Origin: Kineococcus sp. NBC_00420
GTDB taxonomy: Bacteria > Actinomycetota > Actinomycetes > Actinomycetales > Kineococcaceae
Assembly: GCF_036021035.1 (NCBI RefSeq)
Contig: NZ_CP107930.1
Span: forward strand, 4,154,001 to 4,218,000
Direction: 5' to 3'
DNA: 64,000 nucleotides
Positions 1 to 64,000 of this stretch are shown piece after piece (the stretch's first letter is position 1; each line of letters starts with the position of its first letter). The translations under genes were made by a program, and so were the position numbers. The notes under the pieces are model-generated. The model saw only the letters and a program-made list of their open reading frames with translations. It was not told where the DNA came from and searched no databases.

Positions 1-170
1 TGGATCCGGCTGGTGATCGCCAACGCGGCCGCGGCCTGGGCGAACCCGCCGCGGAACCCGAGGTCCTCGATCACCCAGAGGGTGTCGAACCCGAGCTCCT
101 CGGCGCGGCGGGCGAAGGGCAGGACGTCGGCGACGGGGAGGTCGCGGGGGAGGGTCACACCGGTGTGCAC
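1..170 (-). CDS. LLM-class flavin-dependent oxidoreductase, N-terminal part only
   Basis: About 56 residues are visible before the window edge, read from a GTG at 170-168 that lies just after the stop of the upstream MFS gene. The segment RRAEELGFDTLWVIED followed by a Gly/Ala-rich stretch is the typical first beta-alpha unit of luciferase-like monooxygenases, TIM-barrel enzymes that use FMN or F420. The substrate cannot be told from this part. It is the last gene of a same-strand run with the MFS and LysE genes, so co-transcription is likely. The weak ribosome site and short visible length limit certainty about the exact start. Confidence 0.7.
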   Translation of the reverse strand, partial: MHTGVTLPRDLPVADVLPFARRAEELGFDTLWVIEDLGFRGGFAQAAAALAITSRI

Positions 171-179
171 GCCCCGAAC

Positions 180-1388
180 CTACCGGTCGGCGGGTCGGGC
201 CACGGACCGGGCGAAGAACGCCGAGATCGCGACCATGACGAGCACCACGAGGATCGCGGACCGCAAGCCGGCGTGCTGGCCGACGAACCCCAGCACCGGC
301 GGTCCGACCAGGAACGCGGTGTAGCCCGCCGTCGCGACGGCGCTCACCCGGCGGGCCGCCCCGACCGGGTCGTCACCGGCGGCGGAGAGGGCGACGGGAA
401 AACCGAGGGCCGCTCCGAGACCCCACAGGAGCACCCCGGGCACGGCCACCGCGATGCCCGGGGCGAAGGAGACCAGCCCGATCCCGACGACGGCCGAGCA
501 CGCGGAGGCCAGCACCACCGGCGTCCGGCCGAACCGGTCGAGGAACCAGCCGCCGCCGAACCGGCCGACCGCCATCGCGCCGCCGAAGGAGGCGAACACC
601 AGCGCTCCCGTCGTCGCGCTCAGCCCGAAACCGTCGACGACGATGAGCGGCAGCCAGTCGCCCGCCGATCCCTCGGCCAGCGCCATCCCGAGCACGATCA
701 CCCCGATCGCGATCGTGCGGGTCTCCCGCCACACCCCGAGGAAGCTCCGCGCCGCGTCCGCGAGGGCGAAGGGGTGCGCGCCGCGTGGTTCGACGCCGGT
801 GGCGGCGGGGAGCCCACGCACCAGCCACACCGTCGTCGCGGTGGTCAGCACCGCCATCCCCAGCAGGTGCACGAGCACCGGGAGGTGGCTGGCCGTGGCC
901 AGCAGTCCCAGCAGCGCGCCCACGCACAACGCGAGGCTGTAGGCGCCGTGCAGGCTCGGGACCACGGTGCGCCCGACGACGGCCTCCAGGGTGATCCCCT
1001 CCACGTTCAGCGCGATCTCCCCGGACCCCATCCCGAAGCCGATGGCCGCGAGTCCCAACGCCACCAGCCAGCCGAAGCCCACCGTGGCCCCGACGGCGAC
1101 GACGGCCGTCCCGCAGGAGAGCGTGAGCAGTCCGGTGCGGACGACCGCGCGGGCGCCCGACCGTGCGACGTAGCCGCCGCCGATCGCGATCCCGACCATC
1201 GAGCCGACGGACATGCCGGCGATGACGACACCCATCTGCGCCGTGCTGGCGTGCACGAGGTCGCGGATCGCGGGGGTCCGTGACGCCCAGCTCGCCATCG
1301 TGAGTCCGCTGCACGCGAAGGCGGCCACGAGCGACGCTCGCCAGCGCGTGGTGCCGAGGCCCTGCTGCGTCGCCACGTCAGCGGGCAC
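180..1388 (-). CDS. MFS transporter, YbjJ-like
   Basis: An integral membrane protein of about 400 residues with roughly 12 hydrophobic segments. It has the MFS loop after TM2-3 (GGGYVARSGARAVVR) and the repeated loop GGGWFLDRFGRTPVV in the second half. The early motif SWASRTPAIRDLV resembles YbjJ-type major facilitator proteins, whose substrates are mostly unknown. The likely start is GTG at 1388 or GTG at 1376; both sit at the end of the LysE-family gene, so the two genes overlap or abut and are probably translationally coupled. An in-frame extension further upstream lies inside the LysE gene and was rejected. Efflux is the likely role; the substrate is unknown. Confidence 0.88.
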   Translation of the reverse strand: MPADVATQQGLGTTRWRASLVAAFACSGLTMASWASRTPAIRDLVHASTAQMGVVIAGMSVGSMVGIAIGGGYVARSGARAVVRTGLLTLSCGTAVVAVGATVGFGWLVALGLAAIGFGMGSGEIALNVEGITLEAVVGRTVVPSLHGAYSLALCVGALLGLLATASHLPVLVHLLGMAVLTTATTVWLVRGLPAATGVEPRGAHPFALADAARSFLGVWRETRTIAIGVIVLGMALAEGSAGDWLPLIVVDGFGLSATTGALVFASFGGAMAVGRFGGGWFLDRFGRTPVVLASACSAVVGIGLVSFAPGIAVAVPGVLLWGLGAALGFPVALSAAGDDPVGAARRVSAVATAGYTAFLVGPPVLGFVGQHAGLRSAILVVLVMVAISAFFARSVARPADR

Positions 1389-2019
1389 TGACGACGGTGC
1401 CGACGCCGAACGCGGTGAGGACCGCGGCGCTGATCCGGTCCAGCGCTCTCGTGACCCGTGGGCGGCGGATCCAGCCGACCGCACGGGCGGCGACGTGCGC
1501 GAGCACCGTGAGGTAGGTCAGGGCGACGACCGCCTCGAGCGCGCCGAGCAGCAGGGTGGCCCGGACGGTGTTCCCCGCCGGGACGAACTGGGGGACGACG
1601 GCGAGGAAGAACAGGCCCACCTTGGGGTTGAGCACGCAGGAGACGAGGCCGGAACGCCAGGCCCGGGCCAGTCCCGCCCCGTGCTCACCGTCCACCGCCG
1701 GACCGTCGCCGCGGGCGGTCCGGCGGCTCTGGACGAACGTGCGGATCCCCAGGTGGACGAGGTAGAGCCCGCCCAGCACCTTGACCACCTGGTAGGCCTG
1801 CGCCGACCGTTCCAGCAGCGCCGCGAGACCGACCGCGACGGCGGTGGCCCAGACCATCGCCCCCACCGCGGACCCGAGTGCGGTCGCCACGCCGGTGCGG
1901 GCACCGTGCAGGCTGTGCCGCAGCACCAGGAACGTGTTCGGCCCGGGGGTCAGTTCGAGGAGCAGGCACAGGGCGCAGAACGCCAGGACGGACTCGAGTG
2001 TCACCGGCTCATCCAACAC
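1378..2019 (-). CDS. LysE/RhtB family amino-acid exporter
   Basis: A 213-residue protein with about six transmembrane segments. The family signature is present: the first helix followed by ELTPGPNTFLVLRHSL, then GLYLVHLGIRTF and NPKVGLFFLAVVPQF. LysE/RhtB transporters export amino acids or related solutes by proton exchange across the inner membrane. The reading frame starts at a GTG at 2019. It heads a minus-strand run with the MFS gene and the luciferase-like oxidoreductase. No LysG-type regulator is adjacent. The exported substrate cannot be assigned. Confidence 0.92.
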   Translation of the reverse strand: MLDEPVTLESVLAFCALCLLLELTPGPNTFLVLRHSLHGARTGVATALGSAVGAMVWATAVAVGLAALLERSAQAYQVVKVLGGLYLVHLGIRTFVQSRRTARGDGPAVDGEHGAGLARAWRSGLVSCVLNPKVGLFFLAVVPQFVPAGNTVRATLLLGALEAVVALTYLTVLAHVAARAVGWIRRPRVTRALDRISAAVLTAFGVGTVVSAR

Positions 2020-2203
2020 GGCCCGGAGGGGCGTCGGCCACCAGCAGCTGCAGGGTCACGCGGTGATCGAGGTTCGGTGCGGCGAACTCCCGAGGGCGGT
2101 GGTTCCGTCGTCCGGTGGCCGGGACACCGGTCGGGAGAGTTCATCAGCCCGTGGAACCCGTTCGGCTGCAAGGGAATCCGGCCTGTTGTGCCATGCTGGC
2201 GAC

Positions 2204-2770
2204 GTGTCCCTGCTGACGTTGCTGCTCATCGCCCTCGGTGTCTCGGCCGACGCCTTCGCCGTCGCCCTGGGCAAGGGGCTGCACCTGCGCAGGCTCACCC
2301 GGCGCGACGCGATCTCGATCGCCCTGGCCTTCGGGATCTTCCAGGCGCTGATGCCGGTCGTCGGGTACCTGCTGGCGCGCAGCTTCCGCGGCTACATCAC
2401 CGCGTGGGACCACTGGATCGCCTTCGGTCTGCTGAGCCTGATCGGCGGCAAGATGCTGTGGGAGGCCATCACCTCCGGTGCCGACGACGAGGCGGACGCG
2501 GAGGGGATCGAGCTGCGCGAGCTCCTCGTCCTGTCGTTCGCGACGAGCATCGACGCCCTGGCCGTCGGCATCAGCTTCGCGTTCCTGGACGTCTCGATCG
2601 TCCCGGCCTCGATCCTCATCGGGGTCGTCACCGCGGTGATCTCGCTGCTGGGCGTGCACATCGGCCACCGGGCCGGGGTGAAGTTCCGCCGGCCCGCCGA
2701 GATCGCCGGCGGCCTCGTCCTCATCGCCATCGGGGTGCGGGTCCTGCTGGACCACCTCGGCGTCCTCTGA
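2204..2770 (+). CDS. mntP: manganese efflux pump MntP
   Basis: A 188-residue membrane protein, the usual MntP length, with six hydrophobic segments. Conserved pieces are LIALGVSADAFAVALGKG near the start, FGIFQALMPVVG, IGGKMLWEA and the second half-repeat ATSIDALAVGISFA, with the paired Asp residues typical of the family. MntP exports Mn(II) and protects against manganese excess. The start is GTG at 2204; longer in-frame extension runs antisense through the LysE gene and was rejected. It is divergent from LysE with a 184-bp spacer. I looked for a yybP-ykoY riboswitch there and did not find a convincing one. Confidence 0.92.
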   Translation: MSLLTLLLIALGVSADAFAVALGKGLHLRRLTRRDAISIALAFGIFQALMPVVGYLLARSFRGYITAWDHWIAFGLLSLIGGKMLWEAITSGADDEADAEGIELRELLVLSFATSIDALAVGISFAFLDVSIVPASILIGVVTAVISLLGVHIGHRAGVKFRRPAEIAGGLVLIAIGVRVLLDHLGVL

Positions 2771-2915
2771 ACGGGGTGGCTGCGCGTTCAACGAGCGTTC
2801 CCCGGAGTCCGCTCCTACGGTCGAGGAGCACCAGGACGACCGCGGAGTCCTCGAGACCCGGTGGACTCCCTGGTGCCCCAACGCGCAGCACCGCACCACC
2901 ACCCAGGAGGTTCCA

Positions 2916-4058
2916 GTGAAGGCACTCGTCTACAACGGCGCGTTCGACGTCTCGGTCCAGGACGTCCCCGACGCCCGGATCGAAGCACCCACCGACGCCG
3001 TCGTCCGCATCACCTCGACGAACATCTGCGGTTCGGACCTGCACATGTACGAGGGACGCACGGACATGGAGACCGGGCGGGTGCTCGGTCACGAGAACAT
3101 GGGGATCGTCGAGGCCGTCGGCGCCGGCGTCGACCGCATCAAGGTCGGGGACCGGGTCAGCCTGCCGTTCAACATCGGTTGCGGCACGTGCGAGACCTGC
3201 GTCGAGGGGAAGACCGGGTTCTGCCTGCGCGCCAACCAGGCCGGGACCGCCGGTGCCGCGTTCGGGTTCGCGGCGATGGGGGAGTACGCCGGGGGGCAGT
3301 CGGAACTCCTGCGGGTCCCGTGGGCCGACTTCAACGCCCTCGTCCTGCCCGCCGGGACGGAGAAGGAACTCGACTACACGATGCTGTCGGACATCTTCCC
3401 GACCGGCTGGCACGGGGTGCAGCTGTCGGGCTTCCAGCCCGGCGACTCCGTCGTGGTCTGGGGTGCCGGCCCCGTCGGGCTGATGGCGGCGCACAGCGCG
3501 CGGATCGCCGGTGCGGCGGAGGTGTTCGTCGTCGACGCCAAGCCCGACCGGTTGAAGCTCGTGGAGAAGGCGGGTGCCACCCCGATCGACTACTCCGCCG
3601 GGGACCCCGTCCAGCAGATCATGGACGCCACCGGGGGCCGGGGGACCGACCGAGGGGTCGACGCCATCGGCTACCAGGCCCACGACACGAGCGGGGAGGA
3701 GGACGCGTCGATGGTCCTCAACCAGCTCGTCCAGGTCGTGAAGGCGACCGGCGGCATCGGCGTGGTGGGCATCTACCTGCCGCAGGACCCGGGGGCCAAG
3801 GACGAACTGTCCCGGCAGGGGAAGATCGCCTTCGACTACGGGACGTTCTGGTTCAAGGGTCAGACGATGGGCACCGGCCAGTGCAACGTCAAGGCCTACA
3901 ACGTGAAGCTGCGCAACCTCATCACGGCCGGTGTCGCGACCCCGGGGTTCATCGTGAGCCACGAGCTCGACCTCACCGCCGCGGCGGAGGGGTACCAGAA
4001 GTTCGACCAGCGCGAGCAGGGCTGGACGAAGGTCGTCCTGCACCCCTCCGGCGTGTGA
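2916..4058 (+). CDS. glutathione-independent formaldehyde dehydrogenase-type zinc alcohol dehydrogenase
   Basis: A 380-residue medium-chain dehydrogenase. Visible features are the catalytic zinc site NICGSDLHMYEG with GHENMG about 30 residues on, the structural zinc cysteines CGTCETC and a later Cys, and the NAD-binding turn GAGPVGLMAA. The C-terminal half contains the insertion typical of formaldehyde dismutase/FdhA-type enzymes (GFIVSHELDL, QREQGWTKVVLHP). A strong AGGAGG at 2905-2910 sets the GTG start at 2916. It stands alone and is convergent with trmB. Likely role: NAD-dependent aldehyde oxidation or detoxification; formaldehyde as substrate is inferred from family resemblance. A paralogue lies at 13334-14527. 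Confidence 0.9.
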   Translation: MKALVYNGAFDVSVQDVPDARIEAPTDAVVRITSTNICGSDLHMYEGRTDMETGRVLGHENMGIVEAVGAGVDRIKVGDRVSLPFNIGCGTCETCVEGKTGFCLRANQAGTAGAAFGFAAMGEYAGGQSELLRVPWADFNALVLPAGTEKELDYTMLSDIFPTGWHGVQLSGFQPGDSVVVWGAGPVGLMAAHSARIAGAAEVFVVDAKPDRLKLVEKAGATPIDYSAGDPVQQIMDATGGRGTDRGVDAIGYQAHDTSGEEDASMVLNQLVQVVKATGGIGVVGIYLPQDPGAKDELSRQGKIAFDYGTFWFKGQTMGTGQCNVKAYNVKLRNLITAGVATPGFIVSHELDLTAAAEGYQKFDQREQGWTKVVLHPSGV

Positions 4059-4064
4059 GCTGAC

Positions 4065-4793
4065 TCAGACCGGGCGGCGGGCCAGCAGGTCCGTCACCCG
4101 GTGGCCGAGGCGCAGGCCGCGGGCCTCGAACCCGGTGATCGGACGCCAGTCCGGACGCGTGTCGATGCCCGCGGTCTCCACGACCAGACCCGGTTCCGCG
4201 GCGAGCACGGCGAGCATCTGCTCGGCGTAGGGCTCCCAGTCGGTCGCGCAGTGCAGGAGGCCGCCGGGGGCCAGGCGGTCCGCGACCAGGGCCGCGAAGT
4301 CCGGACCGACCAGGCGGCGCTTGTGGTGCCTGGGCTTGGGCCAGGGGTCGGGGAAGTAGACCCGGACGCCGGCGAGGCTTCCCGAGGGGATGCGCTGGTG
4401 CAGGAACTGGCGGCCATCGGCCTCCAGCACCCGCACGTTGTCCAGGCCGCGCTCGTCGAGCCCCAGCAGCAGACCGGCCACCCCCGGGGTGTGCACGTCG
4501 GAGGCGATGACGCCGGTCCCCGGGTCCGCCTCGGCCATCGCCAGCGTGCTGGCCCCCATCCCGAACCCGATCTCGAGGACCACGGGAACCTCCGCCCCGA
4601 AGAGGGCGGCCAGGTCCAGCAGGTCTTCTCCCGCGGGGACCGCGTAGCGCTCGGCGAGGTTGTCCAGGGCGACCTGGCGGGTGATGCCCATCCGGCCGCG
4701 GCGGATCTTGTAGGAGCGCTTCGTGTCGTCCGGGGGACCGGGCGTCGCAGAGGCGTCGGTGGGGGTCGAGGGCACGGCTCCATCATCCGGCAT
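4065..4793 (-). CDS. trmB: tRNA (guanine-N7)-methyltransferase TrmB
   Basis: A 242-residue SAM-dependent methyltransferase that makes m7G46 in tRNA. It shows the SAM-binding motif LEIGFGMGAST, the acidic IASDVHTPGV strand end, the TrmB signature YFPDPWPKPRHHKRR and the downstream D-W-P-Y element. The start ATG at 4793 is preferred; a TTG five codons upstream is the only other candidate. The first 35 residues are a Pro/Thr/Asp-rich tail of the kind common in actinobacterial TrmB. It is convergent with the dehydrogenase (6-bp gap) and divergent from the isomerase operon. Confidence 0.95.
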   Translation of the reverse strand: MPDDGAVPSTPTDASATPGPPDDTKRSYKIRRGRMGITRQVALDNLAERYAVPAGEDLLDLAALFGAEVPVVLEIGFGMGASTLAMAEADPGTGVIASDVHTPGVAGLLLGLDERGLDNVRVLEADGRQFLHQRIPSGSLAGVRVYFPDPWPKPRHHKRRLVGPDFAALVADRLAPGGLLHCATDWEPYAEQMLAVLAAEPGLVVETAGIDTRPDWRPITGFEARGLRLGHRVTDLLARRPV

Positions 4794-4812
4794 CGGGCGG
4801 CCCACCAATACC

Positions 4813-4823
4813 TTCCACTGGAA
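4813..4823. promoter_or_regulatory. short inverted repeat upstream of the isomerase operon
   Basis: TTCCA-C-TGGAA, a perfect 5-bp inverted repeat around one central base, lies in the 90-bp divergent spacer between trmB and the sugar isomerase operon. It could be an operator for a local regulator such as the TetR protein at 6740-7354. The size is marginal and chance occurrence is possible. Confidence 0.25.
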
Positions 4824-4883
4824 AGTTCGACGTGTACCATCAGGCGCGAGCCATCACCGTCCACAGAACGAAGGAGTCCTGAG

Positions 4884-5624
4884 GTGTCCCGGAAACCCTC
4901 CGTCCAGCTGTACTCGGTCCGCGAAGCGGTCCAGTCCGACCTGGCCGCCGCCGTCGCCCGTCTGGCCGAGATCGGCTTCGAGCAGGTCGAGCCGTACGGC
5001 TTCCACCAGCGCACCGCCGACTACGCGGCAGCGTTCAAGGCCGCCGGCGTCAGTGCCCCGTCCGGCCACGCGGCCGTGATCGACTCCGAGACCCCGGAGG
5101 CGATCTTCGAGGCCGCCAACGCGCTCGGGATCACCACCGTCATCGACCCGTTCGTCCCGACGCAGCGCTGGCAGAGCGCCGACGACGTGGCGCGCCTCGC
5201 GGAGCGGGTCAACACCCTCAGCGCCCTGGCCCACGAGTACGTCCTGGACTTCGGCTACCACAACCACCAGTGGGAACTGGAGAACACCGTCGACGGCCGA
5301 CCGGTGCTGGAACTCTTCGCCGACCAGCTCGAACCCGCCGTCGTGCTCGAGGTCGACACCTTCTGGGCCACCGTCGGCGGCGCCGACACCCCGGCCCTGC
5401 TGAAGGCCCTGGGGGACCGCGTGCGGTTCATCCACGTCAAGGACGGCGCCAAGAGCACCGACACCTCGCTGCAGCAGCCCGCGGGTCAGGGTGACGTCGA
5501 CGTCGCCGGCATCCTCGCCGCGGCTCCCCAGGCGCTGCGGGTCGTGGAGTTCGACGCCTACGCCGGCGACGTCTTCGACGGCATCGCGCAGTCGCTGGCC
5601 TGGCTGAAGGAGAACGACCAGTGA
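4884..5624 (+). CDS. sugar phosphate isomerase/epimerase family TIM-barrel protein
   Basis: A 246-residue xylose-isomerase-like TIM barrel (AP endonuclease 2 family fold). Visible metal-site strands are LEVDTFWA and RFIHVKDGA, plus FGYHNHQWEL, the usual His/Glu/Asp pattern of inositol or sugar catabolism isomerases. The start is GTG at 4884 with GGAG eight bases upstream; longer upstream in-frame sequence is antisense to trmB and was rejected. It overlaps the next gene by four bases (GTGA), so the pair works together. Together with the Gfo/Idh/MocA oxidoreductase it suggests a small pathway that oxidises and isomerises a polyol or sugar; the substrate is not visible. Confidence 0.9.
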   Translation: MSRKPSVQLYSVREAVQSDLAAAVARLAEIGFEQVEPYGFHQRTADYAAAFKAAGVSAPSGHAAVIDSETPEAIFEAANALGITTVIDPFVPTQRWQSADDVARLAERVNTLSALAHEYVLDFGYHNHQWELENTVDGRPVLELFADQLEPAVVLEVDTFWATVGGADTPALLKALGDRVRFIHVKDGAKSTDTSLQQPAGQGDVDVAGILAAAPQALRVVEFDAYAGDVFDGIAQSLAWLKENDQ

Positions 5625-6718
5625 GCCGCGTCGGTGTGGGCATCATCGGGGCGGGGAACATCTCGACCCAGTACCTGGAGAACCTCACGAAGTTCCCCGA
5701 CGTCGAGGTCCGCTTCGTCGCCGACATCGCCCTGGACCGCGCGGCCGCGCAGGCCGAGGCGTTCGGGGTGGCGGCGTCCGGGACGGTCGAGGAACTCCTC
5801 GCCCGCGACGACGTCGAGATCGTCGTCAACCTGACGATCCCGGCGGCGCACGCCGAGGTCGGCCGTCAGGTCATCGCCGCCGGCAAGCACGTCTGGAGCG
5901 AGAAGCCCCTCGCCCTCGACGCCGAGTCCGGGCTGGCGCTGCTCGCCGACGCCGAGAAGGCCGGCCTGCGGGTCGCCTGCGCGCCGGACACCGTGCTGGG
6001 GGCGGGCATCCAGACCGCGCTGCGCGCCATCGCCCGCGGTGACATCGGGCAGCCGCTGTCGGCGACGACGATGTTCCACGTCCCGGGGCCGGAAGCCTGG
6101 CACCCGAACCCGGACTTCCTCTTCGCCCACGGCGCGGGTCCGCTCTTCGACATGGGGCCGTACTACGTGACGACCCTGGTGCACGCGTTCGGGTCCGCGA
6201 GCCGGGTCCAGGCCGTGTCGTCGCGGTCGGTGGCCACGCGCACCATCGCGACCGGTCCGCGGGCGGGGGAGACGTTCCCCGTCGAGGTCCCGACCCACCA
6301 CGCCGCGCTCATCGAGTTCGACGGCGGGCAGTCGGCCCAGTCCACGTTCTCGTTCCAGCACGCGCTGCCGCGGATGGGGTTCGTCGAGGTCAACGGGACC
6401 GAGGGCACGATCGTGCTGCCCGACCCGAACACCTTCGAGGGTGATTCCACGTTGTGGCGCAACGGTTCCCAGGAACCCGAGACGGTCACCGCCGTGGGTT
6501 CGACCTTCGGGCGGGGTTCCGGTGTCCTCGACCTCGCGCGGGCCATCCGCACCGGTGGCACCGAGCGCGCCTCGGGTGCGGTGGCCGCCCACGTCCTGGA
6601 CGTGCTGCTCGCCGTCCGCGACGCGGCCGCCACCCACAACGCCGTCGAGATCACCTCGACGGTCGCGCCCGTCGCGCCGCTGGCCGAGGACTGGGACCCC
6701 TCGGCGTCGACCCTCTGA
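5621..6718 (+). CDS. Gfo/Idh/MocA family NAD(P)-dependent oxidoreductase
   Basis: A 365-residue protein with an N-terminal Rossmann fold (VGIIGAGNIS), the family EKP motif in WSEKPLALD, and a C-terminal alpha/beta domain containing GPLFDMGPYYVTTLV. Members oxidise or reduce sugars, inositols and related polyols. The GTG start at 5621 overlaps the isomerase stop, indicating translational coupling. The next gene downstream is a convergent TetR regulator, 21 bp away, which may control this operon. Substrate unknown. Confidence 0.92.
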   Translation: MSRVGVGIIGAGNISTQYLENLTKFPDVEVRFVADIALDRAAAQAEAFGVAASGTVEELLARDDVEIVVNLTIPAAHAEVGRQVIAAGKHVWSEKPLALDAESGLALLADAEKAGLRVACAPDTVLGAGIQTALRAIARGDIGQPLSATTMFHVPGPEAWHPNPDFLFAHGAGPLFDMGPYYVTTLVHAFGSASRVQAVSSRSVATRTIATGPRAGETFPVEVPTHHAALIEFDGGQSAQSTFSFQHALPRMGFVEVNGTEGTIVLPDPNTFEGDSTLWRNGSQEPETVTAVGSTFGRGSGVLDLARAIRTGGTERASGAVAAHVLDVLLAVRDAAATHNAVEITSTVAPVAPLAEDWDPSASTL

Positions 6719-6739
6719 CGTCGAGCCCCTGACCTTGTC

Positions 6740-7354
6740 CTAACCCGGCAGGAACCGTTCCAGCAGCTCCAGGGAACGGCGCACGTCGACGGTCTCCGGG
6801 TCCAGCAACCACTGGACCTGGAGACCGTCGGAGGCGGCGATGACGAGCGATGCGGCGTCGGCCGCGTCGATGTCCGCCGGCGTGCGTCCGGCGGCCTGGG
6901 ACTCCCGGATGCGGTGGACCAGGTCCTCCCGGACCCTCCGGAACCGTTCGTCGATGAACTCCCGGGTCGCGGTGTGCTGCCGCTGCAGCGCGTCCGCGGT
7001 CAAGGTCGAGTAGAGCTGCACCAACCCGGGAACCTCGCGGTTGCGGTCCGCACTGCGGGCGATGTCCTCGACGGCACCGACGCCGTCCTCCGCGGGTTCA
7101 CCCTCGACCCGCTGTTCGTGGGCGCGGTAGACCTCGATGAGGAGTTCGTCCCGCGACGCGAAGTAGTGCCGCAGCGCCGTGTGGGAAACCCCGATCGCCT
7201 CCCCGACCGAACGCATCGACGCGCCGTCGACCCCGTGTTCGGCGAAGAGTTCGATGGCCCGGTCGAGGATCTGCCGGCGGCGTTCGACGCCCTTGCGGTA
7301 CGGACGGACCGGGGTGCGGAGTTCGACCTCGGCGTCGTCCGCGCTGTCTGCCAC
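6740..7354 (-). CDS. TetR family transcriptional regulator
   Basis: A 204-residue regulator. The N-terminal DNA-binding domain is clear: RRQILDRAIELFAEHGV, then ASMRSVGEAIGVSHTALRHYF, the standard TetR helix-turn-helix. The rest is helical and hydrophobic, the ligand-binding and dimer part. It starts at GTG 7354. It is convergent with the Gfo/Idh gene and divergent from the ribbon-helix-helix gene. The neighbouring sugar operon is the natural candidate target, but no shared operator was demonstrated. Confidence 0.92.
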   Translation of the reverse strand: MADSADDAEVELRTPVRPYRKGVERRRQILDRAIELFAEHGVDGASMRSVGEAIGVSHTALRHYFASRDELLIEVYRAHEQRVEGEPAEDGVGAVEDIARSADRNREVPGLVQLYSTLTADALQRQHTATREFIDERFRRVREDLVHRIRESQAAGRTPADIDAADAASLVIAASDGLQVQWLLDPETVDVRRSLELLERFLPG

Positions 7355-7390
7355 GCGGACATGCTACGGCGACGGCAGGTGGGGTCTTGC

Positions 7391-7423
7391 GGTGGTGTCA
7401 TCGTGGTGTCACCATGACGTCAT
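7391..7423. promoter_or_regulatory. candidate operator overlapping the start of the ribbon-helix-helix gene
   Basis: Two copies of TGGTGTCA (ending near 7400 and 7411) precede the perfect 10-bp palindrome ATGACGTCAT at 7414-7423, which overlaps the ATG at 7422. The following gene has no Shine-Dalgarno sequence, so a leaderless transcript with an operator over the start is plausible. Ribbon-helix-helix proteins commonly bind such short repeated half-sites and repress their own genes; the link here is inferred from position. Confidence 0.45.
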
Positions 7424-7892
7424 GGAGCTCGATCCCTACGTCGACAGCGTGCGTGAGAACCTCCTCGCCTCGGCCGGGATCGGGGGCGAGGAGCTCCGGG
7501 TGCCGGTCGAACGGCTCGCCGCGGCGTTGGACGCCGCGGTCCGGCTGGCGCTGCTCGAGGCGCTCAGCGACGCCGTCGGCGAGGTCTCCCGAGACCTCGT
7601 CCCCGGCGGGGTCGAACTCCGGTTGCGCGGGCGATCGCCCGAGTTCGTCGTGACGTCGCCCGTCGCGACCCCCACCACCGCTCCCGTCGCCGCTTCCGTC
7701 GCCGAGGAGACCGGCGACGAGGGGGCGACCTCCCGCACCACGCTGCGCCTGCCCGAGAACCTGAAGGTCCGGGTGGAGTCGGCCGCGGCCGCCGCACAGC
7801 TCAGCGTCAACGCCTGGCTCGTCCGGGCCATCGGTTCGGCCGTCGACGCGCCGGCGTCGAGCGGTGGTTCCTTCCACGGCTGGGTCGGATAG
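7422..7892 (+). CDS. ribbon-helix-helix domain protein (HicB/Arc-like)
   Basis: A 156-residue protein. The N-terminal 75 residues are helical and acidic, the middle is a Val/Ala/Thr linker, and the C-terminus holds a ribbon-helix-helix unit: TTLRLPENLKVRVESAA, then LSVNAWLVRAI, the pattern of HicB-like and Arc-like DNA-binding proteins. The gene starts at ATG 7422 without a ribosome site. A DUF4097 gene follows 31 bp later on the same strand, a pairing I recognise from other actinobacteria. No toxin gene is adjacent, so a classical toxin-antitoxin role is not supported. Confidence 0.8.
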   Translation: MELDPYVDSVRENLLASAGIGGEELRVPVERLAAALDAAVRLALLEALSDAVGEVSRDLVPGGVELRLRGRSPEFVVTSPVATPTTAPVAASVAEETGDEGATSRTTLRLPENLKVRVESAAAAAQLSVNAWLVRAIGSAVDAPASSGGSFHGWVG

Positions 7893-7923
7893 CCGCCCCC
7901 GCCCCCACTCCCGGAGGTGCAGT

Positions 7924-8772
7924 GTGTCCACGTACGAAACTCCCGACGCCATCGCAGCGTTCATCGACGTCGGGGTCGCCCGCGTCGTGATCGTCGCCGG
8001 AGACCTCCCGCGGACCCGCATCGAGGTCGCCCCCAGCGATCCGCAGCGTCCTGCCGACGTCGCCCTGGCGTCGGACAGCCGCACCGAGTTCGGCGACGGC
8101 CGCCTGCGGGTGGTCGTCCCGCGGCGCAACCGGGTCTTCGGCCGCACCGAGTCCGTCGACGTGCACGTCGAACTCCCGACGGGTTCCGCGGTCGACCTGC
8201 GGTCCCGCTACGGCGACGTCGTGGTGCGCGGATCGTTGGGCCGCAGCCGGTTCGAGGTCTCCTACGGGGACACCACGATCGAGCGGACCGGGGACCTGCA
8301 CCTCCAGACCCCCCACGGGGTCGTCGAGGTGGGGACCGTGGACGGCGACCTCGACGCACGGACCGGTCACGGCCGGACCCGCATCGGGCGGGTCACCGGC
8401 ACGACGACCCTGCGCGGGACGCACGGCGACGTGGAGTTCGGGACCGTCGAGGGTCCGCTCACGGCGAAGCTATCCGGTGGGTTGTTCGTCGGTCGTGCGC
8501 TGGCGTCGGTCGAGGCCGGCAGCGCCTACGGCGTGGTCCGCGTCGCGGAACTCCTGGGCGCGGGCGCGCGCATGACGACGAGCTACGAGGGGATCGAGGT
8601 CGGGGTTCCCGCCGGGACGGCGGCGTGGCTGGACGCCGAGTCCCGGCACGGCACCGTGCGGAGCGAACTGACCTCCCGCGACGCGCCCGGGGACCACGAT
8701 CGCAGCGTCGAACTCCACCTGCGCAGCGGGCACGGCGACATCCTCGTCCACCGGGCCGTCTCGGGCAGGTGA
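7924..8772 (+). CDS. DUF4097 family beta-strand repeat protein
   Basis: A 282-residue protein with a long right-handed beta-repeat: recurring short strands with G-D/H-G-D/V turns such as RSRYGDVVVRG, VSYGDTTIE, TPHGVVEVG, GTHGDVEFG and RSGHGDILVH. This is the DUF4097 (adhesin-like) fold. No signal peptide or membrane segment is seen, so it is probably cytoplasmic. GGAGG at 7912-7916 sets the GTG start at 7924. It follows the ribbon-helix-helix gene and is likely in the same transcript. Function is unknown. Confidence 0.85.
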   Translation: MSTYETPDAIAAFIDVGVARVVIVAGDLPRTRIEVAPSDPQRPADVALASDSRTEFGDGRLRVVVPRRNRVFGRTESVDVHVELPTGSAVDLRSRYGDVVVRGSLGRSRFEVSYGDTTIERTGDLHLQTPHGVVEVGTVDGDLDARTGHGRTRIGRVTGTTTLRGTHGDVEFGTVEGPLTAKLSGGLFVGRALASVEAGSAYGVVRVAELLGAGARMTTSYEGIEVGVPAGTAAWLDAESRHGTVRSELTSRDAPGDHDRSVELHLRSGHGDILVHRAVSGR

Positions 8773-8781
8773 GCCGGCGGC

Positions 8782-10983
8782 TCAGACCGTCAGCGCGAGG
8801 ACGGCGATGTCGTCGCCTTCGGAGCCCAGCCTCTCGAGCAGCCAACTGCACAGTTCGTCGAGGTCCTCGGGACCTTCCCCCAGAGCTGCGGCCAGGCGGG
8901 TCAGCCCTTCGGTGAGGTGCTCCCCTCGACGTTCGACCAGACCGTCGGTGTAGGCCAGCACCGTGGAACCGGGAACCAGGTGGTGCTGCGTGGTGGTGCG
9001 GTGCTGGGCGCTGACCCCGAGGAGGAGGTCGTGGTGCTCGTCGAGGAACGTGACCCGCCCCGCCGGGTCGCGCACCAGCAGCGGGGGGTGCCCGGCGCTG
9101 GAGTACGTCATCGACCAGCCGCCACCGGAGCCGGGTTCCAGACGGGCGTAGGTGAGGGTCGCCAGGGTGCCGATGCCGAGCCCGGCGAGGAGTTCGTCGA
9201 CGCGTTCCAGGACGCGTCCGGTGTCGGGGCCCGCCGCGGCGTCCCACGCGCAGGCCCGCAGCAGTCCCCGCAGGTGGCCCATGGCGGCCGCGGCCATGAC
9301 GTCGTGGCCGACGACGTCACCGATGGCCAGGCCGATGGCCCCACCGGGGAGGGCGATGAGCTCGTAGAAGTCGCCGCCGACCTGCGCCCCGGACACCGCC
9401 GCGCGGTAGCGGGCAGCCGCGCGGATCCCGGGGATGGTGGGGAGGGAGGGCAACAGACTGCCCTGCAACGTCTCCGCGATGGTGTGCTGCTGCTCGTAGA
9501 GCCGGGCGTTGTCCAGGATCAGGCCGGCGCGGCGTCCCAGGTCGACGGCGATCTCGAGGTCGTCCTCGGTGTGGCGTGGGGACGACGCGCTGCGGACGAG
9601 GACCATGACGTCGCTGCTGCCCCGGCGACCGGGCAGCGTGACGAACAATGCGGACGCGGCCCCCAGGGTGTCGCTGAGGTCCAGGACGGCCGGGTCGGTG
9701 ACCCACCGTTCCCGTTCGGCGCGGTGTCGTGGGCTGTCGTAGTCGCTGACCCGACGGGCGGAGGCACCCTGCAGCAGCGTCTGCTGGGGTGGGCCCGCGA
9801 CCAGCGATCGACGCAGTGCGGTGACGTAGCGGTCCACCTCCCCGGTGCGCGCGGGATCGACGTGGCGGCCCATGGCCGTCTCGATCCTGTCCCGCTCGTC
9901 GGCGGTGAGGAGCAGGGCCCAGTCGGCCAGGCCGGGGACGACGAGGTCGAGCAGTCGTTGGCGGCAGGCGGTCACGTCGAGGGTCACCGCCAGCTGACTG
10001 GTGGCTTCGGCGAGGAGGGCGAGCCGGCCCTGAGCGGCTTCGGCGGCCGCGCGGGCCTCCTCGGCCTCGAGTCGGGCACGTCGCTCGGCGGCCAGCGCCC
10101 GGTCGCGGTCCTCACCGGCCACGACGCTGGCGGTGACGTCGACCTGGATGCCGACGTAGTGCGTCAGGTCGCCGGTCGGACCGTGGATGGGGCTCAGCGA
10201 GAGCTGGTTCCAGAACGCGGTGCCGTCCTTGCGGTAGTTCAGCACGATGACCGTCTCGTCGCGTCCGGCGTCGACCACCTCGCGCATGAGCGCGCGGGCG
10301 GCCGGGTCGGTGCCCTCACCCTGGAGGAAGCGGCAGTTGCGTCCGACGCTGTCCGCGAAGGAGTAGCCGGTGGCCGCGGTGAACGCGGGGTTGACCCAGA
10401 CCAGCGGGCGGTCCGGTGCGACGGCGTCGGCGACCGTGAACGAGAGACCCGTCGAGAGGACCGCCTGCTCCCGCAACGCCGTCTGCTGCTGGGCGGCGCT
10501 GGTGGCGGCCTGCACGGCGGCCTGCTCCCGGAGGGGGAGGAGCACGACGAGGGCGTGGTCCGCGAGCATCGGCGCGTCGACCATGGGCAGGGCGACGACC
10601 CAGAGCGGTTCCTGGCGTTCGCCCAGCTCACTGACCCGGGCGGCCGAGACCGCCTGACCCAGCACCGGCTCGGACCGGGCGATGCGCGACAGGGGGTGGG
10701 TGCCGTCGGAGAGCGGCGCACCGTCGACGTCGCGCAGCTGCGCGGCGGTGGCCCAGGCGTCGATCTCGAGGGGCAGGCGCACACCGGGGGCGAGCTGGTC
10801 GGCGACGGTGTTGGTGTGCACGACCCGACGCGACGTCAGCTCCACGAGGAGCACGGCGGCGGGGGCGTGACCCACCACCCGGGTGATCTCCGCGGCACGA
10901 CCCGAGATCGGCCCTGGCGTCGTCTCGTCGCCCGGGGTGCGACCCGGGAGGTGGGACTCCTCGGTCCTCGGCTCGTCCGCCAC
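8782..10983 (-). CDS. LOV-GAF-PP2C (SpoIIE-type) protein phosphatase, probable blue-light sensor
   Basis: A 733-residue protein. An N-terminal PAS-like part (about 25-170) is followed by a LOV domain (about 180-300) with the flavin-binding photoadduct motif GRNCRFLQGEGTD near residue 215, the N-R-K-D-G strand (LNYRKDGTAFWNQLSLSP) and HYVGIQVDVT. A coiled coil and a GAF-like domain follow (about 330-500), then the PP2C catalytic domain with GGDFYELIALPGG, IGDVVGHDV, SSAGHPPLL, AYTDGLVE and GDDIAVLAL. The reaction is Mn-dependent serine/threonine dephosphorylation, usually of anti-sigma antagonists. GGAGG precedes the GTG at 10983. Light control is inferred from the intact LOV cysteine motif. 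No anti-sigma or STAS gene is adjacent. Confidence 0.93.
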   Translation of the reverse strand: MADEPRTEESHLPGRTPGDETTPGPISGRAAEITRVVGHAPAAVLLVELTSRRVVHTNTVADQLAPGVRLPLEIDAWATAAQLRDVDGAPLSDGTHPLSRIARSEPVLGQAVSAARVSELGERQEPLWVVALPMVDAPMLADHALVVLLPLREQAAVQAATSAAQQQTALREQAVLSTGLSFTVADAVAPDRPLVWVNPAFTAATGYSFADSVGRNCRFLQGEGTDPAARALMREVVDAGRDETVIVLNYRKDGTAFWNQLSLSPIHGPTGDLTHYVGIQVDVTASVVAGEDRDRALAAERRARLEAEEARAAAEAAQGRLALLAEATSQLAVTLDVTACRQRLLDLVVPGLADWALLLTADERDRIETAMGRHVDPARTGEVDRYVTALRRSLVAGPPQQTLLQGASARRVSDYDSPRHRAERERWVTDPAVLDLSDTLGAASALFVTLPGRRGSSDVMVLVRSASSPRHTEDDLEIAVDLGRRAGLILDNARLYEQQHTIAETLQGSLLPSLPTIPGIRAAARYRAAVSGAQVGGDFYELIALPGGAIGLAIGDVVGHDVMAAAAMGHLRGLLRACAWDAAAGPDTGRVLERVDELLAGLGIGTLATLTYARLEPGSGGGWSMTYSSAGHPPLLVRDPAGRVTFLDEHHDLLLGVSAQHRTTTQHHLVPGSTVLAYTDGLVERRGEHLTEGLTRLAAALGEGPEDLDELCSWLLERLGSEGDDIAVLALTV

Positions 10984-11755
10984 GTTCCTCCGTTCAGGCC
11001 CCGGTGACCCAGGACAGCGAACCATCCTACGCAACCCCGGCAGGTGGTGCGGGCACGAGACGTGGCGCACAGGTCGGGACCGCGGGACGTGCGTCGTCCC
11101 CGTGGTCGAGCAGTCGACCGTTTCCCGATCCGCGCCGCGGGCCGGCAAAGCCCCGACACCTCGGCGGACACCCCGTACCCCGACTTCGTCGCGGTGGCAC
11201 TCAGCGAGAACCTCCAGGCCGCCGTGCAGTACTCGTGGACGGGACCGCGCCGTCGAGGGCGAACCGGAGCCGGGTGATGAGTTCCCGGGTCTGCGTCGAG
11301 GGTTCACCCTGCAGGCCTCTCCTCCACCCGCCCCCGGTCCGTGCTCACCGACCGCCGTGGCGCGGGTCGTCCGCGGTGTTCAGGGGCACGAGGTCGGCGC
11401 TGCCCCCCGTGGTCGGTGGTGGCCCCGGAGACGAAGCCGAGCACCCCGACGACCAGGGGCGCCATCGACACGGGGGAACGGTGGACGGAAAGACGGAGGT
11501 CGTGGTTCGGGTCGCGCTCGTGGGGTTCTCCGGACGCGGAGCCGGAACTCCGAGGGAGGCGTCCGCCGTGCGTTCGACCTGGTTCCACGCCACGTCGCGG
11601 TTCCAGATGCGCTCGGCCGGAGCAGGGGGGAAGGTTCATCGTGATCGCGCTTCGCGATCGCCGGTGGAGCAGCGCGCCGAACGCCCGACGGGCGGGCGCT
11701 CTCACGTGCCCGCCTGGATCCCGGTTCGACACCAGGTCTCAGGAGAGGTACGACG
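10984..11755. other. 772-bp stretch without a convincing intact gene
   Basis: This spacer between the LOV phosphatase (minus) and the next plus-strand gene has short protein-like pieces in several frames, for example a hydrophobic run PLVVGVLGFVSGATTD on the minus strand near 11410-11460 and PLNTADDPRHGGR in a different minus frame near 11345-11390. No frame gives a continuous gene with a start, ribosome site and consistent codon use. It looks like decayed coding DNA plus promoter sequence, but I cannot name the original gene. Confidence 0.4.
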
Positions 11756-12307
11756 ATGGCAGGACGCCAGACGTTCATCAGGACACTGCACGATGCGGGG
11801 CTCGCCGCGTGGTTCGGCGGCTCGCTGTTCGGAGCGGTCGGCCTGAACGGAGCCGCAGCGGCGGCCACGGACCCGTCCGAACGCACGAAGATCGCCGCGG
11901 CGGGGTGGGCCAAGTGGGCGCCCGTGAACGCGGTCGCGCTCGCGGCCCACACCGTGGGTGGCATCGGACTCATCGCCGGCAACGCCGGCCGGGTCACCGC
12001 CCAGAAGGGTGCCCGTTCCAACACCACGCTCAAGTCCGTCCTCACGCTCGCCGCCATGGGGGTCACGGCCTACTCGGGCCTGCAGGGCGCCAAACTCGGC
12101 AAGAACTCCCCGGCCCCCGCCCACGGGGCGACGGAACCCTCCGCGGCCACCCCCGAGGACGTCGCCGCGGCCCAGCGGCGGTTGAAGGTCCTGCAGTGGT
12201 CCATCCCCGCGCTGACCGGTGTGCTGCTGGTGATGACTGCGCAGCAGGGCGAGCAGCAGAAGCCCTCGCAGATCGCCAAGGGGATCCTGGCGAACGTTCG
12301 CACCTGA
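11756..12307 (+). CDS. hypothetical membrane protein
   Basis: A 183-residue protein with about three hydrophobic segments: an N-terminal one (GGSLFGAVGLNGAAAAA), a central one (VALAAHTVGGIGLIAGNAG, then LTLAAMGVTAYSGL) and a C-terminal one (PALTGVLLVMTAQQG). The start is ATG 11756 with a GGAGAGG ribosome site. I do not recognise a characterised family. It precedes the manganese catalase gene by about 70 bp on the same strand and may be co-transcribed and stress related, which is inference from position only. Confidence 0.75.
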   Translation: MAGRQTFIRTLHDAGLAAWFGGSLFGAVGLNGAAAAATDPSERTKIAAAGWAKWAPVNAVALAAHTVGGIGLIAGNAGRVTAQKGARSNTTLKSVLTLAAMGVTAYSGLQGAKLGKNSPAPAHGATEPSAATPEDVAAAQRRLKVLQWSIPALTGVLLVMTAQQGEQQKPSQIAKGILANVRT

Positions 12308-12395
12308 GCCCCGTCCGAGCGGGGACACGCACGCACCCGACGCAAGAACCGCACTGCACCGGAGGAGACGATCGTGTACCGACACACTCTTCGCC

Positions 12396-13268
12396 ATGAA
12401 GTTCCAGGAACTGCTCGGTGGGCAGTTCGGCGAGATGACCGTGATGATGCAGTACCTGTTCCAGGGGTGGAACTGTCGTTTCCCCGGCAAGTACAAGGAC
12501 ATGATCATGGACATCGGGACGGAGGAGATCGGCCACGTCGAGATGCTCACCGTGATGCTGGCCCGTCTCCTCGAGGGCGCTCCGGGGGAGGCCACCGACA
12601 AGGCCGCCGCCGCGAACCCGGCCCTGGCGGCCGTGCTCGGAGGCATGAACCCTCAGCACGCCATCGTCTCCGGCGGTGGCGCCCGGCCCACTGATTCCCT
12701 CGGGAACCCGTGGAACGCCGGGTACATCGTCGCCAGCGGGAACCTGCTGACCGACTTCCGCTCCAACGTCTCCGCCGAGGCCCAGAGCCGGCTGATGACG
12801 AGCCGGATCGCCGGCATGACCGACGACGCGGGCGTCAAGGAGATGCTGGCCTTCAACCTGGCCCGTGACACCTACCACCAGCAGCAGTGGCTGCTGGGGA
12901 TCCAGATGCTCATCGACGACGGCTACGTCGACAGCCAGATCGAGCAGTCGAACGGCGAGTGGGAGGACAAGGACGCGGCCCACGTCCTCTACACCGGCAC
13001 CGAGGGGAGCCGGGCGGGTGAGGGGATCTGGGCCACCGGGAACAGCCTCGTCGACGGTGAGCCGCTGCGGGCCGAGGAACTCCGCCCGCTGCCCGACGAC
13101 CAGGGGAACCTCGACGACGGGATCCTGCCGGCGCCCGACCCGAAGCAGTTCGTCACCTACGACGGCAACCAGGGTCCCGGGAAGCCGGGAACGGGTGTCG
13201 GCGCGCACCTGCAGGGTGCCCAGAACGTCGTGACGAAGGTCAAGGACGCCCTCACGGGCGACCACTGA
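12396..13268 (+). CDS. manganese catalase, N-terminus disrupted
   Basis: The 290-residue body is a dimanganese (non-haem) catalase: first metal ligand in GQFGEMTVMMQYL, second and third in GTEEIGHVEM, and a Glu (SAEAQSR) exactly 33 residues before His (ARDTYHQQQ), matching the known Glu/His ligand spacing. A conserved Gly/Pro-rich tail follows. The start is abnormal: GGAGGAG at 12361-12367 serves a GTG at 12374 that opens with VYRHT, the expected family N-terminus, but that frame runs away from the catalase. The ATG at 12396 is in frame yet about 29 bases from the ribosome site. A deletion of roughly 44 bp appears to have joined VYRHT to LFAMK out of frame. The gene may be poorly expressed or inactive. 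Confidence 0.85.
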   Translation: MKFQELLGGQFGEMTVMMQYLFQGWNCRFPGKYKDMIMDIGTEEIGHVEMLTVMLARLLEGAPGEATDKAAAANPALAAVLGGMNPQHAIVSGGGARPTDSLGNPWNAGYIVASGNLLTDFRSNVSAEAQSRLMTSRIAGMTDDAGVKEMLAFNLARDTYHQQQWLLGIQMLIDDGYVDSQIEQSNGEWEDKDAAHVLYTGTEGSRAGEGIWATGNSLVDGEPLRAEELRPLPDDQGNLDDGILPAPDPKQFVTYDGNQGPGKPGTGVGAHLQGAQNVVTKVKDALTGDH

Positions 13269-13282
13269 GGAACGGGTGAACG

Positions 13283-13317
13283 GAGCGAGGACCGGCCCCG
13301 CGGGTCGGTCCTCGCTC
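13283..13317. terminator. bidirectional stem-loop between catalase and dehydrogenase genes
   Basis: A perfect 12-bp inverted repeat, GAGCGAGGACCG and CGGTCCTCGCTC, with an 11-base loop lies between convergent genes. There is no clear U-tract, as is common in very GC-rich actinobacteria. Confidence 0.75.
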
Positions 13318-13333
13318 GTGTCCCAGGTATCGC

Positions 13334-14527
13334 TCAGCGACCGGTGGCGACCACGGGAGCGGGGGTGAACACCGCCCGCAGGCAGCCGTCGGTCTTGTGC
13401 TTGAACACGTCGTACCCGCGCACCGAGTCCTCCAGGGACATCGGGTGCGTCGCCAGGAAGCTCGTCTCCAGTTCCCCCGAGGCGAGGTGGTTCAGCAACC
13501 TCGGGACGTAGCGCTGACCGTGCTGCTGCGCGGACCTGATCGTGAGTCCCTTGTTGAGCACGACTCCGGTCGGGAAGCTGTCCGTGAGCCCGTAGACCCC
13601 GAGGACGGCGACCGTGCCGGCCTTGCGGACGGCGAGGACGGCTTCGCGCAACGGTGTGGCCCGGTCCGTCTCCAGCCGCACGGCCTGCTTCGCGCGGTCC
13701 ACCAGGTTCTGCACCCCGGTTCCGTGCCCCTCCATGCCGACGGCTTCGATGACGGCGTCCGGGCCCCGCCCACCGGTGGTCTCGCGCAGGAACTCCTGCA
13801 CGCTGTCGACCTCGCTGTAGTCGAGCGTCTCGGCGCCCACGCGGGTGCGGGCCAGTTCGAGACGCTCGGGCAGCCGGTCGACGACGATGACGCGTTCCGC
13901 CCCCAGCAGCCGGGCCGAGGCGGCGGCCATGAGCCCGACCGCACCCGCGCCGAAGACGGCGACGGTGTCACCGGGTGAGATGTCGCAGAAGTCGGCGCCC
14001 ATGTACCCGGTGGGAACCGCGTCGGAGACGAAGAGGGCCGACAGGTCGTCCACCTCGGGCGGGACCGTGAAGCAGTTCACGTCGCCGAACGGGACCCGGA
14101 TGAACTCCGCGTGCGACCCCCCGTACCCGCCGAACGGCTGCGTGTAGCCGTAGATCCCGCCCGACGGGTAACCCAGGACGGGTTGTTGCGCGGCGGCGTG
14201 CGGGTTGGTGGTGTCGCAGAGGGAGTAGAGCTCCCGGTCGCAGTACCAGCAGTTCCCGCACGCGATGAACGACGGGACGACGACGCGGTCATCGACCCGC
14301 ACCCGGGTGACCCCGGGCCCGACCTCCACGACCCGGCCCATGAACTCGTGACCGAAGACGTCACCGGGGAGCATCCCGGGCAGGTACCCGTCGATGAAGT
14401 GCAGGTCCGATCCGCAGGTGCTGCTCAGCGACACCTGCACGACCACGTCACGCGGGTTCACGATCGCCGCGTCCGGCACCGTCTCGACGGCGAGGTCGTT
14501 GACCCCGTTCCAGACCAGGGCCCGCAT
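13334..14527 (-). CDS. zinc-dependent alcohol dehydrogenase
   Basis: A 397-residue medium-chain dehydrogenase. Catalytic zinc site STCGSDLHFIDG and GHEFMG, structural zinc cysteines CGNCWYC plus a later Cys, and NAD-binding GAGAVGLMAA are all present, with family-typical VPTGYMGADF and GVYGLTDSFP. It is clearly related to the enzyme at 2916-4058. The ATG at 14527 shares one base with the stop of the upstream SRPBCC-like gene (TGATG), so the two are translationally coupled. Long upstream in-frame sequence was rejected because it is antisense to the coupled gene. The aldehyde or alcohol substrate is not known. Confidence 0.92.
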   Translation of the reverse strand: MRALVWNGVNDLAVETVPDAAIVNPRDVVVQVSLSSTCGSDLHFIDGYLPGMLPGDVFGHEFMGRVVEVGPGVTRVRVDDRVVVPSFIACGNCWYCDRELYSLCDTTNPHAAAQQPVLGYPSGGIYGYTQPFGGYGGSHAEFIRVPFGDVNCFTVPPEVDDLSALFVSDAVPTGYMGADFCDISPGDTVAVFGAGAVGLMAAASARLLGAERVIVVDRLPERLELARTRVGAETLDYSEVDSVQEFLRETTGGRGPDAVIEAVGMEGHGTGVQNLVDRAKQAVRLETDRATPLREAVLAVRKAGTVAVLGVYGLTDSFPTGVVLNKGLTIRSAQQHGQRYVPRLLNHLASGELETSFLATHPMSLEDSVRGYDVFKHKTDGCLRAVFTPAPVVATGR

Positions 14528-15039
14528 CAGCGCTTCCCGTCCCGTCCGCTGGGAACTTTCCCCAGGGTGGGTGCCTCGCCGGTCTGCAGCAGGGCCCGGA
14601 GGCGGTAGAGCATCGTGAAGGCCAGTCCGCCGCCGACCTCGCCCGTCCCGGCCGGAACCGTCAGACGCAGGACGACCTCCGCGCCCAGACCCTGCGGTGC
14701 CGGCCACGCCTCGACGGTCACGACGGGTTCGTCCGGGTTCTGCGCCGAACCCCCGCTGAACACGACGCGGTTCGGTTCGACCTGGGCCTGCGTCTCGATC
14801 GTCGTGTCCGCGACGGTCCAGGCGTAGACGCCCGCAGGACTCCGGTGCACGCTCCCGGCGGGAGAAACCATCGTGTCGAGCACGTCGGGATCGAGGCAGG
14901 CCCGGAGGACGTCCTCCACGGTGCGCGCGATGGTCAGGGTCTGCTGCTCGGTGGTGCTGCCGCCGTCGCGGTGCAGGAGGGTCCGCGTCGCCGCGGAAGC
15001 GGCCCGCCGGGCCAGGTCCTGTGCTCTCGTCGTGTCCAT
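14527..15039 (-). CDS. SRPBCC-like (START/cyclase fold) hypothetical protein
   Basis: A 170-residue protein whose middle follows the pattern of small ligand-binding SRPBCC proteins: EQQTLTIARTVEDVLRACLD, then alternating strands (YAWTVADTTIETQAQVE, VVTVEAWPAPQGLGAEVVLR) and a final amphipathic helix. The start is ATG 15039. It overlaps the downstream zinc dehydrogenase by one base, so the two products probably act together. The fold call is from pattern only. Confidence 0.7.
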   Translation of the reverse strand: MDTTRAQDLARRAASAATRTLLHRDGGSTTEQQTLTIARTVEDVLRACLDPDVLDTMVSPAGSVHRSPAGVYAWTVADTTIETQAQVEPNRVVFSGGSAQNPDEPVVTVEAWPAPQGLGAEVVLRLTVPAGTGEVGGGLAFTMLYRLRALLQTGEAPTLGKVPSGRDGKR

Positions 15040-15146
15040 CGACCGTCCGTCCTCGTTCGTCGGAGGTTTGGAACGCCCGCTGCTCGACGGCCCACCTGAG
15101 GTGCACCCACTCTGGCCGAGCCCGGATCGCTGCGCACCTCCTGCGC

Positions 15147-15870
15147 TCAGCGGTAGCGCCGGGGCACCGTCCACGGGGCGCCGAAGACCGCGTCGAACTC
15201 CGCGGGGTGGAAGGGGCTGTCGCCACCGGCGGGGTAGTTCGTCAGCTCGCCGAAGACGATGCGGTCAGGGAGGTGGTAGAGGTCGACCCGGACGAAGTCG
15301 GTACCGGCCGCGAGCCGTTCCGCGAGGTCGATCATCTCGCCCAGTCGCGAGGTGGAAGTCCTGCGCGCGAGCTCCGAACCGGCCGGAGTCGACCTGGACG
15401 AAGTGGCACCGTCCGTGGAACGCGAAGAACTCGTCGTCCGGGGCGGCACCTGTCCGTAGACCCACTCCCGGTTCGGCCCCTGGCCGTGGAGTCGGCTCGT
15501 CCAGTGCTCCTCGATCGCCACGAGGCTGCCCCCCTTGGGCGTAGACCCAGCTCCACCGGGCCTGCGGGAGCCGGGCCTGCGCAGGAGCCTCCGGTGAGAC
15601 GACGACGACGGCCCCGCTGCCGTGGGTGGGTTCGACGACGTACTCGGGGGGGAGCGCGAGCGAACGCAGTTCGGTGGGGTCGGTCAGGACCGCGAACGCG
15701 CGGGGGAGGTACTGCTCGCCGGCGACCGCCGCGACGTGTTCGCGCACCGCGGCCTTGTCCGCGAACGTGACGAGCAGAGGACGGTGGTCCCGCAGCAGCC
15801 GCCACCCCCGCACCAGTCGACTGCGTTCGCGCCAGCGGGGCCGGGGTTCCCGAACCGCCCAGCGCGATGG
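15147..15870 (-). pseudogene. TupA-like ATP-grasp protein, broken by several frameshifts
   Basis: Protein-like sequence of the TupA-like ATP-grasp family is spread over two alternating minus-strand frames. In order: LVTFADKAAVREHVAAVAGE and YVVEPTHGSGAVVVV (about 15600-15774), then WTSRLHGQGPNREWVYGQV in a second frame (about 15450-15520), DDEFFAFHGRCHFVQVDSGR back in the first (about 15365-15440), and DFVRVDLYHLPDRIVFGEL with SPFHPAEFD in the second (15147-15350). The order and spacing match one ancestral gene, with at least three frame changes. Family members act in cell-surface polymer synthesis. The N-terminal part cannot be placed precisely. Confidence 0.75.
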
Positions 15871-16064
15871 TCCGGTGGTGCTTCGACGTCCCCGTGGCCG
15901 GCCATGAGTTCGACGTGGTCCTGACGAACCCGCCCGGCGTCCCGGCGGACTCCGGGATGGCCGCGAGCCTGCTCGACGATCGCCTCGGTGCGCACGTGGT
16001 GCGGGCCTGGGTGCAGGACCGCTCGGTCCTCGTGCAACCGCTCGAAGGAGCGCTCCTCCGATGA
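15867..16064 (+). CDS. small hypothetical protein or gene fragment
   Basis: A 65-residue frame with almost exclusively G/C third positions, as in real genes here. It contains FDVPVAGHEFDVVLTNPPG and LGAHVVRAWVQDRSVLVQPL. There is no ribosome site before the ATG at 15867, and it starts at the edge of the broken ATP-grasp gene, so it may be the 3-prime remnant of a longer gene. It ends four bases into the frame of the following small membrane protein. Not recognised. Confidence 0.4.
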   Translation: MVRWCFDVPVAGHEFDVVLTNPPGVPADSGMAASLLDDRLGAHVVRAWVQDRSVLVQPLEGALLR

Positions 16065-16105
16065 TCCACACTGCGGTCCACCGAGGTGCGGTCGAGGATG
16101 TCCGC

Positions 16106-16363
16106 ATGAACGCTGTGGACGATCTTCGTGCGTGGAAGGTGCTGGCCCCCGCCGGGTTGCTGGCCGTCGGGGCGGGGGTCTCGGTGGTGAGCGACGCGGC
16201 GGGTCGTCGCGGGCGACGGGCCCCCGCGCTGCAGTGGTTCGCCGAGGGCACCGTGGGCCTCGTGCTGCTGAACGGGGGCCTGAGCCTCTTCGGCGAGGCG
16301 GTCAAGCGCCGAGCCCTGCACGACGTCGCCGCCCGGACCGGCGGGGCACCCGGTCCGCGGTGA
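16106..16363 (+). CDS. small two-helix membrane protein
   Basis: An 85-residue protein with two hydrophobic segments, VLAPAGLLAVGAGVSVVSD and FAEGTVGLVLLNGGLSLFG, separated by a basic loop (GRRGRRAP). GAGGA nine bases upstream supports ATG 16106; an in-frame ATG at 16061 would add 15 residues. It lies just ahead of the EAL-DICT-LOV-GGDEF gene. Function unknown. Confidence 0.65.
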   Translation: MNAVDDLRAWKVLAPAGLLAVGAGVSVVSDAAGRRGRRAPALQWFAEGTVGLVLLNGGLSLFGEAVKRRALHDVAARTGGAPGPR

Positions 16364-16427
16364 CGACGTTGCGGCGTTCGGGGGACGACCCCTGGGGAAA
16401 CCGGCGCCCGCTGCCGATGGAGACGGG

Positions 16428-18689
16428 GTGTCGACCGTGCTCTCAGCTGCCACCATCCACGACGTGATCGCCGCCAACTCCGTGCACAGCGTGTTCCAGC
16501 CGATCGTCGACCTGACGACCGGTGTGGTCGTGGCCTACGAGGCGTTGGCCCGCGGGCCGGTCGGACCGCTGCACCGACCCGACGACCTCTTCGCCGCGGC
16601 GAGGTCGGCCGGGGTCCTGGCCGAACTGGACCAGGCCTGCCGGGCGGCGGCCTTCCGCGGCGCGATCGAGCACTCCCTCGTCGCCCCGCTCACGTTGTTC
16701 GTCAACGTCGAGCCGGAGGTCCTCGACACCGCGCCGCTGAGCGACCTGCTCGCCCTCGCCGACGGTGCCCCCGGGGACCTGCGCGTCGTCGTGGAGATCA
16801 CGGAGCGCGCCCTCGCGGCCCGTCCGGCGGAGCTGTTGCGCACCGTCGCGCGGATCCGCGAGATCGGCTGGGGCGTCGCGCTCGACGACGTGGGCGCCGA
16901 CGCCATGTCGCTGGCCTTCATGCCCCTGCTGCGCCCCGACGTGGTCAAGCTGGACCTGCGGCTGGTGCAGGAACGTCCCGGTCCGGCCGTGGCCCAGATC
17001 ATGAACGCCGTCAACGCCTACGCCCAGTCGACCGGTGCGTGGATCCTGGCCGAGGGGCTGGAGGACGAGCAGCACCTCATGACCGCCCGGGCCCTCGGGG
17101 CCCGGTTGGGGCAGGGGTGGATGTTCGGCCGCCCGGCGTCACCGCCACCACCGGTGCTGGCCGTGGGCCGGTTGCCGCTCCTCGATCCCGTCGTGACGGT
17201 CGCCCCCCAGGACACCTCTCCCTTCGCCGTGCTGCCGACGGGGACGGAACTGCGCCGCTCGCCCAAGCCGCTGCTCATCGAGGTCAGCAAGCAGCTGGAA
17301 CGCGAGGCGATGCGCCTGGGCGACACGTGCGTCGTGGCCTCGACGTTCCAGGAGGCCCGTCACTTCACCCCGGCCACCCGCAGTCGCTACCTGGACCTGG
17401 CCGACCGCGTCGGGTTCGTCGCCGCCTTCGGCGAGGACCTCCCCACCGTCCCGGTGCCGGGGGTCCGCGGGGCGACGCTGGCCCCGGAGGACCCGGTGCG
17501 GGGGGAGTGGGACGTCGTCGTCCTCGCCCCGCACTTCGCCGTCGCCCTGCTCGCGAGGGACCTGGGCGACCAGGGCCCCGACACGGAGCGGATGTTCGAG
17601 TACGCCCTGACCTACGACCGCGACACCGTGATCGCCGCCGCGCACTCCCTGCTCTCCCGGGTCGTCCCGCGCACCGCCGAACCGGTGCTCCGGGGTGACG
17701 TCGTCCCCGCGCCCCCCCGGCGGACGGTGACGCCCGCCCCGGTCCACCGAGGCGGTCTCCGCGGTGCGGAGGACCTGTTGGAGCGAGCCCTGAGCGCCAC
17801 GAGCAACGGCGTCACCATCGCCGACATGAGCCGGCCCGACCACCCGCTGATCTACGTCAACTCCGCCTTCGAGGAGTTGTCCGGGCTGCGTTCCGAAGAG
17901 GTCCTGGGGCGCAACTGCCGCTTCCTGCAGGGAGCCGACACCGACAGTTCCGTCGTCGACTCCATCCGGTCGGCGATCGCCGCCGGGGAGGAGTGGCGGG
18001 GTGTCGTCCTGAACCACCGCGGCCCCGGACGGACGCCGTGGTGGAACGAGATCCACCTGGCCCCCGTCCTCGACGAGACGGGGCGCGTCGTGCAGTACAT
18101 CGGCGTGCAGAACGACGTCACCGACCGGGTGGTGGCCCAGCGTCAGGTCGAGACCGAGCGCGCCAAGGTCCGCGAGCACGTCGCCCGGATCGAGCAACTC
18201 GCCTACACCGATCCCCTCACGGGGTTGGCGAACCGACGGCGCATCGAGGAACTCGTCGAGGCCGCCCTGTGGACCGCGCGCCTCGGAGACACCACCGTGG
18301 CGTTGCTGTTCTGCGACCTCGACGGTTTCAAGGCCGTCAACGACGACCTGGGCCACGCGGCCGGTGACGACCTGCTGGTGCACGTGGCGGGTGAACTGCG
18401 CCGTTCGTTGCGTCGCGGCGACCTGCTGGCGCGCCTGGGTGGTGACGAGTTCATCGTCGCTCTCACCGGGCTCGAGGTCGCGACCGCGACCGAGACGGCC
18501 GCTCAGGTCGCGGCGACCCTGGCGGAGCGGTTGTCCAACCCGGTTCGGCTGGGATCGGGAGAGGTCTCGGTGGGGGCCAGCATCGGCGTCGCGACCTACC
18601 CCCGGCAGGGGGAGACCTTCGCGGGACTGCTGCGCGCGGCGGACCACGACATGTACCGCGTCAAGGACACGCACCGCGGCGCGCGCTGA
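16428..18689 (+). CDS. EAL-DICT-LOV-GGDEF protein, probable light-responsive c-di-GMP enzyme
   Basis: A 753-residue cytoplasmic protein with unusual domain order. EAL phosphodiesterase domain (about 10-250): YEALARG, FVNVEPEVL, VEITERAL, LDDVGADAMSL, VVKLDLRL and LAEGLEDEQ, so the main metal and catalytic acids are present. A DICT sensor domain follows (about 280-410; LLIEVSKQLEREAM, VVASTFQEARHFTP). LOV domain (about 450-560) with GRNCRFLQGADTD near residue 495 and YIGVQNDVTD. C-terminal GGDEF domain (about 580-750) with DPLTGLANRR and ARLGGDEFIVAL, an intact active-site loop. It likely makes and/or degrades c-di-GMP under blue-light and DICT control. GTG at 16428 has GGAG five bases upstream. 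Confidence 0.92.
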   Translation: MSTVLSAATIHDVIAANSVHSVFQPIVDLTTGVVVAYEALARGPVGPLHRPDDLFAAARSAGVLAELDQACRAAAFRGAIEHSLVAPLTLFVNVEPEVLDTAPLSDLLALADGAPGDLRVVVEITERALAARPAELLRTVARIREIGWGVALDDVGADAMSLAFMPLLRPDVVKLDLRLVQERPGPAVAQIMNAVNAYAQSTGAWILAEGLEDEQHLMTARALGARLGQGWMFGRPASPPPPVLAVGRLPLLDPVVTVAPQDTSPFAVLPTGTELRRSPKPLLIEVSKQLEREAMRLGDTCVVASTFQEARHFTPATRSRYLDLADRVGFVAAFGEDLPTVPVPGVRGATLAPEDPVRGEWDVVVLAPHFAVALLARDLGDQGPDTERMFEYALTYDRDTVIAAAHSLLSRVVPRTAEPVLRGDVVPAPPRRTVTPAPVHRGGLRGAEDLLERALSATSNGVTIADMSRPDHPLIYVNSAFEELSGLRSEEVLGRNCRFLQGADTDSSVVDSIRSAIAAGEEWRGVVLNHRGPGRTPWWNEIHLAPVLDETGRVVQYIGVQNDVTDRVVAQRQVETERAKVREHVARIEQLAYTDPLTGLANRRRIEELVEAALWTARLGDTTVALLFCDLDGFKAVNDDLGHAAGDDLLVHVAGELRRSLRRGDLLARLGGDEFIVALTGLEVATATETAAQVAATLAERLSNPVRLGSGEVSVGASIGVATYPRQGETFAGLLRAADHDMYRVKDTHRGAR

Positions 18690-18735
18690 GGCCTGACACC
18701 TGCTGCACCGCAGCCGAACACCTCCATTCCAGGGG

Positions 18736-18795
18736 TTGCGCGCCCCCGGTGTGGAGTGCTAGAAAAACCGTGTCCGGATCGGTCGAACCGATCCG
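18736..18795 (+). promoter_or_regulatory. hsp20 promoter region with CIRCE-like half-site and inverted repeat
   Basis: TTGCGC (18736-18741) and TAGAAA (18760-18765), 18 bases apart, resemble a primary-sigma promoter. GAGTGCTAG at 18754-18762 matches one arm of the HrcA/CIRCE consensus, but the other arm nine bases upstream does not. Downstream, CGGATCGGT-CGA-ACCGATCCG (18775-18795) is a perfect 9-bp inverted repeat that would lie at the start of the transcript, where it could act as an operator or as an RNA hairpin. Confidence 0.5.
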
Positions 18796-18845
18796 TCGAC
18801 GGTTGGCAGCGCATCTGGTTCTCGAGAGACCCGGAGGTGGTGGAC

Positions 18846-19265
18846 ATGCTGATGCGCACTGATCCCTTCCGAGAGTTCGACCGCCTGGCCCAGCAGGTGC
18901 TGGGGACGACGGCCCGGCCCGCGGCGATGCCGATGGACGCCTGGCGCGACGGCGACGAGTTCGTGATCGAGTTCGACCTGCCGGGGGTGGATCCGGCGTC
19001 CGTCGACCTCGACGTGGAGCGCAACGTGCTGACGGTGCGGGCGCAGCGACCGGTGTCGGAGGGCACGGGCGAGATGCTCGCCGCGGAGCGCCCACGGGGC
19101 GTCTTCAGCCGGCAGCTGATCCTCGGCGACAACCTCGACACCGAGCGGATCGAGGCCGCCTACCGCGGCGGCGTCCTGCGTCTGCGCATCCCGGTCGCGG
19201 AGCGGGCGAAACCGCGACGCATCGAGATCGCGACCGAGGACGACCAGCACGCCCTCACCTCCTGA
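18846..19265 (+). CDS. hsp20: Hsp20/alpha-crystallin small heat-shock protein
   Basis: A 139-residue small heat-shock protein. The alpha-crystallin domain is complete: [30 protein letters not shown], then [18 protein letters not shown], and the closing [20 protein letters not shown]. It is an ATP-independent holdase chaperone. GGAGG seven bases upstream sets ATG 18846. The preceding 110 bases hold a promoter-like sequence and inverted repeat. A short acidic ORF follows 11 bp later, then a strong terminator. Confidence 0.95.
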
Positions 19266-19276
19266 GGGGGGTTCCC

Positions 19277-19555
19277 GTGGACACTGCGATGCGGGGGAGC
19301 GACGACGCCTTCGCCGCCGTGGTCTCCCTCCTGCAGGAGTGGGTCGACGCGGAGTTCGCGGCGGTGGTCGCCACCTGGGACGAGGACGACGGCGACGACA
19401 TCGGCGGGCACGGTTGCCGCTGCGTGACGGGCGCCGCCCCGGAACCGGGTGGGACCGACCGCGGCGCGGGCGAGGATCACCGTCACCCCCACGCCGTCGA
19501 CGCGGGAGAGCGTGCTCTACCCGGGCGGCGGGTGCGCTCTCCTCCGTGCTGCTGA
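19277..19555 (+). CDS. small acidic hypothetical protein
   Basis: A 92-residue frame with GTG start right after a G-rich ribosome site. The first half, VSLLQEWVDAEFAAVVATWD then an acidic EDDGDD stretch, has gene-like codon use. The second half is low-complexity and rich in Arg, Gly and Pro, so the 3-prime end may be frameshifted or non-coding. It lies between hsp20 and a terminator and would be in the same transcript. Not recognised. Confidence 0.4.
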   Translation: MDTAMRGSDDAFAAVVSLLQEWVDAEFAAVVATWDEDDGDDIGGHGCRCVTGAAPEPGGTDRGAGEDHRHPHAVDAGERALPGRRVRSPPCC

Positions 19556-19560
19556 ACGCC

Positions 19561-19598
19561 CGGGTCCGTCCCGTTCCGTGAGGGGCGGGACGGACCCG
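19561..19598. terminator. bidirectional stem-loop terminator
   Basis: CGGGTCCGTCCCG and its exact complement CGGGACGGACCCG form a 13-bp stem around a 12-base loop, between the hsp20 transcript and the convergent GGDEF-EAL gene. No U-tract is visible. Confidence 0.8.
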
Positions 19599-19615
19599 AG
19601 CGTGCCGTGGCCGAA

Positions 19616-21937
19616 CTAGCGTTCGGCGCCGACGACCCGCTGCGTGAGCCACGTGTCGAACTCGTCGGCGGGCAGCGGACGGGCGTGCAGGTAGCCCTGT
19701 GTCTCGTCGCAGGCGAGCGCCGCGAGCGCTGCGAGGGTGGCTTCGTCCTCCACCCCCTCGGCGACGACCCGGAGCTGCAGGGCGTGCGCCAGGTTGATGG
19801 TGTTGGCCACGATGGCCGCGGCGCGCGGGTCGCTGAGCAGGTCCATGGTGAAGGACCGGTCCAGTTTGAGTTCGCTGACGGGCAGTTGTCGCAGCTGGGT
19901 CAGGGAGGAGTAACCGGTTCCGAAGTCGTCGATGCTGACCTGCGCTCCCAGCGCCCGCAGACCTTCGACGACGGAGAGGCTCCGTTCCGGCTCGCGCAGC
20001 AACGCCGTCTCGGTGACCTCCAGGACCAGTGAGGTGGCGGGGACGCGGTGGTGGGTCAGCAGCGCGTTCACGGTCGCGGGGAGGGAGGTGTCCAGCAGGG
20101 TTCCCGCGGCGAGGTTCACGGAGACCCGGACGTGCAGGCCCTCACGGTGCCAGCGGGCCTGCTGGGCCACGGCCTGCTCGAGCACCTCGCGGGTCAGGGC
20201 GTCCATCAGCGCGTGCGACTCCGCCAGGGGGAGGAACCGTCCCGGCATCAGCAGGCCCAGGACCGGGTGCTGCCAGCGCACCAGCGCTTCCACGCCGGCC
20301 AGTTCTCCTGTCGTCGCGACGAGTTGCGGCTGGTAGTGCAGGCGCAGTTGTCCTCCGGTGATCCCCTGGCGCAGGTCGGCCACCATGGACAGCAGGCCCC
20401 GGGTCTCGCCGTGGCGGGCGGAGTCGTAGGTGGTGCAGCGCAGGTCGTTCCGTTTCGCGTCGTACATCGCGGTGTCGGCCCGGCGCAGCAGCATCGCGGC
20501 GTCGACGGATCCCTCGCCACCGGGGGAGTCCGACGTCGGCCAGTGCGCCCGTCCGACGCTGAGGTCCACGTGCACGCTCATCCCGGCGAGGTGGAAGGGT
20601 TCTGCGAAGGCCTCGTCGAGCGCGCCCAGCACCGCCTCGCCCTGCGCCCCCGCGTTGCTGACGATGGCGAACTCGTCACCGCCGAGTCGACCGAGCACCG
20701 TCGCCGCCGGGAGGGCGGGTTGCACGCGTTGGGCGACCATGCGCAGCAGGTCGTCACCGGCGCTGTGGCCCAGTCCGTCGTTGACCTCCTTGAAGTGGTC
20801 GAGGTCGAAGACCACCACCTGGAGGCCCGGCTCACGGGTCCCGGGGTGGGCCAGGGTGTGGTCCAGCTGCCGCACGATCGCGCGGCGGTTGGCGATGCCG
20901 GTCAGGTCGTCGGTCAGGGCCTCCTCCCGGCTCGCGGCCAGTTGGGCGAGTTCTCCCGTGTTGACCAGCAGGCGGACGCTGGAACCCAGGACACCCGCCA
21001 GGCCGACGACGGCCAGGATGCCGGGAGCGCCGGTGGCGACGACCGTGACGGCGGTGCCGAGACCTGCGAGGACGACGACGAAGGACCCGACGGTGGACTT
21101 CACCGGGTCCGAGGACTGGGTCGGCACGAACCGCACCGGGAGGATCGCCGCCGTGGACAGGGCCAGCAGACCCAGGGCCCACACCGGGAGGGACCAGGCC
21201 GGGCGGGTGACGCCAGCTCCGACGAGGGCGGCGAGGCCCCCGGCGCCGGCCAGCAGGTACGCGGCGGTCACCAGCCACAACCGGACGTCGCGGTAGAGCC
21301 GTCCGGTGAAGGCGGCGGTCAGCGCGGCCACCACCAGGACGATCACCGCGGAGTCCTGCACGAGGAGCACCTGCCGGAGCCCGGGGAGCGACGTGAGCAG
21401 CCCCCCTCCCGCGGCGTGTCCCTGGGGTGTGGTCCAGACCAGCACGCTGCCCAGGACGGCGGTCGCGACGAGGAGCGACGCGCACCCGTTGAGGAGGTCG
21501 TCGGGGTCGACGCCGGACCCGTGCCGGCTCCACCGGACCAGGGCCCGGTAGGCCAGCGGGAAGGTCAGGACCCCGCAGACCCCGGCCGGCACCTCGGCCA
21601 GCGGAGCGGTCCGGGGGACGATCGCGACGACGACGGTGACGACCGCGCCCATGCCGTAGAGGAGGCAGCCGAGGCTGAACATCCGCCAGACCGACCGTTC
21701 GGCGGTGGCCCGGCGGGCCCGCCACCGCACGATCCACCAGGTGGCGGCCAACGCCGTGAAGGACAGCGGGAGCGCCAGTGCGGACCGCACGCCGGCCGGG
21801 TCGGGCCCGGAGACGGTGAGGAACAACCCGATCGCGGAGACGGCGAGCACCCCCAGGGCCCCTCGGGGCAGGACCGTCCTCCGGAGGGAGGCGAGGGCAC
21901 CCGGGCGCGAGGACGGCACGTTGTCACTTCGGCTCAC
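19616..21937 (-). CDS. membrane-anchored GGDEF-EAL c-di-GMP enzyme
   Basis: About 773 residues. The N-terminal 330 residues carry eight or nine transmembrane helices without a recognisable sensor signature. A GGDEF domain follows (LTDDLTGIANRRAI, FDLDHFKEVND, GRLGGDEFAIV) and then a full EAL domain (GVEALVRWQHP, VNLAAGTLL, EVTETALL, IDDFGTGYSSL, SELKLDRSF, VVAEGVEDE). Both active-site motifs are intact, so it may make and hydrolyse c-di-GMP. I prefer GTG 21937, with AGGTGGG upstream, over a TTG at 22015. It is divergent from the tandem-GAF MCP-like gene. Confidence 0.92.
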   Translation of the reverse strand: MSRSDNVPSSRPGALASLRRTVLPRGALGVLAVSAIGLFLTVSGPDPAGVRSALALPLSFTALAATWWIVRWRARRATAERSVWRMFSLGCLLYGMGAVVTVVVAIVPRTAPLAEVPAGVCGVLTFPLAYRALVRWSRHGSGVDPDDLLNGCASLLVATAVLGSVLVWTTPQGHAAGGGLLTSLPGLRQVLLVQDSAVIVLVVAALTAAFTGRLYRDVRLWLVTAAYLLAGAGGLAALVGAGVTRPAWSLPVWALGLLALSTAAILPVRFVPTQSSDPVKSTVGSFVVVLAGLGTAVTVVATGAPGILAVVGLAGVLGSSVRLLVNTGELAQLAASREEALTDDLTGIANRRAIVRQLDHTLAHPGTREPGLQVVVFDLDHFKEVNDGLGHSAGDDLLRMVAQRVQPALPAATVLGRLGGDEFAIVSNAGAQGEAVLGALDEAFAEPFHLAGMSVHVDLSVGRAHWPTSDSPGGEGSVDAAMLLRRADTAMYDAKRNDLRCTTYDSARHGETRGLLSMVADLRQGITGGQLRLHYQPQLVATTGELAGVEALVRWQHPVLGLLMPGRFLPLAESHALMDALTREVLEQAVAQQARWHREGLHVRVSVNLAAGTLLDTSLPATVNALLTHHRVPATSLVLEVTETALLREPERSLSVVEGLRALGAQVSIDDFGTGYSSLTQLRQLPVSELKLDRSFTMDLLSDPRAAAIVANTINLAHALQLRVVAEGVEDEATLAALAALACDETQGYLHARPLPADEFDTWLTQRVVGAER

Positions 21938-22090
21938 CGGGGGGCCCACCTGAGACCCACCGTCCGTCGGAGGGTGGAGTTCCCCCGGCCGGGTGAACGT
22001 GCGTGAATCGTTCAAGGGGCGTCGTCGCGGTTCCGATGCTCGGACGATCCACTACGTGGTGGGCGTCACCTGCAGAGGAGCCTCGACACC

Positions 22091-23689
22091 GTGTTCACGA
22101 ACCCGCGACCGCAGCCGACCCGGAGGGGGAAGGCCGCCACGATCGCGGCGCTGACCCGTTCCGCGACCGACAGCGCTGCCGACGTCGAGGCGATCACCGA
22201 GGTGCTGCGCGCCCTCTCGACGGTCACTTCCCCGCAGGAGGCGGTCCGCATCGCGTTGGACACGGTGCGCGACCGGTTCGGCTGGGCCTACGGCTCCTGT
22301 TGGACGCTGGAGGCCGACGGTGACCGTGGGGAAGGTGTGCTGCGCTTCGCCCAGGAGTCCGGCGACGTCGGCGCGGAGTTCCGGGAGATCTCCTCGGTGG
22401 CGTCCTTCGCCGAGGGCGAGGGGTTGCCGGGGAGGGCGTGGCGTGCCCGCGACCTGGTCTTCGTGGCGGACCTGGCGCAGGTTCCCGACTGCGTCCGCGC
22501 CCCGGCCGCGCAACGAGGCGGGGTGAGGTCCGGGGTGTGCTTCCCGATCGTCGAGCAGGGCCGCGTGGTGGCCACCATGGACTTCTTCACCACCGAGGAG
22601 CTGGTCCCGTCACCGGGCCGGCTGGCCTCGTTGCGGGCGGTCGGTGTCCTGGTCTCCGGTGCTCTCGAACGTGCCCACGAGACGGTGCGGCAGGAAAAGG
22701 CGACCCAGGACGTCGACGCGGTCTCCGCCGTCGTCCGCGAGCTGACGACGGCTCGCGACGAGCAGACGGCGCTGCGCACCGCCCTGGCGACGATCCGGCG
22801 CGAGTTCGACTGGCAGTACGGGTCCTTCTGGCGCCTGGACGAGTCCGATCAGCGGAAACCGGTCCTGCGGTTCGAGCTGGAGTCCGGCGACGCCGGGGAG
22901 GAGTTCCGCGCGGTGACCCTGTCCGCGTCCTTCGCCCGGGGCGTCGGCTTGTCGGGCCGGACCTGGGCCGCGCAGGACCTGGTCTTCGTCGAGGACCTGG
23001 GTGAGATGACCGACTGCGTCCGCGCCCCGGCCGCGCAACGTGCCGGGGTGAGGTCGGGGGTGTGCCTGCCCGTCCTCGTCGGGGGTCGCGTGGTCGGGAC
23101 CATGGACTTCTTCGCCACCCGCACCCTCGTCATGTCCTCGAGCCGGGAGAGCGCCCTGCGCAACACCGCGTTCCTGGTCGGTCAGGCGATGGAGCGCTTC
23201 GCCGCCGGCACCCGGTTGCACGACGCGGGTGGGGAGCTGCTGTCCTCGATCGCGGAGGTGGAGCGCAACGTCACCTCCGCCGCGGGGGTCGCCGCCCGGG
23301 GGGAGGCGCTGGCCACGGAGGCCAACGACCAGGTCGCGGCGTTGGGGCGGGCCAGCGCGGAGATCGACGAGGTGGTGCGGGCGATCCAGTCGATCGCCGC
23401 CCAGACGAAGCTGCTGGCCCTGAACGCCTCGATCGAGGCGGCCCGAGCTGGGGAGGCCGGCAAGGGTTTCGCCGTCGTGGCGAGCGAGGTGAAGGAACTC
23501 TCCGGCCAGACCGAGCGCGCCACCGACGACGTGGCGACGAAGGTCGCCACCATCCAGGACCGGGTCGCGGCCGTGGTCACCTCGTTGGCCGGCATCCACG
23601 CCGCGGTGGAGGAGATCAACCAGACCCAGTCCCTCATCGGTGGCGTCCTCACCGAGCAGGAAACGACCACCCGCGCCGTCCTGGCCTGA
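22091..23689 (+). CDS. soluble tandem-GAF methyl-accepting chemotaxis-like protein
   Basis: A 532-residue protein without transmembrane segments. Two GAF domains (about 30-200 and 210-370) are near copies: both contain WAYGS/WQYGS, RFxx[18 protein letters not shown] or its equivalent, and [17 protein letters not shown]. The C-terminal third is a short MCP signalling hairpin with [20 protein letters not shown] and [20 protein letters not shown] precedes the GTG at 22091. It probably relays an intracellular signal to a CheA-type kinase or acts in a non-chemotactic array. No che genes are in the window. Confidence 0.9.
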
Positions 23690-23717
23690 GCCTCCGACCT
23701 CGCACCGGAACAGGACG

Positions 23718-24299
23718 TCAGCGCGTCGCGAGGACGACGGCCACGGTAGCGAGGACCGCGCCGACGCCGGTACCGGCGACGACCTGGGCGGGGGAGTGGG
23801 CCTGGACGCGCACCCGGGCCAGGGCGACGAGCGGGACGGCGAGGAGGACGGGGAACCACACGGGGAAGAAGCCGACGACCACGACGGCGGAGGCCGTCGC
23901 GACCATCGCGTGCAGCGAGATCTTCCAGAACCTGGACACGGCGAAACCCACGAGGGCGCAGGACGTCATCAGGCCCAGGAGGACGAGCGAGGCCGGGGAG
24001 GCGTCGATCAGGACGAGCAGCCCGGCGGTGAGGACGGTCAGGCCGGCCACCATCGCCATGAGCTTCGGTCGGTCCTCGCGGTTGCGGACGTGGTGGTCCT
24101 CGTAGCGTCCGCGACGGACCCCGACCGCGACGACGGCGTAGGGCACGACCGCGCAGACCAGGGTGACGAGGAGTCCCGTGAGGACCCCGCGCCAGAGCGG
24201 GGTGGTCGTGGCGGCGGCGATGAGGACGGGCATGACCGCGGCCAGGACCCAGGGCGCGAGGACCTCGCTGACGACCACGGCCCAGCGCGTCGTGCTCAT
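23718..24299 (-). CDS. PAP2-like membrane protein with a degenerate active site
   Basis: About 193 residues with five or six hydrophobic helices. Its layout resembles PAP2-type phosphatases: RNREDRP after the second helix, ISLHAMVAT in place of the PSGH motif, and QAHSPAQVVAG where SRxxxxxHxxxD is expected. The two C-terminal motifs are only partly conserved, so catalysis is uncertain. ATG 24299 is the likely start; a GTG two codons upstream is possible. It is convergent with the MCP-like gene. Confidence 0.7.
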   Translation of the reverse strand: MSTTRWAVVVSEVLAPWVLAAVMPVLIAAATTTPLWRGVLTGLLVTLVCAVVPYAVVAVGVRRGRYEDHHVRNREDRPKLMAMVAGLTVLTAGLLVLIDASPASLVLLGLMTSCALVGFAVSRFWKISLHAMVATASAVVVVGFFPVWFPVLLAVPLVALARVRVQAHSPAQVVAGTGVGAVLATVAVVLATR

Positions 24300-24348
24300 C
24301 GTCACCGGTCCCCTGCCTCGTCGTGCGAGTCCCCGTGGAGCGCTCGTG

Positions 24349-24747
24349 TCAGGCGATGTCCCCGACGCGCAGAGCTCGGGTGATCGACTGGGCGGTGCTC
24401 GACGTCCCGTACCAACGGCGGGCCTGACGGAGGTGCGCCGACACGGCGGCGAGGTCCAGTCGCAGGGCAGCCGCTGCCTCGGAGGCCGAAGCGCCCTGGC
24501 AGATCAACTGCAGGATCGTCGACTGGAGGACCGGCGGAGGTGTGGCGTGGGCGCCGCTCTGCTCGCGCAGGCCCCACTCCGGTGCGACGGTCGGCGACGT
24601 CAGGCACTCGATGGCCAGGTGGTCGTCGACGACCTGGATCCCTCCGTCCCGGTGCACCCGCCGGATCAGTCGGCTCACGTAGGGCCGGGCGGCGGGGTCG
24701 ATCTCGGTGACGCGCTCGAGGTGACGAGGGGCGTCCTCGGGGTCCAT
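24349..24747 (-). CDS. short LuxR-type helix-turn-helix protein
   Basis: A 132-residue protein. The C-terminal half looks like a LuxR/GerE helix-turn-helix: STILQLICQGASASEAAAAL and LDLAAVSAHLRQARRWYG. The N-terminal half is not a receiver domain. GGAGGT seven bases upstream fixes the ATG at 24747. It is followed closely on the same strand by the PAP2-like gene and is divergent from the LacI regulator. Targets unknown. Confidence 0.75.
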   Translation of the reverse strand: MDPEDAPRHLERVTEIDPAARPYVSRLIRRVHRDGGIQVVDDHLAIECLTSPTVAPEWGLREQSGAHATPPPVLQSTILQLICQGASASEAAAALRLDLAAVSAHLRQARRWYGTSSTAQSITRALRVGDIA

Positions 24748-24847
24748 ACGTCCACCTCCGTGGTGGTGCACAGTCTCGGGGCATCCGTGCTCGTGCTCAC
24801 CGTGCGCCGAGCGGTAGGCCGGTGACTACCGTCCCGCCACCGTAGCG

Positions 24848-24861
24848 TGTTTGCGCGAACA
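24848..24861. promoter_or_regulatory. LacI-type operator, probable autoregulatory site
   Basis: TGTTTGCGCGAACA, a near-perfect 14-bp palindrome (12 of 14 positions) with the central GCGC typical of LacI/GalR-family operators, sits directly in front of the LacI-family gene and touches its first possible ATG. Autorepression is the simplest reading. The overlap also argues that translation starts further downstream. Confidence 0.55.
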
Positions 24862-25994
24862 TGAACACGGACTCCTCCCCACCTCTTCAGCCTCCGGGTG
24901 GCAGCATGGCCGTCGTGCCCCCGCCCGGATCCGAGGAGAGTGCCCCCGTGCCGGGCGCAGCGCCCGCGAGCCGCCGCCGCCGACCGAGCATGGCCGACGT
25001 CGCCACTGTGGCCGGGGTGTCGGCCCAGACGGTGTCGCGGGTCTCCAACGGCCGCGAGAACGTCGACCCCCAGACGCGGGAGAGGGTGCGCGAGGCCATG
25101 GCCGCCCTCGGCTACCGCGCCAACTCCGCCGCCCGGTCCCTCGCGACCGGATCCTTCCGCAGCATCGGAGTCATCGCTTCGACGTTGACCACGTTCGGGG
25201 CGCAGCAGGCCCTGGACGGGGTGGCCGACGAGGCCCGCCGGTTGGGGTACGACGTGATGCTGATGCCGCTGAAGGCACCGTCGCCCGAGGAGATCAGCGG
25301 AGCGGCCGACGTCATGTCGGGCCGCCACAACGTCGACGCCATCGTGGTCTGCGTCGAGTCCGGGGTGGTGGAGTCCCTCTTCGGCGGGCTCCACGTCGAC
25401 GTCCCGATCGTCGTGACGGACGGCGGCGCCCGACATCCCCGCTTCACCACGGTCGACAGCGATCCCGAGCCCGGACTCCGAGCAGCCCTGACCCACCTGA
25501 TCTCCGGCGGGCACACCCGCATCTGGCACGCCGGCGGACCACCGGACTCCCACAGTGCGATCCACCGCCGCCAGATCTGGGAACAGGTGCTGCGCGAGCA
25601 CGGACTCCCGGCGCAGACCTGCCTCCTGACGAACTGGTCCAGCGAGTCCGGTCACGCCGCAGGACTCCTCGTGGGCGCGGCGACTCCCCGACCGACCGCG
25701 GTGGTGTGCGCCAACGACCAGACCGCCCTGGGGCTGATCCGGGCCCTGACCGACCTGGGGGTGCGGGTACCCGACGACGTCAGCGTGGTCGGCTTCGACG
25801 ACGTCGAAGCCGCACGGTTCTCGGTACCCCGGCTGAGCACCGTCCGTCACGACATCCAGGAGGTCGGCCGCCGGGCGGTCAGGACCCTCATCCAAGAACT
25901 GTCCCCGGGGACCGAGGTCGGTCCGCTCGGGCTGGTCCCCTCGGTGTTCGTCGACCGCGAGAGCACCGCGCCGCTGACCGGTCCGAACCTCTGA
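24861..25994 (+). CDS. LacI/GalR family transcriptional regulator
   Basis: Up to 377 residues. The DNA-binding domain is MADVATVAGVSAQTVSRV with the following hinge helix region (SAARSLATG). The periplasmic-binding-protein-like sensor domain has SIGVIAST, ISGGHTRIWHAGG, VVCANDQTALGLI and DDVSVVGFDD. The ATG at 24861 has no ribosome site and lies on the operator; GTG 24948, preceded by GAGGAG nine bases upstream, gives a more normal N-terminus of 11 residues before the helix-turn-helix. No sugar transport or catabolic operon is adjacent, so its regulon lies elsewhere. It borders the decayed accessory segment. Confidence 0.92.
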   Translation: MNTDSSPPLQPPGGSMAVVPPPGSEESAPVPGAAPASRRRRPSMADVATVAGVSAQTVSRVSNGRENVDPQTRERVREAMAALGYRANSAARSLATGSFRSIGVIASTLTTFGAQQALDGVADEARRLGYDVMLMPLKAPSPEEISGAADVMSGRHNVDAIVVCVESGVVESLFGGLHVDVPIVVTDGGARHPRFTTVDSDPEPGLRAALTHLISGGHTRIWHAGGPPDSHSAIHRRQIWEQVLREHGLPAQTCLLTNWSSESGHAAGLLVGAATPRPTAVVCANDQTALGLIRALTDLGVRVPDDVSVVGFDDVEAARFSVPRLSTVRHDIQEVGRRAVRTLIQELSPGTEVGPLGLVPSVFVDRESTAPLTGPNL

Positions 25995-26003
25995 CCGGGG
26001 ACG

Positions 26004-26273
26004 TCAGTCGAAGGGGAGGACGTCGCTGACGATGACCGCGTACTTCTCCCAGTTCTCGACGGATTTCTCGTGCGCGGTGACGACGCCGTGCCAGACGCCC
26101 TTGCGCCGCTGGGCCAGGACCGCGTAGAACCCGATGACCATCGTGCCGACGACGACGTGGTCCCCGCTGATGATGTTCACGACCTCCGCACTGACCTCGA
26201 CCCAGGAGTTCGAGGCCGGGCCGGTGATGTGGATCGATCTCTTGACGTTCTCTTCGGAGGTTTCGTGGTGCGC
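26004..26273 (-). pseudogene. conserved-looking 90-codon frame without a start codon
   Basis: The minus strand reads open from after a TGA at 26276-26274 to a TGA at 26006-26004 with strongly gene-like codon use. It contains SIHITGPASNSWVEVSAEVV, GDHVVVGTMVIGFYAVLA and KGVWHGVVTAHEKSVENW. No ATG, GTG or TTG occurs before the middle of the frame, so the 5-prime end has been lost by frameshift or deletion, or a non-canonical start is used. I do not recognise the family; the hydrophobic centre suggests one membrane segment. Confidence 0.5.
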
Positions 26274-26350
26274 TCACTCGCGAAGAGTTCGCCCGAGGGT
26301 TCGTCGTGCGCCCGAACGGTTCAGGTCCACTACCTTCGCGTAGACGGGGT

Positions 26351-26725
26351 TCAGGAACGCATACCGGTGCGGACGGCGAGGGAGACGAGTTGTGCACGCT
26401 CGCGGGCACCGACCTTGGTCATGGCGCGGTTCGCGTACGTCTTCACCGCGAACGGAGGACGAAGAAACGGACCACGATCTCGGTGTTGTCCAGCCCGGTG
26501 ACGATGGCCTTGACCACCTCGAGTTCGCGGGCGGTGAGTCGTTCGAAGCGGACGGAGACCTCCGGGTCGCCGGGAACGGGGGGTGCGGTCGGCGACGTGT
26601 TCGACCAGGGCGGTGGCGGCCGGGTGCGACAGCGCCTTGTTTCCGTCGTGCAGACCGAGGATCCCGTCCGTGGGCCAGCTCGCGCACACGGACGATGATG
26701 CTGCCGAGGGGAAGATGGCCGACAC
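26351..26725 (-). pseudogene. NarL/LuxR-type response regulator, C-terminal remnant with frameshifts
   Basis: The end of a response regulator is spread over different minus-strand frames: DGNKALSHPAATALVEHVAD, then in a second frame RFERLTARELEVVKAIVTG and LDNTEIVVRFF, then in a third TYANRAMTKVGARERAQLVS ending at 26351. Joined, they reproduce the standard GerE helix-turn-helix with its preceding linker, but at least two frame changes separate them. The receiver domain is missing. Confidence 0.75.
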
Positions 26726-26738
26726 TCAATGCCTAACC

Positions 26739-29069
26739 TCAGTCATCACCGTTCGCTTCGAGTTCGACACCACTGTCCGATCCGTCGACGGCTTCCCCGA
26801 TCTCAGGGCCGGACGAAACGACGGGTCCGTCGTCGGGCAACTTCGGCGCTGGAGGGACCCACGCGCGCAGCGGCTGCACCACCGTGGTGTAGAAGTTCTC
26901 CAACCCGTCGGTGACCGAGGGGATGAACGCGTTCTTGACTCCCGATCGTTTCGTGCCCATGGCACTCGTGCGCGACAGGGTGAATGCGGCCACCTCGACG
27001 TCACGTTCAGGGAGGAGGGCAGCGGGTTTGTCCCGCACGTCACCCAGGCGTTCGCAGGTGGAACCGCTGCGCGCAGCGAAACTGACATCCACCAGGACGT
27101 CATCGGGAGCGTCTTTGAGCTGCCGCAGCAGCCAGGCGACACGACGCTGCGCTCCACCCTCCTGAGGTGCCTGCACGCGCACACTGGTGCGCACCTGACT
27201 CGTCCGCAGGTCGGCCACCACGGTCAGAGGTCCCGCAGCACCCGGCACCCGGACCGTGGCCTCCAGCTCGCCGGAGCTGACCAGCCGAGCAGTCGTCGCA
27301 GCGATCCGAGCGACGGGATCGGTGGCGACCTTGCGCGGCAGCACGTGGGTGACTGTCACTCCCAGTTCCGCGGTCAGTCGCAACCGCAGTTGACGCACCA
27401 GCCTGATCCAGGCCTCTGCCACTGCAGGCACCTTGCGATCACCGGTGCGCAGGGTTCCCGCCGAAACCGCTTCTCGGACCCCGACCCATGCCGAGCCCAT
27501 GTCCTCGAAGCCGGACGCACCGGATCGCGGGTGCTGAAGGTAGCGGATCAGTTCGTGCAGCAGCCAGGCCTGCAAGGGATCCGCCACGCCCCGGTGGATC
27601 AGTGCCATCTGCGCCTCGTGCAGCACTTCGGCCCAGGAGATGTGGTGCAGGGCGACCTTGCGCAGTTTGCGCTTGTCGACCTCGACCGGGTGTTCGCCCG
27701 CGGCTGGGGGGATGTCGTTGGAGAGGGTGATGACGGCATCGAATCCTTGCGCGCGGGCCACGTCGAGGTAGTTCTCGACCTGGTCCCGGCGCAGTTGTCC
27801 ATCACCGGTCTTGACTTCGACGAGGCCCGTCCAGGTCTTACCGGCACGGGCCACGCGCAAGACCCCGTCTGGGTAGACGCGCGTTTCGCCGAGGTCGAAG
27901 GGAACCTCCAGGTACGCCTCGACTGCGCCGCCGGGAGCTCCGAAGTGGGAGACGACCGCACGGGCGAAGGACCGCACACCCATCATCGTGGCCAGCACCG
28001 CGGAGGTGGCGCGCTTCTCCTGCTCCCCGGCGCTGCCGACGCCGTAGATGGAGAACACGCGAGCCGGTTGCCAGGTGTCGGCTCCAGCCAGGCGCAACGC
28101 GGGCGGCCTGGCGGCTACCGTCGCGACCTTGCGGGTCTGCACTCCCTTGCGGGAGGGCTGCGGCCGGCGGGGAACCGTGCCGACGACTGGTGCAGGCGTC
28201 TCGACGGCGATCGACGGTTGCCGGTCCTCACCGACGCGCACCGTCACGGTCGCGACGACGGGGGCTGACACCTCAGGGAGTCGGAGCCCTGCCACCTCTT
28301 CCTCGCCCGGGGCGGCCGGGGGCACCTGGGAAGGCTCTGCTTCGAGACCTGAGACGACACGGTCGACCTCGTCGACGACCTCGACCAGGTCGTCACCCGG
28401 GGCCTGGGGTGGGATCGCGGCACTCTCGGTCCTGTCGGTCGTACCGTCGGCCCCTTCGCCTTCGACAGCAGGCGAGGAAGGCGGGGCCGGTCGATGCCCT
28501 GTCTCCTCGTCGGGCTCGTCCTCGTCGGGCTCATCGCTGACGGAGACGCCGAAGTCCTGCGCCAGTCCTGCCAGCCCGCTGTCCCAGCCCTGGGCCACCG
28601 TGCGGATCTTCCAGGTGCCCGAGCGGCGGTAGACCTCGGCGAACACGAACGCGGTTTCGTTGCCGGCGTCGTCGATGTCGCACACGGTGAGGATGGTGTT
28701 CGCCGCATCGAGGAGGAGCAGGCGCAGCCCGGAGAGTTCTCCGAAGGTGCCGGTGGAGCGACTGGCGGCGATCGCGATGACTTCCACCTCGCCGCTGAGC
28801 TCGTCCAGGTCGATGGAGAGTCGTTCCTCGACGGTGTCCTCGGACTGCGCCCGGCCGGTGTGACGGACTGCCCCGTCGCCGGACGCAGGTTGGTTGTAGA
28901 AGACGAAGTCGGCATCCGAACGCACGCGCCGCGCGCCGGTGAGCAGGAGGGCCGATGCGTCGACGTCGGCTTCGTGATCGGTTTCGCGCCAGCTGACCAC
29001 TACCCGCAGGCGACGTGCCTCGGTGGGCAGGGTGCGGTTGGCTCCGCGGGGCAGTGACAGGTCTTCCAC
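26739..29069 (-). CDS. TerD-domain protein fused to a PD-(D/E)XK nuclease-like domain
   Basis: About 776 residues. The N-terminal 180 residues are a TerD domain: LSLPRGANRTLP, then SDADFVFYNQPASGDGAV with RHTG, the acidic Ca-binding loops, and AFVFAEVYRRSGTWKIRTVAQGW. An acidic Pro-rich linker runs to about 330. A nuclease-like core lies near 370-450: AYLEVPFDLGE, RVYPDGVLRV and TGLVEVKTGDGQLRRDQVEN, the E...PDG...ExK...Q arrangement of PD-(D/E)XK enzymes. A helical region and acidic tail complete it. TerD proteins act in tellurite, phage and stress resistance. The GTG at 29069 has no ribosome site. Divergent membrane-protein genes lie 260 bp away. The nuclease call is motif-based inference. 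Confidence 0.8.
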   Translation of the reverse strand: MEDLSLPRGANRTLPTEARRLRVVVSWRETDHEADVDASALLLTGARRVRSDADFVFYNQPASGDGAVRHTGRAQSEDTVEERLSIDLDELSGEVEVIAIAASRSTGTFGELSGLRLLLLDAANTILTVCDIDDAGNETAFVFAEVYRRSGTWKIRTVAQGWDSGLAGLAQDFGVSVSDEPDEDEPDEETGHRPAPPSSPAVEGEGADGTTDRTESAAIPPQAPGDDLVEVVDEVDRVVSGLEAEPSQVPPAAPGEEEVAGLRLPEVSAPVVATVTVRVGEDRQPSIAVETPAPVVGTVPRRPQPSRKGVQTRKVATVAARPPALRLAGADTWQPARVFSIYGVGSAGEQEKRATSAVLATMMGVRSFARAVVSHFGAPGGAVEAYLEVPFDLGETRVYPDGVLRVARAGKTWTGLVEVKTGDGQLRRDQVENYLDVARAQGFDAVITLSNDIPPAAGEHPVEVDKRKLRKVALHHISWAEVLHEAQMALIHRGVADPLQAWLLHELIRYLQHPRSGASGFEDMGSAWVGVREAVSAGTLRTGDRKVPAVAEAWIRLVRQLRLRLTAELGVTVTHVLPRKVATDPVARIAATTARLVSSGELEATVRVPGAAGPLTVVADLRTSQVRTSVRVQAPQEGGAQRRVAWLLRQLKDAPDDVLVDVSFAARSGSTCERLGDVRDKPAALLPERDVEVAAFTLSRTSAMGTKRSGVKNAFIPSVTDGLENFYTTVVQPLRAWVPPAPKLPDDGPVVSSGPEIGEAVDGSDSGVELEANGDD

Positions 29070-29331
29070 ACCACGAGTCTGCCCACTTTCGGCGTCCGGT
29101 ACAGGTGTTCTCGTGGATCGGTGGCGGTCGTGCTTCCGGAGCCACGCCCTCAGGCGGGAGCGTGACGGTACCTCCGGTCTGCTGCGCCGTCGGCCCGAGG
29201 CGAAGCACGCAGGGTGACGATTCTTTGTGAATTGGTAGCCCTGTGTCATCAGTCGAGGCATGCTGGGACTTGGCCTGGTCCGGAGTGGGGCACCAGGGCA
29301 CGGGAGCGAACGCACTGATCTGGAGGACGTC

Positions 29332-30351
29332 GTGGGCATCGCCTGGGTCGAGGCGGTCCGGCTGGCGCGTGCCAACCGCAGCCAGCACGAAGAGCTCGAA
29401 GATCGACACGCCGCCCTGATCACCCGTGCGGAGCGCGAGCGCCAGGCACAGGAACGGCGTCGTCGGGAGGTCTACGAGGAGGTCCTGGTGCCTTTCCGCG
29501 ACGTCTTCGCGCGGCTGAAGAACGTCGACCTCGTCGAGCTGGCCGGCATCGACCTGCCCACCGCCGGACGCACCCCCCAGGTGGAGGTCACCCAGGTCCG
29601 TTTGAACGCCCTGCACACCGTCGGGGCGCTCGCCGGGGGGCTGGGCGTGGGAGCGGGAGCGGGGGTCACCGCCTTCGCCACCGTCGGTGCGTTCGCGGCG
29701 GCCTCCACCGGGACGGCCATCTCCGGACTGTCGGGTGCGGCTGCCACCAGCGCCACCCTGGCGGCCCTGGGGGGAGGCTCTCTGGCGGCCGGTGGTGGTG
29801 GGGTCGCGGCCGGCACCCTCGTGCTGGGCAGCTTGGTCGCGGCGCCGGTGGTGCTGGCCACGGTCGGCGTGGTGGCCTGGCAGGGGCGCCGCCAGCGCCG
29901 CCTGCAGCGTCGAGGGGCGGAGGACCTCGACCAGGCCGACATCGAGCTGAGCCGAGCGGAGGAGGACACCGACGCGGTCATCCGTCGCAGTCGGGCGGTC
30001 CGCAATCTGCTCACCGACCTCCAGGCCGAGGCTGCCCAGCGTCTCGAGGACTTGCGGGTCCTCGTCGACACCGAGACCGACTACGCCGCCTACCCCCCGG
30101 CCCGACGGGCGCAGGTGGCGACGACGGTGTCGTTGATGACGACGACGATCTCCGTGATGGCCACCCCGCTCGCGGACGAGAACGGAGTGGTGACCGTCCT
30201 GTCGGGCAGGGTGGTCGAGGACGCCCGAGAGCGACTGCAGGACCTGGTCGAGGAGGATGCCGCGACCGCGGACGACCCCGTCGACACCGGCGCGAGCGCC
30301 AGTAGGGGTGCTGAGGCGGACGAGTCCACGAGCTCGGTGGTGTCGGCGTGA
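29332..30351 (+). CDS. coiled-coil membrane protein with a glycine-rich core
   Basis: About 339 residues (363 if the ATG at 29260 is used; GGAGG five bases before GTG 29332 favours the shorter form). An N-terminal charged helix (ERERQAQERRRREVYEEV) is followed by a long Gly/Ala-rich hydrophobic stretch at about residues 95-185 (GALAGGLGVGAGAGVTAF, LAALGGGSLAAGGGGVAAG, LVLGSLVAAPVVLATVGVV), a second charged coiled coil and an acidic tail. It overlaps the next gene by four bases. The architecture suggests a membrane-inserting or membrane-anchored partner of the TerD-nuclease protein. Not a family I recognise. Confidence 0.75.
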   Translation: MGIAWVEAVRLARANRSQHEELEDRHAALITRAERERQAQERRRREVYEEVLVPFRDVFARLKNVDLVELAGIDLPTAGRTPQVEVTQVRLNALHTVGALAGGLGVGAGAGVTAFATVGAFAAASTGTAISGLSGAAATSATLAALGGGSLAAGGGGVAAGTLVLGSLVAAPVVLATVGVVAWQGRRQRRLQRRGAEDLDQADIELSRAEEDTDAVIRRSRAVRNLLTDLQAEAAQRLEDLRVLVDTETDYAAYPPARRAQVATTVSLMTTTISVMATPLADENGVVTVLSGRVVEDARERLQDLVEEDAATADDPVDTGASASRGAEADESTSSVVSA

Positions 30352-31952
30352 GCGAGCAGGCGGCCGACGAACCCCAGAAGAGCTCTGAGCTTCCTCCGCG
30401 CGTCGATGGGGCGGGATTCGACTCCTCGGAGTCCCGTGAGCCCGATGCGTCTCGGGCACCCGGGGCCGCGACGAAGGTGGGGGTTCAGGCGGCGGCCTGG
30501 GCACTGGTGAACGCTGCAACCCGCCGCCATGCCGCCCAGACCGCGGAAGCCCTGCGCATCCGTGAACTCGCCGAGCAAGTCGCACAGCGGTACCGCAACG
30601 TCGGCCTGCCCCAGCGTGCCGGGCACCTCTTCGAGGTCATGCACGAAGCGACGTTCAACCACGACGCCATCGCCGAAGGCTCGAAGATCCGCGCCTCCAC
30701 GACCGAGTGGGTCGCTGGCGGGTCGCAGAGCGCCCCGGCAGACCTGCACCTCAGAGACGAAGGTGGACGGCTGCTGGCTGCGGCCCAGGCGAAGCTGATG
30801 GGGAAGGCGACGACCGCCGCGAGCGGCATCTCTCACGAGCGCTACACCGGCCAGCAGCGCCTCATTGGCAGCGACAAGCTCACCGCCGTGGAGAACCTGC
30901 TCGACCGGCGTCTGCGCATGAACCCGGAGGGCTTGAAGTTCGACGACTACGTCGATGCCCGTGCCCACGTCACCGACACCCTGCACATCGACACCACCGA
31001 CGCCGCCGGGCACGTCACCACCGTGCACAGCCGCCCGGTGTCCACCGAGCAGGCCCACCGCGCCGCCCGCAACCCCTCCGGCTGGGGCGGCAAGCACGCC
31101 GCTTCCGTCGCCTCCCGTGAAGTCGGCGCGGCGATGGCGGTCGGGGCAGCCACCGGGGCCGCTGTCGCGGGTCTGATGGAGGCTGCGAGTCAGGTCGCGC
31201 GAGTCCGCGCGGGAGAAACCACCGCTGCTGCCGCCGCCGCGACCGCCGCTGGGGCCGCGGCGATGGGGGCGGTGCGCTCCGCCGCCGGAGCGGGGCTGGG
31301 CAAGGCCATCGGCATCGCCGCCCGAACTGGGGTCCTGCCCGCTGCCTTCGGCCAGGCCTCCGCACCCGCGGCGATGGCCGGCGCCGTCGGCGACATCACC
31401 GCCGCCGGTGTCGCCTTCGCCCGCCGCGACATCGACGCCGGCGAGCTTGCCGCACGCTGCTGCGACTCTGCGCTGCGCGCGACGCTGGTCGGGGTGTGCA
31501 GCGGGCTGGGGCAGACGGTGATCCCCGTGCCGGTCGTCGGGGGTCTCGTGGGGGCGGTGGTGGGTCAGGCCGCAGCAACCCTCATCAGCCAGGGTCTGCG
31601 GGCCGCGGTGGCCGTGGCCCGCGCCGAACTCGCCGCCGGGGAGGACATCGACGAGGAGGACCTCGCCGCCCTGGAGGACGAGACCGCCTCTGCGCTCGCC
31701 ACGGCGATGCTGCTCGCGGAGTCTGAGCGGGCACTGGGGGAGGAGCACGGTGCCAACGTCATCGCCACCGTCAGCCCGCTGCTCGAGGAGGCCTTGATCG
31801 CCGTGACCAGCGGCGACCCGGACGAGGCACAGGAACGGCTCGCCGAGGTCGCGCGCTGCTTCAACGGCCAACCGCTTTTCGTGACGTCGGACGAGTTCGA
31901 GGAGTGGATGGCGGATCCCCTGACGGCGTTGACGATGAACCCCAACTGGTAG
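30348..31952 (+). CDS. large Gly/Ala-rich membrane protein with a possible nuclease-like domain
   Basis: A 534-residue protein starting at a GTG that overlaps the previous stop. Residues about 85-215 form a soluble domain: GHLFEVMHEATFN, SAPADLHLRDEGGRLLAAAQ followed by AKLM, and ERYTGQQRLIGSDKL. The E...D...QxK order recalls PD-(D/E)XK/Mrr-type cores with Gln replacing the second acid. Residues 260-430 are glycine-zipper-like hydrophobic segments (MAVGAATGAAVAGLMEAA, AAGAAAMGAVRSAAGAG, VVGGLVGAVVGQAAATL). The tail is acidic. It forms an operon with the previous membrane protein, opposite the TerD-nuclease gene. Function unknown; the nuclease suggestion is weak inference. Confidence 0.7.
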   Translation: MSEQAADEPQKSSELPPRVDGAGFDSSESREPDASRAPGAATKVGVQAAAWALVNAATRRHAAQTAEALRIRELAEQVAQRYRNVGLPQRAGHLFEVMHEATFNHDAIAEGSKIRASTTEWVAGGSQSAPADLHLRDEGGRLLAAAQAKLMGKATTAASGISHERYTGQQRLIGSDKLTAVENLLDRRLRMNPEGLKFDDYVDARAHVTDTLHIDTTDAAGHVTTVHSRPVSTEQAHRAARNPSGWGGKHAASVASREVGAAMAVGAATGAAVAGLMEAASQVARVRAGETTAAAAAATAAGAAAMGAVRSAAGAGLGKAIGIAARTGVLPAAFGQASAPAAMAGAVGDITAAGVAFARRDIDAGELAARCCDSALRATLVGVCSGLGQTVIPVPVVGGLVGAVVGQAAATLISQGLRAAVAVARAELAAGEDIDEEDLAALEDETASALATAMLLAESERALGEEHGANVIATVSPLLEEALIAVTSGDPDEAQERLAEVARCFNGQPLFVTSDEFEEWMADPLTALTMNPNW

Positions 31953-31959
31953 CGACTCC

Positions 31960-32244
31960 TGTCGACCCGGTTGCCTGCCCGTCCAACTCGTCGGAAGTCG
32001 TGAGCGGGTTGCCTCGTGAGCTGGGCGTGCCCGGGGCGGAGCAGGTGTCGGTCACCCTGGCCCAGGACGAGAGCGAGGCGCGCGGCGTCGCCTTCACCGG
32101 AGAGCTGGCGGCCCGCCTGGACGAACGGCGGTACGAGGACGGGTTCGGCCCCACGCCACAGTGTTCCAGCACCTGTCGCTGCGGTCCCAGCGCAGCGACC
32201 GGAAACTGCGTGACGTCGCCGCCGACGTCGTGGCCAACCTCTGA
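31960..32244 (+). pseudogene. GAF-ANTAR regulator remnant with an internal deletion
   Basis: The first part, LGVPGAEQVSVTLAQ and ELAARLDERRYEDGFGP, matches the GAF domain of actinobacterial GAF-ANTAR proteins (usual form LDERQYxxGxGPC). It then changes frame into FQHLSLRSQRSDRKLRDVAA, which resembles the end of such proteins, closing at a TGA at 32242-32244. The middle of the gene is missing. No start codon or ribosome site is evident. It follows the membrane-protein operon directly. Confidence 0.65.
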
Positions 32245-32289
32245 AACCCGGTTCGAGGGCGGCTCTCCCGAACCCGTGCACACCCCTGT

Positions 32290-33366
32290 TCACCGGGGAA
32301 AGGCGTGGCGACGGGCGACGATGGTGGCGACCGCGGCGGGAACCACGACGGCGAGGGAGACCCACGACAGCGAGCCGACGCCGAAGTTCCCGATGAGGGC
32401 ACCCCCGACGACCGCGCCGGCACCGATCATGAGGTTCACGAGGGTGACCATCACCGCTGCGATGGAACCGGATCCGGCGGCCCGGAAACCCGCGGTGAGG
32501 AACCACGTCGCCCCGCCGCCGAAACCCAGGCCCCACAGCGCCGCCGCGAGGTACACCAGCACCGGACCGACCGTCGCGAAACCGAGGGCGAGGAACGCGG
32601 TGGCGAGCAGCAGCACGCCGGCGACGGTGAGGTGACGGTGACGGCGGTCGATCCACACCCCGGTGACGAGGATGCTCGCGAAGGCGGCGACGCCGAACGT
32701 CAGCAGGACCCACTCGACCTGGCTCGCGATGCCGGCTTCGTCGACCACGGGGGCGATGCAGGTGCAGAGGACGTGGTGGGCCAGGAAGGAACCGCCCATC
32801 ACGGCGAGGATCGTGAACACCCCGGGAGTTCCCCGGAGGACTTCACGGCGTGCGCGTTCCTCGCGCGGCGGCCGGGTGGCGACGACGCCCGGCAGTCCGG
32901 GGAGCGCGATCAGGACCCAGACGATGGTCGCCACACCGGCGAGATCGGTGGCGGCGGAGGTGGAGTGCCTGCTGGTCATGGTGCCCAGCAAGGTTCCGAG
33001 GGGGAGTTCGAGCGACAGGGCCACGGGGGTTCCCGCGTTCGCGATCGACATCGCTCGCCCCTGCTTCGACGGCGAAGTCGTCGGTCACGGCGATGACGAG
33101 GTCGGCGACCACGAAGGCCACCAACCCGGTCAGGGGGACGGTTGCGCGGTTCCACCGCCGGAGGGCGGCGCTCGGGGGATGGCGCTGACCGCGGTCGCGA
33201 GGGCGTAGACCGTGACCGTCCGGCCCGCGACCGCCTCGGTCACGTCCAGGGATCTGGCGATGTCGGGCAGGAGGCCGGCGGGGACCTCGAGGCCCGGTTC
33301 CCGGGCCTGCTGGCCGCGGTCTTCGCCGGGGGGGTCGACAGGCGAGGTGCTCCCGTCCTGATCGCA
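32290..33366 (-). pseudogene. MFS transporter (drug/arabinose efflux type), frameshifted and truncated
   Basis: The C-terminal 250 residues are intact from about 33051 (SIANAGTPVALSLELPLG, TPGVFTILAVMGGSFLAHH, WGLGFGGGATWFLTAGFR). N-terminal pieces are in other frames: GLLPDIARSLDV with AVAGRTVTVYALATAVSA (about 33180-33280) and TGLVAFVVADLVIAVTDDF (about 33070-33140). Roughly 50 residues between the last two pieces and the first transmembrane segment are missing. An internal ATG at 33051 could give a truncated product, which is unlikely to transport. Confidence 0.75.
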
Positions 33367-33429
33367 TGATCTGCGTCACACGAACCGCGAACCGCGGCTC
33401 GCGCCGCTGGGTGGGGGGAGAACGACAAA

Positions 33430-33459
33430 GGATCCCGGCTCCGTGGGGAGCCGAGATCC
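33430..33459 (-). terminator. terminator downstream of tRNA-Lys
   Basis: On the minus strand a stem with GGATC and GGCTCC arms around a short loop is followed by CTTTGTCGTT, a partial U-tract. It lies 38 bases past the 3-prime end of tRNA-Lys. Confidence 0.65.
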
Positions 33460-33496
33460 TGTGCTGCAGAGGACGATCCCTGCAGATAGAGCCGAG

Positions 33497-33569
<73 letters not shown>

Positions 33570-33610
33570 AACGAGAGGAACTCTACCAGTCACCTGGCCG
33601 TGCCACGAAA

Positions 33611-33657
33611 TCCGGTCCCCGGGGGAGCGAGAGGGGGCGTGCCCCCGGGAACCCGGA
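33611..33657 (-). terminator. stem-loop downstream of the small acidic gene
   Basis: CCCGGGGG (33618-33625) pairs with CCCCCGGG (33642-33649), with outer TCCGG/CCGGA pairing, just past the stop of the 57-residue gene. There is no clear U-tract. Confidence 0.45.
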
Positions 33658-33676
33658 CCTCGTGCGGTGCGCAGGA

Positions 33677-33850
33677 TCAGTCCTGCTTCCACCACTCCTC
33701 GTCGGGCAGGCCCTCGGACTCCAGCAGCTCCGCGGAGTGCGGGCCGTCGGGCGAAGCCATGTCCATGATGAGCGACAGCGGGATGTGCTCGGAGAGCATC
33801 TCCATCACCGGCTCGCTCATCGCGTCCGCCTGGGTCTTGTCGTGCGTCAT
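33677..33850 (-). CDS. small acidic hypothetical protein
   Basis: A 57-residue protein beginning THDKTQADAM and ending LPDEEWWKQD, with a Met/Ile-rich centre (MLSEHIPLSLIMDMA). GGGAGG four to five bases upstream sets the ATG at 33850. The sequence is well organised and resembles small conserved actinobacterial proteins of unknown role. A stem-loop follows it. Confidence 0.75.
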   Translation of the reverse strand: MTHDKTQADAMSEPVMEMLSEHIPLSLIMDMASPDGPHSAELLESEGLPDEEWWKQD

Positions 33851-33974
33851 GCGTCCTCCCGAGGATCGACACCCCCCGCGAACAGGGGACGCACATGTGT
33901 TCGTCGTCCGTGAGCCCTTCCTTGAGAGTCCGCCCGGGCGGAGGACCCGTCCGGCGCAGAGTTCCGGGGCAGGG

Positions 33975-34142
33975 TCACCGCGCGTGCAACGGTTCACCCC
34001 GGTGGGTGCCGAAGGCGCTGGGCTGAACGCGTCGACCGTGCGACTGCTCACGGCGCACGGCCACGACCGCGGCGATCCGTCGTCGCCGGCGCCGGGTGGC
34101 GGCGGCGTCGAGCGGGTAACGGGTCAGCACCGGAGCGGTCAT
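33975..34142 (-). CDS. small basic hypothetical protein
   Basis: A 55-residue frame starting TAPVLTRYPLDAAATRRRRR and ending GTHRGEPLHAR. Codon use is gene-like. There is no ribosome site before the ATG at 34142, so it may be leaderless. It lies between the acidic small gene and a divergent hypothetical gene. The Arg-rich middle could bind nucleic acid; this is speculation. Confidence 0.45.
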   Translation of the reverse strand: MTAPVLTRYPLDAAATRRRRRRIAAVVAVRREQSHGRRVQPSAFGTHRGEPLHAR

Positions 34143-34244
34143 GATCACACCGTAGGGAGCGGCCGGGGGCGGCACATCACCCTCGCGCCGTAGCCGGGCA
34201 TCACCCGCTGGGATGACCCCGGGCGACGTCCAGGGGGCAATCAG

Positions 34245-34916
34245 GTGGCCGACCGCCCACCACCGGAGCACAGTGGGCAGGTGCGCAGCGAGGGGCGGTG
34301 GGGGATCGACCTCACCATGCCCCAGTCGCTGCTGCTGGCCCTGCACCTCCGCGACGCGGCGGGCCTGCGGCCCCCGACCTCGCCCCTGCTGCCCGACCTC
34401 CCGCCGCTGGACCCGGTGTCCATCCCGCTGCACACCGCGGGCGCCGACGTCGCCGGCCTCGAGACCGCGGGACGGCAGTGGGCCACCTGGTGGGCCCGGT
34501 CCTTCCCCGGCGGGGCCGACGCCCTCACCTCGATCCTGCCGCCCCGCTACCCGGGACTGAACGGGATGCCCGAACTGCGCGGCCTGGCCGAACTGGGGAT
34601 GGACGACGCCGTCACCTGGTGCGCCCGCGCCCGCGAGGTGGAGAAGCGCATCATCACCCGCACCGCGACGGCGCTGTTCGAGACCAACCTGCTCACCGAC
34701 GTCGAGCACGAGCTCGGACGCCGCATCCGGCCGTTCTTCCTGCAGGTGATCGTCCTGCCCGTGGCCGGCTCGCACCACTGGGACGTCGTCGGCCAGCCGG
34801 TCATCTCCCTCGGCCTGCGAGCCGACCGGGACGCCTACCTCGTCTGGCTGCGGGAACAGCTGATCGGGATCGGGCACGCGCGGTTCGGGGTCACCGACCG
34901 CACCGAACGACCCTGA
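34245..34916 (+). CDS. hypothetical protein
   Basis: A 223-residue soluble protein with consistent codon use. Features include LTMPQSLLLALHLRDAAGL near the start, a Trp-rich helix (QWATWWARSFPGG), TALFETNLLTDVEHEL and a C-terminal beta-strand region IRPFFLQVIVLPVAG then HHWDVVGQPVISLG. GTG 34245 follows a G-rich ribosome site. I do not recognise the family. A strong terminator follows. Confidence 0.75.
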   Translation: MADRPPPEHSGQVRSEGRWGIDLTMPQSLLLALHLRDAAGLRPPTSPLLPDLPPLDPVSIPLHTAGADVAGLETAGRQWATWWARSFPGGADALTSILPPRYPGLNGMPELRGLAELGMDDAVTWCARAREVEKRIITRTATALFETNLLTDVEHELGRRIRPFFLQVIVLPVAGSHHWDVVGQPVISLGLRADRDAYLVWLREQLIGIGHARFGVTDRTERP

Positions 34917-34943
34917 CCCCCCGCTGACGCGACCGGGAACGAC

Positions 34944-34972
34944 GAAGGGCCCCGACGACGTCGGGGCCCTTC
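34944..34972. terminator. bidirectional terminator
   Basis: A perfect 13-bp stem, GAAGGGCCCCGAC and GTCGGGGCCCTTC, with a 3-base loop lies between the hypothetical gene and the convergent tRNA-His. Confidence 0.85.
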
Positions 34973-34980
34973 GCACGTGG

Positions 34981-35054
34981 GGTGAGTGACGGGACTTGAA
35001 CCCGCGACTTCCTGGACCACAACCAGGTGCTCTACCAGCTGAGCTACACCCACC
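34981..35054 (-). tRNA. tRNA-His (anticodon GTG)
   Basis: The cloverleaf has acceptor GTGGGTG pairing with CACTCAC (one G-U), an extra G at position -1 (35054) opposite discriminator C, and the anticodon loop TTGTGGT, all tRNA-His hallmarks. CCA follows in the genome at 34980-34978. It is downstream of nothing on its strand and upstream of a shared terminator. Confidence 0.95.
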
Positions 35055-35154
35055 ACGGCACGCTCGACCGCTGCGCGGCTCACGTGACGGGTCGAGGATA
35101 CACGGGCGCCGGGCTGCTCCGGGACAGGATTCCCGGCGCACCCTGCCGAACGGG

Positions 35155-35775
35155 TCAGGCCTGGGGTTTGAGCTCGAACTTCGCGCCCGCGGCCTTCGCC
35201 GTCTCGGAGTCCGGGCCGGGGTCCGCCACGAACAGCACCTCGCGGTAGTACTTCAGCTCCTGGATGCTCTCGCGGATGTCCGCGAGCGCCCGGTGACCGC
35301 CGTGCTTGCTCGGGGTGTTGAAGTACACCCGCGGGAACCAGCGCTTGGCGAGTTCCTTGAGCGAGGACACGTCGATCAGCCGGTAGTGCAGGTGGTCCGT
35401 CAGCTGCAGCATGTCGCGGGCCAGGAACGCGCGGTCGGTGTGGACCGAACTGCCGGCCAGCGGCGCCTTGCGGGGCTCGGGGACCCACTTCCGCACGTAC
35501 TCCAGGACGATCTGCTCGGCCTCCGCCAGCGTCTTGCCGTGGGGGATCTCGTCGAGCAGCCCGGAGGAGGTGTGCATGTCGACGACGACCTTGTCCATGT
35601 CGACCAGCGTCTCCGCGGGGGGCTTGATGACCACGTCGACGCCGTCGCCGAGGACGTTGAGGTCGGCGTCGGTGACCAGCACGGCCACCTCGACGAGTGC
35701 GTCCTCGGTCAGGCTCAGCCCGGTCATCTCGCAGTCGATCCAGACGATGCGCTCGGTGACCTTGTCGTTGCTCAC
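35155..35775 (-). CDS. orn: oligoribonuclease
   Basis: A 206-residue 3-prime-to-5-prime exonuclease of the DEDD family that degrades the last di-nucleotides of RNA and linearised c-di-GMP (pGpG). Motifs: VWIDCEMTGL (first D and E), VVDMHTSSGL, SSVHTDRAFLARDM and HRALADIRESIQEL (final D). It starts at GTG 35775. pGpG is the product of the EAL domains in this window, so Orn completes that turnover route; this is general knowledge rather than a local operon link. Confidence 0.95.
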   Translation of the reverse strand: MSNDKVTERIVWIDCEMTGLSLTEDALVEVAVLVTDADLNVLGDGVDVVIKPPAETLVDMDKVVVDMHTSSGLLDEIPHGKTLAEAEQIVLEYVRKWVPEPRKAPLAGSSVHTDRAFLARDMLQLTDHLHYRLIDVSSLKELAKRWFPRVYFNTPSKHGGHRALADIRESIQELKYYREVLFVADPGPDSETAKAAGAKFELKPQA

Positions 35776-35841
35776 GGGCTCAGACTAGAGGTCCGCCGGA
35801 GCAGGAGGAGTGGGTGACGGGCCAGCCCTTACCCTCGACGC

Positions 35842-36936
35842 ATGTCGGCGCCGCGCGTCCGCGCGTCCGCGCTGCTCCCGTTGAGCGTCCTCGTGCTCGT
35901 GGTCTGCGGGCTGCTCAGCCTCACCGCGGTGACCATGGAGGTCGGCCTCCGGGGGGTGCTGCCGGGGCTGGCGCTGGCCGCCGTCCCGGTCGGCCCGGTG
36001 CTCGCGACCGTCCTCTGGCTGGACCGGCACGAGGCCGAACCCCCGCACCTGCTCGCCTTCGCGTTCGGCTGGGGCGCCTGCGTCGCGAGCCTGGGCGCGC
36101 TCGTCCTGAACACCGGGGTCTCGCGGTTGCTGGACCGCTCGGTGGGGGACGTGACGAACACCTCCGTCTTCGTCGCACCGGTCGTCGAGGAGACGCTCAA
36201 GGGGCTCGGGGTCCTGCTGCTCCTGCTCAAGCAGCGCCGGCAGTTCGACGGGGTCGTGGACGGGATCGTCTACGCGGCGTTCGTCGGGGTCGGGTTCGCC
36301 TACCTGGAGAACGTCCTCTACCTCGGCCGCGCCCTGGGGGACGACCAGCCGGCGTCGCTGGTGGTGGTGTTCGTGCTGCGCTGCCTGGTGTCGCCCTTCG
36401 CGCACCCGCTGTTCACGATGGCCGTGGGGGTCGGGTTGGGGGTCGCGGCCCGCCACCGCCGGGCCTCGTACCGCGTCGGGGCGCCGCTGCTGGGGCTGCT
36501 GGTGGCCGCCGTGCTGCACGCGCTGTGGAACGCCAGCGCGGGGTCGGGCACGGCGAACTTCATCGAGGTCTTCCTGCTGCTGCAGGTCCCCGTGTTCGCC
36601 GCGGCCGTGGCGGTGGCGCTCGCGGCCCGGGTGCGCGAGGCGCGGCTCATCGGTCGCCACCTGCAGGTCTACGTCCGGACGGGGTGGCTGGGGGAGGCGG
36701 AGGTCGCGATGCTCGCCTCCGGTACCGGGCGGCGGCGGGCGCGCTCCGTGGCCTCCGGCGCCGGGGGGCGTGACGCGGTGCGGGCCGTGCGCGACTTCCA
36801 GGAGACGGCGACGGAACTGGCCTTCCGGCGCGACCGGATGCGGCGGGGGACGAGCGCGTCGAGCCCGGAGGAGGAGCTGGAACTGCTCGAGCGGCTCGCG
36901 GTGCAGCGGACGGCGGTGCTGGGGCTGCTGCCGTAG
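35842..36936 (+). CDS. PrsW-family intramembrane metalloprotease
   Basis: A 364-residue protein with about nine hydrophobic helices. The PrsW active-site set is present: APVVEETLKGLG (EExxK), GVGFAYLENVLY, VSPFAHPLFTMAVG and VAAVLHALWNAS, which supply the Glu and His metal ligands. PrsW cleaves membrane anti-sigma factors in Bacillus; the target here is unknown. A cytoplasmic C-terminal tail follows (DFQETATELAFRRDRM). The start is ATG 35842, 66 bp from the divergent orn gene. Confidence 0.92.
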   Translation: MSAPRVRASALLPLSVLVLVVCGLLSLTAVTMEVGLRGVLPGLALAAVPVGPVLATVLWLDRHEAEPPHLLAFAFGWGACVASLGALVLNTGVSRLLDRSVGDVTNTSVFVAPVVEETLKGLGVLLLLLKQRRQFDGVVDGIVYAAFVGVGFAYLENVLYLGRALGDDQPASLVVVFVLRCLVSPFAHPLFTMAVGVGLGVAARHRRASYRVGAPLLGLLVAAVLHALWNASAGSGTANFIEVFLLLQVPVFAAAVAVALAARVREARLIGRHLQVYVRTGWLGEAEVAMLASGTGRRRARSVASGAGGRDAVRAVRDFQETATELAFRRDRMRRGTSASSPEEELELLERLAVQRTAVLGLLP

Positions 36937-36976
36937 CGCCCAGGCTCACGGGCCGTTCACAGCCGGTCCTGGGCGC
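36936..36976 (+). terminator. possible stem-loop between the protease and glycosyltransferase genes
   Basis: GCGCCCAGG (36936-36944) pairs exactly with CCTGGGCGC (36968-36976), enclosing a smaller GGC/GCC stem. It begins at the last base of the protease stop codon and may be a terminator or attenuator. Confidence 0.4.
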
Positions 36977-37006
36977 GACGGCAAGGTCGTGGCCGAACGT
37001 CTCGGC

Positions 37007-38953
37007 ATGACCACCACCACGACGGCGCGCGGCGACGCGGGCACGGGACCGGCCGCGCCGCCCACGGGGCGAGCCCACCACCCGCACTGGGTCCGCTGGG
37101 CGACGATCGCGCTGCTGGCGGCGACGGGCGTCCTCTACCTCGTCGACCTCTCGGCCTCCGGCTACGCGAACAGCTTCTACGCGGCGGCCGTGCAGGCCGG
37201 GTCGCAGAGCTGGAAGGCCTGGTTCTTCGGCTCGATCGACACCCAGAACTTCATCACCGTCGACAAACCGCCGGCCTCGCTGTGGGTCAGCGGGATCGCC
37301 GCGCGCGTCTTCGGGTTCAGCAGCTGGTCGCTGCTCGTCCCGCAGGCCCTCGAGGGGGTCGGCGCGGTGTGGCTGGTCAACGCCGCGGTCCGCCGCTGGC
37401 ACGGGCCGGTCGCCGGCCTGATCGCCGGGGCGGCCCTCGCCCTGACCCCCGCGGCCGCGCTGATCTTCCGCTTCGACAACCCCGACGCGCTGCTCGTGCT
37501 GCTCATGACCCTCGCGGCCTACTGCACCGTGCGGGCGACGGAGAGGGCGTCGTGGAAGTGGCTGGCCTGGGCCGGGGTCGCGATCGGGTTCGCCTTCCTC
37601 ACCAAGATGCTGCAGGGCTTCCTCGTCCTGCCCGGTCTGGCGCTGGTCTACCTGTGGGCGGCGCCGACGGGACTCGGCAGGCGCGTCCTGCACCTGCTCG
37701 GTGCGGCCGCCGCGGTCGTCGTCGCCGCCGGCTGGTGGGTCCTCGCGGTCACCGTCTGGCCGGGGGAGAAGCCCTACATCGGCGGTTCCACCGACGGCAC
37801 CGTCATGGACCTCGTCCTCGGCTACAACGGCCTCGGGCGCATCCTCGGCTCCGACGGCAACGGCGGGGGCGGCGGCGGGATGTCCGGCGGGACGCCGGGG
37901 TCCAGCTTCGGCGGTACCGCGACCTGGCAGCGCCTGTTCTCCTCCGAGATGGGCAACGAGATCTCCTGGCTGCTGCCCGCGGCGCTGCTCGCCCTGGTCC
38001 TCGGGCTGATCGCCCGGGGTCGCGCACCGCGCACCGACCTGCGGCGCGCCTCGCTGATCATGTGGGGCGGCTGGCTGGTCGTCTCCGGGCTGACCTTCGC
38101 CTACATGGAAGGGACCGTCCACCCGTACTACACGGTGGCGCTGGCCCCGGCCGTCGCGGCGCTCGCCGCCGGTGGCGGGCAGGTCCTCTGGGCCGCTCGG
38201 ACGCGGATCCTGGCCCGGGTCGGCCTCGCGCTGGTCCTCGCCTCGGCCGGCGTCTGGGCCTTCGTCCTGCTGCACCGCAACGGGACCTGGGTGTGGGCGG
38301 GCTGGCTGCTGATGCTGGTGACCGTCGCGCTGGCGACCGGGTTCGTCGTGACCCCGGTGCGGATGCGCAGGCTCGCGATCGTCCTGGTGCTCTCGGGCAC
38401 GATCGTCGGCCTGGGCGGGTCGGCGTCCTACGCGGTGGCCACCGCGGCCACCGCGCACACCGGGTCCATCCCCACCGTCGGACCGTCGGGCGCTGCGGCC
38501 GGCAGCGGCACGGGCGGGGGATTCGGCGGGGCCGGCGGGTTCGCGGGGCGGCCCCAGGACGGCAGCACGGGCCAGGCGCCGGGTGCGGCGACCACCAGCA
38601 GTGACCTCGTGACCCTCCTGCAGGACGCGGGCACGACCTGGGCGGCGGCGGTGTCCGGATCGCAGTCGGCGGCCTCGCTCGAACTGGCCAGCGACACCGC
38701 CGTCATGGCGATGGGCGGCTGGAGCGACGACCCGACCCCGACGCTCGCGCAGTTCCAGCAGTACGTCGCCGACGGCGACGTCCACTACCTGGTCGGTGGT
38801 GGCGGGATGGGTGGCGGCAGGCAGGGCGGCGGCAGGGACTCCGACGTCACGAAGATCCAGGAGTGGGTCGCGGCGAACTACACCGCGCTGACCGTGGGCG
38901 GGCAGACCGTCTACGACCTCACACAGCCGCTCAGCTCGGCCACCACCAGCTGA
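37007..38953 (+). CDS. GT39-type (ArnT/PMT-like) membrane glycosyltransferase
   Basis: A 648-residue protein with about 12 hydrophobic helices. The N-terminal part is of the polyprenyl-phosphate mannosyltransferase/ArnT type: YANSFYAAAVQAGSQSWKAW, then DKPPASLWVSG, FRFDNPDALLVLLMT and KMLQGFLVLPGL. Gly-rich loops follow (GNGGGGGGMSGG; GGGMGGGRQGGG), as in actinobacterial and Firmicutes members, and a C-terminal extracytoplasmic domain of about 130 residues. It transfers a sugar from a lipid carrier to cell-wall or protein acceptors. ATG 37007 lacks a strong ribosome site. A terminator follows. Confidence 0.9.
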   Translation: MTTTTTARGDAGTGPAAPPTGRAHHPHWVRWATIALLAATGVLYLVDLSASGYANSFYAAAVQAGSQSWKAWFFGSIDTQNFITVDKPPASLWVSGIAARVFGFSSWSLLVPQALEGVGAVWLVNAAVRRWHGPVAGLIAGAALALTPAAALIFRFDNPDALLVLLMTLAAYCTVRATERASWKWLAWAGVAIGFAFLTKMLQGFLVLPGLALVYLWAAPTGLGRRVLHLLGAAAAVVVAAGWWVLAVTVWPGEKPYIGGSTDGTVMDLVLGYNGLGRILGSDGNGGGGGGMSGGTPGSSFGGTATWQRLFSSEMGNEISWLLPAALLALVLGLIARGRAPRTDLRRASLIMWGGWLVVSGLTFAYMEGTVHPYYTVALAPAVAALAAGGGQVLWAARTRILARVGLALVLASAGVWAFVLLHRNGTWVWAGWLLMLVTVALATGFVVTPVRMRRLAIVLVLSGTIVGLGGSASYAVATAATAHTGSIPTVGPSGAAAGSGTGGGFGGAGGFAGRPQDGSTGQAPGAATTSSDLVTLLQDAGTTWAAAVSGSQSAASLELASDTAVMAMGGWSDDPTPTLAQFQQYVADGDVHYLVGGGGMGGGRQGGGRDSDVTKIQEWVAANYTALTVGGQTVYDLTQPLSSATTS

Positions 38954-38972
38954 GCGAGAGCTACCTCACACT

Positions 38973-39004
38973 GGGGCGCCGCCCGGACTCCCGGGCGGCG
39001 CCCC
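38973..39004. terminator. strong stem-loop terminator
   Basis: GGGGCGCCGCCCGG pairs perfectly with CCGGGCGGCGCCCC (14 bp) around the loop ACTC, 20 bases after the glycosyltransferase stop. Confidence 0.85.
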
Positions 39005-39065
39005 GGTGCGTCCAGGTCGTAACCTTCGGTGGTCCGACGATCTCCTACCAACGAGGGTGAGTCTC

Positions 39066-40529
39066 GTGCCCGCATCGAACCGCTACGACGCCGTGCTCAT
39101 CGGGGGCGGGGTCATGAGCGCCACGCTCGCGACGATGCTGGCCGAGGTGGAGCCGGACTGGAAGGTCCTGGTCCTGGAGAAGCTCGACACCGTCGGGGCC
39201 GAGAGCTCGGACATGTGGAACAACGCCGGCACCGGCCACTCCGCGCTGTGCGAGCTGAACTACACCCCGGCCACGGCCGACGGCGGGGTCGAGATCAGCA
39301 AGGCCGTCGCCATCAACGAGCAGTTCCAGTTGTCGCGCCAGTTCTGGTCCCACCTCGTCGAGGAGGGGGTCCTCCCCGACCCCCGCGACTTCATCAACTC
39401 CGTCCCGCACATGAGCTTCGTCCGCGGCGGGGACGTCGAGTTCCTCCGCGCCCGCCACGAAGCGCTGAGCCGGCACCCGTTGTTCGCGGGGATGGAGTGG
39501 GCCGAGGACCAGGCCACGATCGGGGAGTGGGCCCCGCTGCTCACCCAGGGCCGCGGTGTCGGGGAGAAGGTCGCCGCGACCCGGGCCGACGCAGGGACGG
39601 ACGTCGACTTCGGCTCCCTCACCAAGCAGTTGTTCACGGGCGCCGCGAAGGCGGGCGTGGAGCTCCTCACCGGGTACACGGTCAAGGACCTGCGTCGTCG
39701 TGGTTCGGGCTGGACCGTCCTGGGGGCGAGTTCGACCGGAAGCTTCGAGATCGCCACCCCGTTCGTGTTCGTCGGTTCCGGCGGTGGAGCGCTGCACCTG
39801 CTGCAGCGCAGCGGCATCCCCGAGGGCGAGGGTTTCGGCGGGTTCCCCGTCAGCGGCCAGTGGTTGCGGTGCACGAACCCCGACGTGATCGCCGAGCACG
39901 GGGCCAAGGTCTACGGGCAGGCCGAGGTGGGGGCGCCGCCGATGTCGGTGCCGCACCTGGACACCCGCTACGACCACGGCCGGAAGGCCCTGATGTTCGG
40001 GCCCTACGCCGGGTTCTCGCCGAAGTTCCTGAAGCAGGGTTCGCTGCTGGACCTGCCGCTGTCCGTGCGCCCGCACAACCTGCTGCCGATGCTCGCCGTG
40101 GCCCGCGACAACGTCTCGCTCATGACCTACCTGGGCAAGCAGATCGTGCAGTCGATGGACCAGCGCCTCGACGCGCTGAAGATCTTCTACCCCGACGCCC
40201 GCGCCGAGGACTGGGAGCTGCTGACCGCGGGTCAGCGGGTCCAGGTCATCAAGAAGGGCAAGCGCGGCGGGGTGCTGCAGTTCGGCACCGAACTTGTCCA
40301 CGCCGCCGACGGTTCCGTCGCGGCGCTGCTCGGTGCCTCCCCGGGGGCCTCGACGGCCGTCGAGGTGATGCTGCGGCTGCTGCGGCAGTGCTTCCCGGCC
40401 CACCAGGACCTCTGGCGTTCCCGGTTGGAGGCGATGGTGCCCTCCTACGGCACGAAGCTCTCCGACGACACCGACCTCCTCACGAAGACGCTGTCCCGCA
40501 CCAGCGACGTCCTCAAGCTGGCGGCCTGA
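39066..40529 (+). CDS. mqo: malate:quinone oxidoreductase
   Basis: A 487-residue FAD enzyme that oxidises malate to oxaloacetate and passes electrons to the quinone pool at the membrane face, as part of the TCA cycle. It has the dinucleotide fold AVLIGGGVMSATLATML, the family sequence MWNNAGTGHSALCELNYTP, VGSGGGALHLLQRSGIPEG, and the C-terminal GASPGASTAVEVML. Length is normal. GTG 39066 is preceded by GAGGGTGAG. It is followed after 3 bp by the YdeI/DUF1905 gene. Confidence 0.96.
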   Translation: MPASNRYDAVLIGGGVMSATLATMLAEVEPDWKVLVLEKLDTVGAESSDMWNNAGTGHSALCELNYTPATADGGVEISKAVAINEQFQLSRQFWSHLVEEGVLPDPRDFINSVPHMSFVRGGDVEFLRARHEALSRHPLFAGMEWAEDQATIGEWAPLLTQGRGVGEKVAATRADAGTDVDFGSLTKQLFTGAAKAGVELLTGYTVKDLRRRGSGWTVLGASSTGSFEIATPFVFVGSGGGALHLLQRSGIPEGEGFGGFPVSGQWLRCTNPDVIAEHGAKVYGQAEVGAPPMSVPHLDTRYDHGRKALMFGPYAGFSPKFLKQGSLLDLPLSVRPHNLLPMLAVARDNVSLMTYLGKQIVQSMDQRLDALKIFYPDARAEDWELLTAGQRVQVIKKGKRGGVLQFGTELVHAADGSVAALLGASPGASTAVEVMLRLLRQCFPAHQDLWRSRLEAMVPSYGTKLSDDTDLLTKTLSRTSDVLKLAA

Positions 40530-40532
40530 GCC

Positions 40533-40973
40533 GTGGCGGTCTCGTTCACCGCGACCGTGGAACTGCACCGCACGACCGCGACCGGGATCGAGGTCCCGGC
40601 GGACGTCGTCCAGGCGCTGGACGGCGGGAAGCGGCCGGCGGTCGTCGTCACCTTCGCGGGGTACAGCTACCGCACGACGGTCGGGGTCATGGGCGGCCGC
40701 AGCCTCGTCCCGATCAGCGCCGAGGTGCGGGCGGCGTCGGGGGTGGCGGCCGGTGACGAGCTCGAGGTCACCCTCGACCTCGACACCGCACCGCGCACGG
40801 TCGAGGTACCACCCGACCTCGCCCGGGCCCTCGAAGGGGCCGGTCTGAGCGCCGCGTTCGAGGCGCTGTCGCCCTCGGCCCGCAAGGCGCACGTCACCTC
40901 CGTCGAGGGGGCCAAGGCGGAGGCGACGCGCATGCGCCGCGTCGAGAAGGTCGTCAGCGACCTCTCCCGCTAG
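40533..40973 (+). CDS. DUF1905/YdeI-OmpD-associated family protein
   Basis: A 146-residue protein. The first 90 residues follow the DUF1905 pattern (SFTATVELHRTTATGIEVP, VTFAGYSYRTTVGVMGGR, AGDELEVTLDLDT). The end is the YdeI-like helix set (ALSPSARKAHVTSVEGAKAE). YdeI-family proteins have been linked to resistance to bacteriocins and cationic peptides, but the mechanism is unclear. It starts three bases after mqo and overlaps the convergent PPOX gene by four bases at its end. Confidence 0.85.
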   Translation: MAVSFTATVELHRTTATGIEVPADVVQALDGGKRPAVVVTFAGYSYRTTVGVMGGRSLVPISAEVRAASGVAAGDELEVTLDLDTAPRTVEVPPDLARALEGAGLSAAFEALSPSARKAHVTSVEGAKAEATRMRRVEKVVSDLSR

Positions 40974-41377
40974 TCGTTCTTCACCGCACCCCAGCCGTGC
41001 CAGTTGCCGATCTCGACGATGACCGTCACCCGCGGGCTGTCGCGGTTGGGGTAGGGGCGACCGGTGTAGTGGGTGGAGACCCGGTCGATGTCGGCGAGGT
41101 CGGTGTCGTCGCGGACCTCCACGACGTCCCCCTGCACGCTGACGTGGGTGTACCAGTCGCCCTCGGCCAGCGCGGTCAGCGAGACCTTCGGGTTCGCCTT
41201 CAGGTGCCGCAGCCGGGCGCGGCTCGCGTCGAGGTTCAGCAGCAGCCTGCCGTCCTCGAACAGGTACCAGGTCGCGACGGTCACCGGGTGGCCGTCGGGG
41301 TGGATCGTCGCCATGACGGCCGGGTTCGGCTTCGCGAACAGCGCCGCGACGTCGTCGGGCAGCGGGGGCTTGGGCAC
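40970..41377 (-). CDS. PPOX-class F420-dependent oxidoreductase
   Basis: A 135-residue split-beta-barrel protein of the pyridoxamine-oxidase-like family. It has NPAVMATIHPDGHPVTVATW, DGRLLLNLDASRARLRHLK, ANPKVSLTAL and VSVQGDVVEVRDD, the pattern of actinobacterial F420H2- or FMN-dependent members. The gene starts at GTG 41377 after GGAGG. Long upstream in-frame sequence was rejected as antisense to the next genes. The substrate is unknown. Confidence 0.9.
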   Translation of the reverse strand: MPKPPLPDDVAALFAKPNPAVMATIHPDGHPVTVATWYLFEDGRLLLNLDASRARLRHLKANPKVSLTALAEGDWYTHVSVQGDVVEVRDDTDLADIDRVSTHYTGRPYPNRDSPRVTVIVEIGNWHGWGAVKND

Positions 41378-41439
41378 GGTTCCTCCAGGGGTGCGCGGGT
41401 GGGACGCTGAGCACCGTACGACACCGTCCGCGGGGAGGA

Positions 41440-41850
41440 ACCTGGTGCGCTGGACCGTGCTCGCCCCGCCGGACCCGCCGAACGCGACGACACCGCCTTC
41501 GACGACGACGACGTCGCCGGCCAGCTCGCGGGGTACTTCGCGGGGGAGCGGCGCTGCGCGAGATCCCCTACGGCGAGACGTCGACGTACGGGGCCGTCGC
41601 CTGACGCCTCGGCGGGGTCGGGCACGCCCAGGCCGTGGGGGTCGCGAACGGTCGCAACCCGATCTCGATCGTCGTGCCCTGCCACCGCGTCGTCGGTCAC
41701 GACGGGGCGCTCGTCGAGTACGCGGACGGGTTGTGGTGCAAGCGCTTCCTGCTCGTCCTGGAGGAACCCGCCGCGGACGACGCGGGGCGCCTGTTCCAGG
41801 ACGTGGTAGTCCTGGGACCGTGCTGCCCGGTCTCTCCTCGCGTCCGCTGA
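41440..41850 (+). pseudogene. methylated-DNA-protein cysteine methyltransferase (MGMT/Ogt) remnant
   Basis: The active-site half is clear: LREIPYGETSTYGAVA, then an in-frame TGA, then [20 protein letters not shown] and [20 protein letters not shown] with the alkyl-accepting Cys of PCHRV intact. Upstream, FDDDDVAGQLAGYFAGERR lies in another frame, so part of the middle is deleted or shifted. The N-terminal domain is mostly gone. The internal stop and frame change make a working repair protein unlikely. Its end overlaps the start of the GNAT gene. Confidence 0.8.
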
Positions 41851-42800
41851 CCCTCGACGACGTGCCCGCGTGGTGGCGGCTGGAGGAACGTGCCGCCGCC
41901 CTCGACCACCCCCACTCCCGGGAGGGCGAGGCGTCGTTGCGCTCCCGCCTGGTCGGTGAGGGTTTCGACCCCGCGCGGCAGAGCACCGGGGGTTTCGACG
42001 AGGCCGGGGAACTGCGGGCGCTCGGCTGGCTCGGACTGCGCCTCGGGGACACCGAGCACCTGCGGCTGCACTTCACCGGGGTCGTCGACCCCGCCTGGCG
42101 CGGGCGGGGCGTGGGTCGCGAACTGCTGGCCTGGGCCGAGGCGACCGCCCGGGAGCGGACGGCGTGGCGCCGCGCCGACCTCGGGCGGGACGTCCCCGCC
42201 GCCCTGCAGGTGTGGGCCGCCGACGACCGCAAGGACCTCGCCCGCCTCTGCGCCGCCGGCGGACTCGGCGTTCGGCGCCACTTCAGCACGATGCGCCTGG
42301 ACCTGCGTCCCGGCGTGCCCGACGCCCCCGAGCCGCCCGCGGGGTACCGCCTCGTCCGGGTGGACGAGCACGGCACCGAGGGGTTGCGGGAGGCGCACAA
42401 CGAGGTGTTCGCCGACCACTGGGGTTCGCAGCCGCTGACCCCGGCGGACTGGTCGCTGCTCGTCGTCGACAACCCCACGTTCCGGCCCGCGTGGAGCTAC
42501 CTCGTCCTGCACGGCGAGGAGATCGCCGGGTACGCCGCGGTGCACGCCCACGAGGACGACTGGCCGGCGCTCGGTTTCGGCGAGGCCCACCTCGACACCC
42601 TCGGGGTGCGACGCACCCACCGCGGGCACCGGCTGGCCGGGGTCCTGCTGGCCGCCGTCGCCCGCCGCGCCGCCGAGGTCGGACTGGCCGCGGTGGCCCT
42701 CGACGTCGACACCGAGAACCCCTCCGGCGCAGTGGGTCTCTACGAACGCGCCGGGTACGTCCGGGCCCACGGCGCGACGCTGCACGCCAAGGCCGTCTGA
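41820..42800 (+). CDS. tandem GNAT acetyltransferase
   Basis: About 326 residues with two GNAT domains. The first has the acetyl-CoA loop [20 protein letters not shown]. The second has [17 protein letters not shown] and [20 protein letters not shown], then [17 protein letters not shown]. The layout resembles mycothiol synthase MshD-type tandem GNATs, but I do not claim that function. GTG 41820 is the most upstream reasonable start, with only a weak ribosome site. It overlaps the decayed MGMT gene and is convergent with the secreted DUF5666-like gene. Confidence 0.88.
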
Positions 42801-42807
42801 GCGGGCG

Positions 42808-43671
42808 TCACGACCCCGTCGTGGGCGCGGCCGAGGTCGTCGGCGCCGCCGGCGTCGAGCCGTCCGTCGAGGGGGCGCCGGGCGATCCCGCCGGCGGGGT
42901 GGGTGCGTCGGTGCCCGGAGCGGGCGGGGCGGGCGCGTCGGCGCCGGGAGCAGGCGGGGTGGGAGCTCCGGCCGGCGGGGTCGGCGGGGTCGGCCGGCCG
43001 ACCTCGACGCGGGTCGCGGTGAAGGATCCGTCGGAGGACACCGCGGAACCGGCGGCAGCCTCGGCGTGCACGTGCTGCCCCACGACGATGGCGGACGCGT
43101 CGGCGGCGACGCCGTCGGCCAGCACCTCGGCACCGGCCACGTCGACGACGGCGGTGCGTCCGTCGGGCCCGCTCAGGGTGACGGTTTCGCCGTCGACGGC
43201 GGTCACCTCACCGTCGGCGCGCAACGGTTCGACGACGACCCGCTGCGCGGCACCGCCTTCGCTGACGAGGTCGGCGTGCACGTGCTGGCCCACGGTGAGG
43301 GCGGAGCGGTCGGCGCTGCCCTCGCCCAGGCCGGGTCCCCGGTCGAGGACGACGGTCGTGTCGTCGTCCAGGGTCACGGTCGCCGTCTCACCCTGGGGGC
43401 CGGTGACGACGAGGGTGTCGCCGTCGAGGCTCGTGATGGTGCCGTGGGCGTGCCGGGCGTCGTCGACGGCCGGGCCCACGGGTCCCGCGGGAGCGGGGGG
43501 CGGCGTCAGGGTCGTGTCGGTCCCGCTGGTCCCACTGGTGGTGCTGGGGGCCGGGGTGGCGGTGCCGTCGGCGAAGGCGGTCGCGCTGGCGCCGGCCACC
43601 GCTGTGGCGGCGACGAGGGCGCCCAGCGCGGTGCGGCGCAGTCGAGCACGGGTACGGGGGGTGTTCGACAC
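42808..43671 (-). CDS. secreted DUF5666-like repeat protein
   Basis: A 287-residue exported protein. A signal peptide (RRTALGALVAATAVAGASATAFA) precedes two similar beta-rich units: HGTITSLDGDTLVVTGPQGE and DGEVTAVDGETVTLSGPDGR, each followed by a VGQHVHA element, the pattern of DUF5666. The C-terminal 60 residues are Pro/Ala/Gly/Thr-rich, likely cell-wall spanning or disordered. GGAGG six bases before GTG 43671. It is divergent from an OmpR-type two-component system with paired repeats between them, so that system probably controls it. Confidence 0.8.
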   Translation of the reverse strand: MSNTPRTRARLRRTALGALVAATAVAGASATAFADGTATPAPSTTSGTSGTDTTLTPPPAPAGPVGPAVDDARHAHGTITSLDGDTLVVTGPQGETATVTLDDDTTVVLDRGPGLGEGSADRSALTVGQHVHADLVSEGGAAQRVVVEPLRADGEVTAVDGETVTLSGPDGRTAVVDVAGAEVLADGVAADASAIVVGQHVHAEAAAGSAVSSDGSFTATRVEVGRPTPPTPPAGAPTPPAPGADAPAPPAPGTDAPTPPAGSPGAPSTDGSTPAAPTTSAAPTTGS

Positions 43672-43726
43672 GGTGTTCCTCCAGTCGTCCGGGGTCTCTC
43701 CCCGGTCGAGACCACTGGACCCGGTG

Positions 43727-43784
43727 GACCTGAAGTCGACCTGAAGCGCGGCGTCGCTGCCGCGTTCTTCAGCCGGGCTTCAGG
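43727..43784. promoter_or_regulatory. paired 11-bp-spaced repeats, candidate OmpR-family operator
   Basis: GACCTGAAG occurs at 43727-43735 and 43738-43746 (11-bp period). The complementary half-sites CTTCAG at 43767-43772 and CTTCAGG at 43778-43784 repeat the same 11-bp spacing in the opposite direction. OmpR/PhoB regulators bind such direct repeats. The block lies between the secreted protein gene and the response regulator gene and could serve both. Confidence 0.6.
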
Positions 43785-43827
43785 CTCCGGTGTGGCCGCC
43801 GGCTCCGGCCTCTGCGATGTTCGGCGG

Positions 43828-44523
43828 GTGCCCCCCACCGCCGTCCGCGTCCTCTTCGTCGAGGACGACCCCCTCATCGCGGAGTCGGTGGCCGCCGCGC
43901 TGACCGCAGCCGGGATGGTGGTGCACAGCCAGGCCGACGGGAGCGACCTGCCCGCCGTCCTCGACGCCTTCCGTCCCGACATCGCCGTGCTCGACGTGAT
44001 GCTCCCCGGCGAGGACGGTCTCTCGCTGGCCCGCCGGGTCTGCGTCCCCCGCGACGTCCCCGTCGTCTTCGTCACCGCCCGCGACGCCGTCGACGACCGG
44101 TTGTCGGGGTTCGACGCCGGCGCCGACGACTACCTCGTCAAACCCTTCGCCGTCGAGGAACTCCTCGTCCGGCTGCGGGCCGTGCTGCGCCGCGCCGGGC
44201 GGGCACCGCAGGTCGTGCAGGTCGACGACCTCGTCCTCGACGAGTCCGCCGCGGTCGCGGTGCGGGCGGGGGAGCGCCTCGACCTGACGGCCACGGAGTT
44301 CAGGCTGCTGGCCCAGCTCGTCCGCCACCGCGGACGCACCCTGTCGAAGTTGCAGCTGCTGACCCAGGTCTGGGGGTACGAGCACTACGACCAGAACCTC
44401 GTCGAGGTTCACGTCAGTGCGCTGCGCCGCAAGCTGGAGGAGCACGGACCGCGCATCGTGCACACCGAACGCGGCATCGGCTACGTCCTGCGGGCCGACC
44501 TCACCCCCCGCCGGGACGGGTGA
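43828..44523 (+). CDS. OmpR/PhoB family response regulator
   Basis: A 231-residue regulator. The receiver domain has VLFVEDDPLI, phospho-acceptor Asp in IAVLDVMLPGEDGL, VVFVTARD and DYLVKPF. The winged-helix domain has LTATEFRLLAQLVRHRGR, LSKLQLLTQVWGY and VEVHVSALRRKLEE with RGIGYVLR. GTG 43828 is chosen; longer extension is antisense to the divergent gene. It is followed three bases later by its sensor kinase. Confidence 0.94.
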   Translation: MPPTAVRVLFVEDDPLIAESVAAALTAAGMVVHSQADGSDLPAVLDAFRPDIAVLDVMLPGEDGLSLARRVCVPRDVPVVFVTARDAVDDRLSGFDAGADDYLVKPFAVEELLVRLRAVLRRAGRAPQVVQVDDLVLDESAAVAVRAGERLDLTATEFRLLAQLVRHRGRTLSKLQLLTQVWGYEHYDQNLVEVHVSALRRKLEEHGPRIVHTERGIGYVLRADLTPRRDG

Positions 44524-44526
44524 GGC

Positions 44527-45891
44527 GTGCGCACCGTCTCACTGCGACGGCGGGTCGTCGCCGTGTCCGCCGCCGTCGTCGTCCTGCTGCTGCTCGCCGT
44601 CGGGGTCTTCGTCGACGCCGACCTGGGCTCGCGGCTGCGCGATGACGCCCGCGCCCGACTCGTCGGGCTGGCCGACCTCGGGGTCCAGCTCGACGGGGTC
44701 GTCGACGACCAGACCCTGGTGAACCGCCTCGCCACCGCCGGGGCCTCGGCGGAGCTGCAGACCGACGGGGGCACCGTCGTGGGGCGACCGGGTCCCGGTG
44801 CCGGCCCGGCGGCGGGTCCCCCCGGCCCGGCTGCCGCCGCGCCCGGTCCCGCGGCCGACGTCGTCGAGGACGGGGACCTGCTGCGGGTCGAGCGGGAGCT
44901 GGGCGACGGGCGGGTGCTGGAGGTGACGACCTCGCTGCGCCCCGTCGAGGACGCCCGGTCGCAGTTCCGGCGCTCGATGCTGTGGGGTGGGGCCATCGGC
45001 GTCGTCGTGGCCGTCCTCGCTCTCTGGTTGCTCCTGGGCCGGGCCCTCGTCCCGCTGGACACGATGACCCGCACCGCCCGGTCCATCGCCGCCGGCGACC
45101 GCGGCCGACGACTGGCACCGGACCGGGCGGGAACGGAACTCGGACGGGTCGCGGTCGCCTTCGACGAGATGCTGGACTCCCTCGAGGGCGCGGAGTCCCG
45201 CGCCTCGCAGGCCCGGGACCGGTTGCAGCGCTTCCTCTCCGACGCCGCCCACGACCTGCGGACACCGCTGGCCGCGGTGGTCGCCGCCGCGGAACGGCTG
45301 CTGCTCGACAGCGGCTCCCGCGAGCAGCGCGAGGAGGCCGCGGTGCGGATCGTGCGGGAGGCCCGCCGCGCGGGCCGGTTGGTGAGCGACCTGCTCGCGG
45401 TGTCGCGGCTGGAGGAGGTCCGCCCGCAGCCGTCACCGCTGGACCTCGCCGACGTCGTCCGCACGGCCGTCCACGACGCGGCACCCGGGGCGCCCGTGGA
45501 GGTCCGGGCCGCCGCGGTGCCCTTGCGCGCCGACGCCGAACACGTGCGCCGGGTCGTGGTGAACCTCCTCGCCAACGCCCGCGTCGCCGCGCCCGGGGGA
45601 CGCGTCGTCGTCGTGGTCGACCGCGCCGACGACGGCCGCTGGGGACGGGTCGTCGTGGCCGACGACGGGCCCGGCATCGCCCCCGCCGACCGGGAACTCG
45701 TCTTCGAACGCCTCGTCCGCCTCGACCCCTCCCGCACCGGCGACGGGGGAGCGGGGCTCGGGTTGTCGATCTCGCGCGGGCTGGCCCGCGCCGCGGGCGG
45801 GGACCTGCGCTGCGCGGACCCCGACGACCCGACGCTGCCGCCGGACCTCCCGGCCGGCGCCGTGCTCGTCCTCACCCTGCCCGCGGGCTGA
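44527..45891 (+). CDS. two-component sensor histidine kinase
   Basis: A 454-residue membrane kinase. TM1 lies near residues 10-30, followed by a sensor domain of about 120 residues with a Pro/Gly/Ala-rich stretch (GPGAGPAAGPPGPAAAAPGP), then TM2 (GVVVAVLALWLLLGRAL), HAMP, H-box LSDAAHDLRTPLAAVV, N-box NLLANARVA, and ATP lid VVADDGPGIAP with GGAGLGLSISRG. It autophosphorylates and passes phosphate to the regulator encoded just upstream. The stimulus is unknown; the linked secreted DUF5666-like protein suggests an envelope signal. Confidence 0.93.
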   Translation: MRTVSLRRRVVAVSAAVVVLLLLAVGVFVDADLGSRLRDDARARLVGLADLGVQLDGVVDDQTLVNRLATAGASAELQTDGGTVVGRPGPGAGPAAGPPGPAAAAPGPAADVVEDGDLLRVERELGDGRVLEVTTSLRPVEDARSQFRRSMLWGGAIGVVVAVLALWLLLGRALVPLDTMTRTARSIAAGDRGRRLAPDRAGTELGRVAVAFDEMLDSLEGAESRASQARDRLQRFLSDAAHDLRTPLAAVVAAAERLLLDSGSREQREEAAVRIVREARRAGRLVSDLLAVSRLEEVRPQPSPLDLADVVRTAVHDAAPGAPVEVRAAAVPLRADAEHVRRVVVNLLANARVAAPGGRVVVVVDRADDGRWGRVVVADDGPGIAPADRELVFERLVRLDPSRTGDGGAGLGLSISRGLARAAGGDLRCADPDDPTLPPDLPAGAVLVLTLPAG

Positions 45892-45897
45892 GGCGGG

Positions 45898-46383
45898 TCA
45901 GAGCATCCGGCGCACGTGCTCCACGACGGCGTCGGCCGCCGCCTCGACCTGTTCCAGGGTCCGCTCGAAGTCCTCGCGGCCGCCGTACCAGGGGTCGGCC
46001 ATGTCCGGACCGGACCCCTCGGCGCCCGGTTCGAACGACCGGTACAGCCGGACCTCCGCGTCGGGGTCCCGGCTGCGTAGCCACTGCGCGTGCCGGGACG
46101 TCATGGCCAGCAGCAGGTCCCGGTGCGCGATCTCGTCGACCGTGACCTGGTGGGCCCGGTGGGTGGGCACCTCGTAGCCGTGTTCGCGCAGCACCGCCGC
46201 GGCGCGCCGGTCGATCGGGTTGCCGTCCTCCTCGTCGGAGATGCCCGAGGAGTCGACCACCACCCGCTCGGCGAGCCCGGCCGCAGCGAGCCGGTCACGC
46301 AGGACCACCTCGGCGATCGGGGAACGACAGATGTTGCCCGTGCAGACGGTCATGATGCGCAGAGGATCGGTGCTCACCCGCAC
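45898..46383 (-). CDS. low-molecular-weight protein-tyrosine phosphatase
   Basis: A 161-residue phosphatase. The active-site loop VCTGNICRSP (CX5R) is at the N-terminus, followed by DSSGISDEEDGNPID and RRAAAVLREHGYE, and the general-acid Asp in DMADPWYGG. The reaction is dephosphorylation of tyrosine residues on cytoplasmic proteins. The start is GTG 46383 or GTG 46377. It is convergent with the sensor kinase, with a 6-bp gap. Confidence 0.93.
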   Translation of the reverse strand: MRVSTDPLRIMTVCTGNICRSPIAEVVLRDRLAAAGLAERVVVDSSGISDEEDGNPIDRRAAAVLREHGYEVPTHRAHQVTVDEIAHRDLLLAMTSRHAQWLRSRDPDAEVRLYRSFEPGAEGSGPDMADPWYGGREDFERTLEQVEAAADAVVEHVRRML

Positions 46384-46458
46384 AGTCTGTCGAACTCGAC
46401 CGCCGCGTCCCCTTGTGGGCTGGCTGTGAGTGGTGAAAGCTCACAGCGCGCACAGGTC

Positions 46459-46483
46459 GTGACCCTTCCGGGGGAAGGGTCAC
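46459..46483. promoter_or_regulatory. perfect 11-bp inverted repeat in the leader of the metallopeptidase gene
   Basis: GTGACCCTTCC-GGG-GGAAGGGTCAC is a perfect 11-bp inverted repeat with three central bases, ending 16 bases before the ribosome site of the peptidase gene. It follows no plus-strand gene, so a terminator role is unlikely; operator or leader hairpin is more plausible. Confidence 0.5.
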
Positions 46484-46509
46484 CCGTGCCACGACCCAGG
46501 AGGAGATTC

Positions 46510-48741
46510 ATGGTCCACCCCTCGCGCGGCGGCCGACTGGCCCTGGCCGCCCTGTCGGTGACGGCGCTCGCGATCCCGGCGTCGGCGACCGCTGCCTCGG
46601 CCGAACCGTCCCTGCTGTCGGTGCCGCTGGCCTCCGACATGACGCTCGTCGACGGGAACTACCAGGACGGGCGACCGCTGCCGCTGACCTCCCAGGCGGA
46701 GGCGGGTGCCGCGCGGACGACGCTGTCCGCCCCGCAGACGCGCAGCGGCGGTGGGGTTCGGGTCGGTGACGAGAAGGACTGGCCGTCCCTCATCGACGGC
46801 GGCGTCACCCCCGACGGCGAGGTGTTCGACACCGCCATCGACGTCCGCGGTTACACCCTCAAGGGTCTCGGCGACCACATCGAGGTCTGGGTCGCCGACG
46901 ACCTCGGCTTCCCCGAGGGCGACTGCCGCAACACCCTCTCCGACGGGGCGCTGACGTCGGTCACCGACGCCCAGGCCCAGAGCTTCGCCGACGAGTTCGA
47001 CGACAACATGCTGCCGAAGGAGTCCGAGGCGTTCTCGGTCGCCCCCGACCGCGACGGGTCGAACCAGGTGTTCAGCTCGCTCTTCCCCGACGGCACCTAC
47101 CCGGCCGACTACTGGAACGGCGAGGGGGACCGGACCGTCGCGCTCATCGACAACGTGCGCGACCAGAACTACTACGACCCGACCAACGTCAACGGCCGCA
47201 CCTACATCGGCGGGTTCTTCTACTCGACGTTCAACGAGCTCCTCGACCGCAACGTCATGACCATCGACGGGTTCGACTGGCTGCACCGCACCGGCACCAA
47301 CCCGCCGGACGACTCCGACGACCCCGCCTACCAGGCCTGCGCGGACTTCCTGCAGCGTCCCGGCCTCGGTGAACCCCGGGTGCGCAACTACGAGGGCACC
47401 TTCGCCCACGAGTACCAGCACCTGCTGCAGTACTACACCGACTCCGACGAGTTCAACTGGGTCAACGAGGGGCTCTCGGACTGGGCGCAGACCCTCGTCG
47501 GTTACGTCGACCCGTCGGTCCCGCTGGACGACCCGACGGCCGACAGCCACCTCTCCTCGTTCTTCGGCTGGAACCCCACGCAGAGCTTCGGCGGCCCGGA
47601 GCAGTCCGTCACCCAGTGGGGTGACCAAGGCGCTCCGGAGACCCTCGCGGACTACGGCGCCACCTACGCGTTCATGCTCTACCTCGCCGACCACTTCGGT
47701 GGTGACGAGTTCATGAGCGCCCTGCACAACGAACCCGCGAACGGGCTCGCCGGTCTGCAGAAGGTCCTCGACCAGTTCGGCTACGACGACGACGCCCTCG
47801 ACGTCCTGCACGCCTACCTGGCCTCCAACGCCGTGGACGCGGCGATCGACGGCGGGGCGAGCGTGAAGCACGGGAACGCCGCGGACCTCACCTCGGGCGC
47901 GCTGTCCGGGATGGTCAACTGGGACACCCCGCAGGCCTACGACTCGCCCGGGGCCCCGGTCAACGGCGCGGACTACGTCCGGCTGCGCAACCTCGACGGC
48001 TACCTCTCCGACGGTTTCGTGAGCTTCGTCGGGGCGAGCAACTACCCGGTCAGCCCGGTCGAGTGGACCTCCGAGGACGGGAACCTCACCTCGGGCAAGG
48101 GCGACAACCTCGACCGTGCGATCGTGCGTTCCCTCGACGTCCCCGCGGACGACCCGACGATCACGCTGGACCTCGCCCTGGACACCGAGGAGGGCTACGA
48201 CTACTTCTACGTCCAGGTCTACGACGAGGCGACGGGGACGTGGGTCAACCTGCCCACCGCCGACGCCGACCCCACCACGGGCGGGCTCAGCGGCGTCGTC
48301 AACGGTGAGACCGTCTTCGACGCCTCCTCGGTGGCCGGCCGGACCGTCGACGTGGCCCTGCGCTACGTCACCGACGGCGGGGTCTCCAACCCCGGCGTGA
48401 CGGTGAAGTCGGTCCGTGTCGGGGGGAACGAACTCCCCGACGCGATGGACCTCTCGACCTGGCAGTCGCTGACCCAGGCGCACCCGATCCCGGTGGCGGG
48501 CTGGACGGTTCAGCTCGTCGGGTACTCCGGCGACCAGGTGTCCGTGGTGAAGCTGCCCGTCGTGAAGGCCCCCTGGGGCTGGACGACGGTTGCTCCGGTC
48601 TCGCTCGTCCTCGGGTTCACCCCCGACGTCGCCGCGGTGCTCGTGACCGCGGACGACCCGACCGAGACGGCGCCGTCCTACGCGCCGTACCAGATGTTCG
48701 CCAACGGGATCCTGCAGCCCGGCGGTGGTTCGGGCGCCTGA
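46510..48741 (+). CDS. secreted zinc metallopeptidase (immune-inhibitor-A/M6-like)
   Basis: A 743-residue exported protein. Signal peptide: GGRLALAALSVTALAIPASA. The catalytic zinc motif is THEIR-independent HExxH in GTFAHEYQHLLQYY, followed by NWVNEGLSDWAQ, which supplies the third ligand Glu. The C-terminal half is beta-rich with Asp/Gly-containing strands (DYFYVQVYDEATGTWV), like the accessory domains of M6-type peptidases. AGGAG five bases upstream sets ATG 46510. It likely degrades extracellular protein. A terminator follows; an inverted repeat in the leader may regulate it. Confidence 0.88.
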   Translation: MVHPSRGGRLALAALSVTALAIPASATAASAEPSLLSVPLASDMTLVDGNYQDGRPLPLTSQAEAGAARTTLSAPQTRSGGGVRVGDEKDWPSLIDGGVTPDGEVFDTAIDVRGYTLKGLGDHIEVWVADDLGFPEGDCRNTLSDGALTSVTDAQAQSFADEFDDNMLPKESEAFSVAPDRDGSNQVFSSLFPDGTYPADYWNGEGDRTVALIDNVRDQNYYDPTNVNGRTYIGGFFYSTFNELLDRNVMTIDGFDWLHRTGTNPPDDSDDPAYQACADFLQRPGLGEPRVRNYEGTFAHEYQHLLQYYTDSDEFNWVNEGLSDWAQTLVGYVDPSVPLDDPTADSHLSSFFGWNPTQSFGGPEQSVTQWGDQGAPETLADYGATYAFMLYLADHFGGDEFMSALHNEPANGLAGLQKVLDQFGYDDDALDVLHAYLASNAVDAAIDGGASVKHGNAADLTSGALSGMVNWDTPQAYDSPGAPVNGADYVRLRNLDGYLSDGFVSFVGASNYPVSPVEWTSEDGNLTSGKGDNLDRAIVRSLDVPADDPTITLDLALDTEEGYDYFYVQVYDEATGTWVNLPTADADPTTGGLSGVVNGETVFDASSVAGRTVDVALRYVTDGGVSNPGVTVKSVRVGGNELPDAMDLSTWQSLTQAHPIPVAGWTVQLVGYSGDQVSVVKLPVVKAPWGWTTVAPVSLVLGFTPDVAAVLVTADDPTETAPSYAPYQMFANGILQPGGGSGA

Positions 48742-48753
48742 GCCCGGACGCAG

Positions 48754-48790
48754 GACGGCCCCGGAACCCTGCGCGGGTTCCGGGGCCGTC
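48754..48790. terminator. bidirectional terminator
   Basis: A perfect 15-bp stem, GACGGCCCCGGAACC and GGTTCCGGGGCCGTC, with a 7-base loop lies between the metallopeptidase gene and the convergent symporter gene. Confidence 0.88.
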
Positions 48791-48800
48791 TGCGCGCGGG

Positions 48801-50495
48801 TCAGATGATCGCGAAGAGCACGTACCCGCCGACGGCCAGCACCAGCACGATCGTGGCGAGGACCGTCGGGTTGCGGTACCAGCCGGCCTCGCGCGGGACG
48901 GCACGCACCGAGGCGGGGGTGAGGGTCCAGACGAGGCCCTTCAGGTCCGCCTCCGGTTTCGGCGTCCCACCGCGGGAGACGAGCCAGCCGACGAGCACCG
49001 CCACGACCGTGGCGACGCCGCCGCCGAGGAAGCTGGAACCCTGCCCGGACAACGAGATCACCCCGACCTGGTTCAGCACGAACACGGACACCGCGCTGAG
49101 CGTCCCCGAGAGCAGGCCCCAGAAACCGGCCGTCCCGGTGAGCTTCTTCCAGAACAGGCCGAACGCGAACACCGCGAACAGCGGGACGTTGAAGAACGAG
49201 AACAACGTCTGGATGTAGTCCATGATGTTGCTGAACCCGGCGGCGATGAACGCGGTGCCGATGGCCAGCGCGGTCCCGACGACGGTCACGACGCGGCCGA
49301 CCTTGAGGTAGTGCGCGTCGTCCTTGCCCGGTCGCAGCCAGTCCTGCCACAGGTCGTAGGTGAAGACCGTGTTGAAGGAGCTGACGTTCGCGGCCATGCC
49401 GGCCATGAACGCCGCGAGCAGACCGGCGAGCGCCACCCCGAGGAAGCCGTTGGGCAGCAGTTCGCGCAGCAGCAGCGGGACGGCGTCGTTGTAGGTGACG
49501 TCGCTCGGCAGGCCCTTCTTGAGGCTCTCGATGCCAGGGATCAGGACCGCGGCGATCATGCCGGGGATGATGATGACCAGCGCGATGAGCACCTTGGGGA
49601 TGGCTGCGATGAGCGGGGTGCGCTGCGCCGCGGCGGCGTTGCGGGCGGAGAACGCCCGCTGCACCTCGGTGAAGTTGGTCGTCCAGTAGCCGAAGCTGGT
49701 GACGAAACCCAGGCCGAGGACGACGCCGAACGTGGAGCCCACGGCGCTGCCGATCCCGGTGAGGTCCTGGGCGGGGAACGCCTGCAGCATGTTCTGGCTG
49801 CCCTGGTCGGTCAGGCGCGAGACGAGCCCGTCCCAGCCGCCGACGCGGTGCAGGCCGACGAGGGTGATGGGGACCATCGTCACGACGATGACGAAGAACT
49901 GCAGGACCTCGTTGTAGATCGCGGCGGAGAGGCCACCGAGGAACGTGTAGGCCAGGACGATGACGCCGGCGACGACGATCGCCAGCCACGTCGGCCAGCC
50001 CAGCAGGGCGTTCACGACGATGGCCATCGCGTAGAGGTTCACGCCGGCCAGCAGGACGGAGGCGATGGCGAACAGCAGGCCCTGCAGGCGCTGGGTCTTC
50101 GCGTCGAAGCGGCGGCCGAGGAACTCCGGGACGGAGCGGACCTTCGAGCCGTAGTAGAACGGCATCATCACCAGCGCGAGGAACACCATCGCCGGGATCG
50201 CGCCGATCCAGTAGTAGTGGAACGCCTGCTCACCGAACTGGGCGCCGTTGGCGGCCTGACCGAGGAGTTCGGTGGCGCCGAGGTTGGCGGAGACGAAGGC
50301 GAGTCCGGTGACCCAGGCGGGCAGGCTGCGACCCGAGAGCAGGAAGTCCAGGCTCGAGGAGACGCTGCGGCGGGCGATGAGGCCGATGCCGAGGACGATG
50401 AGGAAGTAGAACCCGACGAGCAGGTAGTCGATGAGGTGGGCGTCGATGCGCAGGTTCGACGCGGTGGCCACGCTCGTCGCGAGGGTGGCGCTCAC
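48801..50495 (-). CDS. sodium:solute symporter (SSS family)
   Basis: A 564-residue transporter with about 13-14 helices. SSS hallmarks: FLLSGRSLPAWVTGLAFVSA near helix 2, NLGATELLGQAANG, YTFLGGLSAAIYNEVLQFF and the later GLLAAFMAGMAANVSSF. The GGLSAAIYNEV element and lack of a kinase domain place it among sugar/solute SSS carriers (SGLT side); the substrate is unknown. It overlaps the upstream small membrane protein gene by four bases, so both form one operon. The upstream region has a CRP-type site and LacI-like palindromes, consistent with a carbon-source transporter. Confidence 0.92.
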   Translation of the reverse strand: MSATLATSVATASNLRIDAHLIDYLLVGFYFLIVLGIGLIARRSVSSSLDFLLSGRSLPAWVTGLAFVSANLGATELLGQAANGAQFGEQAFHYYWIGAIPAMVFLALVMMPFYYGSKVRSVPEFLGRRFDAKTQRLQGLLFAIASVLLAGVNLYAMAIVVNALLGWPTWLAIVVAGVIVLAYTFLGGLSAAIYNEVLQFFVIVVTMVPITLVGLHRVGGWDGLVSRLTDQGSQNMLQAFPAQDLTGIGSAVGSTFGVVLGLGFVTSFGYWTTNFTEVQRAFSARNAAAAQRTPLIAAIPKVLIALVIIIPGMIAAVLIPGIESLKKGLPSDVTYNDAVPLLLRELLPNGFLGVALAGLLAAFMAGMAANVSSFNTVFTYDLWQDWLRPGKDDAHYLKVGRVVTVVGTALAIGTAFIAAGFSNIMDYIQTLFSFFNVPLFAVFAFGLFWKKLTGTAGFWGLLSGTLSAVSVFVLNQVGVISLSGQGSSFLGGGVATVVAVLVGWLVSRGGTPKPEADLKGLVWTLTPASVRAVPREAGWYRNPTVLATIVLVLAVGGYVLFAII

Positions 50496-50785
50496 TTCGC
50501 GTCCTCCCCGTCAGGGAGGTCGGTGGCGTCGGTGGCCGGCGTCTCGGCGTGGAGCGGTTTCGCCACGGTCCAGCCGATGAAGAGCGCGGACAGGACCAGC
50601 ATGCCGATCCCGGTCCACAGGTTGAGGTTGATGCCGCCCGTCTTGGCGCGGTCGGCGTCGGTGAACGACACCAGTCCGTAGATGAGGCAGACCACGCCGT
50701 AGACGGCGAACAGGCCGCCGATCACGGTGCGGATGTCGAAGAGGAGGTCGGCTTTGCCGTCGCCCCCCGTGCGTCGTGCAGACAC
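50492..50785 (-). CDS. small membrane protein of the symporter operon
   Basis: A 97-residue protein with two transmembrane helices, VIGGLFAVYGVVCLIYGLVS and WTGIGMLVLSALFIGWTV, and an acidic C-terminal tail. GTG 50785 is preceded by GGAG eight bases upstream. Its stop overlaps the symporter start. It is presumably an accessory subunit or assembly partner of the SSS transporter, by analogy with other small proteins coupled to such carriers. Confidence 0.85.
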   Translation of the reverse strand: MSARRTGGDGKADLLFDIRTVIGGLFAVYGVVCLIYGLVSFTDADRAKTGGINLNLWTGIGMLVLSALFIGWTVAKPLHAETPATDATDLPDGEDAK

Positions 50786-50798
50786 GAGTCAGCTCCAG

Positions 50799-50880
50799 TG
50801 CAACGTTGAAGGATCGGCGGATACCTTTGCATGAGGCAACCGTTGCCACCCAACCGGGGTCTTGTGTGACGGGCGTCACA
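50799..50880. promoter_or_regulatory. composite control region: CRP/GlxR-type site and two LacI-like palindromes
   Basis: TGTGA-N6-TCACA (50865-50880) matches the CRP/GlxR consensus exactly in both arms. GGCAAC-C-GTTGCC (50835-50847) is a perfect palindrome, and TGCAACGTTGAA (50799-50810) contains the 8-bp palindrome CAACGTTG. The latter two resemble LacI/GalR-family operators. The sites lie between the symporter operon start (50785, minus) and the divergent small helix-turn-helix gene (50977, plus). Confidence 0.6.
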
Positions 50881-50976
50881 TTGAGTCGACCGTGAGCTTC
50901 CGGGATCCAGGCACTCGACCACTTCGAAGACCGGAGGAGACGTCGAGCCGCAGGGGCTCGTGGAGGAGGCGGAGCA

Positions 50977-51216
50977 GTGGGGGACGATCAGATGAGTCGC
51001 GAAGCGGCCGCGTCGCGCGTCGCGTCGTGGACGGCCGACGAGGTGGACGTTCTGCGCGCCGTGGCTCGGGGACTCCCCGCGAGCGTCGTCGCGGAGCACC
51101 GGTGCAGCACCCTCGCCCAGGTCGGTGCCACGCTCGCCTCGGCCCGGGAGAAGGCGTCCGTCACCTCCACGCAGGCCGCGATCGGGCTCGCCCGGAAGGC
51201 CGGGCTCCTGGACTGA
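50977..51216 (+). CDS. small LuxR-like helix-turn-helix protein
   Basis: A 79-residue protein (74 if ATG 50992 is used). The sequence TADEVDVLRAVARGLPASVV, then VGATLASAREKASVTSTQ and AIGLARKAGLLD, follows the LuxR/GerE helix-turn-helix pattern without any sensor domain. GGAGGAGG precedes the GTG at 50977. It is divergent from the symporter operon and ends nine bases from the convergent MCP-PilZ gene. The target is unknown; it may act on the shared upstream region. Confidence 0.65.
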   Translation: MGDDQMSREAAASRVASWTADEVDVLRAVARGLPASVVAEHRCSTLAQVGATLASAREKASVTSTQAAIGLARKAGLLD

Positions 51217-51225
51217 CGGTGCAGG

Positions 51226-52214
51226 TCAGTGGCCCGGAACCGCTTCCACGCGGGACCGCAGACCGACCGCGACCGCGCCGAGACCCGCGGGCGCCGTGGC
51301 GGAGACGTCGAACACGATGCCGAGGTCGTGACCACCCGCAACGGTCCTGACCTGCGCGACGGCGCCCGCGAGGTCGAGGGTGCCGGTGCGGTGGGGCCAG
51401 TGCACGACGACGCGGGTGCCGACCCCAACGCGCCGCTGGGTCGACGCGGTGGTGACCCGCGCGTTTCCGAGCCCCAGGTCCAGCGCCGTCGCGGGGTTCT
51501 CCCGGCCCTCGACGCGCAGCACGACGTCCTGCTGGCAGGGGAACCGCGAGACCCGGCGCCGCTCCGTGGTGGCCGCGAGATCACCCATCTGGCGGGCGCC
51601 GTCCACGGCGGCGGCCACCGACCCCTGCAGCCGCACGAGTGCGTCGCGCTGCTGGTCGGCGACGGAGCGCAGACCGGCGGCGACGTCGTCGATCCCGGCG
51701 ACGCGTGCCTGCACGGCGCGCAGGCTGCGGAGCACGGCGTGGGCGTCGGCCTGGACCGTCGTCACCGTCGTGGAGATCTCGTGGGTCGAGCCGGCCGTCG
51801 TCGCCGCGAGGTCCTTGACCTCCCCGGCCACCACGCGGAAGCCGTCGCCGGCCGCCCCGGCCCGGGCGGCCTCGATCGTGGCGTTCAGGGCCAGCAGCTT
51901 GGTCTGGTCGGCGACCCGGTCGGCCTCCGACCTCGCCGTCGCGGTGTCGAGGTCGGCCCGGGCGGCGGCTGCGCCCCGCTCGGCGGTCACCGACAGCCAG
52001 GCCAGCGCGGCCGTGCCGCACGCAGCGGCCACCACGGCGAGGAGGGCCGCGGTGAGGGCGAGCGGCCCGTCCAGCAGTGCGTGCGCGCCGCTCAGGACGA
52101 GAGCGGGAGCCAGCCCGAGCAGCGCACGACCCCGGCGCCGCGACCGGCGAGGACGGCGACGAACGGCCGCAACGGGACCGGGGCTCCGGCCACGGTCGGG
52201 CTCTGCTGGGGCAT
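51226..52214 (-). pseudogene. membrane MCP-like protein with C-terminal PilZ-like domain, frameshifted near the start
   Basis: The main frame, ending at 51226, contains two hydrophobic helices ([20 protein letters not shown] and [20 protein letters not shown]), a short MCP hairpin ([32 protein letters not shown]) and a C-terminal domain with [20 protein letters not shown] and [13 protein letters not shown], resembling PilZ, which binds c-di-GMP (motif degenerate). No start codon lies before the helices in this frame. The gene-like N-terminus [20 protein letters not shown] from ATG 52214 is in a different frame, so a frameshift near 52125-52145 separates them. If real, the gene is inactive; a sequencing error is the alternative. 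Confidence 0.65.
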
Positions 52215-52472
52215 GCGTCGGTTCCCGTCGGGTGGACCTGCCGTGCGATCGACGGCCGTCGACCCGGATCGTGCATCGGCGTTCAGGGGGCCGGGATCGA
52301 CCGTCCGACCCCCGGAGGATCACCCTTCCTGCCTGCCCGGGCGGGTGCGGTACCTCCCACCGAGACAGGCCGCCGACCGCCGTCCCGGTCCAGCAGGTAC
52401 GCGGTGGTGATCGCCCGGCCGCGACCGCACCGACGACGAGGACCCCCACGTCCCGGGTGGGACGGGTGGCGG

Positions 52473-54995
52473 TCAGTTGATCTTGAGCCCCGCACCACGC
52501 ATGCGCTTCTTGCTCCGCTGCACCGACTCCTTGAACGCCCGGATGACCTTGATCCCGCGGCGACGGAAACCGATGACGTCCATCGCGCCGTCGAGCAGCG
52601 CCTGCTCCTGCACCTCCAGCCCCAGGCGGGCGAACGTCAGGGCGACCGCGGCGTCGACGACCGCGGGCGGGGTCTGGTCCACGTTGGGGTGCCCGCCGTT
52701 CAGACCGGCGAGGAACTCCGCGACCCTCGTCTCGGCGTCCGCGGCGGAACCGAGACCCCGGGGCAGCTCAAGTTCGACGGGTTCTTCGGCGACGGGTTCT
52801 TCGGCGACGGGTTCTTCGGCGACGGGTTCTTCGGCGACGGGTTCTTCGGCGACGGGTTCTTCGGCGACGGGTTCTTCGGCGACGGGTTCTTCGGCGACGG
52901 GTTCTTCGGCGACGGGTTCTTCGGCGACGGGTTCTTCGGCGACGGGTTCTTCGGCGACGGGTTCTTCGGCGACGGGTTCTTCGGCGACGGGTTCTTCGGC
53001 GACGGGTTCTTCTCGGGCGCGGTCCAGGTCGGTGAACCGGGCGAGGGCGTCGGTGATCCGGCGGGTCGTCCCGCGCGGATCCCGAAACCAATCGAGGGCG
53101 GGGACGGTGAGGTGGCCCACGCGTGCATCCGCCAGCCGGGCGGGACGGGCGATCTCGCGGTCGCGCACCGTCCCCAGCGCAGCGTACGCGGGACCGTCCA
53201 GGTCGACCGCGAGGACGGGGAGTTCGCCGGTGCGTGCGGCCACGACCAGGTCGACGGCACGACCGGCCACCACCTCACCCGTGGTGACCGCCACCGTGCC
53301 ACGCAACGCCGCGGCCAGGGACTCGCGGAAGGTCTCGATCGCGGGGGTGGCGACGACCGCCGGCCACCCGAGCTCGTGGGGTTCCACCGACCGGACCGTC
53401 CGAGTCCAGACGGAACCCGGGTCCGCTGCGCCGGTCGAGCGGACCACGACCAGTTGACGGGCCCGACCGGCCAGGTCCAGCACGCGGGCGGTCTCGAACT
53501 CCTGCGCGTCCACCACGACCAGGACGTCGTACCCGCCGTCGGGTGTCGCGGTGCGGGCCGGGCGGACGGTGCCGTCGGTGACGACCGCCCTCAGACCCTC
53601 GGCGGCACGGATCCGTCGTCCCGTCGCCAGCTCGCGCAGCTCCCGCCCCGGGTCGACGGAGGGTCCGGTGGTCCGTTCCTCGGTGAGCGCCCGCAGCCAC
53701 ACCGCACGGACGAACTGCCCGACGTCGGCCGCGGAGGCACCCGTGGGCAGCCCCGAACGGAGTTCGTCGAGCTCGGGGGCACCGATCGGCAGCGGCTCGC
53801 GCACCGGGGTGTCCGTCAGGGACTCGGCCTGCTCGGCCAGGGGGACGAACTCCGCGACCTCGAACTCGTCCAGGTCGGCCGGGACCCCGGAGAGCGTGCC
53901 CGCCGCCGTGCGCAGCGACCGGCGGACGAGCTCGACCTGGCCGGCGAGGTCGGCGCGGACCGGCCAGGTGGTCGGTGTGCCCGAGGACTGCTCGGCCCAC
54001 GCGTCCTGCAGCACCTGCAGCGCGTCGACGTCGGCCACCCCGAACGCACCGTCGTGGCGCAGGCCGGCGAGGCGCTTCACCTCGCGGCGGCGGTCGCGTT
54101 CCTCGCTGCTCAGGAAGGAGCGCTGCGGGCGGGTCAGGACCTCACGGGCCCGGGCCAGGTCGGTGCGGAACGCCGCCGGCAGGTATGTGCTCCGGGCCGC
54201 CTCGACGCGGCCGAGCAGTTCCAGAGCACGGTCGACGTCGGCGAGGGTCCGGGGATGGTGCCAGGCCAGGTCGAGCACCAGACGCTCGGTCAGCGAGGTC
54301 AGGTCCCGCAGCTGGGTGGGGAGCGCGGTGACGGCGGCGACCTCGTCCTCCGAGCGCCCGGCGAGCGGGTCCGCCGCTGCGCCCGTCCCGCCCTGCAGGG
54401 CCTCCGCGATGCCCTCCCGGGCGCTCGCGGACCACGTCGCCGCTCCCGGCTGCAGCGGTGGGTGCACGTGCTGGGCCCGGAGGGCGACGAGCTCGGCCAC
54501 CGCCTCGAAGAGGCTCGGGGCGCCGTCCGCCACCGGCTCGGCGGGTCGGGCCGCGCGCTGTTCCAGCTCCGAGACCAGCGCGGCCCAGCGCTGCGGGTCG
54601 TCCGCGACCGCGACGGGCAGGGGGGCCGGGGTCACCCCGTCCAGCAGGGGGACACCGAGCGCCGACACCTCCGTGGCGACCCGCGCGGCGGAGGAGCCGG
54701 CGAGCACGCCGACATCGGCGCCGTGGGTGAGCAGCACCGCCAGCAGCCCGGCGACGAACGTGGCCGCCTCCTCGCCCGCGTCGACGGCCACCGGCCCGCC
54801 GCCCAGGACGGCCCCCACCACGCGGCTGTGCCGGGACGTCGCGCTCTCGGGGAGCAGGTCGAGCCAGGACGCAGCGTCCGGTCCCTCGTCCGGCACGCGC
54901 AGCACGGGGACCGCCGCGTCGCTGCGCAGCGCGTCCAGCAGCTGGGTGTGCAGGGCGGCGTTCGGGACGTGGGGGGCGTACGGGTCGAAGCTCAC
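52473..54995 (-). CDS. helicase-like protein with degenerate P-loop, Vsr-like domain and EEPVA repeats
   Basis: An 840-residue protein. Residues about 55-110 align with the P-loop region of large SF1/DUF4011-type helicases ([39 protein letters not shown]), but the Walker A Lys and Gly pattern is gone. After a helical region comes [20 protein letters not shown] and then a Vsr/MTES_1575-like endonuclease fold ([20 protein letters not shown] with [10 protein letters not shown] and LDWFRDP). Fifteen EEPVA repeats follow, then a small C-terminal domain ([20 protein letters not shown]). GTG 54995 lacks a ribosome site. A related protein starts at 61503. Role unknown; family members are often linked to DNA repair or defence. 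Confidence 0.65.
52786..53010. repeat. fifteen identical 15-bp tandem repeats
   Basis: The unit TCGGCGACGGGTTCT repeats 15 times without a single mismatch, preceded by one partial unit. It is in frame in the minus-strand gene and encodes Glu-Pro-Val-Ala-Glu repeats, an acidic extended linker between the Vsr-like and C-terminal domains. Perfect identity points to recent slippage expansion, so copy number probably varies between strains. It is not CRISPR: there are no spacers. Confidence 0.97.
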
Positions 54996-55022
54996 GTTCG
55001 GAAAGTACCGGGCGGAGCGGGG

Positions 55023-55715
55023 TCACGGCTCGTGCGGGCGTCGACCGGGGCCGCTGAAACCGTCGACGGCCCGCACCACCGCCGCGTGCAGGTCCGCGTC
55101 GCCGAGCGGGCGGAAGTGCCCGTCGAGGGGGAGCTCCACCTCGACGGCGCCGGTCAGGGCCGGGGTCGCCGCGTCGCGGGGGACGTGCGGGTCGAACCTG
55201 GGACGCAGGGCGACGATGCGGGAGTGCGAGCTCACGTCCGCGGCGAGTTCGCGCAGGGCGGGGTCGCGGGGGGACAGCCTGCGGACCGGACGGGCCGGGA
55301 ACCAGGTGGCGTAGCGGGACCCCGCGAACGGCGTGGCGAACGTGACGATCCCGGCGATGCGGTCCCCGGCGAGGGGGAGGGCGGCCTTGGCGATGAGACC
55401 GCCCTTGGAGTGGGCGACGACGACCACGTCGTGCAGGTCGAGCGCGTCGAGCCGGTCGGCGACGAGGCGCGCGGCCACGTCCACGTCGGCGGAGTTCGTC
55501 CCGAGGCCCGGGACGACGCGGACGGGGTGACCGGCCCGGTGCAGGGCGTCGCCGAGTTCGCGCAGGACGGCCCAGCCCTCCCAGATCCCCGGCAGCAGCA
55601 GGACCGTCGCGCCCGCACCGGACCCCCACCGCCCGGGGTCGGGAGGTGCGAGGAACGCCCGGGCCTGGGCGGCGACGATCCACGCGTAGTCGGCGACGCG
55701 GACCCGGAGGCTCAC
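55023..55715 (-). CDS. alpha/beta hydrolase (lipase/esterase-like)
   Basis: A 230-residue protein. LLLPGIWEGWAVLRELGDAL (oxyanion region), nucleophile elbow VVVAHSKGGLIAK, and late His in PLDGHFRPLGD give a possible Ser-Asp-His triad. The GTG start at 55715 overlaps the upstream hydrolase stop by four bases, so the two hydrolases are coupled. The elbow motif H-S-K-G-G is typical of lipase-like members. Substrate unknown. Confidence 0.88.
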   Translation of the reverse strand: MSLRVRVADYAWIVAAQARAFLAPPDPGRWGSGAGATVLLLPGIWEGWAVLRELGDALHRAGHPVRVVPGLGTNSADVDVAARLVADRLDALDLHDVVVVAHSKGGLIAKAALPLAGDRIAGIVTFATPFAGSRYATWFPARPVRRLSPRDPALRELAADVSSHSRIVALRPRFDPHVPRDAATPALTGAVEVELPLDGHFRPLGDADLHAAVVRAVDGFSGPGRRPHEP

Positions 55716-56515
55716 TGCTGCACGAGGTCTGCGAGGTGGGCGTGGACGTCGCGGGCGTGGTCGAAGACGACGGAGTGCGCCGCGCCGGGAACCTCGGCCC
55801 AGCTGCCCCGGCGTGCCCTCCCGGCGAGCATCTGCGTCCAGACCTCCGGGGCGACGGCGTCGTGACCGCCGCGCAGGACGAGGACGGGGACCTCGATCAG
55901 GCCGATCCGGTCCTCGATGGGGTAGCGCATCATCGCGGGCAGCGTGTGCGCGAACCAGCGCCACCCGCAGCGCACGTAGCCCCGGATCGACATCGACCGC
56001 ACCGCCGCGGGTTCGAAGACGGCCGACTGCAGCAGTCGCCACCCCTGGCGCGCGACCGAGCGTTCGTCGGAGTTCACCGGCGGACCGATGAGCGCGACGT
56101 GCGCGGCGATCCCCGGATCCTGCACGGCGGCCTCCGTGACGACCTGCGCACCCATCGACTGCCCGATCAGCAGGACGCGGGACATCCCCTCGCGTCGGAC
56201 CCAGGACGCCACGAGGGCGCCCAGGTCCTCGGTGGAGAGCGGGTGGTCCGGGTGCGGAACGCCGGCGAAGCCGGGGAGTTCGAGCAGTCGGACGGTGCCG
56301 AGGCGGGCCAGGACCAGCGCGAGCCGCTGGAAGTAGGCCGAGGACACCCCGAGCCCGTGGATCAGCACGACGTCGTGGCGCTCGTCGGGGCCGAGATCCT
56401 CGGTCTCGGCGATCCACATGGTCCAGGTGCGCAACCAGACGTCGTCGTGCCGGAACCGGTCGATGCGCACGGTCAGGCCGTCGGGCATGTCGGCGGGGGT
56501 GAGGCGGTGGGGCAC
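55712..56515 (-). CDS. alpha/beta hydrolase
   Basis: A 267-residue hydrolase. HDVVLIHGLGVSSAYFQRLA (HG oxyanion motif), nucleophile elbow LLIGQSMGAQVV, acid residue in VLVLRGGHDAVAPE and catalytic His in VPGAAHSVVFDH make a complete triad. It starts at GTG 56515 and overlaps the next hydrolase. The pair is divergent from a membrane protein gene. No pathway context. Confidence 0.9.
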   Translation of the reverse strand: MPHRLTPADMPDGLTVRIDRFRHDDVWLRTWTMWIAETEDLGPDERHDVVLIHGLGVSSAYFQRLALVLARLGTVRLLELPGFAGVPHPDHPLSTEDLGALVASWVRREGMSRVLLIGQSMGAQVVTEAAVQDPGIAAHVALIGPPVNSDERSVARQGWRLLQSAVFEPAAVRSMSIRGYVRCGWRWFAHTLPAMMRYPIEDRIGLIEVPVLVLRGGHDAVAPEVWTQMLAGRARRGSWAEVPGAAHSVVFDHARDVHAHLADLVQQ

Positions 56516-56574
56516 GCCGCATCCTCCCGCGCCCCTCGGCGGCGGGCTGCGGTGACCTCGCGGAGGATGTCGGG

Positions 56575-57132
56575 GTGGAGGAGGAACCGGTCGTCCTGGG
56601 GGCCGTCGGGATCCGACGTGCGGTGGTGACCGCGGTCGGGGCCCTCGTCGTGGTCGGGGTGCTGGCCTGGTGGAACCCCTGGGGGGCCGCGGGGGTCTTC
56701 GGCTACGTCGGCGGCTACGTCGTCCTGGCCGCCCTCTGCGTCGTCTGGTCGGTGCTGGTCCACCGCGCCGACCGGGTCCGGTTGGAGGCGGAGGCCGTCG
56801 TCGTTGTCCGCCGGAGCGGGGAGACCTCCTACCCGTGGGCCGAGGTGCTCGAGGTGTCCTGGTCGACGACGACCTGGCCCTACGCCGGCAGCGGTCCGGT
56901 CCTGCGCCTGCGCGGCGGGGCCTACGACACCCCCGGGCCGAACGCCCCGGCGCAGATCGCGAGCCTGCCCGTCTTCGGGCGCGGTGCCGGGGAGAGCGTG
57001 GCGCTGCTGCGGCGGGCCGCCGGGGCGCACGGCGTCACCTACACCCCGAAGCTCATCGAACTCATCACGACGGGCAAGCGGAGCCCCCGGCTCCCGGGGG
57101 AGCGGCGCGATGCCCGTGGCGGGTCCCTCTGA
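56575..57132 (+). CDS. membrane protein with a PH-like domain
   Basis: A 185-residue protein. Two hydrophobic helices (AVVTAVGALVVVGVLAWW and YVVLAALCVVWSVLVH) precede a beta-rich segment (RVRLEAEAVVVVRRSGETSY, WAEVLEVSWSTTTWPYAG, GPVLRLRGGAYD), the layout of bacterial PH-like (bPH) membrane proteins. GTG 56575 is preceded by GGAGG. It ends just before the tRNA-Arg gene, on the opposite strand. Function unknown. Confidence 0.8.
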   Translation: MEEEPVVLGAVGIRRAVVTAVGALVVVGVLAWWNPWGAAGVFGYVGGYVVLAALCVVWSVLVHRADRVRLEAEAVVVVRRSGETSYPWAEVLEVSWSTTTWPYAGSGPVLRLRGGAYDTPGPNAPAQIASLPVFGRGAGESVALLRRAAGAHGVTYTPKLIELITTGKRSPRLPGERRDARGGSL

Positions 57133-57184
57133 GCCGCCGGAACCCGGGGCGCGACGGGTGACCGCACGGCGATCACGGACCTGG

Positions 57185-57257
57185 TGCCCCCAGCAGGATT
57201 CGAACCTGCGACACACGGTTTAGGAAACCGATGCTCTATCCCCTGAGCTATGGGGGC
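57185..57257 (-). tRNA. tRNA-Arg (anticodon CCT)
   Basis: A 73-nt cloverleaf: acceptor GCCCCCA pairs with TGGGGGC, D-stem GCTC/GAGC, anticodon loop TTCCTAA, T-arm GCAGG-TTCGAAT-CCTGC. No CCA is encoded. I saw no partial duplication of it nearby. Confidence 0.95.
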
Positions 57258-57542
57258 GCGGAGCCAGCCTACCGGGGGAGGGACCGCGCGCCGCGGCGTG
57301 GTTCCGGGATCGCGCCCCACTGCGTCCGACCTCGTCGAACTACGACAGAGCGTCGTTGGAAACCTCCTGCGCTGCAAGCGAACGCAGAGGGCTCCCGGTG
57401 CCCCCGTGGTCACCGCTGCCCCGAACAGGTGCCTAGACTCAAGTCGTACAGAACAGCGACCGATGGCCTCACTGGTTGTCGGTAACGAGTCGACGGGGAC
57501 TCCGGCACCAGGTCGATGTCGTCAACCGAGGAGTAACCGGAA

Positions 57543-57968
57543 ATGCCCGCCACCCAGCTCCGCAACGACTCGCGCGCCACCCTTCGCGGTGACGTCCCCG
57601 CTCAGCGCCGCGCCCCCCGCCAGCAGGCCGCCGTCGCCGCCCTCGACGCCGCCCTCCAGGAGTCGGGCTGCATCCTGGTCTCGACCACGGTCGTCGAGAC
57701 CGGCTGCACCATCGCCTTCTACGACGCCCGTTCGCTCGGTCGGGCCGTCGACGTGATCGCCTCCGCGGCCACCGCGTCCGGCGACACCGCCCTTGCCGCC
57801 CGCGCCCGCCAGCAGGGCGCGGACGCGTGGAAGGTCACCGCGCAGCCGCAGACGTGGGACGCCGCCGAAGGCGACCCCCGCGCCTGCGACATCCGGTCCT
57901 CCACCAGCTGGCGCCTCGACATCCCGCTGAGCGACCTGGTCCCCAGCGCCGCCGCGCTGCTCGCCTAG
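57543..57968 (+). CDS. hypothetical protein
   Basis: A 141-residue soluble protein with high G/C third positions. It contains QQAAVAALDAALQESGCILV, STTVVETGCTIAFYDARSLG and a Trp-containing region QTWDAAEGDPRACDIRSSTS near the end. GAGGAG precedes the ATG at 57543. It is convergent with nnrD and shares four bases with it. Not a family I recognise. The 285-bp spacer upstream, next to tRNA-Arg, shows no other gene. Confidence 0.7.
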   Translation: MPATQLRNDSRATLRGDVPAQRRAPRQQAAVAALDAALQESGCILVSTTVVETGCTIAFYDARSLGRAVDVIASAATASGDTALAARARQQGADAWKVTAQPQTWDAAEGDPRACDIRSSTSWRLDIPLSDLVPSAAALLA

Positions 57969-58864
57969 ACCTCGATCTCCGCGAGGACCGGCGGCACCTG
58001 CGCCGGCAGCTCGCGGGCGAGGAACCCGAGACGGCCCACCGAGCTGGCCAACCGGTCACCCGCACGTCCGTGCAGGTGAGCGGCCCACACGGCCGCCTGG
58101 ACGGGGTCCGCGCCCCGTGCGCACAACCCGGTGACGATCCCCGCGAGGACGTCACCGGACCCGGACACCCCGAGACCGGCACCGCCGGAGGGGTCGCGCC
58201 AGCACCGACCGTCGGGAGCCGCGATCCACGACTCCCCGCCCCCGGCCGCCACGGCGCACCGGCTGCGACGGGCGAGCTCGACCGTCGCCCCGGCCACGTC
58301 CCGCTCCACCTCCTCGGGCTCGGCGTCCAGCACGATCGCCAGCTCCGACAGGTTCGGGGTCAGCACCGCGCCACCCTCCAGGTGGTGCAGGAACGTGACG
58401 TCCGCGGTCACCGGCGCCAACCCCAGGGCGTCGAGGACGACGACGGTGCGCAGCCGGGGGACGAGCTGCGACAACAGCGACCGCACGTCCTCCTCGCCGA
58501 TCGCCCCGACCCCCAGCAACGCCGCGTGGGCCCCCTCGACGAGCTCGGACAGCTCACCACCCTCGGCCCCGCACGCCGGGTCGATCCCGCCCTCGCCCGT
58601 CTCGGGCAGGGGCAGCACCAGCGCCTCCGGCAGGGCGATCCCCATCGGGGCGGCCGTCGTCGTCGTCGTCGCGACCTGCAGCTTCCCCGCTCCGCACCGC
58701 AGGGCCGACTCCGCGGCCAGCAGGACCGCACCCGGGGTCCGCGTGCTGCCGCCGACCACGACCGTCCGGCCGCGGGACTCCTTCCCGGTACCGGGTGGTG
58801 GCAGCGGCCACTCGCGCAGGACCGCGGAGGTCACCGTCACCGCCCGGTCGGACGCGTTGCTCAT
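57965..58864 (-). CDS. nnrD: ADP-dependent NAD(P)H-hydrate dehydratase
   Basis: A 299-residue ribokinase-like repair enzyme that dehydrates damaged NAD(P)H-hydrate. Signatures are TVVVGGSTRTPGAVLLAAES, TPNLSELAIVLD, and the phosphate-binding loop GLGVSGSGDVLAGIVTGL with the catalytic Asp. Only the dehydratase domain is present, without the N-terminal epimerase fused in NnrDE. The ATG at 58864 shares one base with the stop of the upstream histidine phosphatase gene. Confidence 0.93.
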   Translation of the reverse strand: MSNASDRAVTVTSAVLREWPLPPPGTGKESRGRTVVVGGSTRTPGAVLLAAESALRCGAGKLQVATTTTTAAPMGIALPEALVLPLPETGEGGIDPACGAEGGELSELVEGAHAALLGVGAIGEEDVRSLLSQLVPRLRTVVVLDALGLAPVTADVTFLHHLEGGAVLTPNLSELAIVLDAEPEEVERDVAGATVELARRSRCAVAAGGGESWIAAPDGRCWRDPSGGAGLGVSGSGDVLAGIVTGLCARGADPVQAAVWAAHLHGRAGDRLASSVGRLGFLARELPAQVPPVLAEIEV

Positions 58865-59622
58865 CAGGACCTCGGTTCGTCGTCGACGTCGTCATCGGTC
58901 ACCTTCACGTCCGCGACGGCCCGCGTGTCACCCGCCGCCCGCAGCTCCAGACCGCCGAGACCGGCCGCGTAGGAGGTCACCGAGCAGTTGGCCAGCGGGT
59001 GCTCGGCGTCGATCGCCAGCAGGCTGCGCTCGTCGAGACCCTCCAGCACCAGCCGGAAGTTCATGATCACCGCCTGGTGGGACACCAGGAGTACCCGCCG
59101 GCCCGGGTGCTCCTCGCGCAGCGAGGACAGCACGCTGCGGACCCGCAGCGCGACGTCGCACCAGCTCTCACCACCCGGCGGCCGGTAGTAGAACTTCCCG
59201 ATCCGCTGCCTGCGGGCGGCCTCCTCGGGGAAGCGGGCCCGGACCCCGGCGCCGGTCAGCCCGTCCCACCAGCCGAGGTCGCGTTCCCGCAGCCGCTCGT
59301 CGGTCCGCGGGGTCGCCACGTCGTGGCCCGCCTCCCGCGCCGCGTCGACGATCGCGAGCGCCGTGCGGTGAGCCCGCTCGTAGGGCGAGCAGACCACGAC
59401 CTCCGGCGGCGAGGGAGCCTCCGACGCCGTCGCCAGCCAGTGGCCGACGGCCTGGGCCTGGGCGCGACCGAGGGGGGAGAGCGGGACGTCGGCGTCCCGC
59501 TCGGCGATGTCCACCACCTCGGAGCGCGTCGCGTAGGCGTGCGCGTCGGCGAGGTTCCCCGTGGACTGCCCGTGACGGACGAGGACGAGTTCGGTGGGCC
59601 AGGGGCGGTCGGGAGCGATCAC
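58864..59622 (-). CDS. histidine phosphatase (phosphoglycerate-mutase-like) family protein
   Basis: A 252-residue protein. The N-terminal RHG motif LVLVRHGQSTGNLADAH, the arginine in VVVCSPYERAHRTALAI, ERDLGWWDGLTG and the second catalytic His in VLLVSHQAVIMNF are all present. It hydrolyses phosphate monoesters; the substrate is not deducible. It is translationally coupled to nnrD (TGATG), which suggests a metabolite repair or clean-up role, though this is inference. GTG 59622 follows GGTGGAG. Confidence 0.9.
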   Translation of the reverse strand: MIAPDRPWPTELVLVRHGQSTGNLADAHAYATRSEVVDIAERDADVPLSPLGRAQAQAVGHWLATASEAPSPPEVVVCSPYERAHRTALAIVDAAREAGHDVATPRTDERLRERDLGWWDGLTGAGVRARFPEEAARRQRIGKFYYRPPGGESWCDVALRVRSVLSSLREEHPGRRVLLVSHQAVIMNFRLVLEGLDERSLLAIDAEHPLANCSVTSYAAGLGGLELRAAGDTRAVADVKVTDDDVDDEPRS

Positions 59623-59778
59623 GGCTCCACCCTCACCCGCCCCGCGCCCCGGTGCCTCCCGAGGACGGCTCTGACCCCTTCGGTGGACGGGGATGACGGG
59701 AACGGGGGTGGGGATGACAAGGTGTGACCCACCCACGGCGGTGATCGTCACCGTCACGGGCCGGGCGAGGGGGTAGCC

Positions 59779-61467
59779 GTGACGAGGACGTGGCACCGCC
59801 TCATGACGCGGACGTCGCTGCAGCGACGGGTGTCCGTCATGGGGCTGTCGTTCCTCGTCGTCGTGCTCGTGCTCACGCTCGTCCTCGCGTGGAGCCTCAT
59901 CGCCTCCGCCGTGCAGTCGCAGCCACGCCCCGTGGAGAGCGAGTTCGAGGGCGGCTTCCGCACCCGGGTCAGCGCCTTCCAGGACGACCTCGTCGCCGCC
60001 CAGACGGCGCACCAGCTCTACATCACCTCTGACACCGCGAGCTTCCCGGGCCGCACTGCGGACCGCGAGGCCGCGCTCGAGAAGTACGACCGCGACCGGG
60101 CGGCCCTCGTCTCCGACCTGTCGCGCAAAGACCCGCCGGACGCTGTCCTGACGACCCTCGGGACGAAGGTCCCCCGCCAGCTCGCGGTCGTGCTCGACCA
60201 GGCGGCCCAGTGGCGTCAGGTCATCGACACCCAGGCCGGTTTCAAGCAGCGCGCGGACCAGGCGGGGCTCAGTGGCTCGATCGTCAACGCGCCCGCTGCT
60301 GCGGCGTTCTCTTCGCTTTACGGCGATCTCGAGGCGCTGCGCACGACGCTCGACGACCGGCGATCCACCGCGGTCCGGGAGTTCCGGGGTGAGCGCAACC
60401 AGTTCCGGTACGTCCAGTTCCTCGTCGCCGCCATCGCCCTGCTCCTCGTGCCGCTGGCTCTGTACCTGGTGCGGCGTTGGGTGATCCACCCCCTCGGCTC
60501 GCTGTCCGAGCAGCTGGTGAAGGTGGGCGAGGGGGACCTGCAGACGCCCATCGCGCTGCCCGGCCCGCCCGAACTCGCCGCCGTCGCCGCGTCCGCGGAG
60601 ATGATGCGCAAGCGGATCCTCGACGAACTCGCCGACGCGGTCTCCGCCCGGGAGGCCCTCAAGCAGGGGCAGCCGCTGGTCGCCGAGGTCCGCGACCAGC
60701 TGAGCGCCCACGAACTGCCCGTCGTCGTCGGCTGGTCCTCCGCCGCCGCGCTGCGCCCGGCCGAGGGGCTGCTCGCCGGCGACTGGTACGACGTGCTCCC
60801 CCTGCCCGACGGCCGCTTCGCCGTCGTCGTCGCCGACGTCTCCGGCCACGGGGCGCGCGCCGGGATCGTCGCCATCCAGCTGAAGCGGCTGCTCGAGGCG
60901 GCCCTGCACCTCTCACCCGAACCCGACCTCGCGCTGGCCATGGCCGCACGCGTCTTCTCCGACGAGGCCGAGCGGTTCGCCAGCTGTGTCGTCGTGGTCG
61001 TCGACCCCGACTCCGGCACCGTCCGCTACGCCAACGCCGGGCACCCCGCGCCCCTGGTGCTGCGCCGCGACGACTCCGTCGCCGGCGGGGTGCGGGTGGT
61101 CACCGAACTCGAACCCACCGGCCCGCTGCTGTCCTGGCTGCACCTGGACGTCCCCGGCAGCTGGCACACCGAGACGGCGTCCATGGCCCCGGGCTCGTTG
61201 CTCGTCGTCTTCACCGACGGCCTCACCGAGGCCCGGCCCACCGGCAGCACGGAGGAGCTCGGCATCGAAGGAGTCCTCGCGGCGCTGGGCGAGCTGCCGG
61301 AGCTGACCCCGCAGGCCCTCGTCGACGAGGCCCTCGACGTCGCCCGTCGCTACAGCGGTGGCCGGGCGCGCGACGACGTCACCCTGGTGGCGCTCTCCCG
61401 CGGGTCCGTGCTCACGTCCGCGGGCGTCCCGGCCATGCGCGACGGCACGCACGAGCCCCACGCCTGA
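59779..61467 (+). CDS. membrane HAMP-PP2C (SpoIIE-type) phosphatase
   Basis: A 562-residue protein. TM1 (SFLVVVLVLTLVLAWSLI) and TM2 (VQFLVAAIALLLVPLALYLV) flank an extracytoplasmic sensor of about 160 residues. A HAMP domain follows (RRWVIHPLGSLSEQLVKVGE), then the PP2C domain: GDWYDVLPLPDGRFAVVVAD, VSGHGARAG, ANAGHPAPLVL, VFTDGLTEARP and RDDVTLVAL. It likely dephosphorylates anti-sigma antagonists in response to an external signal. GTG 59779 follows GAGGGGG. It is divergent from the histidine phosphatase gene. Confidence 0.92.
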   Translation: MTRTWHRLMTRTSLQRRVSVMGLSFLVVVLVLTLVLAWSLIASAVQSQPRPVESEFEGGFRTRVSAFQDDLVAAQTAHQLYITSDTASFPGRTADREAALEKYDRDRAALVSDLSRKDPPDAVLTTLGTKVPRQLAVVLDQAAQWRQVIDTQAGFKQRADQAGLSGSIVNAPAAAAFSSLYGDLEALRTTLDDRRSTAVREFRGERNQFRYVQFLVAAIALLLVPLALYLVRRWVIHPLGSLSEQLVKVGEGDLQTPIALPGPPELAAVAASAEMMRKRILDELADAVSAREALKQGQPLVAEVRDQLSAHELPVVVGWSSAAALRPAEGLLAGDWYDVLPLPDGRFAVVVADVSGHGARAGIVAIQLKRLLEAALHLSPEPDLALAMAARVFSDEAERFASCVVVVVDPDSGTVRYANAGHPAPLVLRRDDSVAGGVRVVTELEPTGPLLSWLHLDVPGSWHTETASMAPGSLLVVFTDGLTEARPTGSTEELGIEGVLAALGELPELTPQALVDEALDVARRYSGGRARDDVTLVALSRGSVLTSAGVPAMRDGTHEPHA

Positions 61468-61502
61468 GCGGATCACGGCGCGCGGACGCCTATCGTTGGT
61501 GT

Positions 61503-64000
61503 GTGACACCTTCCCCCGCGATCGGCCCCGACTCGACACGTCGGCGCTGGTGGGCGGAGGCCGAGGTCCTCGGCGGCACGTCCGGTCTGCTGGACTGCCC
61601 CGTCGGCACCGACGCCGTGCTCGACCTCACCACCGCCCACCCCTCCGGACTCGCCCAGCTGCTCGCCGGTGGTCCCGCCCCGCTGTCCAGCCTCGTGCGC
61701 GAGGCCGGTGCCTTCGCCGAGGCCCGCCGCCGGGCCCGGACCACCCACCGCGTCGCCGGGGCGCTCCTCGCCCAGCGCGGCACCCGATCGCTCGCCGTCG
61801 CCGTCGGCACGGTGGGGTGGTCGCTGGCGGGGGAGAGCAGCGCCGATGAACTGGCCGAAGGGTCCGTCCCGGTCCTGCGCACCCCCCGTCGCACGCCCGT
61901 CCTGCTGCGCCGCTGCACGGTGACCCCCTCGACGGAGGCCCTCGACGACTTCGTCGTCCAGCTGGTCCCCGAGGTGATCGTCAACCCCGTCCTCGTCCGC
62001 GTCGCCCGCGACGAGCTCGGCATCGCGCTCGACACCCGCCGCATCGCCTCCGCCGTCGGCGCGCACTGGGGCTTCGACCCCAACCCCGCCATGGACGAAC
62101 TGCGCCGTCAGCTCGCGGGCACCACCGGGCTGCGGGTGGAGCGCCGGTTGGTGCTCGCCACCTTCGCGGACCCCGGCGCCGACCTGCTCGCCGACCTGCG
62201 TCGCCGTGGCGCCGTGGTGCGCGACCACCGGATCGTCTCGGCGCTCGCCGCCGGGCAGCCCGTCGAGCCCCCGGAGGACGACCCCCGGGCCGTCGTCGTC
62301 CCCGCCGACGAGATCGGCATCGCCCTCGACCCCGCCCAGCGGCGCGCCGTCGACGCGGTGCTCGCCGGCGGCGACCTGCGCCTGCACGCCCCGACGGGGA
62401 CGGGGGCCACCCAGGTCGCGGCGGCCGTCATCGCCGCGACCGTCGCCGCGGGAGCGCGCGTGCTGCTCGTGGCCGACTCCGCCGCCGACCGTCGCGCGAT
62501 CGACGAACGCCTGCGCGACAACGGCTTCGGACGGCTGGTGCTGCACCTCGTGGCCGACCTCGACCCCCGGGCCGGCGAGACCGACGCCCGCGACCAGGTC
62601 GCTGCCGCCCGCCGCGAGGTCGCGGCCCGCGACGCCGCCGAGCGTCCCTCCGGTGCGCTGCCCGACGTCGCCGGGCCCGCCCGCGCGCTGGAGGACCACG
62701 CCCAGGCCATGCACCGTCCCCGCGCGCCGTGGGGGGTCAGCGTCCACGAGGCCATGGAGTCGCTCGTCGCCCTCGGCGAGCGCGACGTCCCGCCGACGAC
62801 CTCCCGTCGGCTGCGGGGTGAGGACCTCGCCGCGTGCTCCCGCGAGGACGTGACGCGCTGGTCGGGCGTCCTCGAGGAGGCCGTCGACCTCGGCGCGTTC
62901 ACCGTCGGGCCGGGCAGCACGCCCTGGGCCGGAGCCCGGCTGCGCAGCGACGAGACGGCCGCGCAGGCGCTGGCCCGCGTCGACGGGCTCGTCGGGGTCC
63001 GGCTGCCCTCGGTGCGCGCCCTGCTCGCCACGGTCTGCGACGCCGCCGGTCTGCGGGGGGCGTCCTCGGTGTCCGAGGCGGCGGAACGCACCGACCTGCT
63101 CGACGGCGTCCGCACGACCATCGGCCGGTTCGGGCCCGAGATCTTCGCGCAGTCCCTGGGGGACGTCGCCGCGGCGACGGCGACGCCGCAGTGGCGACGC
63201 GAGCACGAGGTCCGCCTGGGGTTGCTGACCCGGTGGCGGTTGCGCCGGGCGGCCCGGGCGATGCTCCGCCCCGACGTGACCGCCGGGGACTGGGCGACGC
63301 TGCACGACTGGCTGCAGCAGGCCCGCAGCCAGCGGATGCGCTGGCAACGCGCCTGCGTGCGGGACAACCCGCCCGCGGTGCCGGCCGACCTGGACGCCCT
63401 GGTGGCGGCCGTCGACGACCTCCGTCACGAGCTGGAGGCCCTCGGCGAGGTTCTGCCGCCCCGTTCCTGGGCCGAGCTCGGCGCGGACTCCCTCCTCGAG
63501 GTCCAGCTCCCCGAACTGACGGCGCTGCTGCGCCGCCTCGTCGCCGACGCCGCGGCCCTGGACACGCTGCCCCGGCGCACCGTGCTCCTCGAGGAGCTCA
63601 CCGCCGCGGGCTGGGGTGGTCTGCTCGAGGACCTCGAGGCGCGCTGGGCGGGACCCGGCAGCCTGCACCTGCCCTCCGAGGTGGAGGCGGCCTGGTGGGC
63701 CGGGATCCTCGACACGATCTCCATGACCGACCCGCTCGTCGGGACGGGGGAGGCGGGATCGCTGCGCCGGGCCCGCTACGAGCTGCAGCTCGCCGCCGTC
63801 GCCGGACGGGGCCTGCGTGCCGCCGCGGTGCGCTCCGCGCTCGACGCCCGCAGCACCTCCGACCACGAGGTCCTGCCGGTCACGGCGATGTCCGCGGCCG
63901 GGGTCGCCGCGCTGGCCGACCGCGTCGAGGAGGCCGACCTGCTGGTCGTCCTCGGCGCCCAGGCCACCACCACGGCCGCCGTCCTGCCCGCGCTCTCCCG
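61503..64000 (+). CDS. helicase-like protein with altered Walker A, 5-prime part
   Basis: At least 832 residues, running off the window end. After a 260-residue N-terminal domain comes ALDPAQRRAVDAVLAGGDL and the P-loop region LHAPTGTGATQVAAAV, where the Lys of GTGKT/S is replaced by Ala, then ARVLLVADSAADRRAID. The pattern follows the helicase half of DUF4011/SF1-type proteins, whose usual form is GPPGTGKSQ. Downstream helical segments (WRREHEVRLGLLTRWRLRRA) resemble the middle of the 52473-54995 protein. ATP hydrolysis is doubtful. GTG 61503 follows the phosphatase gene after 35 bp. A C-terminal nuclease domain may lie beyond the window. Confidence 0.65.
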   Translation, partial: MTPSPAIGPDSTRRRWWAEAEVLGGTSGLLDCPVGTDAVLDLTTAHPSGLAQLLAGGPAPLSSLVREAGAFAEARRRARTTHRVAGALLAQRGTRSLAVAVGTVGWSLAGESSADELAEGSVPVLRTPRRTPVLLRRCTVTPSTEALDDFVVQLVPEVIVNPVLVRVARDELGIALDTRRIASAVGAHWGFDPNPAMDELRRQLAGTTGLRVERRLVLATFADPGADLLADLRRRGAVVRDHRIVSALAAGQPVEPPEDDPRAVVVPADEIGIALDPAQRRAVDAVLAGGDLRLHAPTGTGATQVAAAVIAATVAAGARVLLVADSAADRRAIDERLRDNGFGRLVLHLVADLDPRAGETDARDQVAAARREVAARDAAERPSGALPDVAGPARALEDHAQAMHRPRAPWGVSVHEAMESLVALGERDVPPTTSRRLRGEDLAACSREDVTRWSGVLEEAVDLGAFTVGPGSTPWAGARLRSDETAAQALARVDGLVGVRLPSVRALLATVCDAAGLRGASSVSEAAERTDLLDGVRTTIGRFGPEIFAQSLGDVAAATATPQWRREHEVRLGLLTRWRLRRAARAMLRPDVTAGDWATLHDWLQQARSQRMRWQRACVRDNPPAVPADLDALVAAVDDLRHELEALGEVLPPRSWAELGADSLLEVQLPELTALLRRLVADAAALDTLPRRTVLLEELTAAGWGGLLEDLEARWAGPGSLHLPSEVEAAWWAGILDTISMTDPLVGTGEAGSLRRARYELQLAAVAGRGLRAAAVRSALDARSTSDHEVLPVTAMSAAGVAALADRVEEADLLVVLGAQATTTAAVLPALS

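What the first reader, a model, noticed from the sequence alone, without database searches (positions are those of the whole stretch)
26739..31952. Divergent cassette of TerD-nuclease fusion and two glycine-zipper membrane proteins
A TerD domain is fused through an acidic linker to a segment with the PD-(D/E)XK order E...PDG...ExK...Q. About 260 bp away, on the other strand, two overlapping genes encode Gly/Ala-rich membrane proteins, the second with an E...D...QxK soluble domain. Ter proteins are known for tellurite, phage and colicin resistance, and nuclease plus membrane effector is a common defence layout. Decayed genes on both sides and tRNA-Lys at the edge fit a variable locus. I know of no described system with this exact composition.
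Basis: partly seen in the sequence, partly recalled or inferred. Interest (0 to 1): 0.78.

Follow-up and report, generated by a model that had tools for sequence, protein, structure and literature searches.

The report
Two neighbouring nuclease cassettes, not one
A stress-sensor domain joined to a probable DNA-cutting domain, and next to it a separate two-gene candidate anti-virus cassette, sit together at a variable chromosome site in a bacterium related to Kineococcus; relatives show that they move independently, so this is two modules rather than a new three-gene system.

Summary
The genes are real and the motifs are as described, but the trio is not a unit. T (26739-29069, minus) has a strong TerD domain and a ~450-aa module with a conserved E/PD/ExK/Q signature (40 of 40 rows). 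That module occurs in 56 of 394 class genomes; in 40 loci opened, TerD stands before it in 20 and not in 20, and no neighbour is constant. A and B (29260-31952, plus) are a two-gene operon matching PADLOC's candidate defence pair PDC-M09; B has an E...D...QxK probable nuclease domain before its Gly/Ala-rich region. B adjoins A in 10 of 10 loci with a good A match. A and B lie beside T only here; one congener has a B fragment 98 bp from T, another has both on different contigs. The cassettes lie in a ~9.2-kb block absent from the same tRNA-Lys site in two congeners. The same genome has TerD fused to an HNH nuclease and to a T5orf172 domain, so T looks like one of a series; T-type TerD domains lack the acidic loop of ordinary TerD (present in 0 of 21). 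Nuclease fold and defence function are inferred: structure models were poor and profile matches weak.

The parts
26739..29069 (-). T: TerD domain + acidic/Pro linker + PD-(D/E)XK-like module + C-terminal alpha/beta domain (776 aa from GTG)
   Evidence: Pfam TerD E 1.8e-37; full-length relatives in 3 of 12 family genomes, own included; the module in 56 of 394 class genomes
28551..29057 (-). TerD domain of T (residues 6-174 counted from 29072), lacking the GDNxTGxGxGDD loop of ordinary TerD
   Evidence: domain; loop present in 0 of 21 T-type rows and in 3 of 3 single-domain TerD loci of this genome
27558..28094 (-). PD-(D/E)XK-like part of T (about residues 327-505): E389, PDG401-403, ExK419-421, Q431
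   Evidence: conserved in 40 of 40 rows; weak Pfam VRR_NUC matches in 6 of 41 members, best E 0.008, lying over the PD-ExK-Q stretch in four members shown
26862..27500 (-). C-terminal alpha/beta domain of T (residues 525-737)
   Evidence: AlphaFold2 with two rows, block pLDDT 60-89 with one block at 47; no Foldseek match at E <= 0.001
29260..30351 (+). A: charged N part + Gly/Ala-rich hydrophobic region; PDC-M09A relative (start may be GTG near 29329)
   Evidence: PADLOC PDC-M09A E 9.3e-23; 7 of 7 rows match
30348..31952 (+). B: E...D...QxK probable nuclease domain + Gly/Ala-rich hydrophobic region; PDC-M09B relative
   Evidence: PADLOC PDC-M09B E 6.5e-8 over 266-430; 6 of 7 rows match; motif invariant in 7 of 7
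33496..33569 (-). tRNA-Lys (CTT): edge of the variable site
24290..33493 (.). block absent from the same tRNA-Lys site in congeners G002 and G004
   Evidence: homology ends at the tRNA and resumes at 24289 and 24269, 131 and 159 bp from the tRNA in those relatives

Best explanation
Two independent mobile modules lie side by side at a tRNA-Lys variable site. Module 1 is T, a single-gene switch: an N-terminal TerD domain that has lost the acidic loop of ordinary TerD senses a stress or infection signal (in the published Ter model a nucleoside-like metabolite) and releases a metal-dependent PD-(D/E)XK DNase, with the C-terminal domain giving DNA or partner binding. It is one of a series in which the same kind of TerD domain is joined to different nucleases. 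Module 2 is A+B, a nuclease-bearing relative of the PADLOC candidate PDC-M09: B holds a QxK-type nuclease domain next to a glycine-zipper region, A is its constant partner, and together they would cut incoming DNA at, or permeabilise, the membrane during phage or plasmid entry. Shown: TerD identity, conservation of the motifs, A-B linkage, independence of T from A-B, variability of the site. Inferred: nuclease fold and activity, signal, membrane insertion, defence role.
For: TerD match. Motif kept in 40 of 40 rows. Weak matches of homologues to two REase-fold Pfam families over the motif stretch: VRR_NUC (best E 0.008, 6 of 41) and Tox-REase-7 (E 0.13 and 0.27 in 2 of 10 scanned). Profile-profile T-module against Mrr_cat E 0.0028, the best of ten pairs, ExK aligned with QxK, but probability only 11%. 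In this genome TerD is also fused to T5orf172/MUG113 and to HNH, and in congener G008 to an RNase_T-type exonuclease. Tree: TerD-fused and other modules separate with one change, weak support 65/68. A/B: PDC-M09 profiles; B beside A in 10 of 10 loci where A matched over at least 110 residues at 43% or more. Independence. Site. Mobile and defence-rich settings: the module on 11 Rhodococcus and Streptomyces plasmid records and on one IMG/VR contig; B homologues on two Deinococcus plasmids, one in an island with DISARM genes, one beside AbiEi/AbiEii genes.
Against: No homology or fold result reaches significance for the nuclease: the T model is below pLDDT 50 in that half, B's whole model has mean 37, no convincing PDB sequence match outside TerD, none for B; B against Mrr_cat has E 0.02 and probability 2.3%, and T's and B's modules show no likeness to each other (E 0.69). 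B's QxK is a variant motif. The module was not found in 50,697 phage records, and B relatives not in IMG/VR. The module without TerD looks vertically inherited in one family (L119, L120, L122-L124 share neighbours), which fits a housekeeping role better than defence. In G009 a B remnant lies 98 bp from T, a hint that the neighbourhood may not be pure chance. Only 41 of 56 module loci, own included, were looked at.
Confidence: 0.62

Rival explanations
1. T, A and B are one three-gene defence system: TerD senses, T cuts DNA, A/B act at the membrane.
For: Divergent layout with a short gap in the window; in congener G009 a fragment of B (residues 400-534) ends 98 bp upstream of T's open frame on the same strand.
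Against: No A or B at E <= 1e-3 in the 40 class loci opened, stretches of 6 to 17 kb around the module, nor beside T in G007; G007 has A/B and T on different contigs; G002, G003 and G010 have A with B but no full-length T; of six class genomes with strong A/B, only G000 and G396 have the module, in G396 over 7 Mb apart along the contig.
Confidence: 0.08
2. T is a chromosomal stress or DNA-repair nuclease, not a defence effector; TerD ties it to oxidative, metal or DNA damage.
For: Ter proteins are linked to stress (recalled). The module without TerD sits in shared gene order in five loci of one family. No constant defence neighbour. No match in phage records.
Against: Patchy in the own family set (full-length in 3 of 12), with different neighbours in each of the three species, on large plasmids and on a phage-like contig.
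Confidence: 0.3
3. The PD-(D/E)XK-like part of T is a catalytically inactive DNA-binding or scaffold domain, or another fold with a chance motif.
For: No significant profile match; the nuclease half of the model is unreliable.
Against: The catalytic-type positions are kept in 40 of 40 rows that span them, down to 30% identity, which a dead domain would not need.
Confidence: 0.12
4. A/B is an anti-bacterial toxin pair or a plasmid-conflict module rather than an anti-phage one; B is a delivered nuclease toxin.
For: Glycine zippers and nuclease domains also occur in toxins (recalled). No immunity gene was sought.
Against: No secretion-type domain in the Pfam scan of 7 B rows; candidate defence profiles match both genes; a B homologue lies in a DISARM-containing island.
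Confidence: 0.08

Closest known systems
PADLOC candidate defence system PDC-M09 (A and B)
   Same: Both proteins match the profiles; two adjacent genes.
   Different: B's match covers only its hydrophobic region (profile 245-405 of 480); whether the reference B carries the same E...D...QxK domain could not be seen. Candidates of this kind are called unpublished in PMC11811056 (passages read); a search for 'PDC-M09' gave 0 papers.
Ter stress/anti-phage systems (TerD family; Anantharaman, Iyer and Aravind 2012, not held, recalled)
   Same: A true TerD domain. TerD is described as a possible sensor of nucleotide-like ligands in PMC7159879 and PMC7824862 (passages read).
   Different: No Ter family among ten window neighbours scanned; the GDNxTGxGxGDD loop is missing.
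TerD fused to T5orf172/MUG113, HNH, TerF-type vWA (this genome) or to an RNase_T-type exonuclease (congener G008)
   Same: TerD joined to other, mostly nuclease-type, domains; the loop pattern is not found in these loci either.
   Different: T carries a PD-(D/E)XK-like module that no Pfam or NCBIfam model recognised with confidence.
PD-(D/E)XK nucleases of the Mrr and VRR-NUC kinds
   Same: Order E...PD...ExK...Q in T, E...D...QxK in B; weak matches over the motif stretch.
   Different: No match above a family cut-off was seen; VRR_NUC itself was not found at E <= 0.001 in 148 class genomes.

Membership tests
PDC-M09 (PADLOC candidate) | A-component profile match | tested here: met
   E 9.3e-23; 7 of 7 rows
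PDC-M09 (PADLOC candidate) | B-component profile match | tested here: met
   E 6.5e-8 over the hydrophobic region only; 6 of 7 rows. PADLOC's own coverage cut-offs were not applied
PDC-M09 (PADLOC candidate) | A and B adjacent | tested here: met
   10 of 10 loci with a good A match; seven weaker A relatives (L069-L075) had no B by tblastn
PDC-M09 (PADLOC candidate) | protects against phage | not testable with these tools
   bench test needed; candidates of this series are called unpublished in the passages read
TerD family | TerD domain above the Pfam cut-off | tested here: met
   129.1 bits against 25.3
TerD family | acidic GDNxTGxGxGDD loop of single-domain TerD (its role in calcium binding is recalled) | tested here: not met
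   present in 0 of 21 T-type rows; in 3 of 3 single-domain TerD loci of this genome
Ter system | other ter genes alongside | tested here: not met
   apart from the module gene itself, no gene cluster recurs in more than 8 of the 43 neighbourhoods; ten window neighbours gave no Ter family
PD-(D/E)XK superfamily (T) | catalytic signature conserved | tested here: met
   40 of 40 rows
PD-(D/E)XK superfamily (T) | significant profile match to a member family | tested here: inconclusive
   best VRR_NUC E 0.008 in a homologue, bits not shown; four others 12.3-13.3 bits against a cut-off of 23.8; Mrr_cat probability 11%
PD-(D/E)XK superfamily (T) | alpha-beta-beta-beta-alpha-beta core | tested here: inconclusive
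   the order of predicted elements fits by eye but pLDDT is under 50
PD-(D/E)XK superfamily (B) | catalytic signature conserved | tested here: met
   E96, D132, Q147, K149 in 7 of 7 rows; QxK variant
PD-(D/E)XK superfamily (B) | profile or fold support | tested here: inconclusive
   Mrr_cat probability 2.3%, though D and QxK align; model mean pLDDT 37
one three-gene system | the three genes travel together | tested here: not met

The most novel reading that the evidence does not exclude
A loop-less form of the TerD domain is a common signal-sensing cap that actinobacteria attach to interchangeable nucleases (PD-(D/E)XK as in T, HNH, T5orf172-type, exonuclease), giving a class of single-gene, ligand-gated DNA-cutting immunity or stress effectors; several members of the class coexist in this one genome.
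Probability: 0.3. Interest if true: 0.7.

Novelty: new variant of a known kind. Interest (0 to 1): 0.42.

Why it matters
The T module is a widespread actinobacterial family (56 of 394 genomes) that no Pfam model recognised with confidence, and the pattern of TerD joined to several nuclease types in one genome gives a direct way to test what TerD senses: the readout would be DNA cleavage. The A/B pair gives the PDC-M09 candidate a testable catalytic residue (B K149). Against that, the headline of a new three-gene defence system falls away.

Tried and rejected
Single three-gene system: rejected by the co-occurrence survey. Constant partner of T: none found by clustering the genes of 42 loci plus the window; the largest other cluster, ABC-type ATPases, is in 8 of 43 (which printed the 25 largest clusters). 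VRR_NUC members for a profile comparison: none in 148 class genomes; Mrr_cat members were used instead. An interferon-ISG12-like reading of A's glycine-rich stretch came to mind from memory; Pfam gave no such match, so it was dropped. Attachment-site repeat: no second exact copy of the last 14 or more bases of tRNA-Lys in the window, and none of ten neighbouring proteins scanned is an integrase. A search of full-length B failed twice on the machine's side.

Rows dropped: L129 and L146 (both have TerD before the module by tblastn; in L146 the two pieces are in different frames) are missing from the 41-row alignment because my gene caller did not return one gene with both; L136 (broken gene) was left out of the tree; 15 of the 56 module genomes were not opened. 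In the Mrr comparison 13 of 28 loci were used; the rest were dropped because my script read the wrong strand, returned nothing or was not judged readable.
Full report
What is there. The window is G000:C1:4154001-4218000 of a 5.43-Mb single-contig genome. The closest named relative found here is Kineococcus rubinsiae, whose contig carries relatives of A (75% in the best segment) and B; that genome appears to be G007, since one search gives identical coordinates for G007 and for the genome of L077. T, A and B are open as described. T has a TerD domain and, after an acidic, Pro-rich linker, a module of about 450 residues. A and B overlap by 4 bases.

T's module. Searching the last 477 residues of T in 394 class genomes finds it in 56, own included. 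I opened 40 of the other 55. By tblastn, 20 of the 40 have TerD just before the module on the same strand (19 in one frame, L146 in two) and 20 do not. A 41-row alignment (window, two congeners, 38 of the 40) keeps E389, P401, D402, E419, K421 and Q431 in 40 of 40 rows that reach them. This is the order expected of a PD-(D/E)XK enzyme (recalled). Support from profiles is weak: VRR_NUC in 6 of 41 members with best E 0.008, Tox-REase-7 at E 0.13 and 0.27 in 2 of 10 members, Mrr_cat by hhalign E 0.0028 with 11% probability, where pairs not expected to be related gave E 0.05 to 0.6; T's and B's modules gave E 0.69 against each other. NCBIfam gave no family for T and PDB sequences matched the TerD part only with confidence. 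The structure model has the expected order of elements by eye but pLDDT below 50 in that half; the C-terminal domain (525-737) is modelled better and has no significant relative. I therefore call the nuclease likely, not shown.

TerD and its companions. The own genome has seven TerD places. In the three loci with a single-domain TerD (by length) the loop GDNxTGxGxGDD is found; in the four fusion loci it is not. The fusions are T, TerD-DUF4041-T5orf172/MUG113, TerD-HNH and TerD-vWA (TerF type); congener G008 has an RNase_T-type exonuclease followed by TerD. None of the 21 T-type rows has the loop, while 18 of 21 keep a DxDx[SA] motif. For loci the pattern scan covered all frames, not only the TerD gene. 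That the loop binds calcium is recalled, not tested. The Ter literature that I could read in passages treats TerD as a possible sensor of nucleotide-like ligands (PMC7159879; PMC7824862) and mentions a TerD-dependent anti-phage system (PMC3710099). The primary paper (Anantharaman 2012) is not held, so I cannot say that the T architecture is unreported. Papers holding TerD with REase: 3, in all of which I read the TerD passages; none of these passages describes this fusion. Papers holding TerD with HNH and GIY-YIG: 2, seen as a listing only.

A and B. PADLOC profiles for PDC-M09A and PDC-M09B match A (E 9.3e-23) and B (E 6.5e-8), and 7 of 7 and 6 of 7 aligned rows, window included. B's first 255 residues hold invariant E96, D132 and Q147-A-K149. 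A Deinococcus homologue on plasmid p96k shows AEVHH...ADL...QVK by eye and sits in an island with DISARM genes, a DUF262/DUF1524 protein and a protein annotated TerD family, although Pfam found no TerD in that protein. A second Deinococcus homologue lies beside AbiEi/AbiEii genes. A matches only three plasmid records, each in part. A was found in 14 of 394 class genomes and in 5 of 12 distinct genomes of the family set (where the 13th handle repeats G007). B lies next to A in 10 of 10 loci where A matched over at least 110 residues at 43% or more: the window, L064-L068, L209-L212; in L211 both are fragments, in L067 B runs off the contig and in L212 A is in two frames. G235 holds only a 92-residue A piece near a contig end, and the seven weaker A relatives L069-L075 have no B by tblastn. 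Some of those weaker ones are followed by a 143-144-residue protein (L070, L071, L073) or joined to a helix-turn-helix region (L074, by eye).

Do they travel together? T occurs in full in G000, G007 and G009 of 12 genomes; A in G000, G002, G003, G007 and G010. G007 has both, on contigs C109 and C27. G009 lacks A but has B residues 400-534 ending 98 bp upstream of T's open frame on the same strand. In the 394-genome sample six genomes have strong A and B (G000, G099, G111, G133, G279, G396); two of these, G000 and G396, have T's module, in G396 over 7 Mb away along the contig. Two more have the module with a weak A (G115) or weak B (G237) match, at other places in the genome. No A or B at E <= 1e-3 lies in the 40 opened module loci; one weak A match (E 0.045, L147) appears at E <= 1. 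So A-B is a unit and T is not part of it.

The site. In 8 of 8 congeners compared, homology to the window's right side runs to 33494-33496, the 3' end of tRNA-Lys, and stops. In G002 and G004 it resumes at window 24289 and 24269, 131 and 159 bp from the tRNA; in G005 at 7312, with 928 bp between. The block from about 24.3 to 33.5 kb is therefore extra at this site relative to G002 and G004 (G002 has its own A/B elsewhere). No second copy of the tRNA end was found in the window, so no recent attachment site is shown.

How it most likely works. T: signal binding by the TerD domain switches on DNA cleavage (signal and gating inferred). A/B: a membrane-associated nuclease pair acting on incoming DNA or the membrane (inferred from domain order and the candidate-defence profiles). 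The main doubt for T is a stress or repair role, favoured by the shared gene order of the TerD-less module in five loci of one family and by its absence from the phage collection.

Verdict. A/B is a new member of a listed candidate; T is a new variant of TerD-nuclease fusions. Interest is moderate, mostly for the TerD-nuclease series.

Noticed in passing
L042:10226-12373 (G000:C1 about 60.2-62.4 kb): TerD fused to DUF4041 and T5orf172/MUG113 domains; the same architecture in congener G010 (L047:7905-10079).
   Followed up: partly
L043:9234-11135 (G000:C1 about 26.2-28.1 kb): TerD fused to a C-terminal HNH endonuclease domain.
   Followed up: partly
L048:8135-9922 (G008): RNase_T-type exonuclease domain followed by TerD; a BRCT-like middle is a guess by eye.
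   Followed up: no
L160:3-1346 (IMG/VR contig, 7032 bp): T-type module cut by the contig start (whether TerD stands before it is not known), beside genes that look like a phage terminase and capsid protein by eye.
   Followed up: no
L161 (Deinococcus sp. AJ005 plasmid p96k, 60000-96101): Defence island: DISARM genes, MmeI, DUF262/DUF1524 protein, B homologue, a protein annotated TerD family, caspase-family protein.
   Followed up: partly
L193:9056-9130 and 11438-11512 (G001): Two tRNA-Lys copies about 2.3 kb apart at the same site, which may mark an insertion in that congener.
   Followed up: no
L040:8601-9062 (G009:C43): A second, partial copy of T's C-terminal module without TerD in G009 (59% over 174 residues).
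   Followed up: no
L070, L071, L073: Proteins with a Gly/Ala-rich core like A's, followed by a 143-144-residue protein; in L073 the genes upstream look BREX-like by eye.
   Followed up: no
window 16428-23689: Two GGDEF/EAL proteins, an Hsp20 and a GAF-MCP signalling protein in the wider stretch left of the cassettes.
   Followed up: no
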